Shown in pieces: positions 1 through 64,000 of a DNA stretch of 64,000 bases (the first letter of the stretch is position 1; each line of letters opens with the position of its first letter). Both the position numbers and the translations under genes were made by a program. The stretch comes from Cinnamomum chago (Eukaryota; Streptophyta; Magnoliopsida; Laurales; Lauraceae), in assembly GCA_038049695.1 (NCBI GenBank), contig CP142451.1, forward strand, positions 33,092,001 to 33,156,000. The letters are read 5' to 3'. The notes beneath the pieces are model-generated. The model was not told the origin of the DNA. It saw only the letters and a program-made list of their open reading frames with translations, and did no database searches.

Positions 1-3000
1 CATCTTTGCTGATTTTGACATTGAGCTCAAAAGGTGTGTCAAATGATTTTGCATCATTGAGTCGAGCAGATTTAATCAAATCATCAACATATTTGGTTTG
101 ATTAACTCGAATGCCAACCTTGCTCTTGGAGACCTCTAGGACAAGGAAGTAGGTTAAGGAGCTAAGGTCCTTCATCTGAAAAGTACTCATAAGATGAGGC
201 CTGAGGTTAGAGATTCCGTTAGTATCATTAACACTAATGATCATCTCATCAATGTAGATTAACAAGATAGTGCAGCCATGTGAAGTGTACCAAATGAAAA
301 GAGAGTTGTCATTTGGACTTTGAGAAAAACCTGCCTGAAGAATAGCAGAGCGGAATTTATCAAACCGGGCATGAGGAGCCTGTTTGAGGCCGTATATGGA
401 TCTTTTCAATTTACAGACATGGTTAGGAGGGTGAGCATATCCTTAAGGAGGTCGTACGTAGACGGTCTCCTGAAGAACCCCATGCAAGAAGGCATTTTTC
501 ACATCCATTTGCCAAATGGGCCAGTTACGCACTGCCGCAACTTTGAGTAAGCATCGAACGGTAGTCATCTTGGTGACAGGAGCGAAGGTTTCCTCGTAGT
601 CAATACCATATTCATGTTTATAGCGGGCAACCAGCCGAGCTTTGTAGCGATCAAGACTCCCATTGGTTCGAACTTTGATGGAGTTATTCCATTTGCTGTC
701 GATAATTGAAGCATTTGGAGGAGCTGAAACCAAATACCATGTAGAATTTGATTCGAGAGTTAATCATTCCTCATTCATCGCATCTTGCCAACAAGTGATA
801 CTTGAGGCCTTTGAATATATGGTTAGAACAGAAAATAGGATCTAAAGCGGTAAAGAATGCAGAAAAGTTGTATTTGTCAGGTGGGACCTGTTTACGACTA
901 GAACGTCGTAATGGAGGTGGTTGAGGTGGATCATTACCTGAGGGAGGAACCGGTAAGAGACGATGATCAGGAGCGGGAGCAATAGGAGGCATAGGTTTTG
1001 TGCGCAAGACATAGACCTGTGTAATGGGTGGAGGAGACTTAGATGTAGAAAACTGAGGAAGGTATGATGCTTGGGTTGGATGTTTTTCAGGATGAAGTGA
1101 GTAGAAGGAAATATGTTCCAAGAAAACAACATTTCATGAGATACGAAGACGTCGATCTTTCGTATCATAGCATAGAAATCCTTTGTGTTCATTACTGTAT
1201 CCAAGAAACAGACTCCTAGCAGCCGGAGGCGACAATGTGTTTCATTTAATAAATGGGAGATGAACAAAGCAAAGACACCTGAAGATCCTTAACTGTGAGT
1301 AGGATGGGGGATGTCCAAATAGACACTCATATGGGGAGACTGATTGTAAGATTGAGTATGGTAAGAGGTTAATTATATAAATAGCAGTTTGAGCCACTTC
1401 ACACAAAAAAAGTGCAGGAATTAGAGATTCTACAAGAAGTGTTCAAATAGTTTCAAGAATATGTCTATTCTTTCCTTCAGCGACCTCATTCTGTTGTGGT
1501 GTGTGTGGGGACAACAAGATTTTTGGTGTATGATTCCCTTATCAGATGAGAATGAAGAGAATTCAGTGGACATTTACTCTCCCCCAGAATCATAACGTAA
1601 TATTTTGATGGATTTCTAAAATTGAGTGCTTACCATATTATGAAATTTTTGAAAAACAAAGAAAACTTCATATTCAAATCGCAAGAAGTATATCCATGTA
1701 TAATGACAATGATCATCAGTAAAAGTTATATCATACTTATATCCAATTCTACTCAAGTGTGGTGCAATTCCACAAACGTCGGAGTGAATAATAACATCAA
1801 AGGAAAAAGTACCACAAGAATAATGTATTGGGAAAGGTAAAACATGACTTTTGCTCAAGTAACAAGACACACACTTAGATGTAGCAAATGAAAAAAATTT
1901 ATTGCCATTAATAGAAATGTCCAAACAACCAAGTCTAAATAAAGAAATTAAACTAGCATTATTCAAATGACCAAGGCGACTATGCCAAATGGTCCACAAA
2001 TTTTGAAAAACACCCATAGAAGAAGCAAATAAGGAATGAGGTTTCATACTCATGAGAAATAGCCTGCCATGTTTACTCCTAGTCTCGATCACCTTCCCAG
2101 TTTGTCGTTCTTGGATAACACAATCAAAGGGAGAGAAGTTAACAAGATACCAAGAATCAACAAGTTGGCCTACAAAAATCAAATTGGCAAACAAATGTGG
2201 AACAAAATAAACATTTGAAAGGGTGGACGAATCTATATGAGGTGTAGAAACCTATATGGAATCCACACCGGTGATGGACATTAGTTGCCCATTTGTTGTT
2301 GTTATGGATTCATGCCCTACATAGGTTTGGGGGATCTTGTAGATTTTGTTCCACAGAGGTCATATGATTCGAGGCTCCTGAGTCTAAAAACCATGTAGAA
2401 GGTGATATGGATGCAGAGAGTGCAGTGGAGGAATGAAATGCAAGAAAAGCAGGAGGAAGAGACGGACCACTAATGCCCGTTGATGTAAATACAGATGCAA
2501 CAGAAGTATTGATCATTTCTCGAATCTGAGTAGGGTCGGGGTTACAGTTTCAGCATGATCTGGTATTCCCGCCTCGGAGTGCTAGGCTTGAAAGGTTGTC
2601 TGTCCTTGCTTTGTAGGCTGTTCATTTCTTTGAGGTGGTCTCCTTGTACACTCAGAAATAACATGCATGTTCATTTGCAATAGTTGCAAAATAGTTTCCT
2701 TTCACAGTTGCGAACCAGATGCCCATAACCCTTGCATTCATGACATTATGGTTTCTAACCATGAGCAATGAGAAGTGCAGTCTCTTTTGATGGAGTAGGA
2801 GCAGGGGTTGTAAGAAGGGCCTTGGGTTCACTAATGAGAGACTGCTGTGACATAAGTCAGATTTCCTCTCAAAGAACCTCTAGTACGTAGGTGTCCAAGT
2901 CTGGAGAGTGTTCTTGCTTCATCAAGGCAGCCTGAACAGGTTCAAACTCCAGACACAGGTTCATAAGAAATTGACTAACACGAAGTTCCTCTTGAAGCTT

Positions 3001-3416
3001 GAGTGCTTTGGGAAGGAATTCTGCAGACACTGATTGCAGAAGCATTTGATCTCTTTTGCTCCATAAAGCAAGAAACCCACTGTAGTGCTATTGAACTGTT
3101 TTATCATTCTGACAGTATTTAACTAGTTCGGTGTCAAGGTGAAAACGCCTTGCTTTGTTGGCTTGCTGATATAATTTCTTCAGATGGGTTCACTTGCCGA
3201 TTGCACAGAGTTAAGAATCCAAGTGACCACCTTAGCATTATTTTGGTTCCAGGCAGCAAGTGTTTTAGCATCAGTATTATCTGTTGTTCGCTGAGGATTA
3301 GTGTCATCCAGATATCCTAGTAGGCTTTCGCCTTCCACACAGTTCTTGAGATGGCAAGACTAACTCATGTAGTTGGTGCCATCCAGTTTGATAGGGAGAA
3401 CCTCCATTTTATCCAT
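1..3416 (-). pseudogene. Copia gag-pol pseudogene (element A)
   Basis: Domains in order on the minus strand: gag (3416-~2600), protease with [10 protein letters not shown] near 2350-2400, gag-pre-integrase and integrase (2194-~1100), reverse transcriptase (~850-1). An in-frame stop occurs about 18 codons into gag (TNYMS followed by TAG), and pol is broken into several frames. The catalytic YVDDM of reverse transcriptase reads YIDEM here (near 240-255). It cannot encode a working polyprotein. Confidence 0.88.
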
Positions 3417-4058
3417 TAGTCTAACTAAACAGATTGAATATGGATGATAATGACAAAAAATCTGCTCTTCAACAAAAAGCAGAAAATTTCAGCAAAAACA
3501 GGGCCTGGACGTCCAAGAAATTGTGCAAAAAATGGACAGATCTTCCCCCAGATATATTGGTTTTTCAAATCCACCCTCCAGAATATAATGATGATGGAAA
3601 TTCCCGCTTAATGAGGGGTTGGCCACTCCAATCCAGCGGTTGGATGTGATTTAGAGTAAGAGGAAGCAAAACTTTCTGATAAAACTGCCGAACCAAAGAG
3701 TAAAAAACGACTGACCTTTGTGGGTTAAAAAATTCCAGAAAAATGTTAATAAAATCAGGGATAAATGGTCGACCCTCTTAGGAAGATCCTACTTTGATCT
3801 GATAATCGAGGGTGGGGTCCACTTGCCGATTGCACAGAAGCACAGTTCTGTGATGACATCTGAAATTTGAAGATCTGTAGCAAAGTAGTTCCTGAATCTG
3901 AGAGAGGCAATCTGATCAGGAGATGATTAGGAGACGAGGGATCCAAACAGGAAGCAGGGTGTTGAATCTAGCCCACATTGGTCGAGTGAAAATGCTCCTT
4001 TGTTTCTGTAGTAGAGCGGTAAGGAAAGGTAGGAGATGATTCCTAGAGGACCAAAAAA

Positions 4059-4071
4059 GGCTCTGATACCA
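4059..4071 (-). promoter_or_regulatory. Copia primer-binding site (element A)
   Basis: On the minus strand TGGTATCAGAGCC, complementary to the 3' end of initiator tRNA-Met, placed directly after the LTR end TCTACA as in other plant Copia elements. Confidence 0.85.
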
Positions 4072-4187
4072 TGTAGACATATCTATGATAAGCTAGTTTG
4101 TGAAGGGAAGAGGAAGAAGGAGAAATATGGAGAACAGGTTGTATCCCAAACAAAGGATCGACTATGCTGTTTTATAATCATATTATG

Positions 4188-6500
4188 TGTAACAGCCCGA
4201 ATCCCAGAGCTCATCAAGACCCAGGGCATTACTATAGGAAATCAATATCACTACACAAATCAAGTTATGACAAGAATTGAGCAATATTTCTAATTATTAA
4301 ATACATCAATTAGAACAGATAAAAAGGAAAAAATGATAACAAGTCCAATAACAAATAATTCCTAACTCATAAGGAAGCCAGTTCAACATTATTGAAAGGA
4401 GTAATCCTTCTCTAAAGTTCTAAATTTCATTTTCTCTTATACAAGTGTGACGCCCTCTCATCAACCACGCAAATTGAAATCCAATGGCTGATCTCCATTG
4501 TTGCCAAGCTCCCCTAAGTGACCCGTACCTAAAGTGGGGCGAACCACTTGTCAGAAAACTGGTGTGCACTATTCCTAAGTTAACATTTCGAAAATAAATG
4601 TAGACCAATAATTTCAATATAAAAGGATAAGATCATATGATAAGAGAAAAATAATTTCTCATGGAGTCCCTTATGTTCTTAAAGTTTTCTAACATTAAGT
4701 TCATAACTGCGTCGTAACACGGATTAGGTTCGTGATTCTCATTTGATGAATATGAAGGATTCAATATGACTCCCATAAGAGAGGTCCAATGGTTCAGACC
4801 TTCCGGAACAGAAGTCATTTTTCATATGTCAAACGAAATCTCACACCGGGAAATTAGTTCAGTAACCATTAATGTATTCAATCCCTATCCAACCTTATCC
4901 CTCCAGTTTCACAAGGTTTCACTATTCAAAGTCACTATTCAGAGTAGTGATCATAATTGAAAATCAAAAATACATCGTTAATTCGTTCCATGCTTGCATT
5001 AAAATAATCAAATCAGCAATTACCCGAAACGTAAGGGAGTAGATCATTAATATAACTATACTCGTTAAAGTAGTTTGATAATAAGTTATGGGAACTGAAA
5101 TAATATTCATTTTCATATATATATTTATATATATGGCCAGTCCCACATAAGCCAGGAGAGTCATCAACGCCCCACTTCCATCCAAAAATTGGTACCCGTG
5201 CATGTGACATTAGCCATATAAGAATAACTTAGAATTTTATTTCCTAATAATTCTTTTATGTAACTAAAAGGATAGACTAACCCTCAGGTCCTCAAGAAAC
5301 TTCAATTCTCAAATCTCAACAAAAGTCAAAATTTCATATCATTATGCAGAACATCCTTACCCAACAATATGATGCCTCCTACTCAGTGGTGGGTACATGT
5401 GTCTTATAGTAACGCAAAAGAAAGTTGATAAAAATTTACCACAAAACCTCCCCATCCTTATCACTAACACAGAACATATCACTTTGCATTGCACTGTACC
5501 AAAAGAACACAGAAAGTGTCTCACGCCTAAGCATCTTAGGGAGGATGGTGGTGGACCCCCAACGGGCAGATCCACCTGGGACCAGGCCCATCCTAGTCGC
5601 CCACCAGGGCCCAACTAGATGGCTGGTCCTGATCATTCATCAGGTGGGCCCCTGGGTCTCACAAATTTCTGTCGACCTTGTGGATTCCAAGGCGCTGGAA
5701 TTCCATTTCCTACCTGATCTTTTCTATAACCTGATTCTTGTGTGTGATCTTCACATTTATGGAATCAATCCACATTAAAGAAACAATCCATACAGGTTTT
5801 GATCCCAACACAGGCATTAAAGCCATTATCAAACCCAGACATCCCCCATCATACAATAGTTTCCGGCCATGATCTATGAACCCCACTTGGTCAGTCCCAC
5901 AGAGGGACAGGCCCCCTTTGGTCGCCCATGGGTCCCACATCAGATCCTCGGATCGGATCACTCATCTGGTGGAATATGTGGGTCCCACTATCTCTCTTGA
6001 TCAAATCCATGCATGCCGAAGAGAATGAAAATCCCCAAATCGGTTTGGGTCTTCTTCTTTGTTTCATACCCCAATCATCACAAAAAAATAATAAAAATAA
6101 CAATCATACATGTATAAGAATACATTATCGTGTCTCTTCTCTCCAAGAGAGTTTTGGGTTTGGCCTTCATACATCGGAGTCCTACCAAATCCCATAAATT
6201 CTCCAAGAAAGCTGGGTTTCCAATTTTTCTCTAATACACAGCACCTCATACTGATCAATTGGAAGAACATCCCAAATTTTCATATTATCAAGTCGGAAAG
6301 ATCACTCACCTCCTTGTGTAGAAAATCGTGGCTCGGTCAATATGAGGCCTTGTGTATTGCATCCACTAGATCTTCCGGCCCTTTCTTCCTCCTCGCAAGT
6401 CTTGTCGGCCTCTGCTGATCCCTAAAAAAAGCTCTTCTGCACTCTGTTTTCTCCTCTCCTCTTTAACCACATGATAGCACCGATAGACATAACAGAGAAG
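4188..6500 (-). mobile_element. Probable large LTR (solo or fragment), related to the 46472-48667 LTR
   Basis: Begins TGTAACAGCCCG on the plus strand, directly inside the LTR of element A, so it is a later insertion. It shares phrases with the solo LTR at 46472-48667 in opposite orientation, for example GACCCATGGGCGACC and many GTGGGACCC blocks. The right boundary and target duplication were not found, so the end is approximate. No coding domain is seen, and the short frames in it are not gene-like. Confidence 0.5.
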
Positions 6501-7106
6501 CTAAATGAGAAAAGGGTGTGGTAAAAACGATCTGGGGATAACCTCAAATTTCATTCGTTGAAATCTCCCCAGGTTCTTCGAACGAAATCCCCCCAAGGAT
6601 GTAGTTGAACAACTTATCTATTTGTTTCAAATAACCAAGTCTCCTCATGGGTTGAGACCAGGTCAAATAAGTTCTAACCCAACTCATTACCTTATGACCT
6701 GGAAAAACCTGGGCTGAAATAACAATGAAAGAATGAAAGAATCAAGATACAACAGTGTTTTGAAAAGCAAGAGGCTCATCAAAGCACTAAGGTCTCTTGG
6801 GGCCTAGGCACTAAGATGCGAGGCGAGGCGCGGGCTTCATTGAAGCGAGGCGCACATTGTAGATAAAAAATATATATTTTGGTATAGATAGATAATTCAC
6901 AAATTAGAGCAAAAAAGAAGAGGAATATTAGAAGAACTCTAAAAGTCATAAAGCATCCATCACTCTAAATGCTAAACATGCAACAAAAGTACCAACAAGA
7001 GTACAAAAGTGTGACACCATACATAAAACCACCACACAAAAATACTTCAAAGTCAAAGCAACAACACAGATCCTCCTAAGGAGGACCTAACAATCATCCT
7101 CAACAT

Positions 7107-9769
7107 CTACACCAAGTCATAAACTTGCCCTTCATCAGTGGATTTATATCCATCCACGTCTTCCTTGTCTGTCTCCTCTGACTCTTCCTCATCTACTAAT
7201 TGAAGAACACTTGATGATCTAGTCACTCTTGGTGTAGCCCTTCCCCTTGAAGTTGATGTTGCTCTAGTTCTTTGACTACTTTCTCCAACTCCAAAAGCTG
7301 TAGCAACATCACCCCATGTCAAAATATCATCATCAAACACAAGCTCATCATCTTCATCCAATTCTCTATCCATCCTCCCAAGCAACCACTCATTGCTTTC
7401 ATCAATATTCTTCAAAGAAATGGGATCAAGTATGCACGCATATCATATCGACGTTTCAGTGCTCTATTGTACTTAACAAATACTAGATCATTAAGACGTT
7501 TTTTATCCAACCTATTTCTTTTTTTGCTATGAATCTGCAACAATTAAAAAAGATCTTAAAATTTATATGTAGAGAAGAAAAATATTTTAAATTCATTAGA
7601 CTTGAGAAAAATACTCACATGCTCAAATACACTCCAATTCGCTCACAACCAAATGAACTACACGTCAGGCTAAGAACTTGTATCGCAAATTTTTGCAAAT
7701 CTGGGGTCTTGGAACCATATGCAGCCCACCATGCAGCTGTTTATTATAGGTAATTAGCATAAATTTATGGGATAAATGTAAAACATTAATTTTATAATAT
7801 AATGGAATAAACTTATGGGATAAAATAGTTTACCCGGTCCCGTTGTCGCCCTTTGCCTAATTGCCATAGGCAATCCAAATAAATTTTCAGCTTGCTTATA
7901 AATAGACAACTCTTGACTGATCTTATCTTGTACATCAATATTTGGCACCAGCTTTGATATACAATTATACAACCCTGCCATAACTTCATTATCGTGCTCA
8001 ATATTGGGATTCGAATAAAAGAACGCTGGGTTCAAAAAATATCCAGCTGCATGCAAAGGATGATGGAATTGAACATCCCACCTTCTGTCAATGATTTCAA
8101 AGATATTATTATATCTTTCTTCTTTTCCACCAAAAGCATTTGAAATGGCTTCTTTAGCCCGATCCATAGCTTCATTAATGTATCCGATGGGAGGCTTTTT
8201 CTCACCATCAACCAATCCAAGTACACAAAGAAGAGGACCCGAGACCTTAAGGGCATAGACAACAGTGTTCCAAAATGAAGGCATTAACATAATTTGTGCA
8301 ACCCTTTTACCCTGTTGCTCCTTTGCCCATTTGATTGTTGTCCATTCCTCTGAAGTGAACATTCCTCAATAAGTTGTTTTTTTTTCTTTTGAGGAATGCT
8401 TGCTAAAGTGAGAAAGGCAGTTGCAAATTGGATTTTTGCAGGCTTAATCAACTCTTTTATTTGTGTAAACCACCTCATCATATTTAGCAAAGTTGAGCAA
8501 TTATAAATGAACCCATGTACCACAATAGCCCTTTCAAATGTTCTCTTGAGACTTGGTATCTCAAAAATGTCTTCCAACATCAAGTCCAAACAGTGGGCAG
8601 CACATGGTGTCCAATACAAGTGTGCAAACTTTGCCTCCAAAAACTTTCCTGTTAGAACCAAAACAAAGAAAGAGATAAAAAAGAAAAGAAAAAGAAAAGA
8701 GAGTTTTAGATAACTGATTCTTTTAATACTATTAAATAAAAAACTTTTTTCCAATAACCACTAATTCTTACCCGCCAACACATTAGCTGCAGCACTATCT
8801 GTGACAATCTAGACCACATTAGCTTCTCCAATACGCTCCACAAACTTTTCAATTAGTTGAAACATTTTTCCTGCATCCTTTGAGTAGCTAGAAGCATCAA
8901 TTGACTCCACAAACATGGTTCCTTTGGGACAATTCACTAGAAAATTAAGTAATGTACTCCCTTTCTTGTCAGTCCACCCATCCATCATTATAGAACATCC
9001 ATACTTTACCCAATCATCCCGGTGACCCTTCATCAAATTATTAGTATGCTATATCTCTTTTTTGAGGAGAGGAACTCGCACCTCATGGTAACTTGGTGGT
9101 TTCATACCAGGACCATACTGCCCAATAGCTTCAATCATTGGTCCAAAACTGTCACAATTAACTGCATTAAAAGGAATTCCAACATCATACATCCACCTTG
9201 CAAATCTTAAACATGCCCGCTCTCTTAATTCTTTTCTATACGGATCATTTACATCAATTCTTGTCTGTTTTCCTTGGGCTTTTCAATTTTGCACAACAAC
9301 GTCCGGATTGGGAGTGAAGAATACATCAATAGGCCCTTTTTGCTTTGGCATTCTAGGTTGGAACACAGTGGAGATAGTAGTACTTCCACGAGCACTAGAA
9401 ACTTCACTACCATGAGCCAAGGGTCTTTTACCACGTTCAATGACCTCTACATCATCTTCTTCATCCTCTTCATACGCATTAGCCAATAGCCAATTCATCA
9501 AAATGAGGCAACATATTCATTTCTTCTTTTTCTTTCTTTTTCATTGTCATGTACTCTCTAATCTCTTCTCTAACTTCAACTGGACATTTTGGACAAGCAG
9601 TAATATTCCTGAAACCCCTAGCAAGGTGTTGCTTGACCCGATAAACACCTCCATTTGATATTTTGCCACAAAAATTACATTTGAACCTATTATTATTTTG
9701 TGGATTTTCCAAATGTGCATACTGCCATGCTGGGTCCTTTCTACTACTACCTTCCGATGGCGTTGACAT
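7107..9769 (-). pseudogene. hAT transposase (BED finger, DUF659, hAT dimerisation), fragmented
   Basis: Read from the ATG at 9769 leftwards. BED zinc finger at 9769-9480 (FKCNFCGKISNGGVYRVKQH then CPKCP); acidic linker 9500-9283; DUF659-type block 9036-8809 (SIMMDGWTDKKG); CAAHCLDLMLEDI block 8650-8550; catalytic-domain tail 8362-7754 (RRWDVQFHHPLHAAGYFLNP); hAT dimerisation piece near 7740-7660 (AAWWAAYGSKTPDLQKFA); acidic C-terminus to 7107. The blocks are in different frames. Some gaps look like introns (for example 8754-8650), but a stop precedes the DUF659 piece, so the gene is probably inactive. Confidence 0.75.
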
Positions 9770-10377
9770 CTATAAACAGCTGCAAAAGTAGCAGCAAAGA
9801 TCACCAAAAAATAAAATAATAATAAAATAAAATAGAATGCAGCAGCAGAACCAAAAAAAAAAGAAACAGCTGCAGGAAATAAAAATAGCAGCAGAGCAAA
9901 AAAACAAAAAGAACAAGCAGATTTACAGCAACCAAACAACGTAAAAAAAAAAAAAAAAAAAAAAAGAAAGCATGATCTGATTGATGAACAGGAAAAAAAA
10001 AACCAAAAAGAAAATCAGTGGTAGCAACAGCAGCAGCACAAGAAACAGCAGAAGTAGAGGTCACCAAAAAGCAGCAGCAGAACAAGAATACAAAAAAAAA
10101 AACAACTGTAGAAAAAAAAAGCAGCAGAAGCAGCAAAAAGAAAGAAAGGTCACCAAAAAGCAGAAACAGCAGCAGCAAGAACACCATCAAGACTAGCAGC
10201 AGAGATCACCAAAACAAAACAAAACAAAAAAAAAAACCAAGAAAAAAAGAAAGAAAGAAAGAAAGAAAACAGAAAACAGTAGCAGCAGAAGAAAAGAAAA
10301 AGAAAGAAACGAAACAAAAAGAAAGAAGTGAACGTGATGTACCTGCGCAGCGGTGTGAAGAAGCCAGAACGCCAGAA
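9770..10377 (+). repeat. A-rich / AGC-rich low-complexity leader of the hAT element
   Basis: Long purine-rich stretch with AGCAGCAGA and AAAAAGAAAG motifs and an A run at 9942-9964. The long open frames across it on both strands are low-complexity (poly-Lys/Gln/Ser or poly-Leu/Phe) and are not credited as genes. It lies upstream of the transposase ATG. Confidence 0.7.
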
Positions 10378-10420
10378 GAGCAGCTTCTTCCTCCTTCTTC
10401 CTCTTCGTCGTCGTCTTCTT

Positions 10421-10451
<31 letters not shown>

Positions 10452-10500
10452 TCTTCTTCTTCTTCTTCTTCTTCTTCTTCTGCTTCTGCCGTTTCTCTCC
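10378..10500 (+). repeat. (TTC)n microsatellite
   Basis: Nearly pure CTT/TTC triplets from about 10400 to 10490, interrupted by a few CGT triplets and one GC-containing unit. It sits inside the hAT element between the transposase gene and its right subterminal arm. Confidence 0.9.
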
Positions 10501-11039
10501 TCTTTTTTTTCGTTTCGTTTTTTACCTAGGGCACGATATATGCTCTTCTGTGTTGGGCTGGAGTGCTGGACCAATTTCTGACTTAAGCTCATTGGCCTGT
10601 TGGGCTGGACCATTTTCTTTTTTATGAAAATTTTAAGTTTTGGGCCGCATTGACCGAAGCCCACTAGGCGCGCACCTCACGCCTCATTCAAAGGCGCGCG
10701 CCTTATGCCCTTTCACTGCGCCTTCTTCACGTCGCCTCGCCCCAAGGGCTTTGAGGCGCTGCATGGTCGCCTCGCTGCGCCTTGTGCCGAGGCGCGCCTT
10801 TAACATGTTATCCTAATCTTCTATAGAAGGAAAAGGCATTATACAGGTTTGACTAAATCTAACCAGATCTCACACGTGGGATATGAGATCCATGGGCCTA
10901 TTTGGGTTCGGCCTCACACTGGTGGATTGTGTTTCTACATCAACTTGTACAATTTTTGCACTCCTTCAAGGTTAAGAAGATCACGTGTCATGGTTCGAAA
11001 AGATCAACGACCACCATTGCAGGACCGATTTACCCTTTT

Positions 11040-11370
11040 CATTAATTTTCGGAGAAGGGGGGCATGGCAGTGGTGGTCATGGTCATGGTCATGGAGGTGG
11101 AAGACGTGGATGTGGTGGAGATCAGAATAATGTTGACATTGGCCTCCATTCTACACGTGGAAAGAATAGGCACACCCACAAATACTGCTGGGATTTAATT
11201 GGAAAGCCATCACAATTGGATTCTGTAAATAGAGCTGCAAAAGAGAACTCTAGTGATGATGACGTTGCAAATAAAACTGATATGAATATTATTGAACTTT
11301 TTGCACTTCTACAGAAGTTACGTGCACTAGAAGGCTTGGCTACTGCATCATCAAATATGGCTGCTTAAGC
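11040..11370 (+). pseudogene. Copia gag fragment, Gly/His-rich linker
   Basis: Plus-strand frame with GSGGHGHGHGGGRRG, then KYCWDLIGKP, a phrase typical of the region after the gag zinc knuckle in plant Copia proteins, and a Ser/Asp-rich tail. No flanking gag or pol domains are intact. The fragment lies between the hAT element and the LTR-like sequence to its right. Confidence 0.45.
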
Positions 11371-11777
11371 AAGATGCTTTGCTCAAATACTCTCACCAAA
11401 AGATGATATAAAACCCTTCACTGGCTGTACACAAGTCACAGGAGGGGGTTAAGTGTCACAAAGCAGCACCAGCTGAACTTGGACAGTGCTAACATAGTAA
11501 CATCAGCACATATAGGCTGATGTCTGCCCTCGACACCACACGAAACAACAAAAAAATCACCTATAGTTTATCTCTTCTTGTTGTGTGACCCTCAGACCGA
11601 CATCAACATCAAAAATCCTCTGTAAATCTCAAAAGAATCTCAAGTAGATAATAAACAAAAAAACTCTTCTCATGCCAGTCAGGACAACTTTTGCCAAGCC
11701 TTAAAAACTACAATAATTGAGTTATTTCATAAATCTAAACTCAACTTGCCTTCCTATGGATATCTCCAACTGATTAG

Positions 11778-12123
11778 GAAGCTCTCATACCAAATTTGGA
11801 TTGTTCAATCTAATTGATTTTTAGGGTAATTACGCAGAAATATTTGAAAAAGCCCTAGAATTTACATAAGAAAGAAGAGAGAAAAACAGGAGAAACAAAA
11901 GAGTAATTTGAGGAAAGAATGGAATGGTTGTCTCAATTAGGGGCGTGAAACCAACCTCATATATAATATTATTTAACTTCTCGCATTTACAAAAGGCCCA
12001 CTCCTTGCTTATGATATTTACAAACAGTCCCCAGTTTTTCTGTATTTCATTAGAGCCCTCTCTTATTTCAACAAAAGTTTCTCCTCCATATTCACTGGAT
12101 GGTCCCCCAAATAGCATTTACAT
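11778..12123 (-). mobile_element. LTR-like fragment with degenerate primer site
   Basis: At 11779-11793 the minus strand reads TGGTATGAGAGCTTC, one change from the usual Copia primer site. The sequence to its right resembles an LTR in length and composition and could end at the CA near 12123. No matching second LTR or coding domain is found. It sits immediately downstream of AAE exon 12. Confidence 0.35.
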
Positions 12124-12274
12124 CTAATGTCATCTGGTGCCTGCACTTTGCAAAGTTTCTTCCCCCTTTCTAACTACCATGTGTTTATGTCTTTACCCTT
12201 TGGCAATATATATCTTGACACCCTAAGTAAAGAACAAGTAAAGTCCTATTTCAAAATGAATATTTTCTACTTAC

Positions 12275-12355
12275 ATTACATTCAGGACGTCGTGCAGCAA
12301 CAACAGGAGAAGACTCTGTAAGACCATACCCATTCTGAACCTTTATACCAATTGC
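12275..12355 (-). CDS. AAE exon 12 (last exon in window)
   Basis: 27 codons, phase 0 to 0. Acceptor ACTCGCAG|GCA, donor TGTAAT|GTAAGTAG. It encodes [20 protein letters not shown], containing the YGLTE adenylation motif. The strong donor shows that another exon must follow, but none encoding the C-terminal subdomain is found between 12274 and 1. Confidence 0.95.
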
Positions 12356-12546
12356 CTGCGAGTCTAATACATACATATTAGTAGCAGTAAAATGGAAATT
12401 CCCCAACAATACTAATAATAAAAGGGAAGATGCATGCGTCTACCTCAAAAAACCGGTCAATATGCGATGGCAGACTTCCACCTCCACTTATACCAGCCTG
12501 CAATTTGTAATACAAAATCAGCTATTTATCCCCCACCACCAAACCC

Positions 12547-12586
<40 letters not shown>

Positions 12587-15500
12587 ACACACACCCACAC
12601 ACACACACACACACACACAGCGCCATTGCTATACAGCATCAATAATTAATTCACAGAAAAATGCTAAAGATCATATTTATGCACCAGTTTCTAATAGAAA
12701 TATCACCTTTGATATTCCAATTGCTGAGTGCATTTTACTATACACAAGCTTCACACCCAACATGTGCAATGGATATAAAATTGCTGCAATAATTCTTGCC
12801 CGCAACCAGTCAAACACGTCAACAAAAGGCGAATGTTGTTTTTGTACTCTTGTTAGAACTCTCCCCTACAGAAGAGGTTTATTTCAAATAAAATCAAAAC
12901 AATTAACTGCTAAAAATTTCTTTTAGGTGGGGAAACAACAATGAAAATTGCAACTTCTGATCAAATGAATGGAAGTAGGGAGATTATATGTGCTTCACCC
13001 TGATGATCAGACATGCCAAATTATTTTGGAAAGAACAAAAGTATTAGTTATAAGAATAAAAACCTCAAAAACCCTCTTTGCCTCCATGTATAGCAGACTT
13101 ATCTTTATCAAAGAAAGTGCAAAAAACTTTCGAGCAGACGCACTTGTATAAATCTGCTTTTGGATTCCACTGCAGTAGAGGTTGGAAATTTTGAAAGTTG
13201 TATCAGAAAAGTATCATTGCCGTATCCATAAGTTACTTCATTGTTTAGATTATCAATAAATTAAGAGACGGATAAGAATGGGAAAACTTTGCTACTTTCA
13301 TTGATATTTATATAGTACAACTTGGATACAAAAAAAAAGATATATGGTAACTAATTTGCTGTTGATCACATCAAATCTGTGGACTGAAAGGAGGACTCAG
13401 AATGGAAGGTTCATGCATCTTATAAGGTTAATCCAGAGAAAGTAAGATATATTTTTCTTTTCCTAATTCAAAGCATAGAAGTTGCTGAGAAAAAGAAAAA
13501 AAATGTACTAATTCGTAATTTGTGAGATTTCAGGGACTGTTCTGTAAGTTTGATAGGCGACAGATGATTTTTGAAATTTTGAAACATTAACTGAATTTAA
13601 GTATTCAGTGAGGGTTTTCCAACCTGTCAGTTTCTCCCTCAAAACTTTCTCCTTTTCTTCTCATCTCCAAATTTACTCAATTTTTCAGACGTTTTCTCAA
13701 TTATATGCAAGTATCTTTAGATTCAATTATCCAACTTGGCAGTCTCCAGCTGTTGCTCAGCTGGCTAGGGACATGTTGTAGTGTGCAGGGGTGACTGAGT
13801 CGAGTCTCTTCTTGGAAGGAAAAAAAGAAAGGAAAAAAAAATCAACCAGAGCCTACCTGCTCCAAGAAGATTTGAATGCAAACAAAAAGGAAGGGTTCTC
13901 AAGTCTGTTTGTGCAAGCATTTGATTTTTTTGGGCAGACTTCAACCCTGTTAATTCTCCAAGTACGATGAATTCTAGGGTTTTCTCATCTAAGGAATGAA
14001 AAACCTCAAGGGAAGAAAATAAGAAAAACAGAAAGAAATAACTTGAATTAGGGAAAAATAATCACACAATGAAGTTCATATCAAGAAAATAGGGGACTGA
14101 ACAAACAGAAGGGGCCTTCTATTTTCTTTCATAATAATGTACAAAACCCAAAAAACGGGAAGAAGAAAACAAGAAAAGGGGGAACCTAAAACCTAAGTCT
14201 AAATCTGACCCTAAATCTAAGCTTCGAGAAAATGTTGAAAATTAGGGACTACATCTTGACACAATTCTTTGATCTTCTTTATTGAGAATGGGCGCTATTT
14301 GTAAGGTACAACCATAGTTATCAACTTAAACTAGAAATTCCAATCCTAATCATAAAAGGAAACCTAATCATGACCATGCTAGGAAACTTAATTACACTAA
14401 AATAGTAAATCCTAATTTAGGAAACTTACTCTCAAAATTACAAATAATCCTACTGACCCAGAATCACAAATAAATGCCAATTCCTCAACACAACATAGTG
14501 TTAATTCAGAGGGTCTTTTCTAGGATTTCATGTATAATGGTTATACAACATAGATCTAATCAGGTTGGTAATTTATAATTTTTTATAGTTGTTTTGAGTG
14601 TAAGAGTCAAGCGAAAACAATCCCTTTGCTATTGGATATTTGTGTAAAGTGTAAACATCTTAAGAAGTTGTTTATTGGATATTTGGAGCATTTAGTCATG
14701 TTAGAGAAGGATTTCATTTTAATTATCTAAAAGGATTGTTCTCATCACAAAAATATTTTCCATAAGGTCTAGGGTATACAAAATAATCCACACTAGGGGG
14801 CGAGATTTCTGAAGGCACTTCCCAATTGCCTAATATCATAAGTCCAAACACTAGGATTACAACAATTCTGTTTGATGGTAGTATAAGGAATGGGTACTCT
14901 GCTAGAATAGAAATTGCAGGGAAAAAAGGAATGGGCACATACATGGGAGAATTAATGAACCTCCTACAGATGATCAGTATTCCAATTGAGAATCTAAAAA
15001 TAAACAATACATTAAGACAATAGCTCTGATAACATTACAATACCTACCAGAGAAGCACATAAATAACACGAGAAGGAAATTGGGCAGATGTGAGTACCGT
15101 CTTGTAACCGTCCTTTTACATTCATGTCTTTCTTATTTCATCCCTTTAAGTAATGGAGAATACAATCCTGGATTTGATAAAATCCCTTGATGAAGGGTAA
15201 TTACAGGTAAAGTAATCAATCTAAGCTAGTACATTATTCTATCAGACACTAATTTCTATGGTCCTTCACATTTGCATCAAAGTTTGAGATGAAGGGTCTT
15301 GGCATTCTTTGCCAGTTTTCAGGTCTTGAGATTCCCTATTCTTTCTTGTGGACTTGTGCTCTCTCAGCAAAAATATGCTTTCAACATTATCCATCGTGAT
15401 GCTCCAATAGATTCCAAGACCATGGCCACTCCTTTGGAACTCAATGCAAAACTGCAGACTACTGATACTGAACCTCTCCCTGATCCCACAGACTATAGAG

Positions 15501-18500
15501 AACTTTTCAGCTGCTTGGTTCACCTCACCATCATGTGTCCAAATATCACTTTCTATGTGCATCTTTTCAGTCAATTTATCTTTACTCCCCACACAGCTCA
15601 ATATGCTATTGTACTCCACACTCTGTCACAATCACAGCACCTTACATATGGGATTATTCAATCCATATACATCCATTCCTATTCGATGGGCCTACCAAGA
15701 TGTTGATTGGGCTGCTGATGTTGTTGATTGGCAACCCACCACTAGATATTGTCTTTTTTGGGTGATTCTCCCATTGCCTAGAAGTTCAAAATGCAATTTG
15801 TTGTTTCTTGATCATCCAGCGAAGCAGAGTATCATGCAATGACTCACGCTATTGCTCAAAATTATTTGGCTATGTTGGCTACTCTCGGACCTCGGCTTCG
15901 CTGTCTCCTACCACACTCCTCTCCACTGTGACAACATAAACGGTGTTCATATCACCGAAAATGTTGTACTTCGTGAATGCACCAAACACATTTAAGTTGA
16001 TTGTCACCTTGTTCAGCATCACTATCTACTAGTAACCATATCTCTCCCCTTTGTTCCAACCCTTCACAGATTGCCAACTTCTTTACTAAGAGTCATGCTG
16101 TGGATCACTTGCATCAATTTCTATCCAAACTCTCATTGCACTTCCTACATCGTGACTTTATAAAGTTGGAAAGATTAGACTTAGTAAGAGAAGAGAGGAA
16201 TCATTATGTGTAGAAGTCATTATGTGTAGAAGACAACAGAGACAACAGGCCCAGCAGGCCCAGCCCATGTGCAAAGTGTAGAAGATAACAGGCCCAGCAG
16301 GCCCAGCCCATGTGCCAAGCCCACTCATGGGATATAAACAAATCTGTACAGGATTAGATTTAGTCCCTAATTTCTCTCCTTCTATGTATAGGAAATAATT
16401 GATTATTTCCATTCTTTTGTTATTCTGATTTGTATCTAATTTGTAATCTTTACTTAATTAGAGCCTTGATTAAGGCATCATATCAATATAAATATGATAG
16501 TCGATGCATTGTGTTGGCACGACCTTCTCTCCACTCTTCTTCTTTCATTCTTCTTCCTCCTTCATATCTTCTAACATGGTATCAGAGCCATAACACCTTG
16601 GAGGCCTCATTATTCTGACATCTACGCTACTTGGAAGAAACACAGATCAAGGATCTGTGCTTTGGGCAAGCAAATCGTGGCTGTTCCCTCATCTGATCAA
16701 TAGTGGCCCACCTGCGATCATCTCACAATCCACAAGCTTCACTCCAGCCTTGGTCGTCCATCTCTCCTAGTCTTTTTGGAGATTTTTTCAGTATTTTTCA
16801 TAGATCAGAGGTAGGCCTTTTGATCTGTCTTGTGATTATCAAACTTTTTGAAATAGTTTTCATCTCAACCGCACAAAAATCTGGATTCTGAATGGATCTT
16901 GATGAGACCAGTACTGCTGGAAAGGAAAATTGATACTAGTCTCTAGCCTCTAATCTGATTCTCAATCAGATAAATCTGTGGGTCCCACGCAGGGATCCTG
17001 CATCCAAATTTCAGGACGTCGGGCTGTTTTATTGACAAAACAGGCACTTTTATGTGCTGTTTCATGTTGGATGCTTCATCAGCCGCTAGTTACAGCTGAT
17101 TTCTGATCTGAGGGTTGTTTTTCTTCTTTAAAACAGCCACCTTTATGTGCTGGATACTGTTTGGATGCTTCATCAACTACTAGTTACTGCTGATTTCTGA
17201 TCTGAGGGCTGCTTTGTCTTCTTTAAAACTGCTGGAATTCAGCACTGGCGGAGGACATCGCCCGATATTCTGCCTCAGCAGAAGACTTTGAGATAGTGGT
17301 TTGCTTCTTGCACTTCCATGAAATCAGAGATTTTCCAAGAAACATACACCAGCCAGTGGCGGACCTCCAAGAGTCCGGACAACCAGCCCAGTCAGCATCC
17401 GCATAAGCTGATAATTGCAGAGAAGTATCAGAAGGGAAAAAGAGACCATGATGAAGAGTTCCTTTAACATAGCGGAGGATGCGTAAAGCAGCAGCAAGGT
17501 GCGGTTTGTGGGGATTGCTAACAAACTGACTTACTGTGTGAACAACATGAGAAATATCCGGCCAAGTCATAGTTAAGTAGAACAAACTACCAACTATCCG
17601 CCAGAAAACAGATGGATCATCCAGGGGAGTGCCATCATTGGAACTGAGTTTGCTGTTCAATTCCAGAGGCGTATCGAAAGTGTGAGCATCATCAAGCCTG
17701 GCTGACGTGATCAAATATTGCGCATATTTGCGCTGAAGGACCCTAATGCCGGATTTGTTACGCACAAACTCAAGCCCCAGAAAGTAGGTAAGAGGACCAA
17801 GATCCTTCATTCTGAAGTGGCGAGTAAGGTGGTGTTTGAGATCTGTAATGCCGGCAGTATCATTTCCACTGATAATCATATCATCAACATAGACCAAGAG
17901 GAATGTGTAGCCCTTTGATGTCCATCTTAGGAAGAGGGAACTATCAGAGTGACTCTGACGAAATCCGGCTTGAAGGATTGCTGCCCGGAACTTATCAAAC
18001 CAAGCCCGAGGAGCTTTTTAAAGCCCATAAAGAGCTTTCCTCAATTTGCACACATGCTTTGGAGGACAAGCATATCCCGGTGGAGGTTTTAAATAAACAG
18101 TTTCGCGCAAGTCCCCATGTAGAAAAGCATTTTTGACGACCATTTGCCATAGAGGCCAATTGCAGGTTGCCGCAACACAAAGAAGAGTACGAACGGTGGT
18201 CATTTTCGCCACTGGTGCAAATGTTTCCTCATAGTCAATGCCATATTCCTGCTTATATCCCCGTGCAACCAATCTGGCTTTGTAGCGATCAAGGCTCCCA
18301 TCAGAGTGGACTTTGACGGAGTATATCCATTTGCTGCAATCACAGAGGCTCCATCCGGGGCCGGTACCAATTCCTATGTTTGGTTTGCTTCAAGAGCCAC
18401 TAATTCCTCGGTCATAGCATCCTGCCAGTAAGCAATCTTTGAGGCCTGTGAATATGAGGTGGGTATAGGAGTACTATCTAAGGAAGTAAGAAGAGCAGGA

Positions 18501-21500
18501 AAACCATAGCGGTTAGGGGCAACAGAAGGACGACTAGAGCGTCACATAAAAATGGTGCTATCAGAAGGAGTGTCATTACCTGAAGATGCAGTAGGCGGCG
18601 CTGGGAGAGGATCAGGAGAGGGAGTCGCCAGAGGAGGGACTTCGTTCCGCCGGACATAGACTTTGGGAAGAGGTGATTCAGACTCCGAGAATTGTGGCAG
18701 ATAGGATACAGCAATAGGATGACTATCCAAATGTAAAGAAAAGAAGGATTACATTACGAGAGATGCGCATGCGTTTTTCCAATTGATCATAACACAAAAA
18801 TCCCTTATGTTCATTACTGTAACCCAAAAAGATGCATTTAGCAGCCTGTGGAGATAACTTTGTGCACTCAGTCGGAGGAAGATGAACAAAACACAAGCAA
18901 CCAAAAACATGTAAGTGAGAGTATGAAGGGGTTTGACCAAAGAAAACTTCGTAAGGAGTAGTCTTTCCTAGAACAGTGCTAGGAAGACGGTTGATAAGAT
19001 ACACAGCAGTCTGTGCAACATCACACCAAAATTTGGGAGGGACTAAGGATGCAATCAACAGAGTACGAACAGTTTCAAGAATATGTCTGTTCTTTCTTTC
19101 CGCAATCCCATTTTGCTGAGGAGTATGCGGACAAGATTTTTGGTGAAGAATTCCTTTATCAGAAAGGAAGGTAGAGAATTCATGAGACATGTACTCTCCA
19201 CCGGAATCTGATCTAAGAATTTTGATTTCTTTCTGAAATTGGGTGTGGACCATGTTATAAAATTTTTGAAAGATAGAGAAGACTTCAGATTTCATGCGCA
19301 TAAAGTAAATCCAAGTATGACGAGAATGGTCATCAATAAAAGTCACATAGTATTTAAATCCTGTCCTACTCAAGGTAGGAGCAGTTCCCCAAACATCTGA
19401 ATGAATAATGTCAAATGATACCAAAGCACGAGCATTATGAACAGGAAAAGGCAAAATATGACTTTTACTTAGGCAACAAGTTTCACATTTTGATTGCGAT
19501 AAAGAAGACATCATTTTATTATCAATAGTAGAATCCAAACAACCAAATTTAAACAATGAAAGAAAATGCGCATTATTCACATGACCAAGACGTTTATGCC
19601 AAACGGTCCACAATGTATTGAAATTAGAAGAAGAAGCAAGGAAAGAATGATGTCCAATGTCCAGCAAGAACAGGCGCCCCTGTTTACTCCCCGTCGCGAT
19701 GACCTTCCCAGTTTGCCGCCCCTGTATAACACAACCAGAGGAAGAAAAGTGAACAAGATAGCCATCATCTATAAGTTGTCCTACAGAAAGTAGATTGGCT
19801 GATAATTTGGGAACAAAGTAAACATTGGGAAGGGTGATGGACTGGCCAGAAACACAAGATAAAGTAATGGTACCAACTCCCGAAATGAATAGTTGATCCC
19901 CATTAGCAACGGTTATTTTCTCTTTTCCAAGGTAACGGTGGGAATCTGTAAGGCTATGAGCTACAGATGTCATGTGATTGGAGGCTCCTGAATCTAAAAA
20001 CCATGTGGAAGAGGTAATAGGAGAAGAAAGAGAAGCAGATGAATGAAAAGCAGGAGATGCTATATGATAATGAGTTTGATACCGACCGCCAGAGAAGCCC
20101 ATTGACGCATATGCAGAGGTAACCGTGCTCTGGATCAGTTCTTGAATCTGAGCAGGAGTCATGGAAACAGCCCCTGATGAAGTGCTTCCTGCATCGGATG
20201 ATGGTACTTGAGCCTGGAATGCAGAAGGAAGATTTTGTCTGGGCAGATTGGAATGAGGCTTTTTAGGCTGCGTCTCATTCCTTCGCTGGAGGCTGCGGCA
20301 GTCATCAATAAGATGACCAGACATCTTGCAGTAACGGCAAACCAACTTCTTGCGGCAATTCTTGGCAATATGACCAAAGCCTTTGCATTCAAAGCATTGA
20401 GTGGGCTTTGGATTGGGGGTTGCTAGAAGAGTAGAGTCAGCCGGAATGGGTGCAAGGAAGGCCTTCGGTTCTTCAAGAATAGCCCGTTGGGAGGAGAGAC
20501 GAAGTTCTTCGCGAAGTATTTCTTGAAAGCAGGTATCGAGATTAGCCGACAGTTCTCGGTTCATGAGGGCAGACCGAACTGATTCAAATTCTGGTCGGAG
20601 ATTCATAAGGAACTGGCTAATGTGAGTTTCCTCTTGGAGTTTAAGAGCCTCGGAGAGAAAGCCAGGAGAGACTGTCTGAATCAACATGGAATCCCATTCG
20701 GTCCATATGGTGAGGAAGCCATTAAAGTATTCCTGCACAGATCGATCCCCTTGAGTAAATTTGGCAATTTCACTATCTAAGTGAAATTTCCGGGCTTTGT
20801 TGGTTTTATGGTAGACCTTCTTGAGGTGAGCCCACATATCTGCTGCTGAAATATATGCTTGAAGAGCTACGGCAAGGGAGGGATCAATGGAGTTCAGAAT
20901 CCAAGTAATCACCTTGGCATTTTCCTTGGACCAGGTGGCTATGGCTTTGGAGTCCGTGGTGCTTGGAGTTGGAGGTTTTGTAACTGTTCCATCCAGATAA
21001 CCAAATAGCCCCTGTCCTTCTACGAAGTTCTTCAGATGGAAGGACCAGGCCATATAATTTTGCCCATTAAACTTAACGGGGATAACATCATATTTATCCA
21101 TGATCAAAAAACAGTAGTAGCAACAGTAAATCACCAAGTCAGCAGTTTTAAAGAAGACAAAGAAGCCCTCAGATCAGAAATCAACAGTGACTAGTAGTTG
21201 ATGAAGCATCCAAACAGTAACCAGCACATAAAGGTGGCTGTTTTAAAGAAGGAAAACAGCCCTCAGATCAGAAATCAGCAGTAACTAGCGGCTGATGAAG
21301 CATCCAACATCAAACAGCACATAAAAGTGCCTGTTTTGTCAATAAAACAGCCCAGACGTCCTGAAATTTGGATGCAGGATCCCTGTGTGGGGCCCACAGA
21401 TTTATCTGATTGAGAATCAGATTAGAGGCTAGAGACCAGTATCAAATTTCCTTTCCAGCAGTACTGGTCTCATCAAGATCCATTCAGAATCTAGAATTTT

Positions 21501-24500
21501 GTGCGGTTGAGATGAAAACTATTTCAAAAAGTTTGATAATCACAAGACAGATCAAAAGGCCTACCTCTGATCTATGAAAAATACTGAAAAAATCTCCAAA
21601 AAAACTAGGCGAGGTGGACGACCAAGGCTGGAGTGAAGCTTGTGGATTGTGAGATGGACGACAAAGGATTGGAGGCCTCATTATTCTGACATCTACGCTA
21701 CTTGGAAGAAACACAGATCAAGGATCTGTGCTTTGGGAAAGCAAATCGTGGTTGTTCCCTCTTCTGATCAATAGTGCCTAGCCCACTCATGGGATATAAA
21801 CAAATCTGTACAGGATTAGATTTAGTCCCTAATTCTCTCCTTCTATGTATAGGATATAATTGATTCTTTCCATTCTTTTGTTATTCTGATTTGTATCTAA
21901 TTTGTAATCTTTACTTAATTAGAGCCTTGATTAAGGCATCATATCAATATAAATATGATAGTCGATGCTCTGTGTTGGCACGACCTTCTCTCCACTCTTC
22001 TTCTTCTCATTCTTCTTCCTCCTTCATATCTTCTAACATTATGTTCACAAGAAAAACAGTTTAGCAAACTTACCATTTTAAGAAGTAACAAGGTTTTTTA
22101 TGCAGCAGCAATACCACGTCATTGCAACAAGAGTCATGGGCCACATGTGGGACCCATGAAATTCTGATTTTTAATTGTTATTAGTTTTATTTTTAGCAAA
22201 GAGTGTAATTAGAATTAGGTTTCTAATTTGGATAGGATTTTATTCTTGTTTCCTAGTTTGATTATGGTTGATTTCTTAACCCCTAAGTTTCTGTTATTAT
22301 AAATATAGCCTTGTAGAGATCAATGATCTCAAGTGATTTTTGAGTTAATAAAATTTCCCTGCGTGAATTTATCATGGAGATTGTCTTCATCGTGATTATT
22401 CCAGTGGGAACCCTAATTGTGCCCTGGCACTTGCATCCTAACCCTAACCCTAGGATCGCATCAGTTTTGACAAACATTTCTAGCATGGGAACACTGGTGG
22501 ATGATAGGTAATCTTGCATTTGCTCCAAGAGACAAACCAAAATATTATACAGGGTGGCTAACCACTCACCAAACAAATTTACCAAGAAAGAAGTTAGTAC
22601 CAATTAGCCACACAGTTACAAGTTGGTACAACTGCGGTATAGTATAATCTGCTAATACATCGCCTAAGAAGAAAAATCACACAAAACAGAAGCTTAGAGA
22701 CCACATTTCAGAAAGATACATACCCAAACAAAAAAAAGTAAACTCTATTAAAAAAATACATATACCACTTGATTAATCCTTATTTGATTCAAATATGAAC
22801 TAAATAAACACCAATTGTATTTTTCATGAGAAATCAAGCAGCACATTAAAAGCACAATTTCCCAAATGCTTAGCATCATAATCTTATGCAGACAACATCT
22901 TGATCCTCTTCGAATTAGGCCTACATGGTCATGTGTCATCATTCAGCTTAGGGGAATGTACCTACAGCTGCTTCTGTAATTTCTCATTTATCTTGATACA
23001 ATTTCATGTTATCTATCAAAAGAAAAAAAAATGTGCCACAAAAAAAATACCAACAAAAGAAAATGCATAATTTATTAATGGAATAGCATAAAAATTAATA
23101 AAAGGAATCTGCAAATTATAAGAAAATATTGTTCCCCGAGTTGCAACAACACTAGCAAGCAATGAGGAACAACTGCTGGAGGTTATAGCTTTAATGCTCA
23201 TTGTTCAAGTGTTGACAACAGAATAACATGCTAGATCAATCAGCAACAACTGCAAGAGTTTGTGGCATTAATGCTCATGGTTCAAGTGTCGACAAGAGCA
23301 TAACACACTAGATCTAAATGTTTTGGTGTAATATAACAGAATTAAGGACAGTGAATTATAGTTGGACAATTGTTAGGCTTTACTAAAGAACAAACCTGCA
23401 GAGTGTCTCATAGACCAGAGGAACAGAAATTAAGTAGTGTGGTTGGTATCGCCGTAGATCTTCCTATCAAGTAAAACAACCAAACACCTTAGTAACATTG
23501 GCAAGTAAAAAAAATAAAATAAAATAAAATAACATAGATAATAAAGAAGTTGACAAATAAAAAGTCCTTCAGAAGCAGGAGAATGTCATCCTACTTATAA
23601 ATAGGTAAGTTGTTAAGTAGTTAGCTTGCCACACCTTTAATACATAGGCATTTTGGGTGTATTGGTTAGCAACTTGAGATGGTATTAGAGCCAACAAATC
23701 CCAGGTTCAAATCCGCGCAGGGCAAAAAAAGCCCCATGCCGCGTTTTGTGTGTGGGCACATGTGCGAAGGTCAAAAAGGGCCCATGTTGCGCCTTGTGCG
23801 GGCGTGTGCTTCAAGACCGAGCAGTGTCCCACCCAAGGGGGGGTGTTAAGTAGTTAGTTTACCGCACCTTTAATGCCTAGGCATTTCGGGTGTATTGGTT
23901 AGCAACTTGAGATGAACAATTATGAAATGGAGAACATTAAAATAATTTATCAAGCTTTAAATGCAGCCACCACATTAAGTTCGAATTGCAGCCCATGAAT
24001 TAAGATCATTCAATGACAATCCTTCAAACTGTACAAAAAGAACTGCTAATGTTGTTCATACAATATAATGATGATGATCACAAGAAAAATACCTTTAAGT
24101 TTTTTACCGTAGTGTATGCTTGTTCAATGCCATATGTGAATATGAAATACTCGCATGCACGTTCATAGGCATGCCAAGGTGGAAGCATACTTAAGAACCT
24201 GTCCCCGACTTCCGCAGGTACAATGTCCCACAAGTTCTTTATCTAAAATTAGAAACAAAATTAAAAGAAATGTCATCTCAAGTAACCAAGAGTTCCTAAA
24301 AAAGCTGAGACACGACAATTTTGAATGCTGGAATTTCAAGAAGGAATATTAGAAAGCCAAAGCATTCACGATCTTAGATCTTATTTGAAAGCATTGTTGC
24401 AAGCCTTAAAATCACACCACGAAGTGAGAATTTTTTTAAGGATAAATAGGCACTCTTATTTTAAAAAAGAAGCTTTCAAAGAACTCTACAAGTGCACGTG

Positions 24501-27500
24501 TTATAAAAAAATAAAAAATTGGCCCATTGAGCATAATTCAAGCAATATTCCAATGGAACAAAGACTGACCTAACACTAAAAAGTGAAAATTGAATGCCTT
24601 CATACTAATGTTGAAATTAAGTCGCAGAATGAGACATTCAAACCTGATGTAAGAGGTTTTGATGTGTAAGCATGACACCTTTGGGGGTGCCAGTTGTACC
24701 ACTAGTATACATAATTGTAGCAACATTTTCTGTCTCAATGGCTTCATATATATAACTTTGACCTACAAATAAATCTTACTACATCAGAAAAATGCTGTGA
24801 CTTATCCAGGAACTTTGGGGGAAAAAAAAGGAAATGCATGATGCGGAAGAAGCATTTGGAAAATGTAAATAATAAAACCAACAACAACAATAATAATAAT
24901 AATGTTAGAAACAAAGTAGTAAATGGATACACAATGACAATGTTCAACTAACATATATAAATATTTATAGAACAAGAATTAAGATTCACATCTTGACTGC
25001 AGTAATTAATGTAGTTAAAATAAGATTTCTATATCCTTGAAACATAACTTTTTTTTTTTGAATGGTTAAAAAAAAAAGACCTTCGAAACATATCTATTGA
25101 TGAGAGAACCATAGCATTTCCCTTATTTTCAATTATTGAATACATTCTAGGGTTGTTATCTTCAATTATTTAATCCATAATAATCAGTCTTATCCCATTA
25201 CTTAGTAAGCACAAAGTTTTAGCTACATAAATATGGATATACTTACATCTCAAGAAGCTCATCATGTAGACACACAATGTCAAACCACACATGCCTCACC
25301 AACAAATGCCCCAGTAAGGTGGTGGGGCACGAAAAGTGTTTGTGAGAAAACGTGAAGAAAGGTTATTATGTTAGTAGCATATGTGAAGGATATGGTCATC
25401 ACTGGAAATGATGAAATAGAAATCAAGGGACTGATCTTGGAAAATAATTTGAAATCAAGGATTGAGGAGAATAATAGTACTTCCTTGGGCTTGAAGTTGC
25501 TGGATCCAAGAAAGAAATAGTTATTTCACAGTTTTAAGACACATTGGATCTACTTGAAGAAACATGAAATTAGTTGCAAAACCAGTGGATACTCCCAAAA
25601 TCATGGCCTGCACTCTTAAGAGTGGTGAGTTTCCTCATAATCAGAATGCAAGACAAAGGTTAGCCAGACAATTGATTTATTTGACTATCACGCAACCAGA
25701 TATCACATATGCAGTTTTATGGTAAGGCAATTTATGCGTGCACCAAGCATTGAACATATGGCAGTTCACAGAATCCTTCTGTACTTTAAAGAAGCTCCAA
25801 GACATGGTATTTTGTATGTTTGTCATGGACACTTGAATATAGAAGCCATTGCATAACTTCATAGTACTGCTGCTAGTTGTGGATCAAAACTATGAAGTAT
25901 CACTATAAATCATGATAAATAAGTCCAATCCTAATTTAGTATGATCTATTCTTTCTTTCCTTTTTTTCTGTTTTCTTTTAGTGGTTAAATGTTGTTGTGA
26001 TCTACACTAACAAAATAATCTTAAGAGAACGTGCCTATGGATTCAAAAACACAAGAAAAAAAAAATATCATGACCAGAGAGCTTATTCAAGCAAAGACAT
26101 GAAAATATTGCAATCCATTTTTAATCTTCCACCAATGCCAATGGATGTTGTTACCTTTGTTACAAGAAGCAATCAAAGCTTCACGGCTCTCTTGTCCCAA
26201 ACGTAAGATCTCCTTGTAATCAAAAATGGGTATGCACTGTATTACTTCACCGTCTATGGAAGACTTCTCACCCCAGAGAAGAATAAAAAATCTTATAGCT
26301 GCCCTTGAAATGAATGTTTCTGCAAGACGGCTGAGTAAGTCTGGGTTGTCCACAACCAGAGCAATGCTGCAATAAGAAATGAACAAGGAAATAAAATATG
26401 ATCAGCAGCTGTGTTCTGAACTACTGGAATGGAAGTTGAGGCTAGTTGCCATTAGTATTGGAGATGAAGCATAAGTAAGAAACAAAGTGGATAAAGCACA
26501 ATCCTCTTCTCTTCCTTCATTTCACTGTTCGATTTTTCTATTTTCCTTCAATTTCATTACCCTTTGAAAACCTATCCATATCATTCCCTAAAATCTACCA
26601 AAAACCCTCCTCAAATCCAAGTAACGTCTCCAACTCATAACTCTTTGAATTTCCTATGCTTCCCCATCAAATCGATACCTTTTTTAACCCAAAATTGCCT
26701 CTAAAATCCAACCCCGTTTTTATATCAAGAAATTACAGAAATTTTCACGTTTGCATTCTCAACCCAAGTTCAACTAAGGGGAGGAGTTCCCTAGTTAGGG
26801 TTCACATTGGTTGGTAGAGATCTATGTAAACCCACCAATAAAGGATAGCATTCAAGCCCTTTGAGGGAAATAGGCTGAGTAATGCCCTAGTGAAAGTGTG
26901 CCCTAGTGAAAGTGTGTAACAACTTGTCATAATTTGAGAATCCTAAGATCTCAAAGTGAATTCATATATTGGTTAATTACCCAATAATGTGTGAAGGTAG
27001 CAATCAAGGCCACTCAAGCTAAAGACAAGCGTTGAAGAGGTGTTTACCTCGCCCAAATCAAGATGTTTGATCACTGGTTGCTGCTCTAGCCTCAGGCACT
27101 CAATACTACTCACGCTAAAAAGTTTTGAAGAGGTTTACAAATTTCCTCACCAAAGCAGTACAATAGCAATTATGATATTCGTTCCAAGTTGGCATGGTAG
27201 ATGTCTGTGCACCAGCATGAAGGGGAGTACTGAGAAATAGTTAGGGATTATTTGTAATTTTATAGTAATTAAGGACTAATTTATAATTATGCAATTTGGA
27301 GGGGGGTTGCAATTTCTGAAATAGTGAATAATTTTAAGGAAGGCAAGTCGAAAAAGGATTCACACAGGCTTATGGTATCGATTAGTTAGAGACCTTTCTC
27401 CTTGTAGCTAGGTTGAATTTGATAAGGGTGATCCTGTCCATAGCAGCTAGTTTCTCTTGGCTTTTGTGCTAGTTAAATATAAAAAAGCTTGCCAACACAC

Positions 27501-30500
27501 TCATGGTTGAGTGGTGTTGCCACTTGGGACATTGGTATCACACACATGCCCAGAGATAGATTCCCAGGTCTTCTAGTTCGATGTATCACTTATGAGCAGT
27601 TACCCAACCTAGCCAAAAAAAAAAAAGATATAAAAAAATGCTTTATTACAGGGTGACTTACAAAATAAGTATATATGGATCAACAATTTAGATCAGTATT
27701 ACAAGAGTAAAAGGAAAAGTTTGTTGGTTCAAGCAGGCCTAATACAAGTTGAAACAGTGAACTCAGTCTTGATTTGACAGGTTTAGCCAAGCTATGGTGC
27801 AGTATGGGTACAAAAGGTGTCAAGAAAGTCATAAGAGTAACTGCGAAAAGAAACAAAGACAGTTATTATACTTGTTGTTTGTGTGAATGATATCATAGTT
27901 ATTAGATTTGCTTGAAGAAACAGTAAAGTTTTATGCAAAACCAAATGATAACCTATTAAACAGAGTTATGGTCTACTTTTTGAAAGTAATAAGCTACTTC
28001 ATGATCCAGGTGCATCTCAAAGATTAATTGGAAAGTTAACCTATTTAACTATCACATGGCCAGATATGTCATATGTGAAGAGTGTTGAGTTAGTTCATGC
28101 ATGCTCCACGGACTGAACATCTTGCTGTCATGCATACGATTCTAAAATACAAAAAGGGAGCACCAATACAAGGTATTTTCCAAATTTATCATGGCCATTT
28201 AAATGTAGAAGCGTCAAGATGCTGATTGGGCAAGTTTCGAGTCGGACAGGAGATCAACAACAATATATTGCACACTAGTTGGTGGAAATCTGTTAAGCAA
28301 GAATGATTAATTGTTGCTCGGTCAAGTTCAGAGGCTAAAAATATTGTTGCAATCGTTAGGATTTAAAAGAAGTGGACCAATGAATTTACATTGTGACCAA
28401 ACTATTACACTTCATATCGCTACCAATCCAATGTATCATGAGCGTGCCGAGCAAATTGAGGTAGATTATAACTGCACTAGAGAAGTCAAAGAAGGAAATA
28501 CCATCATTGTCAGAATTCTATGTTTTGCATCCAAAATCCTACAATTTATATCAGATCCTAAGGAAAAGATTCAGATCTATGTAACGAAAACCATTTACAA
28601 GTTAGTCTAAGGATATAGGTGTAAATCTAACAATTTGATCCTTATGTCATCACATCTTACAAATTACAGTTCAAGTGACTCGTCTAACCAGGAATGGCCA
28701 AACTAAGAGGTTAATCAGAATCCTATTGTTTTGTATCCCAAATCCTACAATTCATATCAAGTCCTAGGGAAAAATATTTGGATCTACATAATGAACCCCA
28801 TTTAAAAGTTAGTCTTAGGATATAGGCGTAAATCCTACAATTCAATCCTTGTGTAACCCAATCTTACGAATTACGGGTCAAGTGATTCGTCTAAGCAAGA
28901 ATAGCCACAAACAACTCAGAGGTTAATATTACTATTTTCTTTTTACTTTCTTCTTTCCTTCTTTTTTTGTTATTTCTTTTTTTTTAAATGTTCTCTAGTG
29001 AAATCTCTACAAAATTTGCGATTTAGAGTGTTTTTAAAGAGACAACCTAACCATGCAAGGTTCTGCATCTTTTGCTTTATCCTTTTTTTGGTTTTTTTTC
29101 CATGAAAACTTCTTTTAACTTCAAGCATGCAACAAATTAGCGGCCGCTATGCTATATCAGGCGTAGCGACCAATACCACTATGCTAAATTGTATTTAGTG
29201 CTGCTCTCAACCATAGCGGTCGCTACGGCCGCTACAATCCGCTACAGAGTGAGATTGTCTGCCGCTTTCCGAACATTCTTGAAATGCATAAGAAGGCTTA
29301 TTTCCTTTCTCTTCTCTCCAAACAACATTTATAGGCAACTCTTCTACCCTTCTATGCTTAAAACAACACCAAAAAAACACAAGATCTCACCAAATTGAAG
29401 TCGATACAAAGAGTTCCTCTCGAGATCTCTTCACTAGGTATATCTTGGTAGTTGGTAGACACCCCCTTTGATAGAGGTATTCTTTTCTCTACACTCAACA
29501 AAAATACATTCTTTATTTTGATGAAAGTTAATTTGGTATTTGGTTTGAACTCTAAACCTTATTTAAGCATTATTTTATAATTTACATACCCTTTGTTATG
29601 TACAGTTGTACTAAATTGCTTAATTGAATTATGAATTTAGAAATGCATAATAGTTTCTAACTTAGTAAAGCTAACCAACATGATTACATGGGAAAAATTA
29701 GATCAACAATGTCTTTTTTATAATCATTCGGTGATACAGAACTTCCATGCACTGAAGGGACCAAACCCACCCCAACCCACCCCAGTTATTATGGGAAAAA
29801 GGCATCATCAAATTCTAACATTTTTCAATATTCTGAAAAAAATTTAGTACTTATTTGATTCACACTACTACACCGCTACATATCACTGGTACCACTACAT
29901 ACCACCCATTACGTAGCATTTTGGCCACCGGTCGCTACGCCCACCGCAACCTCTATTTTGATCATTGACTTCATGAGAAAACCTAACCATGTAAGGTTCA
30001 TAATTTGAACTTTATTTTTATTTTTTTATATAAAAGGAACAGGAAAAAAAGACCCACTGCATTCCTAGAAACGTTGATATCTTATATATATTTAACTAGT
30101 CACAAATATCATTAATAACCTACTAATATATGTCATGATGTTCTTCATATGACTTTATCCTAGTGTTTTTTCTCAATGTACCTGTGCAACTATGGATGGA
30201 AAATGGATGGATTATGAATAACTGCTTTTTTCTTGTTTCTTTCATTTCCCTTATTTTCCCTTCTTTATAAGGAAAAAAAAACTACGACTCTGGTAATCTA
30301 GTTACATTCATGATATGATTCTATTTATCCACTTGAACAAGTCATGACTTGATTTCGATTTTCAAAACAAATGGAAAATTGACATAGGATAAGTTGTTGA
30401 TTTTCTAACAAAAGCAGTGACAAAGAAGCAATAATGTGATGTTTGGAAGTTGGGTATAGTAAACATAAATGCACTAGATTGAAGGGGAGTGTTGTGAGAG

Positions 30501-31437
30501 AGTGGATTTTTCTATGATTTCAGAAAAGTCAAGAACTATTTTGCAAACACCAAAAATAGTAGAGGATTTATAATAATATCAGGAAAAAAGTTAATAGAAA
30601 TATAGAATGATAGTTGCCCAACCTAGCACTTCTGTTTCCCTCAAGTCTCTTTTCTTTTCATATGTTCTAATTAATCTTTTCCCCCAATTTGTTTCAATTT
30701 TTGCAAACATTTCCATCTTTAAATTTAAATAACTTGACATCTACAAATCCAACTCCTTCAAGGTGGGTATGTAAACCACCCACAACATGATGATTGTTAT
30801 GAGGAAGAATAAGAAACAAACAGATGCCACAAGTCATATGATTCGTTGCACAAAAGTCCATCCTCTGGCACGTATTTGAATGATGAAAAGACATAAATGG
30901 GAAACCATTAAAGTACCTGGCCAAACAGCAGTAGACTATAACGTACATCAAAAGTACTAAGACAATAACAAAGCTCTTAGATCTCATTCTAGATAGAATT
31001 ATTGATTGAATCACCAATGGAAAATGCATTATGAGAGTTAACTTGATTAGACTTCCTCACCACCCTAAAAGAGTCTTCGACACCTTCTAAATATATTCCA
31101 AGATCTAAAACCACTGTCTTCACACTATAACCAACCAAATTTGAATTCAACAAGCACAATTGACTGTAAAAATTGTAGAAGATAACTCATGAAATAAAAA
31201 GGCCCATGTACACTAATCTAGGCCCATGTAGAAAATCCCACGTGTGGGACTGGGTTAGGCATTATACAGCCTGTCTAATGGATATACTTCTATGTATAGA
31301 GATTAGGATTCTTTTATTCTTTGATTCTGATTGTAAATAGATTGTTATTACTGCTGATTGATAGCATGTAATTGGGGTAAATTTCATTATAAAATGGTTG
31401 GTCGATCCTCTATTGAGGAATCAACTTTTCCTCCAAA

Positions 31438-31482
<45 letters not shown>

Positions 31483-34400
31483 ATGCTCTTTTATATTATA
31501 TCATGGTATCTGAGCTGTGGTTCTGAGAGATCTCCTTCATTAGTCTAAGAGTTTTCCCAATCATCGTCGAGTGCTTCTCCCTAGTATCTCTTCTTCTCTT
31601 TGCCTGGAGTACCTCTAATCAAGGTGGCCCACCTCTGATCAATCACTTGTAGCCAGCAACCTACATGGTGATGATCGACTATTCTTCAAAGTTATTTTGA
31701 AGATTTTTCTGGATTTTTTTCTCAATCGATAAGGTGTTGTTCATCCTCTTCTTCATCTGGCGACTTTGACTCCTTCCTCTCAAAAGGATTTAATCTCCAT
31801 CGTACAGCTTTGTTGATATCTATCCAAATCTTATCAAACTCGGACTAGAGGACCCACTTTTGATCTCCTCCAGGATGATGTCCTCTGATCTGTGATTGGA
31901 CAAAGTTGTGGGGCCCACGCATCTCTCCCGCACAGAAACTCAAGGTCACCTGGCTGTAATTTTTTTTCTGTTCTGTGGGAAAATCTGCTGGATGCATCTC
32001 TCAGCCATTACAAGTGCCTCCATGCTGGATTAGTAAAATTATCTCAGATTACATCTTGTTATTAGCTGTAATTGGTTCTTTCTTTGCTGCTGGACTGTTT
32101 TGAGTCAATTGTGCATCGGTCTCTTCCTATTACTGGACTGTTTGGTTCTTCTCCGCTGCTGGACTATTTGAGTCCATTGTGAATGGTTCTTCCACTGCTG
32201 CTGAACTGTTTGGTTCCCTCCTGCACCTATCTCTCTTACTGATTTGTGTGGAAACAAACCACCATTTCGAAGTCTTTTGCTGAGGCAGAATTATTAGATT
32301 GAGAAAGAATGAGAAGAAGAAGATTGGAGAGAACGTGATACATCCTTGGATGATCCCCTGCTCTATTTATAATCATGTTAGGCCTTAATCAAGGCACTAA
32401 GTATGTCAAGTGTACAAATTAGAATAATAAAAGAATAGAAAGAATCAATCCTACTCTATACAAGGAATACAATCAGAAAGAAATCAGGGAATACAATTAT
32501 ACACAATCTTTGACACAATCAACCCACGTGTGGGAGTGGGATGCTGTAATGGGCCTTTGTTGGGCTAGGCCTTGGGCCTGTGAATATACAGCCTTGTTAT
32601 CTTCTACACTCCCCCTCAAATTGATGTGGTAGAGCAGAAAACATCAATTTGCTAGTAAGATCATGATGACGCGTTTTGGGGAGAGCTTTTGTGAAAATAT
32701 CTGCCAACTGGTTAAGAGTAGAGACGTGAGGCAGAGTGATCTTCTCAGTAACAACATGGTGGCGGATGAAGTGACAATCAATCTCAATGTGCTTTGTTCT
32801 TTCATGAAAGACTGGATTGTTAGCAATCCTGGTAGCACTGGTATTGTCCCCATGAAGAGGTGTAGAACTTCCAACAAGAACCCCGAATTCACAGAGAAGA
32901 CGGCGTAGCCAGATGATTTCAGCATTAGCAGACGACATTGCGCGATATTCGGCCTCCGCAGAAGACTTGGAAACTGTAGTTTGCTTCTTGCACTTCCACG
33001 AAATCAGAGAATCCCCAAGGAACATACACCAGCCAGTGGTGGATCGCCGAGAATCAGGGCAACCAGCCCAGTCGGCATCCACATAAGCCGAGAGGCGCAG
33101 AGAAGAGCTAGAAGGGTAGAAGAGACCATGGTTAAGAGTGCCTTTAACATAGCGGAGTATGCGCAAAGCAGCAGCAAGGTGGGGTTTGTGAGGATTGCTC
33201 ATAAACTGGCTAACCGTATGAACTGCATGAGAAATATCAGGCCGAGTCATAGTTAAGTAGAGCAAACTCCCAACTATCCGCCGAAACACAAAGGGATCTT
33301 CCAGAGGAGGACCATCATCCATACTGAGTTTGCTGTTAAGTTCCGTAGGCGTATCAAAAGTGTGAGCATCGCCAAGTCTTGCCGAAGTGATCAAATCGGT
33401 AGCATATTTACGCTGATGAACCCAGATGCCCGATTTGTTACGCAAAAACTCAAGCCCCAGAAAGTAGGTGAGAGGACCAAGATCCTTCATCCGGAAGTGG
33501 CGAGTGAGATGGTGTTTGAGATCTGTAATGCCAGTAGTATCATTGCCACTGATGATCATATCATCAACATAGACCAAAAGGAATGTGTAGCCCTTTGGTG
33601 TCCATCGAAGAAATAGGGAGCTATCAGAATGACTCTGACGAAATCCGGCTTGAAGTATTGCGGCCCAGAATTTATCAAACCAAGCCCTGGGAGCCTGCTT
33701 GAGGCCATAAAGAGATTTCCGCAATTTGCAAACATGCTGAGGAGGACAAGCATATCCCGGAGGGGGTTTTAAGTAGACAGTCTCTTTCAACTCGCCATGA
33801 AGAAAGGCATTTTTGACATCCATTTGCCATAGAGGCCAGTTGCGGGCTGCAGCAACGCAAAGAAGAGTACGAACAGTGGTCATTTTGGCCACGGGTGCAA
33901 ATGTCTCTTCATAGTCGATGCCATACTCCTGCTTGTAACCCTGTGCAACCAATCTGGCTTTGTAGCGATCAAGACTCCCATCCGAGTTAACTTTTACAGA
34001 GTAGATCCATTTACTGCCAATCACAGATGCTTTTGCAGGAGTCGGTACCAAGTCCCATGTCTGGTTTGCTTCAAGAGCGAGCAATTCCTCATTCATAGCA
34101 TCCTGCCAGTAAGCTATTTTGGATGCCTGTGAATATGAAGTGGGGATAGGAGCACTATCTAAAGATGAAAAGAGAGCAGGAAATCCACAACGGTTAGGGG
34201 CAACAGATGGACAACTAGAGCGTCGCAGAGAGATGGTATTGTCAAAAGGAGCATGATTACCTGCTGGTTCAAGCGGCGGCACTGGTGGAGGATCAGGAGA
34301 GGGAGTCACCATAGAAGGAACCTTGTAGCGCCGGACATAGACTTTGGGAACAGAGGATGGAGAAGGAGATTCCTGAAAATGTAGTAAATAGGACACAGCA

Positions 34401-37400
34401 AGAGGATGATGATCCAAGCGTAAAGAAAAGAAAGGAATCTGTTCCAAGAAGATCACATTGCGAGATATGCGCATGCGTTTTTCGAACTGATCATAACACA
34501 GAAAACCTTTGTGGTCATTACTGTAGCCAAGAAAAACGCACTTGGCCGCCTGTGGTGATAACTTAGAGCGCTCAGTAGGAGGAAGATGAACAAAGCATAA
34601 GCAACCAAAAACACGTAAGTGAGAGTATGAAGGGGTACTACCAAAAAGAACTCCGTAAGGAGTAGTCTTTCCTAGAACAGTGCTGGGAAGACGGTTAATA
34701 AGATACACAGCAGTCTGTGCAGCATCACACCAAAATTGGGGAGAGACTAAGGATGCAATTAAAAGAGTACGAACAGTTCCAAGAATATGTCGGTTCTTCC
34801 TTTCCGCAATTCCATTTTGCTGAGGGGTATGTGGACAAGATTTTTTATGAAGAATGCCTTTATCAGAAAGGAAGGCAGAGAATTCATGAGACATGTATTC
34901 TCCACCGGAATCTGATCTAAGAATCTTGATAGCTCTCTGAAATTGGGTTTGGACCATGTTATAAAATTTTTGAAAAATGGAGAAGACTTCAGATTTCAAA
35001 CGCATAAAGTAAATCCAAGTATACCGAGAATGGTCATCGATAAAGGTCACATAGTACTTAAATCCCGTCCTACTCAAGGTAGGAGCAATACCCCAAACAT
35101 CAGAATGAATAATGTCAAATGATGCTAATGCGCGAGAATTATGAACAGGAAAAGGCAAAATGTGACTTTTACTTAAGCAACAAGTTTCACACTTTGATTG
35201 AGAGAAAGAAGACATCATTTTATTATCAATTTTAGAATCCAAACAACCAATCTTAAATAAGGAAAGCAAATGGGCATTGTTTACATGACCAAGACGGTTA
35301 TGCCAAACAGTCCGTAATTTATTGAAATTTTGAGAAGAAGAGGAAGCAATGAAAGAATGATGTCCAATGTCCAGCAAGAACAGGCGTCCATGTTTACTCC
35401 CCGTCGCGATCACCTTCCCAGTTTGTCGCCCCTGTATAACACAACCAGAAGAAGAGAAGTGAACAAGATAGCCATCATCAATAAGTTGGCCTACAGAAAG
35501 TAAATTGGCTGACAATTTGGGAACAAAGTAAACATTGGGAAGGGTGATGGAATGGCCAGAGACACTAGATAAGGTAATCGTACCAACTCCAGAAATGAGT
35601 AGTTGATCACCATTAGCAGTGGTTATTCTCTCTTTTCCAACGTAAGGGTGGGAATCTGTAAAGCTATGTTCTACAGATGTCATGTGATTGGAAGCTCCTG
35701 AATCTAAGAACCATGTGGATAAGGTGATAGGAGAAGAAAGAGAGGCAAAAGAATGGAATGCAGGAAAAGCTATAGAGGAATGAGTTTGATACCGACCACC
35801 AGAAAAGCCCATAGACGCATAAGCAGAAGTAACTGTGTTTTGGATCAGCTCTTGAATCTGGGCTGGAGTCATGGATATAGCCCCGGATGAAGTGTTTCCT
35901 GTATCAGATAAGGGTGCTTGAGCTTGAAATGCTGCAGGAATGTTCTGTCGGGGCATATTGGAGGGAGGCTTCTTAGGCTGTCTCATTCCGTCACTGTAGG
36001 CTGCGACAGTCCTCAATAATGTGACCAGTCCGTTTGCAATATCTACAAACCAATTTCTTGCGGCAATTTTTGGCAATATGTCCGAAGCCTTTGCATTCGT
36101 AACATTGAGTCTGCTTCGGAGTTGGGGTTGCCAGAAGAGCCGAGTCAGCGGGAAGAGGTGCAAGGAAGGCTTTTGGTTCTTCCATAATAGTACGCTGGCA
36201 GGTGAGACGAAGTTCTTCGCGAAGGACCTCTTGAAAGCAGGTATCAAGATTAGCAGAATTTTCTCTATTCATGAGAGCTGACCTGACAGATTCAAATTCG
36301 GGTCGTAGATTCATAAGAAACTGGCTAATATGAGTTTCTTCTTGCAACTTGAGAGCTTCAGATAGAAATCCGGAAGAGACTGTTTGGATCAACATGGAAT
36401 CTCTCTCAGTCCATAAGGTGAGGAAACCATTAAAGTATTCCTGCACAGATTTATCCCCTTGATTATACTTTGCAATTTCACTATCCAAGTGAAACTTCCG
36501 AGCCTTATTTGTTTGATGATAGACTTTCTTGAGATGAGCCCACATATCAGCAGCAGTGGTGTAGGCTTGAAGAGCCACAGCAAGAGATGGATCAATGGAG
36601 TTAAGGATCCATGTGATCACTTTAGCATTTTCTTTGGACCAGGTGGCTAAGTTTTTGGAATCAGTGGTACTTGTAGGTTTTGGCTTAGTGATCGACCCAT
36701 CAAGATAACCAAAAAGCCCTTGTCCTCCAACGAAGTTCTTTAAATGGAAAGACCAGGACATATAATTCTGCCCGTTAAATTTGATCGGGATAACATCATA
36801 CTTTTCCATGGCACAGTGTGGACAAGAAAGACCAGCAGCAATTTGAAGAAGAAAGCAACCAGCAGCAGGTCAATAGTAGTTAATGAGGAGTCCAAACAAC
36901 CCCCAAATCCAAGACAGCACTTCAATAGTAGTGGATGAGACTTCCAGTCTTACACAGCACACACAGGTGTAATTTTTCCAAAAAAATCAAGCCAGAAACA
37001 GTCCAGACGAACTGGATTTGGATGGCTGGATCCACATGTGGGACCCACAGATAGATCTGATGGATAATCAGATGAGAGGCTAGAAACCAGGATCAAAATC
37101 CTTTTCCAGCAGTGAAGGTCGCATCAAAATCCATTCAGAATCTAGGATTTTGTGCGGCTGTGATGAAAACTATTTCAGAAAGTTGAATAATCACAAGATA
37201 GATCAAAAGGCCTACCTCTGATCTCTGAAAAATTCTGGAAAAATCTCCAAAAAGACAAGAGGAGATGGGCGACCAAGGCTGGAGAGAGACTTGTGGATTT
37301 TGTGATGATCGCAGGTGGGCCACTATGATCACGATGAGAAAACAGTGAGTTTTCACCCACGTTTTGCTTCTAAAAGATACAGATGCGTGATCTGTATTGC

Positions 37401-40400
37401 TGTAGATGATGTCTCCAAGAGATTATGGCTCTGATACCATATTAGATTGAGAAAGAATGAGAAGAAGAAGATTGGAGAGAACGTGATACATCCTTGGATG
37501 ATCCCCTGCTCTATTTATAATCATGTTAGGCCTTAATCAAGGCACTAAGTATGTCAAGTGTACAAATTAGAATAATAAAAGAATAGAAAGAATCAATCCT
37601 ACTCTATACAAGGAATACAATCAGAAAGAAATCAGGGAATACAATTATACACAATCTTTGACACAATCAACCCACATGTGGGAGTGGGATGCTGTAATGG
37701 GCCTTTGTTGGGCTGGGCCTTGGGCCTGTGAATATACAGCCTTGTTATCTTCTACAAGAATATCGGGCAATGTCATCCGCTAGTGCTGAAATCATCTGGC
37801 CACGCCGTCTTCTCTGTGAATTCGGTGTTCTTATTGGTCGTTCTACCCCTCTTCATGGTGACAACACCAATGCTACCAGAATTGCCAACAATCCGGTCTT
37901 TCATTTAAGGACGAAGTACATTGAGATTGATTGTCACTTCATCCATCAGCATGTTGTTACTGAGAAGATATCTTTGCCTCATGTCTCTACTCTTAACCAG
38001 TTGGCGGATATAATCACCAAGGCTCTAACCAAAACGCGTCATCATGATCTTACTTGCAAATTGATGTTTTCTACCTTACCACATCATTTTGAGGGGGAGT
38101 GTAGAAGACAACTCATGAAATAAAAAGGCCCATGTACACTAATCTAGGCCCATCTAAGCCCATGTAGAAAATCCCACGTGTGGGACTGGGTTAAGCATTA
38201 TACAGCCTGTCTTATGGGTATACTTCTATGTATAGAGATTAGGATTCTTTTATTCTTTGATTCTGATTGTAATTAGATTGTAATTACTGATGATTGATAG
38301 CATGTAATTAGGGTAAATTTCATTATAAAATGGTTGGTCAATCCTCTATTCTATGGGATTTGAACATTATGGAAAAATATGATGTTATTTCAGTCAAATT
38401 TAATGGGAATAATTATATTGCCTGGTCTATTCATCTAAAGAATTTTGTAGAAGGCCGAGGACTGTTTGGTTATCTTGATGGATCGATAACTAAACCTACT
38501 ACTACAAGTACTGCTGACACAAAAGCCTTATCCACCTGGTCTAAAGAAAATGCTAAGGTAATCACTCGGATTCTTAACTCCATTGATCATTCTCTTGCCA
38601 TTGCTCTTCAAGCTTATACTGCCGCAGCTGATATGTGGGCTCATCTCAAGAAAGTTTATCATCAAACTAATAAAGCCCGCAAATTTCAATTAGATAGTGA
38701 AATTGCTAAATTCAGTCCAGGCGATAAATCAGTGCAGGAATTCTTCAATGGATTTCTCACCTTATGGACTAAGAGGGATGCTAGATTATTCAAATTGTTT
38801 CTTCTGGGTTTCTATCCAAGGCTCTTAAATTATAAGAGGAAACTCACATCAGCCAGTTCCTTATGAATCTCAGACCCGAATTTGAATATGTTCGGTCTAC
38901 TCTCATAAATAGAGAAGTCTCTGCGAACCTGGATACATGCTTCCAAGAAGTCCTTCGCGAAGAACTTCGCCTCATCTCACGGCGTGCTAATACTGAAGAA
39001 CCAAATGCCTTCCTAGCTCCTCTTCCGGCTGATTCTGCTCTTCTGGCAACCCCCAATCAAAAGCCTGTTCAATGCTATGAATGCAAAGGCTTCGGTCATA
39101 TTGCAAAGAACTGTCGTAAAAAATTGGTTTGCAGATATTGCAAACGCTCTGGTCATCTTATTGATGACTGTCGCAGCTTACAGCAAAAGAATGGGCCCCA
39201 GCAAAAGTAGAATCCATCCAAACATAATGCTCCAGCTGCTTTCCAAATTTAAGCACCTTTCCCTAATACGGGAAGCACCTCTTTCGGGTCCGTATCCATG
39301 ACTCCTTCCCATATTCAAGAACTGATTCAGAACATGGTGACCTCAGCATACGCATCTATGGGCTTTAATGGTGGTCGGTATCAAACTCATTCTCCTATAG
39401 CATTTCCTGTTTTTCATTCTTCAGTCTCTCTATCTTCATCTATCACCCCATCCACATGATTTCTAGATTCAGGAGCATCTAACCACATGACTTCTGTAGA
39501 AAGTAGCTTTCCAAACTCTCACCCTTACCTTGGAAAAGACAAAATCACCACTGCTAATGGAGACCAAATAATCATTTCCGGTATTGGTACCATTACTTTA
39601 TCTAGTGTCTCTGGCCAGTCCATCAACCTTCCCAATGTCTACTTCGTTCCCACATTATCAGCCAATTTACTTTCTGTAGGACAACTTATTGATCATGGGT
39701 ATAGTGTTAACTTTTCTTCCACTGGTTGTGTCATACAGGGGAGGCAAACTGGGAAGGTAACCGCGAAGGGAAGTAAACATGGTCGACTGTTTCTACTGGA
39801 CATTGGACATCATTCCCTATTTTCTTCTTCTCCTCCAAATTTCAATAAATTGTGGACTGTGTGGCATAGTCGTCTTGGTCATGTGAACAATGCTTATTTA
39901 CTTTCTTTGTTTCAAATTGGTTGTTTAGAACCTACTTTTGATAATAAAATGATGTCCTCTTTCCTTCAATCAAAGTGTGAAATGTGTTGCTTGAGTCAGT
40001 GTCATATTTTGCCTTTTCCTATTCATCGCTCTCGTGCGTTGTCATCTGTTGACATTATTCACACGGATGTTTGGGGAATTGCACCCACATTGAGTAGGAC
40101 AAGGTTTAAGTATTATGTGACATTTATTGATAACCATTCTCGATTCACTTGGATTTATTTAATGCGCTTCAAATCTGAATTATTTTCTCTTTTCCAAAAG
40201 TTTTACAAAATGGTTCAAACACAATTTAAGAAAGAATAAAAGAATCCTAATCTCTATACATAGAAGTATATCCATAAGACAGGTTGTATAATGCTTAACC
40301 CAGTCCCACACGTGGGATTTTCTACATGGGCCTAGATGGGCCTAGATTAGTGTACATGGGCCTTTTTATTTCATAAATTCAGTGTTCTTATTGGTCGTTC

Positions 40401-40916
40401 TACCTCTCTTCATGGTGACAACACCAGTGCTACCAGAATTGCCAATAATCCGATCTATCATGAAAGGACGAAGTACATTGAGATTGATTGTCACTTCATC
40501 CATCAGCATGTTGTGACTGAGAAGATATATTTGCCTCATGTCTCTACTCTTAACCAGTTGGCGAATATATTCACCAAGGCTCTACCCAAAATGCGTCATC
40601 ATGATCTTACTTGCAAATTGATGTTTTCTGCCTTACCACATCAATTTGAGGGGGAGTGTAGAAGATAACTCATGGAATAAAAAGGCCCATGTACACTAAT
40701 CTAGGCCCATGTAGAAAATCTCACGTGTGGGACTGGGTTAAGCATTATACAGCCTGTCTTATGGATATACTTCTATGTATAGAGATTAGGATTCTTTTAT
40801 TCTTTGATTATGATTGTAATTACATTGTAATTACTGCTGATTGATAGCATGTAATTAGGGTAAAATTCATTATAAAATGGTTGGTCGATCCTCTATTGAG
40901 GAATCAACTTTTCCTC

Positions 40917-40976
<60 letters not shown>

Positions 40977-43900
40977 TCTTTTATATTATATCAAAAATCA
41001 CAACCAAGGTCACAAAAATCCAGTTTATAATAGCAATAGACAGTTTTTATTAGTAATATCATCTTTGGCAACCAAGGATGAAAATAGCGCTACGCCCGCC
41101 GCCAAAACGCTACGAAGCGGGCGATCCGTAGCGTAGCTGGGATACGTAGCGGCGTAGCGGTGCGATTTGAAAAAATCGCCAAAAAAATCTGAAAAAATTC
41201 CAGAAAATCCAGAAAATTGTAAAATGAAAGAAAATGTATTTATTTTTTTTGCAAAAGTAACTAAGGTAAAGGGGCGTAGTGGTCCCCTCACTGTATGAGG
41301 TCTTGTATCGCTGTATAAATAGAAAATAATAGTAATGATCATTTTTTTCACATGTGTTCATGTTGCTTAGTTATACTAACTTAGAAACTAATGAAAGGCT
41401 TATAAAAGAAAAAACTATGTCATGAAGTCAAGACTTAAGAGTACCTAGAGAAAAAAATACATCTACCAAAGGGGGTGTCTAATAGGATGTACTTAGAGAA
41501 GAATCATTGAGAAGAACTCTCTATATTGACTGTAATTCGGCGAGATCATATGCTTTTTGGTGTTCTTTTAAACATAAAAGGATAGAAGAGTTGTATAGAA
41601 ATGTTATTTGGAGAGAAGAAGAAAAGAAATAAGTCTTATTATGCATTTAAAAAAAAATTGGAAAGTAGGATTTTTTTCTCACCCCGTAGCGGTCGTAGCG
41701 GCCCCGTAGCGGTCCCGTAGCGGCCGCTACGGGTGCGACGGCCGATAAATCGGTCGTAGCGTAGCGGTGGCGGCCGCTACAGCCGATATAGCGGCTGCTA
41801 TTTTCATCCATGTTGGCAACTGTCCAAAGAGTTTGAACTTTGTGCGACGATCCAAAATAGGCAAAAAAGAGAGAAAGATAGAGATAAACTTTAGCACAAT
41901 GATCCCGCAACTGTTAATATAGAGTTACACAAACACCCTATAAGAAGTTCCCAAAATGAAACCCCAACTATAGCTCAACTGGTCAGGGACACATCTTTAT
42001 TTACAGGGATGAAGCAGATTCTGCATTTGGAAGTCTGACCCTTATGATCTTTCTAAACTAAATCCTTTTACAGAGCTTTGGATTCATTGAACTCAATGCA
42101 TTCTCCTTGCGCTCAAGTTTGCAGATACAAATCCGCCTCATGTTCAAGGCAAAGAACTTGGGAACATTGATGGATCAATTCTAAAACCAATAGTTCTGTC
42201 AAAAGTTAATCAATAGGCAACTGCAGATGCTGAAGTGATGACTTGGATACTCAGTTTTATGGAACCCAATATGGCAATTTATTCAGACGTATCAAATTAT
42301 TGAGGCTATGTGGGGTTACTTGAAAAGGGCTTACAATCATCAAAATTCAGCTCGTCAATTACAACATGAATTTGAAATTGAGGAATATAATCAAGGTGAC
42401 AAATCTATTCAAGAAAATAACTCTGCTTCTGTGATACTTTGGATGGAATATGCATCTCTTGTTTTTGAAACTTTTCTTACTCAGGCACTTCATGCCATTC
42501 ATCAAATTCATGAAGCCACTAGATGAGAACAATTCTTGACCATGAATTTGAAACTGTTAGCTGAGACTTGATGAGTCGATTTCCCTTCCAAGTCCAGATA
42601 CATGTTTATAGGAGTTGTTACAGAGGAACAACAGTCTCAATCACAAGCTGCTCTTAAATAGAAATCAGTTTCCGCATCATCGGAGGTGGCTTAAACAGCT
42701 CAAGATAAGCCATGACCAGCAAAACCAAATCTACTCTTGCAAAAGATATGGCCATCTTGCAACTCAATGCCAGAGAAAATTCAACAACTATTGCAAGGAT
42801 CCAGACATGTCATTTCTGAATGCAAAAGATGGCCATAGAAACGGTCCAAAAGAGCATTTCAGGCAACTATGGACGATTCTACTACTACTCACGCATTAAG
42901 CTCTATTGCTTGAACAGCTCTTTCTCCATCACCTACCAATTTGTTTACTTCATCCTCCTCTAGCACCATAAGTTGTCCAACAAATTATCCAAGCAACTTT
43001 CTCCTCAGTGCATTCTCCAGGTTCAGTGTGGTATTTTTATTCCAGCACTTCAAATCATATGACTTTGTGTACACCAAATCTTACAAAAATTAAATCTAAT
43101 AATAAGCATTCAAAGGTACAACATCCAGTGGTGATGATATTCCCGTTTCTGACATAGGCATCCTGTTACATTTCCTCGTGATGGTTGTATTATACAAAAG
43201 CAAGATACGGAGTGGTGTCTAGGAGGCAGAATAAAAGTGGGCTTCTATTTACAGTGCACTTGAGACAATCCTAAATGGCAGTTTCTATCTTTCACTTGTT
43301 TTAGGACATCCTCAATTTAATATATTATCATTGTATCATATAGAGTCGAGGTATCCCATAATTTAGGACAGAGAACATTTTTATCATAAGACCCACTAAA
43401 TGGGCTGGTGATAAATTAGTGTTTATCCTTTTTTTAATCTCTTATTTCCATTTGGAAAACATCATGTAACCTATATTACTTCCAAGGGGCTGCTTAAGGA
43501 AAACAAGCAATTCCATCCCAAATATCTTTTCCTTGTGTTTATCTTGGCACAGGGACTGCAAGTCTGCAACTCTGAACCAATGCTATTTCTACAGTTCCTG
43601 CAGGATTCAGTAATATGGGTCCACCAAAAGGCTACCAAAAATGCAACAAAATCTGGGAGAAAAGAGCAAAAGCACTATAAATAAGGGTATGGATCTGAGT
43701 CTGGATCCAAACAAAGGTGACTGGTTTGCTTTAGACACACCAAAATGATGCAATGAAAGCCCTACCTACAATCTAAGTCGTACATTAATTATCAATTAAA
43801 ACTCAAATTAAACCTGGCCCATTGCTGGACTTCTTAAAGAAAAGAGAGAGGAACTGCCTGCGCATGGGCTGGACCAGTCCAACAGTCCTATTAGGGCTAC

Positions 43901-46900
43901 TGCCCACTGGGTCCAGCCAGTGGCCTCTTTTGTGTCTAGATTAAGTCTGTAAGGGCCTGGCGCATGTCTGGAAGTAGTTTGGACACCACACAGGGCCTCT
44001 AATTGGGCCCATGGTTGAGTGGATCAGCAAACAACCCCTAATAATGGACTGCACTTTGTAAAAAGGCTATATTCAAAATGATTTAAGGTTTTGATTCGAC
44101 ACCAAAATGGTCCAATGCCACCATAAATGGGTACGAGTCCCATGGGCTTGATCATATGCCTCCATACATCAAATGCCTGGGCTACCACAGGATCTTCTTG
44201 GTCTCCATCAATGGATGTGGGCTGATCTGCATCAGAAATGAAATAGAAGCAAGAAAATCGGAAGATGTGAGACTGACTGCTCTTTTACGCTTGCGCAAGG
44301 TAATGGGCTACTCATGAGAAAGATAAGTTATTGATTACCTGGTCAGTCAAATGATAGGTGTAGATCATTTCGATCATGAGGCATGTCCCTTTTCTATTTT
44401 CAGGACATTGACTTCTAATTGTTTCTCATCCTATATATCCAAAGAAATTATTTCCAGACTACAGTATTTCTTGATCCCTTTAGAGGTATATTTTCCTTTT
44501 GAATGGATGAACTCTCTTGAGATTGAGGAATAATCTGTCACAAGACCTGATCATAACTAGAGAAGCAATGTACTAAACAATAACATCTTTTGAGGACATA
44601 CTTTCGTTTTCTGGTTGGACAAAAACACTAAAGTCCTTTTTGTGGGTTGGAGTGTCCCAAGAAAATGAATTTTGTGAATTATGGATCTAACTTATTTCTA
44701 GAAGGTCCAAGAATATGTATAGACACACACATAAAAACTTTGGTGCAATAGAAAACCACGGATTTATTGCTTTAAGAACCTGAAGAGGGTGTTTTCCATT
44801 TAATATGGGTGTCAAGTGTCAACATCCAATTGATCAAAAAGGATGTAGCAAGAACTGTGCCATTCAAATAAATCTTTGGTACCTTCCTATTAGAATTGCT
44901 TGAGTAACTTCCAAGAGATGACGGTTTTTTTGCTTAGCTACTTCATTTTGTTAAGTACAGGGAATAAAGACACAAGTTTGTGTTTCAGCACCATTTCCAA
45001 CATATTAACCTTGGAGACCTCAGCACAAATATTCTTTAGCATTGTCACAGCAAAATACCCTCACTGAAGTGCCCAATTAAGTAACCCAAGTGGTTCTATG
45101 ATGATCATCATTGAATGAAATGAAATACTAGGAACAAAATACAAACATGATTGGATCTGGTGCCGACAAAAATAGTACATTTCAAAGGACTTGAACCTCT
45201 ATTGCAAGTAAAATAGAATGAAGTTCCCCAATGCTTAATAACTTATCAGAAAACCAAGAATTTATTACATTCTTCCTAATTCATTCAACTTTTGGGGACG
45301 CAACTTCTAGTTTCTTAAGGCCAATTGATATTCATGAAATGATGTTCTTATAGGTCATGATGCTTTCAAGTAGTCATCGCATGATCGGTAGTGTTGCCTT
45401 AACTAATTAGTTTTTAGATTGGATCTTATTAATGACCTAAATCAATTTCATTTATTGGTAACACCAGCTATAAACCACAACCAATGACCAACCGGAGAAA
45501 AAAAATACAGCAACAATGAAAATTCACAAGCTTTGTCATGACATGCGATAAGTGTATGTCTCGAATTCAATTTAGGTAAATTATTATGAGCTCATTTGTT
45601 TTCAGTCATTTACGCATATAAATGCCCCACATGCGTAATGGTTATGCACCATTACGTTTGTTTGTGGTGATTTACACATGATATGTGTAAATATGGGGTG
45701 AAAAAGGGCCGATTTTGAGTCCAAAATGTTCACACCTCATGATATGGTAAACTAATGCACAGGGCTGCTCATGGGCAGGATCTACAGTGCAAAAAATGAG
45801 AATTAGAGCAGTTTGTTTTTTTTTTTTTATAACTTCAGTGGCCCCTAAATGACAATCTAAACCATTCATCCTCTTCAAAAGGTCAAAAACGGCTACGGGA
45901 TCAATTTTCAGCTGTTGATTTGTCAGTTGTCACAAATTTTGAGATATTTACAAAAAATTCCAAATGCTAAAATTTGCCATTATAGACTTCTCTAGGCCTC
46001 ATTTTTTTATCCAAACTGTTCATCCTCTTTAGAAGGCCAAATACAGCTATGGGGTCCAATTTAACATCTTAATACCTCATGGATTTTAAGATATCTTTGA
46101 AAAACATTCAAACATTGGATTAATCCAATGTACATTACATGCTAAAAGCATCCCATAAATGCCAGCTTGTTTTTTCAATTGTTTAACTCCTGTGGGGCCT
46201 CAAACGATGATCCGAACCATCCATCCTCTGTAAATGGTCAAAAATGGCTATGGGATATTTTTTCAGCTGATCGACACAAATTTTGAGAAATAAAAAAAAA
46301 AAGTCCAAATGCTATAATTGGCCAATCTAGACTTTTGTGAGCCCCATTTCCATGATCTTAACCGTTCATCCTCTATATAAGGTCAGATACAACTATGGGG
46401 TCAAATTTTACATCTTAACTCATCACGGATTTTAAGATATCTTTGAAACATTTACAACCGTATACATAATATGTAATATCCTGGGTTTTAAATTCCTATT
46501 AGATTAGTAGAGCCTCACGTGTATGATTATTGAATGAAAAGAGGAGTTGTTTAACAACTCTAATTAGGAGTTGATGAGAGGAGATTGGATAGGACTCTAT
46601 GTCCAGTTAGAGAAAGACTAGGACTCTACCTCATCTTTGTTTATATAAGCAACCATCGACCCTAGTAGTAGCATCCAATATTCTCCTTCTTTCCTTTGAG
46701 AGAAAATCTGAGAGGAGGGTCTTGTTGGGCTGGAATCCATGAGAAGAAGAAGGCAACCAGTGAAGGAGCGATCGACGGATGTCCTATTCGCGCCCTCACA
46801 TCGAGAACGCAACGATCACGTACCGGAGTTGAGTGAATCTTCCAGGATGATTTCTAATTCATGTTGTAGTTGATGGGTAGATGTTTGAGGAACCCAGATT

Positions 46901-49900
46901 TAGTAGGATTGTTATCTGTGAATTTGTCGACATGCTCAGACTTTGGGTGTGGTGGATTTCATGGTGGAATAGGATGGTTTGGATTTCCAGTAATAATCTG
47001 GCCTTTGATGATGATTCAGGTGGAAAGAAGGAGATCAAATAGTGAATCTGTGCAAATTCTCACTACTTTATCTGTCACAGGAACAGAATTGCTCACGTCA
47101 GGGGTTGTGGGACCCCCTAGCCCACTATATGGTGGATCTGAACCAAGGAGCAGGGGTACACCGTACACACCTAGTCGACCAGTGTGGTCATGGAACCAAA
47201 GGAGGTGGGCCCTGTTTGGGCCACCATCTATTTGATTCTTGCAACAGATACGGTAAATTGATGAAAACAGGACAGAAGGGACATGAGTTGTGGGACCCAT
47301 CAGTGGGCTTGATCAAAGATCAGAACCCCACATCTTGTAGGGGACCCATGGGCGACCCTTGTGCTGGTGGACCCCTAGGGAGTGGGCCCCATCTAACCGT
47401 ACACTCAGTGAATATTAGGATAACAGGTGAATTGATTATGTGAAAGTGGGTAGCCACTGTTTTGATCCATGGGCCCCTAGGAGTGGTCTGATGATGACAC
47501 AGATCCAATAGTAATACAGCTTACCCTTGGGCGACCTAGAACATGAAGTCTGATCATGGATTTGATCAGTGGGACCCACTGCACCATACACCAAGATGAT
47601 GCAGGCGTAAGTTACATGTTTTAACATTCTGTGTGTGTGGATAAGGCCTGGAAGGAGTTAATAAGTTGGGTCCGCCCCTGGACTTTTTGTGAAATTACAA
47701 CATAACCTTCTCACTTCAATGAATTAAGGTTTTCTTAGAATCAAGAACTATATGGGTTGTGATCAATTAACTGTGACTAACCAAATGGTTTGTGATTAAT
47801 TAATATTGTGTAATGATGTGGTTATAATTTAGTGTGGGCCACCCCTATACCAATCAATACCAATTATGATTAGAAGTGGGGCAATAATCAGTAATTTGTG
47901 TAGGCGTTTGATCCACACTACAGATAGTGTAAATTATTAATAATAATGAATTCTGGTTGTTATGTGATTATGAGATATTGTGCACTAGATCCTAGATTTG
48001 GGATGTTGGACTTGTGTCCAGATGATTGAGGGCTGTTGTATTGGCTAGTCCTTGGTGGACGTGAATGGCCGTTGTATTGGCTGGTCCTTAGTAGACATGA
48101 ATGATGAGACAGGGCTATGGTGGCCAATATACATGTATACGATAAGCCTTGGTGGCGTTGCAAGGTGCATGGGCACGAATATGCAAATGGATGTACTTTT
48201 AATGGTAATTGATCTATTAATTCAGACTTGTTTATTTATGTGATAGTATGTTCTATGTTGTTTGTCAATTAGGAAAATTCATTCACCGGTAATACTGATG
48301 TTATATTGCCTCCTTCAGGTAATTACGTTGCGGGTGGGCCAGAGCACAACAACGTTCAGCCCGTAGACTTCGGCATGTGTGGCTAAAGAGAGAGAACGGG
48401 AAAAATTCAAATAGTTGATAGAGGGATTATCTCTTGATTAGGAAATTTATTCAATGTTTTAGGACATCTTTGATTTGAGTCAGAATATGGAATTTTGCTT
48501 CTTTAGTGATTATGGATGTCATTTGACTTTTATAAATTATTAATTGAAATTATAGTTTGATCTAAATGCCTAATTCCTTGTAGAAATTATTTGAAGAATG
48601 CGTGGTGTATATTGCTAAATAATCACGATCCGGAATCCAACAGGGCCCCAGAATTTGGGTCATGACATAATATAATGTACATTACATGCCAAAAACATCC
48701 AATTAATCCCAATCCGTTTTTTTTTAACTCATGTGGGTTCTCAAACAATGATCTTGACCGTCTATCCTCTGTATAAGATCAGAAATGACTAGGGGTCAAA
48801 TCTCATCAGTTGATTTGTCGCGGATTTTGAGATACTTTCAAAAAGAAGTTCATACCCTAAAATCCGACATTCCGATCATCTATGGGCCCTACCTTCATGA
48901 TCCAAACCATTCATCCTCGTTAGGAAGCCAAAAATGGCTATAGGATCAAATTTCAGGTCTTAAAACATCATAGATTTTGAAAATTTTGTGAAAACACTTG
49001 AACAGTTGGATTGATCATAGATTTTCATGTGAAATGGGAGTAAAAAAAACAAACAATGAAATGTGCTTCTCATGTGAGTCATTTGCACATGTAAATGATT
49101 TGCATGTGGATAATTTACACATGTGAATCATTTTCAATGCAAAAAAAAAAGACCGCTAAAACAAAAACAAAAACAAAAAAAAGCATTAAGCAATCTCATG
49201 CATAAGCGATGGGTTCAAAATTTTTAAATATAATAAGGAACTCCTGACTAACCTTTCAGAATGACTGTATATTTGCAACAACTCCTCATTAGAAGATCTT
49301 GTTCCTCGCACAACATTGATTGCACCAGTGGCCATAATGCCTTGGAAAATTATATTGATTAAACATGAGTCTTCACTATTTGATAGAAATAAAAGAAGTG
49401 TACAAGGAACTATTTATATGATTTTTTTTCATATAAAAAACATAAGAATATCATAGATGTTAACTAATGGCAAAGAAAGAAACAGAATGGGAGTTTCATG
49501 GTGATAGTACATGGTGGATTTTCCAAGAAACTGAGAGGCTTGTATGACAGGACGACCCTATATAAGAAGGAAATTAGAGCAGTGATTCCACCTAGGGCAG
49601 ATTTCATGAAATTTAATGCGGATGAAGCAAAAAGAGTGAAAATTCAATATCATAGGATTTAGGGGCATTTTACATGATAATAACAGTGATGTTCGGTCTT
49701 TTCCATCTGCATCTATCGAGTCCAATGGAAGAAGTGTTGGCAATAAGATAAGCCTTAAAGATCTTCACAACATCTTTTTGAGACAGCTAATTGAGAGGGA
49801 TTCATTAAAGTTTATTTCATGGGCTTGTAAGAAATTACACTCCAAGAATGCTCGCATCAGTTTTGAAGGAGATTTAGACAATAGCTAATTGATGGATATT

Positions 49901-52900
49901 TAGTTTTAGCATGTTCAACAAAGTGTAAAAGGGACTGCTAACATATTTTAAAAACTTGGGGCAGATAGGGAAGATCAGTTTGTAGGAATTGAATATCTGT
50001 AACTATGAGCTGTTGGGGATAGTCTAATTTGAAAAGGTAGAACTCTTCCTACCCCTCGTCCGACCCAAGTTAGATGGGATATGGTTCCAGGAAAGATAAA
50101 ATGCTTGGGGTCATTTTTTACCCTTTAAATGTGTACATGTATCATATACTGAATGAATTCAACTTTTGTATATTGTTGTAGAGATGAAATCTAGTCTTTC
50201 AATTTGCTCAAAACAAAGATAGAAATACATTGCAGTCACGACCATCATGATCTATCAGTTTCAGTGACAACTAATAAAAATATCTATTTTCATCACTGTT
50301 ATTTAATGTGATTGTTATTAGTGATGGGAAAAGTCAGGTCTGGGTCAGGACCAGCAATATCCAGACTTGAAATGTTAGTGGAACCATTCAGATCTGGGTC
50401 CAACTTGGGTCCCCAATCTTAGGATCCAGACCCAATGAAGCCATAGGTCTGAGTTTGGAACAAGGTTCGTGACAGATTTCATTAGAGAGAGGAGGAAGGG
50501 GGATTTTTTTTTATTTTTTCTTTTTTTCGTTGTTGGGTTTTTTTTTAGGGGAGTGGGGAGGATGTTGGAAGTAATTTATTATATTTTATGTATGAATTAT
50601 ATATAAAAAATTACAAATAATATACATGTGTATATCTATTATATATTTTGACACTAGGTCTAGGTACATGGGTCCAGCTCTGAGTCTAGAACTACATGGA
50701 CCCAGACTCGGACCCAGCCAAAATACTTTGGGATCCAATAAAGTGGACCCAAAGCCAGACCCTAAAATCAAATGGGCCTAAACCACATACCCAAACCCTG
50801 TTTTTATGGGTCGAATTCAGGTAAATGAGTAGCAAGTGCCATTCCTTTTTTTCATTTTGTTTTATTGGTAACATGACTGAACCCACAACCTCAGCAATAG
50901 TAAGCACCTTACACTTTGCCACGGGCTCTTCTCCAATAATAAGAAATTATTTTCCATTCTTATATGTTATGTTCCCACTAGATGAAAACGACATGTTTGG
51001 CCTCGGGCAAATCCACAAGCTGTACATTAAGACTTAAAGCTTTATTTCTCAACCATCACTTGAAAAGGTCAATGTTTTTTCTGCAGTTTTTCAATTTTTT
51101 CTGCATTTTTTTACTCCCATGATGAGCCTGATGAAGAAGGGAGAAACTAGGACTTTTCAATGCATTCATGTTCCTCCAAAACTATATTTTCTTCTTTTTC
51201 ACATTGATTTTCTTCTTCAGTGATGGTTTTATTGGGTTTATCTAATTCTGATGATTAAAACATGTTATTCTCAGTTTTCTTTTTACAAATAGTTAACATG
51301 GTTCTATATGGAAGCTGCAAACACAATCCACTGTAACAAATTCAGATGAATACAAAAGAGGAAATCAATAAATTCGAAAGAAAAATACCTTGCCTTGCTA
51401 TTTCAATTAATTTTTGCCGCAACAGACAATCTTTAGTGAATAAATGAAATCAGGGGACAAAGACCGTGGAGGAAGACATTTGTGGCATTTATATTGACAT
51501 GAGATGCAAGAAGGCAAAACATGTAGAGAATCATTTATATGTGTATACATATTTGTCTTGTAGAATACCGTATTGTTTGGTAAATTCACTTCACTGGTGA
51601 AGTGAGGCGAATGGTCATTCCAGGACACAATAAAAGAAAATGGGTCAAATTAAAAAGAGCCATATATCAAAAAACACCTCTACTTTTTACCAAAAAAAGT
51701 CACCTATGCAACTAAAATGACAAAAAACCAACTTCTTTTTAAAAAAGTCATATTCTCATTTCACTAAATGATAAAAATCCATCACTTTTTTATTTGAACC
51801 CTCTTCTTTGTTTCTCTCCTAATATGACCCTTCACCTCACTTCACTTTAATAGTGAAGTTACCAAACAGGGGAACAAAAACAATGACAAAGAAGTTGGTG
51901 GCATTTGGATTCACATTAAATGTACAAAGGTAAATATAGGTAGAAAACCATTTATAATTGCACATATTTGTGGTGTAGAGTATACCTTATCTTTGCTATA
52001 AATACAAGTGATTTGACCAAAGTCCCCTTTTCTTCTCTTCTTCCTTTCTCTCTCTTCTCCTCATCCACTCCTTTAATTTCATGGTCATTAGAAGAATGTT
52101 TTGAAGTAGCTCAAGAAGTCACAAGGACAAGGGATTCTATAATCTGAACATCGTCATGTAATGGTGGAGACATACACAAATGAAGATCGGGGCAGGTTCA
52201 AAGACAGGGAAGACCAACAACAGGTTATTATAACACTCTGGGCAGGAACCTAGTTTCTTGGAAAAGCAAGAATTGTTTGTCACATCTAAATCCAGTTCTG
52301 AAGGTAAGTATTGAGCAATGGCACTTGGAACTTGTGAATTGCTGTGGTTGCAGATTTTAATATATGAGTTGAACTGTATACATAAAGGCACTAAGGAGTT
52401 ACATTCTGATAGCACTTCAACACGACATATTGCGATAAATCCAATCTTCCATGAACGTACAAAACATTTTGAAATTTATCTTCATTTTGTTAGAGAAAAG
52501 ATTCAAACAAAGATATCAAAGTGAAGTACGTACACACAAATGAAAAATTGGCAGGTTTCTTTACTATAGTCATTTCAAGAGGAAAGTTATATGTGTTGTC
52601 CAAGCGGGGCATAGTAGATATACACGCACCAGCAGCTTGAGGGTGAGTGTTGAGTTACAATGAGAACTCATTTGCTATGATACCCGGATACTTGTACAAG
52701 ACCAACATATCCATATCAGACTGATACGACACTTGTATTGGTACCTGATACTACACCGATACTTCTAGGGAACAAGTTTAACATATCCTACTTATAAAGT
52801 CCATTATTTCATATAGTTTTTTTAATATTTTTACTTCTCGCCATAAAAGACGCTAGAAAGGGACGAAAACAATGATAATTGCATTGTTCAAAAGTGATCT

Positions 52901-55900
52901 AAACAAAAAATTAGGACACCTGTATCCATACCCATAGCCTAGATTTTAAAAAGTGGGAAGTCGTATCCCCGATCCCCATTTCAGTGTCCATATCAATATC
53001 CGTATCTGGGCATCATAGTTCATAGCTTATTTGTAATTATTGAGAGATGGACTTTTGTAAGTAAGACAAAAGTTGGGGCTTTTTCATAATACTCAAAAAC
53101 ATAATAAGCAATATATTGATAGTATCGCCCCACCCAATGCAACACTTCAATTATATTCGGTTTAACTCCTCTTCCCTTGGTTTTTCTTCTTTTCATACTT
53201 TTAGGATTTCTTGACCTTAATGGAAAAACCGTAAAGAAATGAATTAGTTTTACAGTTTTTTCTTACCAAAACAACCATCGTGATTTACCGCTTATCTATA
53301 GAGTCCATCACTATCCATCCGACTCTTTTTATTCTATTGGAGTCGGTGGCCCATTTGATCAGGTCTATCACGATTTCTCCAAAAACCATAAGGATCATGC
53401 AGCTTGACAAAAAAGATGAGACTTCGGGGCTTAAATAAATATGGATGATCATAAGGAAAACTTTTTTGAACCATTGGAATATCTTGATTGTCCTTCCAAT
53501 GCATAGATTTCATCATGACGAGCACACACATGAAAACATATCGATAATTGGAGTCCAGACGAGTTTAGAAAGCTCATAACAATGCTAGTTTTTTTTATTT
53601 TGGTCGAAGTTGAAAGTCTACCTTTGACCAATTGACCAACTGATATGGTAATGATGATGTGGCACCATGTACTTGCTATTGTGGAACTCTAACTTGTTCA
53701 GATCTTAGGCCAGGATGTGGGTCAATGCTGGGACTGGTTTGGCTTACTTGAACTGAGCCACCATCCAAGTTGTATGGTTTCTCAAATAAGTGCTGAGCTC
53801 ATTCTTCTTTTATGTTTCATATAGCAAAGTGATCGATAGTTAAGTGAACTGACATCTTGGTACTAAGTTGTTCAAGAGGCAGGGTCCTTTTGTATATTTT
53901 GGAAATATACTATAGCTATAGTGCCATGATGGTAGGACATTGAATGTTAATGAAGTTTAGATTTTAATGACATTACAGGCTTTATGGATATAATTCTTCA
54001 GTTTTCTCTATATGATCATATGGTTACACCGTTTTGAGTATTTGAAAATTTAATCTATTTATTTTGACCATCTTTGATCAGCTATGTCAATCACACATTC
54101 AGATTCGGGAAATTTGGATCTTGTGGCATGACATCCTCATTGTAAAGCTCGAGCATCAACTCAAAGCCAACAACAGTAGCAGAGATTCCAAAAAGAACAT
54201 GCTCCCTCCTGCTTAAAGCATCAGCAAAGGCATTGCACCATCCTGATTTGTGCTTGACCACAAAATTGAAATCCTGGAATTACAAGACTCATTTAGCATG
54301 TCTGGTACTGAGCTTCTTTTGGGCACTCAGGAATCAAAGGGCCTCGTGATCAAAATATATATGAACTCTGTGTAAAAGATATTGTATTTAATGCCACAAT
54401 ACTAGTATAATGGCATAAATTTCAAGATTCACGGCATCTTCATCTTCAAGGTATTCCTCTCCATCCCTTTTTTTCTTGTTCTTTCCATTGCTGAATCTCA
54501 AACCCACATTCAGATCTAGATCTATGTCAATCCTACTGTTGGCTCACTGGATCTAGCCCTGAATCTTCACCCAATACCTAATCCAACCCATCCACCCATC
54601 CCTAACACAAAGTCCAGCCCATTCCCCATTGACTGACCATCTTTCTTCATCCAAAACCCTAGCCTATCCACTCTTACCCTACCCCACCCCTTTATCCATA
54701 TTACATCATAAAACCCTAGATCTAGCCACATTCCATCATTAAACCCTAGATCTAGTCCTAACTCCCTTACCAAACCTTAGATCCACCGCCCATTCCATCA
54801 ATTAAACCCCAAACCAAAACCGAATACTTGACTGAAACCTGAAACCAGCCCCATCCAGCCATGACCGAACCACTTAGTCCATTCCTCAACTTTCTGAGGA
54901 CTCAGTTGCAAGACTGTAACGAGGCTTGGATCTTCTCATAATTAACTTATTTAAATTCTGCATGAAATGGTGTGCTCAATTGGATTTTATAGATCCATTA
55001 CAACTGGTAATTGTGTTCTTGATCTCATCTTGCATCAGTTAGACTAGTTTCCCATCATGTCCTGCATCAATTTCATATTGTCCAGCATCACTTTCCATCC
55101 CCCTTTTTTTTAATTTTCAAAAACATTGGAAGATCGACTGATCAACTAAAAGGATGAAACTATTCATGAAAAGATATCTTCGATTGACCTAAGGCAAATT
55201 TCATTTTCATTTAGGGCACAACGATCTCTTTCAGAATAACAATCCGAAAACGAAATAAAGATAAAGAAAGAACAAAAATCTCTTTCAGTGTGTGCAACAA
55301 AGAAAAACAAACGGCTTTTGAGTTCATCATCCTAGAATTTAACAGATGATGATGGTTTGTGATGATAGGGGCTCCTTTGAAGAATTTGGGTAAAGTTTAC
55401 AAGCCTTTTTCCCATTGTTTGTTATGTAAGAATTCAAGTGGCACTTACATTATGACATATTTTCATAGTTAAAACATTTTGTAGCATACACAATATACCA
55501 CCTTGCCCTCTTTTGTTGTGTCACAAGAAGTTCCAACTAAAGGTCTAAAACAATCACTAATTCACTGATAGATCATTGGCTTCGGCAACTCCTTTCACAG
55601 GGACAGCCAGTTGTCAATCCCTTAAGTCATTAGGTTAGGAGTCTCATTAGTAACAACTGATTTTAGAAGTCAAAACTGAAGCCTTGGTCCATATAGGCAA
55701 CTGATGGGTCTAATAAAAAAATAGACATATTTAAAGAAATCTTAGAAATGTTAATATAGATAAAATTAATCATTTTAGCTTTACCCATACTTGTTATAAA
55801 ATATTTTCATTTTTATTTTAGAAGGAAAAAAATGCCTCATAATTGGTAAATAAATTAATCCAGCCAGTACACAGCACCCTGTTGGTTTTGACCAAGCTCT

Positions 55901-58900
55901 ATGCTATCACTAATAATTACCACATCTATAACTACAAGGATACTCAATCATCACACTATAAAAGAGTTACTGGTAATAATTATGCCCGAAAAGGAAAAAA
56001 CAAGGGATACAGAAATAAAAGTTATAGAATAGTACTTAGCTACTAAAACTCAACATTCAAGTCTGCTGCCAACTAGTGATTCATATTGCATATCACAAAT
56101 CTAGCAAAATTTTCAGTTATATTTGCATAAAAAATATACAGGTGCTCATTATCCATAATATTTCATTTGCATTGTACCTTATCAATGAATAAAACTATAT
56201 AAAAAAACACCTTTTAATAGGGTGTGCAGCAGTAATAAATATGAAATCATACAAATGAAATCAAAGTGGAAGTAGTACCTTGATCTGCAATCAGCCACCG
56301 ACATGAATTATCAGCAAAAAGTGCAAGTTTCTCATCTGGGTTAACTCCAACAACTCTTAAACCTTCAGAGAAGTACAAAATTTCCTCCTCAAGCTGCAAT
56401 TCAAAAAAAAAAAGGAGGAAAAAGAGAAGCAATTTGAAAAGGATAACAAACATGGAAGAACCACCAATTAATTGCAACAAAACTAACCTTTAATTAAAAA
56501 TAAAAAGTTATTAACACAACCAATATATCAACAACAGATGACAGCAGAAAATATCCGTACAGGCGAGTAGCTCAACCAAAAGGTTTATAATCCACATCTT
56601 TAATGAATTACATTCCCACTCCTAGCTTTGAAATCACCAAGCCACAGCCTTGTATACAAGATATATTATTGAGTCTCAAGAACAATATCCAAATCTACAA
56701 TTATCCATTGGACCTGTAATATGGTCGAGACGTAAGTCCTTGGGAGTTAAATTTGTTGCGGATGTGGGGACAGCACTGAAAAGCTTATACTGGAACAGTG
56801 CCAAAAAACTTAGTGCAGCACCACAATGGTGTCTGCCTCATTTTAAGAAAATACAGACCTGCTTCTATTTCTAATATTTCAAAAACTTATTCAGCTAAAA
56901 TACTACTAGTGGCACAAAGTAACATGTTAATTTTAAAAAATCCTTGGATTTTACTGGGAAAAATGCCAAGAAGCTCCAAGCCATAGCAGTTTTATTCTGA
57001 ATTTCGAATTTTTTGGAAATATGGCCTCGATTAATTTCCTTATTTGAGCTAAATTACTTAAAAATGATAATGCAGTAGTACCAATGCATGTGCTACTTGA
57101 TTTTATCTCTTCATATGGTGACAAATGAGGTGTCTACACATGTTTCCTTGGATTTTGTTGGATAGTTTCTCCTAATAAAATTATCCATATCAATCATAAC
57201 ATACTTAGATAGTCGCATTACTGTGAATAAGTGCACTTTGGGTAGATGGGATGTTGAAATCGTTCACCAAATGTTCATTCATTGTTTCCTTGCCCTTAGG
57301 TTTGATGTCATTTTCTAAATATATTCAGGGTAAAATAGGTTATATCATAGACCATGGAGGTGTTGTTGGTGGCTTGGCAAGTTGGTCATTGAACATGCCA
57401 GTGGGATTCTATGAAGCCTTTGTTTTAGTGTTGTTTTATAGTCTTTAGAGGGCAAAAGGAACAATCGGGATCCTTTGGAACAAGTCATCAAAGGCTATTG
57501 CAGTGCCTCACAAGGCACAATATGGTGCAGCCCAGCCACGATCAATGACGATCGTCACCTAAGTCGGTGCGATCAAGCCCTCGGACTCAAGCCCTAAGGC
57601 CACTTAGATGAGAACACCCAAAAAAGAACTCACGAGAATACTCTGAAATTTAATTCTCATTAGCATGCCTTACATTAGAGGTCCTCCTCTATAAATAATA
57701 GAGGAATAGCCTAAATAAGGAAATAAGTTTATTACATAATTGCTAAAATCTCTCCCTAAGATGGGTAGAATCTCTCTTACTAAATCAACTCAAAATCAAA
57801 TCAACTAAAATTAAGGACAGATTCCTTGGTGGGCCCCCATCAGCGGGCCCTATTCTTTTTGAACCGTACTGCATCACAATGGAAGGTTATTGATGAGAGC
57901 CTAAAATGTATATTTTTGGCCCTTCAATAAGGACTTTGATATACTTTGGAATGGTAGTTTAGGCCCTTACTTATGTTGCTTTAATGTTTTACAGGTGTTT
58001 TCGGTCAAGAACTAGAATTCATAGCAAATTAGAGAAATTGGCGAAAATCACCAAAGAACCCGATCTCACATGTGTCTGGCGTCCGGACGCCCAGTCACTG
58101 AGAGGCGCAGGAAATAAAAATTCCTGGCGTCCGGACTCCCGGACCGGATGGGGGCACTGCCTCTCCGCGTTTTGAAGAGATTTTCTAGCCCAAAAGTCTA
58201 TATAAAGCAAACCTAAACTCGTTTTGAGATTATTTACATCTTGGGAGAAGTTTTGGAGGCTGGTTTGGGAGCTTTGGAAGAGCATCAATGGGGATTTCGT
58301 CAGAGATTCATCATCAACCTCTTGCCATGCGTAACTAAATCTTTATCTTTGGGTTGCGATGAAGCCCTAATCTCTTGTTTATGGTGATGTATAGGTTTAG
58401 GGTTTTACTTTAAAAGCTTTTGGTTATATGACTGGATGTTAATCCATTGATTGGATTTTATTAATGCAATATCTCTTTCTTTGGTATTTTAATCTTGTAG
58501 ATTTGAATACCAAGTTATATAACGATGCTTGAATGAATGCGTTTGTTAGATCTAGGACAATCTATGCCATAGAGATAGGTTATGCCCCGATTTACATCCG
58601 CATCCCTTATTTGTTGACTCTGAAGGTTTGTAACCAGAACGAGTCTTTATAGCGTTGATAGTGAAACCCTAAGTCTACACTTGCCATTGTGCGAGGTTAG
58701 AGTGGATTCGTACCTGAGATCTTTTCTCTGATTGAATCAAAGCTGTCTTTAATTTTTTTAATTTAGAAATCAAAACCCATCAAACCAACACTTCGTTTTC
58801 TAATAGGATTAGTTTAGGAATTTAGGAAACAACACAACTTAACCTTTTTGTCCCAGTGGATATGATACTCGGTTAATATCTTTGCTTTTTCAAGCAGAGA

Positions 58901-61900
58901 TAGTAGTGGAGAATAATTTATATTTGCAACCCTATTTTAGGACGGTCATATACCTTGGGGTCTTAATTATAATCAGTTTTATGGGTTTCATAGCACAGCA
59001 CTGATGTTTTTTATAACGACAGGTACGTTACCGATCATTCTGTTTTTATAGTTTCCTCCCCAAGATCTGTGGAAGCATAATTTTGATGAAAGTGCACTCA
59101 AGGAATTACGATCAACTGGATATGGTGGTCTAATTTGGGATACTAATGGAAATTGTGTTAAGAATTATTCAGGGCCTTGAAAAAGTGCCACATTTACGAA
59201 GCTGAAGTGTAGGCGGCTTAAAAGCTTGGTGCAATTAACTTGTGGGTGGAAGGAGATTCTTCCTGACTCTTATTGCACCATTAGATGGGCTTCGACTTTG
59301 TCCCGTTGTTCTTGGTGGCTTGCTGATCAGAGTAAGGAGATTCACTCAACAGCAAGGGAAAGAAGTTTTCATTTTATCATGTTGACCATGAGTCCAATCA
59401 GCAGACCTAACAGTTAGCCAAGGACAGAGCTAATCAAGGTGGTTTATTATATGATGCGGAATTGTCCATTTTTTATTTGTTTTCATAGATAGACGTAAAG
59501 TTATCTTTTAGAAAAAAAGTGCTCTAATCAGACTCAATCCATTGATGCACATTACTTTTAAGAACTCTTAGCCAACCCTTTTTCTCTTCAAACCACAAAT
59601 GGGTTCTTTTGCAACTCATTTCTCCCGGGGGAACGCCTAGGGTAGCTGAGTACAACCCATAAAGAATAGAGAAATATTAATTCAGAAGTGTAAGGACTCA
59701 GTATAAATAAAAATCTATACACTGTAATTAACTCAATAAATTTATTCATTTCTGAAATTTGTTTATAACTCTTACAGACATTAAAATTCTACATAACGTA
59801 CTATCTTAGTTTTATGGCAAGGAAATTAAGATGGTTCCATTAAAAAACGAAAAATTAATGGAGCTAATAAATGAAAAACAGTGTAAATGAATTATTTTCA
59901 CAACTTTGAGAAGTAAGATGTCTGACAAGCATACCTGTTTGTATGTCAACTCTGAAGGTGGGTCGTGATATGGATCCACCAGTGCTACTCGATCCCCATA
60001 TCTTTCAGCTGATGATTTCCATATATCAGGAACTGCTTTCCACTCGTTGGAATCTGACAATTTGCCACTTGGCAATAATTCACTCTCAAGGAGAGGAGAG
60101 CACCTCCTGACCTGCAAGACCTCTATCTGCAAAAGTCAAAAACCTTGTTAAATGTAGATGCAAGCAAGATCACTTTCTTCCCATTATTAATGTTAAGCTA
60201 TAGCACAAAGGTTTCTAATTCTTTTCTCAGCACATAAATATAAATTTCAATCCCCTAGCCTCAAAGTTCTCCATTGAAGGACATTAAAGCAAGGTCAAAC
60301 ACGCAGACTATGAGATAGTTGCAACTTTGTAACAAAAATAATTTTTCTTTAGAGGTAAGTATCACAGAAAAAAGTCTGTAACAGATTTAGGAAAAATCCA
60401 ATGGCAAGATTACATAATAGCCACATAATTTTAGCTAATTAATTAACAACATCTAACACCAATGACCTACTGGCACTTAAAATAGAAGGAATGACCAGGA
60501 TAAAATAGAAGGAATGACCAGGATATAGATATAGATCAATAACAGAACTGAAAATAAATCATTGGCAATGTAAGCAAAGGTAAAATAGACCACCTAATTT
60601 GATTAAATAATAAGATCATCAGTACTATAAGAAGTTGCATTCTATGCAGGAGGCAAAACCGAATCCCCTCATTCAAAAATCACAAGTTGTCCATGCATGA
60701 AATGACAAAGATTTACCAGACTAAATAAAGATTTCAGATGAACTGTAACTCTTAGCAAGAAACAAAATATCTACATCACCTGGCATGTTCCTATAACTGT
60801 GCTACATTCGAACTTCCATAAATTACAGAAACTAATTTTTCATGGATGAGTATTTCTTAAATTATGCTGCAGTCATAACCTGTGCATATAAAATTCATGA
60901 TAATAAGCATCTATAAATTTATAGGAACATATAGTTGGACAGCCCTGTAGTGCTCTGTGGCCTTAAAAACAAATGGTGTACCACATACCTGGTAATAAGA
61001 AAAAACAAGGTGGGAAAGAAAAACAATCATCTCAATATACTTTTTTTCTTAGTAAAGAATCATCTCAGCAAAGCTCTTCCTTGAAAGAGTAAAGATTACC
61101 TATATGAGCATAAATAAACAAATAATACTTCAACCCACAAAAAACAACTGAAATAGTAATCCTCTTGATGCATCCTAAAAGTTTCCAACTCAGTCAATTT
61201 TATCTTTACAAAAAGTGGTGAACAAAGAAAACTGATTCAACCATTCTCTGCAAAACCAATGCTAAAAGGATCTCTCATCTTTCAAGCTGCAGCAACAACA
61301 TATCTACCCACAGCTTGACATCTCATCTTTTTATAGGGTGCCGACTGAACTTCAGACAGAACATGGACCAAGTCTGTAGGCCCATAGGATGTAACTGGAC
61401 TTAAGTTTCAGGCCAAGCGTTAATTGATCAGTGCTTGGCTGTTGCCTGAAGGCCCAACAAGTAAGCCTCAATCAGCCTTAGTTTTACCTTCTTTTTTCTT
61501 TTTCTTTTTTTTATTTATCAGTTCAACTGGACTTAATTCGTTCTCACGAGCTTTTCACTAACATGGACTGGACGCCAGCCATAAAAATCACGGCTCAAAA
61601 GTAAAACAGGCAACAGATAGACTACCATCAGCATGTTCCAATGCAGTTGAAACCATACTTTTCCAGAAGTGACCAGCATTCACTGGGTTACCAGGAATTT
61701 TTCCACTCACAGATATTTAAATTTCTCAATTCCCATTTCGTCCATTTGTTTCACAGTTATACATTAATACATATATATATTGAAACAAATGTAGAAAAGA
61801 TGAGGCATTTCTTGAATATGCTTGCTGCATATTTTCCCATCCAAATCTCAGTTTGCAAACTGCATGGTCAAGCACAAATGTCTCTTATACAGTCCAAGCC

Positions 61901-63707
61901 ACAGAGCATTTTTTGAAATCAAGTACAGTGCATCTGCTATCAAATCCTGTTGTCAAAAGTTAACATGAATGATGCCAACTAAGAAATTTATCAGTATTCT
62001 TAGTGAGCATCTCCATGAAAGGCTTCCATGGATGTTCAGTGGGCCTGATCTATGATATTGATACAGTAGCATTCAAGCAATACACAAATTGGGCTATCCC
62101 AATCATCATTCATGGACCATCATTCTTACAATCACAACATAAGATTACCATCACTCCCATTGGATCATCTTTAGCCTTCAGATTATCATCATCAATTCAT
62201 TAATTATAAATAACCACTGTTGCCCATTGGATTATCCAATCTCCACCATCTCGCATTGATCACACCCAATCACCAGGTTATCTCATCCAACCATTGGATC
62301 ACTCCTTTTACCATCAGATCTACTCTATACATGATTGAGAAATCACAGCCCTTCTTACACCTACATGGAATGGCCTACTTGAGCACAATCATGAATCATC
62401 CGGGACATGGTCACTTAAAAATTAAAAGGATGATGATGTTATTGTTACTGGTGGTGGAGGTAGATCATGTGATGGCCTATTTTTTGTTCAAGCATCTTTG
62501 GACTAGATACACATGAACTTGATTAGAGTGAAGCACATGCCCATGCCATTCATATTAAACACAAAATATGCAATTAAAAATCATCACCTAGGACCAATAT
62601 CAAGGAGTGGTGAATAATAACGACCTCATTAGATGGCTTACTTCCTTCCAGCTGAGCAACATATCCAGTTTCAACAGGTCCATTCTGCAAGAGACAAGAA
62701 GAATAAGAACTTTCAACACATTTCTCACAAAAGAAAAGAAAAGAAAAGGGGAAAAAGGACAAAACAAAAATCTTCTTTACAGACTCACCAAAAGGGGGAG
62801 AAAAAATTCATATTACACTAAGCCACTGATCCCATTATTCAAACCATTCATCCCGTGGGACCCACATGGATACAATCCCAATCCGAATCCTCTGGTATCT
62901 CAGTCACGCTTCCGGAGCGGTGAGTGGGAAGAGAGAATGTGGACCACCACCTCAAAATCCAAATTCCGAATCGGGATCCTCTGAGTAGTTGTAGTCACGG
63001 TTACCTTGAGTGCACCATCCGAGTGGACCATTCATGGTCCCCACGTCACCACCGCGGGCAGCCTGGCATGCACGGCAGGCTGCCCGTGGTCAAGCCTTTT
63101 TAATGAGATGTATGGCATAAGGTTAACCATATGCGCCCGATCTCCCTCCCGCCGGCGACTGGGAGGGGAATGGGGAGGGAGAGGAAGAAGAAGAGGAAGG
63201 GAGAGAGAGAAAGAAAATAGAGGAAGAGGGCCTCCCTCCCCATATTGGGAGGGGGGGCGGGGGGGGCGGGCGTAGGAAAACTCTTTTTATTATTATTATT
63301 ATGTGAAAACTCTTTATTATTATTATTATGTGCGGTGGGGAGAGTAATTTTTGAGGTGACAACAGAACTTCTCAGTCAATAAAAAAAAAAAAATCAGAGA
63401 AGCACTTCCCTTTCGCCCAAAAAACTAAAACAAAACTTCCAAAACAACACAAACAAGGGTGGAATCCAGCCAAATAACAAAACCACAACAACAGTAACAA
63501 TTCGATGCTATTCGAAACGTGTCTTGATCAGATAGACTGACTGACCTCGGGTTTGCAGAGAAGTTTCGATGTCCTCTCCCACCTTCGAGGCGGACAAACA
63601 AACTGATCCACGCATCTGCGTTCGAAGGTCTTCGTCTGATGAGCAAAAGGGAGCCTAAAGACCTCTCCACGAATCAAAGTGAGATGCAAAGCTGATGCGA
63701 TCGACAT
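12275..63707 (-). CDS. AAE15/AAE16-like: Chloroplast long-chain acyl-ACP ligase, AAE15/AAE16-like (5' 12 exons; 3' end off window)
   Basis: Spliced gene. Exons: 63546-63707, 59935-60126, 56279-56393, 49253-49340, 26155-26366, 24644-24762, 24093-24242, 23396-23463, 13064-13169, 12707-12865, 12444-12497, 12275-12355. All eleven complete introns are GT-AG, phases match and the reading frame is open for 502 codons. The product belongs to the ANL/AMP-binding superfamily. Visible parts: transit-peptide-like residues 1-~54; a conserved block ending [11 protein letters not shown]; the ATP/AMP-binding loop [10 protein letters not shown] at ~276-285; WHAYER at ~319-324, where long-chain acyl-CoA synthetases have their linker motif; GGGSLP in exon 11; and YGLTE at ~485-489. 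In Arabidopsis, AAE15/AAE16 activate free fatty acids to acyl-ACP with ATP in plastids (family knowledge). Family members are ~720 residues, so about 220 C-terminal residues lie left of the window. The match was recognised by eye, and AAE15 cannot be separated from AAE16. No disabling change is seen. Confidence 0.93.
12444..12497 (-). CDS. AAE exon 11
   Basis: 18 codons, phase 0 to 0. Acceptor AATTGCAG|GCT, donor TTTGAG|GTAGAC. It encodes [18 protein letters not shown], the Gly-rich core motif of the adenylation fold. Intron 10 beside it is only 209 bp but contains a 39-base homopolymer. Confidence 0.95.
12548..12619 (+). repeat. Poly-C (39 bases) plus (CA)n tract in intron 10
   Basis: An uninterrupted run of C from 12548 to 12586 followed by CA repeats to 12619. 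On the AAE transcript this is poly-G/GT inside a 209-nt intron. Homopolymer length is unreliable in assemblies. Confidence 0.92.
12707..12865 (-). CDS. AAE exon 10
   Basis: 53 codons, phase 0 to 0. Acceptor TCTGTAG|GGG, donor TCAAAG|GTGATA. It encodes [20 protein letters not shown] followed by [15 protein letters not shown]. The hydrophobic [12 protein letters not shown] stretch resembles the membrane-associated segment of long-chain acyl-activating enzymes. Confidence 0.94.
13064..13169 (-). CDS. AAE exon 9
   Basis: 106 nt, phase 2 to 0. Acceptor CTACTGCAG|T, donor TTTGAG|GTTTTT. It encodes [15 protein letters not shown], then [19 protein letters not shown], matching the expected helical segment after YET. 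It was found by asking which sequence between exons 8 and 10 completes the phase-2 codon and the family block. Confidence 0.92.
13170..15255 (-). other. AAE intron 8, left part
   Basis: Apart from the possible SINE at 13740-13850, this AT-rich stretch shows no coding domain I recognise. The 94-residue frame at 14723-15007 has no family signature. Confidence 0.5.
13740..13850 (+). mobile_element. Possible tRNA-derived SINE
   Basis: GTTGCTCAGCTGGCTAGGGA resembles a tRNA A box, followed ~35 bases later by GACTGAGTCGAGTCTC, which could be a decayed B box, and an A-rich tail with GGAAAAAAA at its end. Short, and based on motif likeness only. Confidence 0.35.
15256..16190 (+). pseudogene. Copia reverse transcriptase/RNase H C-terminal fragment
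   Basis: Plus-strand pieces in shifting frames: the end of reverse transcriptase with [10 protein letters not shown] and [17 protein letters not shown], an RNase H remnant with EAEYHAM and MLATLG, and a C-terminal piece [19 protein letters not shown]. It is heavily mutated. Element B is inserted at its 3' end (TTATG duplication). Confidence 0.7.
16209..16576 (+). repeat. Left LTR of element B
   Basis: TGTAGAAG...TCTAACA followed by the primer site. The first ~100 bp contain three successive TGTAGAAG starts (16209, 16225, 16277) with repeated AACAGGCCCAGCAGGCCCAG text, so the true outer end could be 16209 or 16225; both are preceded by TTATG. A candidate TATA sequence lies at 16328-16340. Confidence 0.85.
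16577..16589 (+). promoter_or_regulatory. Copia primer-binding site (element B, plus orientation)
   Basis: TGGTATCAGAGCC directly after the LTR end. It is on the plus strand although the pol gene beside it is on the minus strand. Confidence 0.9.
16719..17234 (+). repeat. Element B leader, left inverted-repeat arm
   Basis: About 516 bp that pairs as an inverted repeat with 21140-21655 with only scattered differences. Its inner end (AACTGCTG) abuts the truncated RNase H coding sequence. Confidence 0.88.
17235..21101 (-). pseudogene. Copia gag-pol pseudogene (element B), C-terminally truncated
   Basis: Starts at the ATG at 21101. Gag (UBN2 type), two zinc knuckles [14 protein letters not shown] and [14 protein letters not shown], protease [11 protein letters not shown], gag-pre-integrase ([13 protein letters not shown]) and a full integrase core ([21 protein letters not shown]) lie in one frame to ~18723. 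A deletion then shifts the frame. Reverse transcriptase follows (18280-17600) with WQMVVKNAF where WQMDVKNAF is expected and a TAA after LYGL; the YVDDMIISG motif is intact. RNase H stops at ...SSASAEF, where the inverted leader begins, so ~110 residues, the polypurine tract and the 3' LTR are missing. Confidence 0.92.
21140..21655 (-). repeat. Element B leader, right inverted-repeat arm
   Basis: Leader in its normal position upstream of gag for the minus-strand reading, and the inverted copy of 16719-17234. At ~21656-21670 the text breaks and continues with leader sequence in the opposite (+) orientation. Confidence 0.88.
21671..22038 (+). repeat. Element B right end: leader fragment plus truncated LTR
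   Basis: 21671-21773 matches leader 16599-16704 in plus orientation; it is joined at a GTGCC microhomology to LTR sequence 21774-22038, which lacks its first ~100 bp but ends normally TTCTAACA. The leader-then-LTR order is the reverse of normal. Confidence 0.85.
22125..22470 (+). mobile_element. LTR-like fragment
   Basis: Contains TTATTATAAATATAGCC (TATA-like), then TTAATAAAATTTCCCTGCGTG (polyadenylation-like) about 60 bases later, an arrangement typical of plant LTRs. No coding domain or target duplication was found. The AACCCTAACCCTAGG near 22439 is too short to be telomeric. Confidence 0.35.
22471..23395 (-). other. AAE intron 8, right part
   Basis: AT-rich sequence next to exon 8. A partial repeat of ~70 bp (GTTCAAGTGTTGACAA... 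and GTTCAAGTGTCGACAA..., near 23200 and 23280) is seen. No gene or transposon is recognised. Confidence 0.5.
23396..23463 (-). CDS. AAE exon 8
   Basis: 68 nt, phase 0 to 2. Acceptor TTGATAG|GAA, donor TGCAG|GTTTGT. It encodes [20 protein letters not shown], a highly conserved stretch of the family. It is separated from exon 9 by a 10.2-kb intron that contains the rearranged Copia element B. Confidence 0.94.
23611..23912 (+). mobile_element. TRIM (terminal-repeat retrotransposon in miniature)
   Basis: Two 69-bp direct terminal repeats (23611-23679 and 23844-23912), both starting TGTTAAGTAGTTAG and ending AGCAACTTGAGA. The first is followed directly by TGGTATTAGAGCCAAC, an initiator tRNA-Met primer site; the second is preceded by a purine tract AAGGGGGGG. 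The whole element is 302 bp and has no coding capacity, which fits the TRIM/SMART class. No target duplication could be matched. It lies in the 629-bp intron 7. Confidence 0.85.
24093..24242 (-). CDS. AAE exon 7
   Basis: 50 codons, phase 0 to 0. Acceptor ATTTTAG|ATA, donor TTAAAG|GTATTT. It encodes [20 protein letters not shown] and [15 protein letters not shown]. The LPPWHAYER segment sits where long-chain acyl-CoA synthetases carry their fatty-acid tunnel motif. Confidence 0.95.
24644..24762 (-). CDS. AAE exon 6 (AMP-binding loop)
   Basis: 119 nt, phase 1 to 0. Acceptor TTTGTAG|GT, donor CATCAG|GTTTGA. It carries the signature loop [18 protein letters not shown], the Ser/Thr/Gly/Lys-rich motif that binds the ATP phosphates in adenylate-forming enzymes, and ends NLLHQ. 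All signature residues are intact. Confidence 0.97.
25340..25890 (+). pseudogene. Copia reverse transcriptase/RNase H remnant
   Basis: Decayed plus-strand frames show [17 protein letters not shown] (from YVDDMIITGND), then [12 protein letters not shown] and a phrase like [20 protein letters not shown], the usual spacing of Copia reverse transcriptase end and RNase H start. It is in intron 5 of the AAE gene. Confidence 0.7.
26155..26366 (-). CDS. AAE exon 5
   Basis: 212 nt, phase 2 to 1. Acceptor TTATTGCAG|C, donor AACAAAG|GTAACA. It encodes [19 protein letters not shown], then [10 protein letters not shown] and [16 protein letters not shown]. It is the longest exon visible and matches the family without gaps, as far as can be judged by eye. 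Confidence 0.94.
27140..27480 (+). mobile_element. Copia 3' end with LTR remnant
   Basis: The phrase [10 protein letters not shown] followed by a stop, then AAGGGGAGTACTGAG (polypurine tract and LTR start) at ~27217-27232, matches the common Copia C-terminus and LTR junction. The LTR text to ~27480 is decayed. The domain continues neither left nor right. Confidence 0.55.
27492..27632 (+). mobile_element. Possible SINE with A tail
   Basis: ATGGTTGAGTGGTGTTG resembles an A box, TCTAGTTCGATGTATC resembles a B box about 75 bases later, and the segment ends in a 12-base A run. Evidence is motif likeness only. Confidence 0.35.
27740..28510 (+). pseudogene. Copia reverse transcriptase/RNase H remnant
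   Basis: Frames read [20 protein letters not shown] and, after frame breaks, [19 protein letters not shown] followed by [11 protein letters not shown], the Copia RNase H C-terminal block. Many stops. It resembles but does not duplicate the 25340-25890 remnant. Confidence 0.7.
28504..28925 (+). repeat. Imperfect tandem duplication, ~207-bp unit
   Basis: 28510-28716 and 28717-28925 align along their length, both running from CAGAATYCTA through AATCCTACAATT, GATATAGGYGTAAAT and AAGTGAYTCGTCTAA to AGAGGTTAAT. It starts inside the Copia RNase H remnant and may derive from that element's 3' end. Confidence 0.75.
29126..29967 (+). mobile_element. Nonautonomous hAT element, older copy (family M)
   Basis: Flanks ACTTCAAG (29118-29125) and ACTTCATG (29968-29975) match at 7 of 8 positions, fitting an 8-bp hAT duplication. 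The ends CATGCAACAAATTAG and, reversed, CAATGATCAAAATAG resemble the better preserved copy at 41073-41812. GTAGCGG/CCGCTAC palindromes fill both ends, and the middle aligns in reverse orientation with 41420-41640. No coding capacity. Confidence 0.65.
30370..30640 (+). mobile_element. Copia 3' end and LTR remnant
   Basis: [13 protein letters not shown] and [10 protein letters not shown], then stop and GAAGGGGAGTGTTGTGAG, which is polypurine tract followed by an LTR start. LTR-like text continues to about 30640. Confidence 0.55.
30700..30900 (-). pseudogene. Copia protease-region remnant
   Basis: Minus-strand phrase [20 protein letters not shown], then [16 protein letters not shown], resembles the DSGATDHMT segment and its downstream text in Copia proteins, with the catalytic Asp-Ser-Gly lost. 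Short and decayed. Confidence 0.4.
31174..31503 (+). repeat. Left LTR of element D
   Basis: TGTAGAAGATAAC...TTATATTATATCA, followed by the modified primer site TGGTATCTGAGCT at 31504-31516. It contains a (CT)n microsatellite at ~31440-31481. Confidence 0.92.
31517..32255 (+). other. Leader of element D
   Basis: Untranslated leader with repeated CTGCTGGACTGTTT-type phrases (32090-32215). It joins abruptly near 32255 to RNase H coding text ([14 protein letters not shown]), so the gag-to-RNase H part is deleted here. Confidence 0.75.
32256..32291 (+). pseudogene. Element D first RNase H fragment, left piece
   Basis: Reads [13 protein letters not shown] in frame, then is interrupted by element C. 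The same frame resumes at 37757 after the AGAAT duplication ([13 protein letters not shown]). Confidence 0.85.
32292..32608 (-). repeat. 3' LTR of element C
   Basis: On the minus strand it starts TGTAGAAGATAAC and ends TCTAATA. The start also encodes the last residues and stop codon of pol (TGT AGA AGA TAA). Confidence 0.95.
32597..36247 (-). CDS. Copia Pol: protease, integrase, reverse transcriptase, RNase H (element C)
   Basis: Open for 1216 codons; the first ~90 residues overlap gag in another frame and are not meaningful. Real pol begins near 35985 (PPSNMPRQN). Protease [11 protein letters not shown]; gag-pre-integrase [13 protein letters not shown]; integrase with [28 protein letters not shown] and [12 protein letters not shown] (HHCC-like and D,D,E core); reverse transcriptase with [12 protein letters not shown] and YVDDMIISG; RNase H with [26 protein letters not shown] and LHGDN. 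The C-terminus [14 protein letters not shown] runs through the polypurine tract into the LTR. All catalytic residues are present. A stop plus a 2-nt loss relative to element B separates it from gag. Confidence 0.93.
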   Translation of the reverse strand: MIPAFKRSFAKNFVSPASVLLWKNQKPSLHLFPLTRLFWQPQLRSRLNVTNAKASDILPKIAARNWFVDIANGLVTLLRTVAAYSDGMRQPKKPPSNMPRQNIPAAFQAQAPLSDTGNTSSGAISMTPAQIQELIQNTVTSAYASMGFSGGRYQTHSSIAFPAFHSFASLSSPITLSTWFLDSGASNHMTSVEHSFTDSHPYVGKERITTANGDQLLISGVGTITLSSVSGHSITLPNVYFVPKLSANLLSVGQLIDDGYLVHFSSSGCVIQGRQTGKVIATGSKHGRLFLLDIGHHSFIASSSSQNFNKLRTVWHNRLGHVNNAHLLSLFKIGCLDSKIDNKMMSSFSQSKCETCCLSKSHILPFPVHNSRALASFDIIHSDVWGIAPTLSRTGFKYYVTFIDDHSRYTWIYFMRLKSEVFSIFQKFYNMVQTQFQRAIKILRSDSGGEYMSHEFSAFLSDKGILHKKSCPHTPQQNGIAERKNRHILGTVRTLLIASLVSPQFWCDAAQTAVYLINRLPSTVLGKTTPYGVLFGSTPSYSHLRVFGCLCFVHLPPTERSKLSPQAAKCVFLGYSNDHKGFLCYDQFEKRMRISRNVIFLEQIPFFSLRLDHHPLAVSYLLHFQESPSPSSVPKVYVRRYKVPSMVTPSPDPPPVPPLEPAGNHAPFDNTISLRRSSCPSVAPNRCGFPALFSSLDSAPIPTSYSQASKIAYWQDAMNEELLALEANQTWDLVPTPAKASVIGSKWIYSVKVNSDGSLDRYKARLVAQGYKQEYGIDYEETFAPVAKMTTVRTLLCVAAARNWPLWQMDVKNAFLHGELKETVYLKPPPGYACPPQHVCKLRKSLYGLKQAPRAWFDKFWAAILQAGFRQSHSDSSLFLRWTPKGYTFLLVYVDDMIISGNDTTGITDLKHHLTRHFRMKDLGPLTYFLGLEFLRNKSGIWVHQRKYATDLITSARLGDAHTFDTPTELNSKLSMDDGPPLEDPFVFRRIVGSLLYLTMTRPDISHAVHTVSQFMSNPHKPHLAAALRILRYVKGTLNHGLFYPSSSSLRLSAYVDADWAGCPDSRRSTTGWCMFLGDSLISWKCKKQTTVSKSSAEAEYRAMSSANAEIIWLRRLLCEFGVLVGSSTPLHGDNTSATRIANNPVFHERTKHIEIDCHFIRHHVVTEKITLPHVSTLNQLADIFTKALPKTRHHDLTSKLMFSALPHQFEGECRR
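35991..36809 (-). CDS. Copia Gag (element C)
   Basis: 272 codons from ATG at 36809. N-terminal DUF4219/UBN2-type gag with [17 protein letters not shown] and AWSKEN-like text, then [28 protein letters not shown] and [15 protein letters not shown]. It ends with two CCHC knuckles, [14 protein letters not shown] and [14 protein letters not shown], and stops (TGA) right after RSLQ. The related element B reads through this point (CGA), so the stop is probably a mutation. Gag packages the element RNA in virus-like particles. Confidence 0.9.
   Translation of the reverse strand: MEKYDVIPIKFNGQNYMSWSFHLKNFVGGQGLFGYLDGSITKPKPTSTTDSKNLATWSKENAKVITWILNSIDPSLAVALQAYTTAADMWAHLKKVYHQTNKARKFHLDSEIAKYNQGDKSVQEYFNGFLTLWTERDSMLIQTVSSGFLSEALKLQEETHISQFLMNLRPEFESVRSALMNRENSANLDTCFQEVLREELRLTCQRTIMEEPKAFLAPLPADSALLATPTPKQTQCYECKGFGHIAKNCRKKLVCRYCKRTGHIIEDCRSLQ
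37427..37439 (-). promoter_or_regulatory. Primer-binding site of element C
   Basis: TGGTATCAGAGCC on the minus strand directly after the 5' LTR, complementary to initiator tRNA-Met. Confidence 0.93.
37440..37756 (-). repeat. 5' LTR of element C
   Basis: Same 317 bp as the 3' LTR with two base differences; on the minus strand it is followed at 37439-37427 by TGGTATCAGAGCC. TATTTATAATC around 37511-37521 is a plausible TATA region for the minus strand. Confidence 0.95.
37757..38099 (+). pseudogene. Element D first RNase H C-terminus and polypurine tract
   Basis: Continues the frame broken by element [53 protein letters not shown]. It ends in TTTGAGGGGGAG (polypurine tract) immediately before the LTR at 38100. 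Confidence 0.9.
38100..38350 (+). repeat. Internal truncated LTR of element D
   Basis: Starts TGTAGAAGACAAC after the polypurine tract and follows the D LTR to CCTCTATT, then switches to sequence just upstream of a gag ATG. The CT repeat, the LTR end, primer site and leader are missing. Confidence 0.9.
38369..40231 (+). pseudogene. Element D gag-protease-integrase fragment
   Basis: Gag from ATG at 38369 ([20 protein letters not shown]), a frame break near 38790, knuckles [14 protein letters not shown] and [14 protein letters not shown], and stops at ~39208 and 39251. The protease reads [17 protein letters not shown] (TGA for Trp). Gag-pre-integrase and the first part of integrase ([16 protein letters not shown]) follow and break off at MVQTQFKK, where an inverted LTR piece begins. 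Confidence 0.9.
40232..40375 (-). repeat. Inverted LTR fragment inside element D
   Basis: About 144 bp equal to the reverse complement of D LTR sequence (from ATGAAATAAAAAGG to TTCTTTTATTC). The left junction shares AAAGAA/AAGAAT text with integrase sequence, suggesting a microhomology join. Confidence 0.85.
40376..40656 (+). pseudogene. Element D second RNase H C-terminus and polypurine tract
   Basis: [24 protein letters not shown] text, [17 protein letters not shown] and [15 protein letters not shown], ending TTTGAGGGGGAG before the right LTR. It is a second copy of 37757-38099. Confidence 0.88.
40657..40993 (+). repeat. Right LTR of element D
   Basis: TGTAGAAGATAAC...TTATATTATATCA with a longer (CT)n tract (~40920-40974) than the left LTR, followed by the AAAAT duplication. 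Confidence 0.92.
41073..41812 (+). mobile_element. Nonautonomous hAT element, younger copy (family M)
   Basis: 740 bp with perfect 8-bp target duplications TTGGCAAC (41065-41072 and 41813-41820). Terminal inverted repeats CAAGGATGAAAATAGC and CATGGATGAAAATAGC. Each end has dense GTAGCGG/CCGCTACG repeats (41085-41170 and 41685-41795). The middle is AT-rich with no coding capacity. The 8-bp duplication and CA start fit the hAT superfamily. Confidence 0.88.
42060..43560 (+). pseudogene. Decayed Copia gag-protease-pre-integrase region
   Basis: Plus-strand pieces: gag [20 protein letters not shown] and NQGDKSIQE (42320-42420); a zinc knuckle [13 protein letters not shown] (~42735-42775); a protease trace TSNHMTL (~43045); and a pre-integrase trace at ~43300. 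There are many stops, and similarity fades after 43560. It is a different copy from elements A-D. Confidence 0.65.
43561..44640. other. Intron 4 stretch without recognised gene
   Basis: No coding domain, terminal repeat or RNA gene is recognised. GGGCC/TGGGCC-rich text at 43800-44000 resembles plant repeat sequence but cannot be assigned. Confidence 0.4.
44640..45260 (-). pseudogene. Copia integrase remnant
   Basis: Minus-strand frames contain [18 protein letters not shown] (from [17 protein letters not shown]) near 44890-44945 and upstream text matching the integrase core around [11 protein letters not shown]. Stops and frame shifts are frequent. Confidence 0.6.
45590..49140. mobile_element. 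Repeat-rich nonautonomous element, split by a solo LTR
   Basis: Excluding 46472-48667 (plus one duplication), the two parts (45590-46471 and 48668-49140) share a recurring ~200-bp module: AACCATTCATCCTCT, then GGTCAAAAATGGCTATGGG, then GATTTTAAGATATCTTTG. At least five module copies occur (near 45860, 46015, 46220, 46360, 48755 and 48910). The ends carry CATTTACRCATRTAAAT-type motifs in inverted arrangement (45610-45690, 49080-49130), suggesting weak terminal inverted repeats. Boundaries are approximate. Confidence 0.45.
46472..48667 (+). mobile_element. Solo LTR, 2196 bp (TAATA duplications)
   Basis: Starts TGTAATATCCTGGG and ends GGGTCATGACA, flanked on both sides by TAATA (46467-46471, 48668-48672). 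It contains a TATA-like TTTATATAAGC near 46640 and no coding domains. The TG...CA ends, 5-bp duplication and length fit an LTR retrotransposon reduced by LTR-LTR recombination, probably Ty3/gypsy by size. The 4188-6500 sequence is a relative in reverse orientation. Confidence 0.82.
49253..49340 (-). CDS. AAE exon 4
   Basis: 88 nt, phase 1 to 2. Acceptor TTTCCAAG|GC, donor GAAAG|GTTAGT. It completes the Gly codon from exon 3 and encodes [16 protein letters not shown] followed by [11 protein letters not shown]. The intron that follows is 22.9 kb, the longest complete intron here. Confidence 0.94.
49470..49990 (+). pseudogene. LINE-type RNase H-like fragment (inside intron 3)
   Basis: The plus strand reads [17 protein letters not shown], similar to the PPPPGxLKLNxDGA start of the RNase H-like domain (RVT_3) found at the end of plant LINEs and related fragments, then degenerates with stops. 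Confidence 0.45.
50310..50830. mobile_element. Possible foldback/MITE with GGGTCC repeats
   Basis: Left end rich in GGTCTGGGTC/GGGTCC and right end rich in GGACCCAGAC/GACCC, giving many short inverted pairings around an AT-rich middle (50500-50650). Terminal repeat boundaries and target duplication cannot be set. Confidence 0.4.
51573..51870. mobile_element. MITE, ~298 bp, between direct repeats
   Basis: Terminal inverted repeats: left TTGTTTGGTAAATTCACT, right (reversed) CTGTTTGGTAACTTCACT, extending through GTGAAGTGAGG. The TGTTTGGTA ends resemble PIF/Harbinger Tourist-like MITEs. Flanking ~110-bp segments 51455-51572 and 51871-51990 are similar in direct orientation (TGGCATTT...CATTTATA...CATATTTGT). 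Confidence 0.65.
52290..52650 (+). pseudogene. Copia RNase H C-terminus and polypurine tract
   Basis: Frame with [20 protein letters not shown], then [14 protein letters not shown], matching the Copia RNase H end. About 150 bp later CAGCAGCTTGAGGGTGAGTGTTGAG looks like a decayed C-terminus, polypurine tract and LTR start. Confidence 0.6.
52675..53018. mobile_element. MITE, ~344 bp, GATACC-type ends
   Basis: Left CTATGATACCCGGATAC, right (reversed) CTATGATGCCCAGATAC: 17-bp terminal inverted repeats with two differences, with further GATACG/GTATCC text inside both ends. No coding capacity. The candidate flanking duplication is not convincing. Confidence 0.65.
53019..54060. other. Intron 3 stretch without recognised gene
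   Basis: AT-rich sequence; short frames at 53334-53631 (minus) have no family likeness. No transposon ends could be defined. Confidence 0.4.
54080..54400 (-). pseudogene. Ty3/gypsy RNase H fragment
   Basis: The minus strand reads [34 protein letters not shown] and ADALSRREH in order, the standard end of gypsy RNase H (DHKALxYL ... KQLNxRQxRW ... DYDFxIxYxPGKxNxVADALSR), with stops between them. It is the only clear Ty3/gypsy coding trace in the window. Confidence 0.75.
54540..54880 (+). repeat. CCTA/CCCA-rich low-complexity sequence
   Basis: Dense CCCTA, CCAACCC and AACCCTAGATCTAG phrases without regular period. The minus strand open frame of 68 codons here is Gly/Leu/Trp-rich and compositional. 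It may be part of the adjacent gypsy remnant. Confidence 0.5.
54881..56278 (-). other. AAE intron 3, part next to exon 3
   Basis: No gene, repeat pair or RNA recognised. Confidence 0.45.
56279..56393 (-). CDS. AAE exon 3
   Basis: 115 nt, phase 0 to 1. Acceptor GAATTGCAG|CTT, donor CAAG|GTACTA. It encodes [17 protein letters not shown], then [15 protein letters not shown], the start of the conserved N-terminal half of the AMP-binding domain. Confidence 0.94.
56394..57890 (-). other. AAE intron 2, left part
   Basis: No convincing feature. A plus-strand 65-codon frame at 57251-57448 ([20 protein letters not shown]) looks protein-like in composition but was not matched to a family. Confidence 0.4.
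57891..58985 (+). mobile_element. Athila/Tat-like Ty3/gypsy LTR (solo or fragment)
   Basis: Starts TGATGAGAGCCTAAAATGTATATTTTTGG, the opening typical of Athila/Tat LTRs. Candidate TATA CTATATAAAGC at ~58197; the stretch CCTTTTTGTCCCAGTGGATATGATACTCGG near 58840-58880 matches the usual 3' part of such LTRs. The exact right end and target duplication were not found. It lies in AAE intron 2 opposite the gene strand. Confidence 0.65.
59056..59500 (+). pseudogene. LINE-type RNase H-like fragment (inside intron 2)
   Basis: The frame reads [20 protein letters not shown], then [16 protein letters not shown]. After stops and shifts come [12 protein letters not shown] and [11 protein letters not shown], corresponding to the N-terminal DGS, central EGDS and C-terminal AD-LAK blocks of plant RVT_3 RNase H. 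Decayed. Confidence 0.65.
59935..60126 (-). CDS. AAE exon 2
   Basis: 64 codons, phase 0 to 0. Acceptor TTTTGCAG|ATA, donor CAAACAG|GTATGC. It encodes RRCSPLLES followed by [19 protein letters not shown] and the DPYHDPP block typical of plastid AAE15/16, ending TYKQ. A second AG fifteen bases inside the exon could serve as an alternative in-frame acceptor. Confidence 0.93.
60127..63545 (-). other. AAE intron 1 (3.4 kb)
   Basis: Donor GTCAGT, acceptor TTTTGCAG. Apart from the possible 60-nt exon at 62625-62684 and simple sequence near 63160-63310 (GA-rich tract, G-rich tract at 63247-63270, TTA repeats), I see no recognisable gene or well-formed transposon. Confidence 0.7.
62625..62684 (-). 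other. Possible extra 60-nt exon in AAE intron 1
   Basis: A segment with a very good acceptor (long T/C tract, then CTTGCAG) and a possible donor GAG|GTCGTT. It would add exactly 20 in-frame codons without a stop ([12 protein letters not shown]...) between exons 1 and 2, both phase 0. Known AAE15/16 proteins do not need an insert here, and a competing donor GTAAGC would break the frame. It is either an alternative exon or a decoy. Confidence 0.25.
63546..63707 (-). CDS. AAE exon 1 (transit peptide)
   Basis: 54 codons starting MSIASALHL and ending KLLCKPE, rich in Ser/Arg/Leu and poor in acidic residues near the start, as in plastid transit peptides. The first in-frame ATG is at 63707; the frame is open a few codons upstream but without an ATG. 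Donor GAG|GTCAGT, phase 0. The N-terminus is the least conserved part of this family, so this exon rests on splice phase, position and composition rather than on homology. Confidence 0.75.
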
Positions 63708-63802
63708 CGAAGTGAGGGTTTGCACAGAGTTTGAAGGATTTGGAAGATTGTAAAGAAGAAGAAGAGAACGAGTCCGATTCTAAATGGAATAAGTTAATAT
63801 AC

Positions 63803-63838
<36 letters not shown>

Positions 63839-64000
63839 GGGGAGAAAAAAAAAAGAGTGAGCGAGAATTGCTAGAAATGGTATTGGAGTATCCGCCGGTA
63901 GAGAGAAGGAGGAGGAGGAGAAGCGATACGGACGGAAGTAGTGTGAGGAAACTCTGATGAAGAAAGTCTGTTTAGTTTGGTTAGAGCTTGACCGACTCTA
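63708..64000 (-). promoter_or_regulatory. AAE promoter / 5' UTR region
   Basis: Sequence upstream of the exon 1 ATG. Reading the minus strand it contains pyrimidine-rich stretches, a CT repeat (63820-63838), then an alternating TA tract (63800-63820) that could act as a TATA element, followed by CTTCTTCTTC-type pyrimidine patches before the ATG. This composition is common around plant transcription starts. No transcription start site can be set from sequence alone, and more promoter probably lies right of the window. Confidence 0.5.

Follow-up and report, generated by a model that had tools for sequence, protein, structure and literature searches.

The window analysed here, a stretch of 64,000 nucleotides from Cinnamomum chago, carries a single copia insertion at 16209-22038 (hereafter E1), flanked by one 5-bp target-site duplication (TSD), TTATG, at 16204-16208 and 22039-22043. 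As the first-pass annotation of this DNA had recognized, this one duplication surrounds the whole unit and both outer LTRs lie in plus orientation, with pol-gag on the opposite strand. The left (5') LTR (16209-16576, plus) has a complete U3 start that is partly tandem-duplicated, and it exceeds the usual length: the LTR match of most relatives begins at the equivalent of 16275-16277 (the exceptions being L014, L022, L026 and L029), and the extra sequence in E1 is a second U3 start at 16225-16276. E1 also carries a 16-bp tandem copy of the joint between host and LTR (16201-16232), so that 16209 and 16225 are equivalent starts of the element. Directly 3' of this LTR lies the primer binding site (PBS) TGGTATCAGAGCC (16577-16589, plus), which we take to be of the initiator-Met type; E1 thus combines TG...CA LTRs and a 5-bp TSD with a presumably tRNA-type PBS. 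There follow leader A (16598-16705, plus) and leader B (16719-17234, plus), the latter forming the left arm of an inverted pair. The coding interior, gag-integrase-RT-RNase H with its 3' end cut, occupies 17235-21101 on the minus strand, where Pfam detects Retrotran_gag_2, gag_pre-integrs and rve (18723-21170) as well as RVT_2 (18021-18389 and 17226-18017). Gag and integrase precede the RVT_2 reverse transcriptase, which is the Ty1/copia order; the long open frame stops near 18.72 kb, and a stop at 18018-18020 breaks the RT. Contiguous with gag is the right arm, leader B' (21140-21656, minus), followed by a second plus-strand copy of leader A (21669-21776), which begins 8 nt past the PBS in leader coordinates and matches its source at 16598-16705 with 3/108 mismatches. 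The right (3') LTR (21774-22038, plus) corresponds to 16312-16576 with 5/264 mismatches and 2 gaps and lacks its 5' end: measured against a canonical U3 about 35 nt are gone, and against the left LTR 103 nt. This side of E1 also has no PPT and no RNase H tail, which is 307 nt long in relatives. LTR matches occur at the two ends of E1 only, with no internal third LTR.

The proposal that the leader exists as two inverted copies was borne out, the arms differing at 17 of 516 aligned bases plus one 1-nt gap. The arm-to-arm BLAST E-value prints as 0.0, and matches of 305 and 214 nt at 96-97% rule out a chance repeat. The two arms are sisters that share 6 private changes, a relationship that fits a single parent and an in-situ copy equally.

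Three internal junctions connect these segments. At J1 (17234-17235), where RNase H is indeed cut at the boundary with the left leader, the leader is joined to RNase H with 1-2 extra or changed nucleotides and with no excess microhomology in a random-join comparison. At J2, a 13-nt templated patch (21657-21669), overlooked in the first-pass annotation, closely copies leader sequence from nearby, with GAGATG microhomology at its entry and TGGAG at its exit. At J3 (21774-21776), leader A is joined to U3; the order of leader then LTR stands as previously described, but the proposed GTGCC microhomology reduces to GTG (3 nt), as the leader reads GTGGCC. Microhomology therefore amounts to 6, 5 and 3 nt at the two sides of the patch (J2a, J2b) and at J3, with random-join P values of 0.005, 0.008 and 0.06, respectively; together with templated filler it is present at J2, weakly so at J3, and in no excess at J1. 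None of the junctions J1-J3 contains an LTR end, and a second element nested in reverse was rejected because no LTR sequence occurs at J1 or J2. Whether the junctions are shared or unique, the distinction earlier suggested as a test, was examined in the window's own genome, with 40 candidates scored for each search. Among the matches listed (52, 53 and 42 for J1, J2 and J3), exactly one per junction was full-length, namely E1 itself, so that E1 is probably a one-off rather than a transposing form; its unequal U3s likewise lend no support to transposition.

In a chosen sample of 29 relatives, 19 are colinear. Another of the 29, L010, arose independently as a composite whose interior is inverted; in it, the precise LTR 3' end (CTAACA) is joined to gag in inverted orientation and a near-TSD is present. 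A 5-bp repeat at the end pair was detected in 11 of the 28 relatives scanned (6 exact, 5 with one mismatch). Within the window, a further element, E3, has one TSD and a 10-bp insertion common to its inner and inverted LTRs that is absent from both outer LTRs. A candidate composite at C3:114808000-114817900, with RNase H matches in both directions, proved to be two separate elements, and searches for relatives in IMG/VR and GTDB contigs yielded 9 and 23 stretches fitting a pattern, of which 0 were confirmed. Four differences between the E1 copies (16681, 16883, 16509 and the 1-nt gap at 16544) match alleles of other copies, T at 16681 occurring in 7 of 16 of them; these may mark two parents or have arisen by recurrent change. 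E1 yielded no clear sign of two parents: its arms are sisters, and the closest relatives differ from segment to segment in no evident pattern.

Taken together, the single TSD with intact outer LTR ends, the U3 asymmetry, the microhomology with its iterated patch, the age of the arms (considered below), and the parallel cases of L010 and E3 make strand or template switching before integration, as put forward in the first-pass annotation, the best-supported reading. E1 is probably a first-generation product: a single round of reverse transcription would have gone wrong in an otherwise ordinary copia family, and the result would have been integrated once through both of its outer LTR ends. We infer reverse transcriptase to be the enzyme, and likewise the order of the jumps and the use of two templates. 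One minus-strand cDNA would have copied R and U3 of an RNA, jumped via GTG to leader A and run to within 8 nt of the PBS. There it would have switched onto an antisense cDNA, slipped once on GAGATG, which left the 13-nt patch, and gone on to copy the sense leader; another switch would have connected leader to RNase H. The left LTR in its complete form may have come from plus-strand strong-stop DNA on a second, undeleted molecule, comparable to what is proposed for HIV-1 proviruses with asymmetric LTRs. Pol-gag would either have been inverted already at the cDNA stage or have been laid down normally and flipped later; in the latter variant, a normal pol-gag with a leader patch of about 640 nt at the 3' end would have undergone a crossover between the arms. 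A direct inverted copy of the 3.9 kb pol-gag needs a second antisense cDNA template, which the flip variant avoids at the price of a later step. Since J1-J3 are the same in both variants, the junctions do not distinguish early inversion from a later flip, and since inverted arms allow flipping, the interior may owe its present orientation to a subsequent crossover or to the way the assembler resolved it. In the progeny both U3s derive from the 3' LTR, and the unequal pair in E1 therefore indicates that this pair itself has never passed through a normal cycle; such a pair fits in-situ damage too. The lack of excess microhomology at J1 counts against faulty reverse transcription.

The earlier argument that a simple post-insertion inversion does not duplicate the leader holds for a clean cut, which cannot yield two leaders, but it overlooks that a leader patch at the 3' end followed by a crossover between the inverted arms produces the same sequence. 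Inversion by staggered breaks would yield the arms, but neither the loss of RNase H nor the leader-then-LTR end.

Repair in place is possible, although rather unlikely: shortly after a normal copy had inserted, a double-strand break would have removed the RNase H tail, PPT and U3 start at its 3' end, the gap would have been filled with leader-templated DNA (516 + 13 + 108 nt) by polymerase-theta or synthesis-dependent end joining, and a crossover between the new inverted repeats would have flipped pol-gag. With the interior flipped back, the damage is limited to the 3' end, with about 640 nt of leader in its place, and the 6 private changes shared by the arms are expected of copying from the element's own leader. 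A 516-nt filler is long for the polymerase-theta and end-joining pathway. The age of the copied leader also tends to speak against repair: the leader copies differ at 20/624 positions versus 5/264 in the LTR pair (P = 0.007 for half the LTR age under equal rates), and the rate-corrected ratio of arm age to LTR age is 1.23 (90% CI 0.50-3.5, rate ratio fixed at 1.41). Within this wide error, no younger age could be detected for the arms than for the LTRs; as the 5-95% bootstrap range of the rate ratio is 1.02-1.89 and the lower age limit drops to about 0.37 at 1.89, there is room for an in-situ event soon after insertion. Moreover, the exact LTR terminus used by the independent composite L010 points to cDNA. 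According to the available part of a report on Arabidopsis (PMC10923293), templated inserts and iterated microhomology are typical of such repair, templated patches and microhomology being hallmarks of polymerase-theta activity in plants. E1 resembles these insertions in both features; however, polymerase-theta acts at chromosomal breaks, whereas the E1 duplicates are, within wide error, as old as the insertion.

It is improbable that several extrachromosomal cDNA fragments were joined end to end, including by an autointegration-like attack of an LTR end, and the ligated product then integrated. The LTR-end joint to inverted gag in L010 is compatible with such joining, as are the chimeric and truncated copia circles described as frequent in Arabidopsis mutants in the available part of PMC10462705. 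In E1, however, no internal junction uses an LTR terminus, which leaves the autointegration previously suggested for this element unsupported, and four separate pieces would be needed, one of just 108 nt. Finally, it is very improbable that only the assembly has reversed 17235-21139 between the 516-nt arms of a genuine element whose pol-gag is in normal orientation. J1-J3 would look the same after flipping, and arms of 96.5% similarity separated by 3.9 kb could not be oriented with reads below about 5 kb; but the arms differ at 17 sites, no N's occur anywhere in the window, and the interior is inverted in another family copy as well, L010.

Comparable structures have been described in other systems. 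Sabot and Schulman (2007, PMC1950507) recognized template-switch complexes in Triticeae by two criteria, a single flanking TSD and similar outer LTRs, and attributed them to aberrant template switching during reverse transcription. Like them, E1 is a composite copia with one 5-bp TSD and outer LTRs that are nearly alike over their shared part (5/264); unlike E1, which has one inverted core and no internal LTR, those complexes contain two complete cores with a third LTR between them. In that Triticeae sample, recombinant complexes outnumbered template-switch ones 20 to 2 (PMC1950507), a ratio that weighs against template switching for E1, though the recombinant complexes are without flanking TSDs. 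Among the HIV-1 proviruses in the available part of PMC9278108, an intact 5' LTR with a partly deleted 3' LTR was the commonest asymmetric type (24/88), which that study accounts for by a jump of the minus strand together with transfer from a second genome. E1 shares the intact 5' LTR and a 3' deletion that begins upstream and ends in U3, but it is a plant copia that carries an additional leader segment in inverse orientation and whose coding interior is inverted in the assembly. Some defective HIV-1 proviruses likewise contain an inverted internal segment after integration (PMC9278108, PMC9238239), the former tally including two, one with and one without a >1-kb deletion; for these, the available text of both sources mentions neither a leader duplication nor a mechanism of inversion. 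In Arabidopsis, frequent recombination between co-packaged copia RNAs is described for ONSEN (PMC5668417), and truncated new EVD insertions retain two LTRs (PMC10462705), so far as the consulted portions go. Like E1, these copies were recombined or truncated around the cDNA stage; unlike E1, they yielded no inversions in a term search of the available text. Literature searches on inverted interiors and autointegration returned no title on inverted plant elements, a statement applying to those searches alone.

E1 therefore looks like an accident of a known kind, not a new element type, and E1, L010 and E3 together suggest that strand-switched composites are not rare in its lineage. A wider reading is quite doubtful, namely that antisense-to-sense switching between sibling cDNAs recurs in this copia family and may affect a few per cent of its copies (from E1 and L010 in a chosen sample), and that the 516-bp arms act as a flip site in an intron of an acyl-activating-enzyme gene, with both pol-gag orientations segregating in the species and the intron transcript able to form a long hairpin. 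Strand-switched composites bring long inverted repeats into gene introns, and annotation tools may misread them as nested or truncated elements. E1 is a readable fossil, most likely of a reverse-transcription accident in a plant copia, whose jumps can be traced base by base.

The copia insertion at 16209-22038 (E1) is flanked on both sides by TTATG, and a base-by-base check bears out the layout described in the first-pass annotation, namely a single TTATG pair, an inverted pol-gag and two inverted leaders. On the plus strand, a left LTR with complete U3 (16209-16576) is followed by the PBS (16577-16589) and leaders A and B up to 17234, with leader A at 16598-16705 and leader B, the left arm, at 16719-17234. 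RNase H to gag (17235-21101) and leader B', the right arm (21140-21656), then lie inverted on the minus strand, and a 13-nt patch connects B' to a second plus-strand copy of leader A (21669-21776) and a plus-strand right LTR without the start of U3 (21774-22038). Pfam scans of three open pieces, each taken separately, recognized on the minus strand, in copia order, a copia-type gag, an integrase core and RVT_2. Coding is interrupted: the long open frame stops near 18.72 kb and RT contains a stop codon at 18018-18020. Missing from the right end are ~35 nt of canonical U3, the PPT and the RNase H tail, which measures 307 nt in relatives. The left LTR carries an additional U3 start, the usual LTR match start in most relatives being equivalent to 16275-16277. 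The host/LTR joint is spanned by a 16-bp tandem duplication (TCATTATGTGTAGAAG twice, 16201-16232) that probably arose by later slippage. At a related locus each end has two LTR starts, 43 bp apart at one (L026:719-762) and 34 bp apart at the other (5769-5803), indicating that U3-start duplication is variable within the E1 family. Decayed copia-like pol pieces, identified by eye in the ORF list, occupy the plus strand immediately upstream (15293-16150), as if an older copia had received E1 at its 3' end.

A set of 29 amino-acid patterns for acyl-activating enzymes was scanned against the window, and eight matched. The matches occupy five minus-strand places, near 49.3, 24.7, 24.2, 23.4 and 12.3 kb. 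E1 is positioned between the places near 23.4 and 12.3 kb; judged from these motifs, it most likely sits in a large intron of a gene that we take to be acyl-activating-enzyme-like, from the motifs and the name given in the first-pass annotation, and its pol-gag most likely runs in the sense of that putative gene. The exon motifs span ~37 kb of the minus strand (12.3-49.3 kb), open-frame pieces around 56 and 60 kb resemble additional exons by eye, and the introns contain several copia elements.

The junctions differ in their overlaps. Where leader A meets U3 (21774-21776), the microhomology previously suggested exists, but it comprises GTG only, not GTGCC. Between B' and the second leader A (21657-21669), once B' reaches GAGATG the sequence resumes, by slippage, at an earlier GAGATG on the same strand and continues with a copy of GACGAC(C/A)AAGG that exits via TGGAG into leader A. 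For random joins, overlaps of 6, 5 and 3 nt have P values of 0.005, 0.008 and 0.06, respectively. The leader/RNase H joint (17234/17235) shows no excess overlap (P 0.44 for at least 1 nt) and has 1-2 bases extra or changed. The genome check for shared versus unique junctions proposed in the first-pass annotation was run on the 1.06-Gb assembly (14 contigs) from which the window derives, with 40 candidates scored per search: each junction matched at full length once, at E1 itself, among 52 listed matches for the leader/RNase H joint, 53 for the B'/leader A joint and 42 for the leader/U3 joint. Half matches fill these lists, and a junction-bearing copy should rank above them. The leader arm search listed 41 matches, with 40 of 652 first-look candidates scored. 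The 3' LTR is the template for progeny U3s; the pairing of a full 5' U3 with a cut 3' U3 in E1 therefore also shows that this form has not passed through a normal cycle.

Relatives were represented by 29 loci (L009-L037), picked as top matches to the leader, LTR or RNase H rather than at random. In nineteen, gag-pol, the tail and one or more LTRs follow each other in the normal arrangement on a single strand (L009, L011, L014-L023, L026, L028-L030, L035-L037); of these, two have deletions (L026, L029), one a broken pol (L036) and three a leader divergent or undetected (L028, L030, L037). Nine others are incomplete or fragmentary (L012, L013, L024, L025, L027, L031-L034). A candidate composite at L037 (665-6094 plus 8231-9901) was rejected, being two E1-family elements in opposite directions ~2 kb apart. 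The remaining locus is a second composite with an inverted interior, in E1's family and independent of E1 (L010:1813-7184). On its own strand it runs through LTR, PBS, leader and gag up to query position 707, an inverted LTR whose exact 3' end (CTAACA) is joined to gag, and inverted tail and pol as far as query position 1101, followed by a piece of LTR and 18 nt from the end of U5. The 5-bp flanks, AGAGG and AAAGG, differ by one transition. The LTR/gag joint, with one full-length match among 40 listed, is autointegration-like, and the exact LTR end points to a cDNA-stage event at this locus.

Another composite copia in the window, E3 (31174-40993), has one TSD, AAAAT, which is weaker evidence because the word is A-rich. 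First comes the leader, then an RNase H tail-PPT-LTR whose inner LTR is cut at 38350 and joined to gag; gag-integrase (38369-40234) follows, its integrase joined to a 144-nt inverted LTR segment, and after that a further RNase H tail-PPT-LTR. The LTR/gag joint gave one full-length match among 40 listed. A 10-bp insertion present in the inner and inverted LTRs and absent from both outer LTRs looks like a two-parent mark; the 10 bp repeat an adjacent unit, so recurrence is possible. Nested in E3 is a colinear minus-strand copia, E2 (32292-37756; TSD AGAAT at 32287-32291 and 37757-37761), which has LTRs 99.4% alike and served as the outgroup.

In a comparison with 17 further leader copies, of which 15 to 17 cover each private site, the two arms of E1 have six substitutions in common that none of those copies shows (16801, 16880, 16910, 16972, 17064, 17135), and they pair in the tree with support of 99/97, in a topology with 12 of 16 inner branches open and the bootstrap not settled. 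Changes of their own comprise seven substitutions and one gap in the left arm and ten substitutions in the right; the LTR pair has one private change in common and five differences. In raw counts the arms differ at 17/516 sites, the leader A copies at 3/108 and the LTRs at 5/264. Duplication at half the LTR age was rejected with equal rates assumed (P = 0.007). The leader/LTR-part divergence ratio is 1.41 (bootstrap 5-95% 1.02-1.89; n = 12 relatives), at which the arm age is 1.23 times the LTR age (90% CI 0.50-3.5); at a ratio of 1.89 the lower limit falls to ~0.37. Within this wide error, the leader duplication is of the same age as the insertion. Repair long after insertion is thus an unlikely source of the duplicate, whereas repair soon after insertion may have produced it; sister arms are expected under a cDNA-stage origin and under repair alike.

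The asymmetric LTRs of E1 fit a route described for HIV-1 in PMC9278108, in which minus-strand synthesis leaves U3 for a site farther upstream and the 5' LTR is completed by intact plus-strand strong-stop DNA of a second genome. In E1, the jump from U3 would land in leader A, which would be copied up to 8 nt short of the PBS; we infer, after the fact, that copying would be stopped there by the primer tRNA on the template. The next switch would be onto an antisense leader. Sense synthesis may then run on across gag and pol with a sibling cDNA as template, until a back-switch at RNase H; alternatively, a switch to RNase H after 516 nt, followed by completion of a normal minus strand, would yield a normal element with a ~640-nt 3'-end patch, whose inverted arms cross over later. 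Both routes yield an identical sequence, so the junctions do not separate them. The pol-gag orientation could also have been chosen by the assembler.

E1 shares its TSD and LTR criteria with the complexes of Sabot and Schulman (PMC1950507), whereas theirs contain an internal LTR and E1 does not. HIV-1 proviruses with inversions, two in the tally of PMC9278108, are also mentioned in PMC9238239, and recombination and truncation of Arabidopsis copia are demonstrated in PMC5668417 and PMC10462705.
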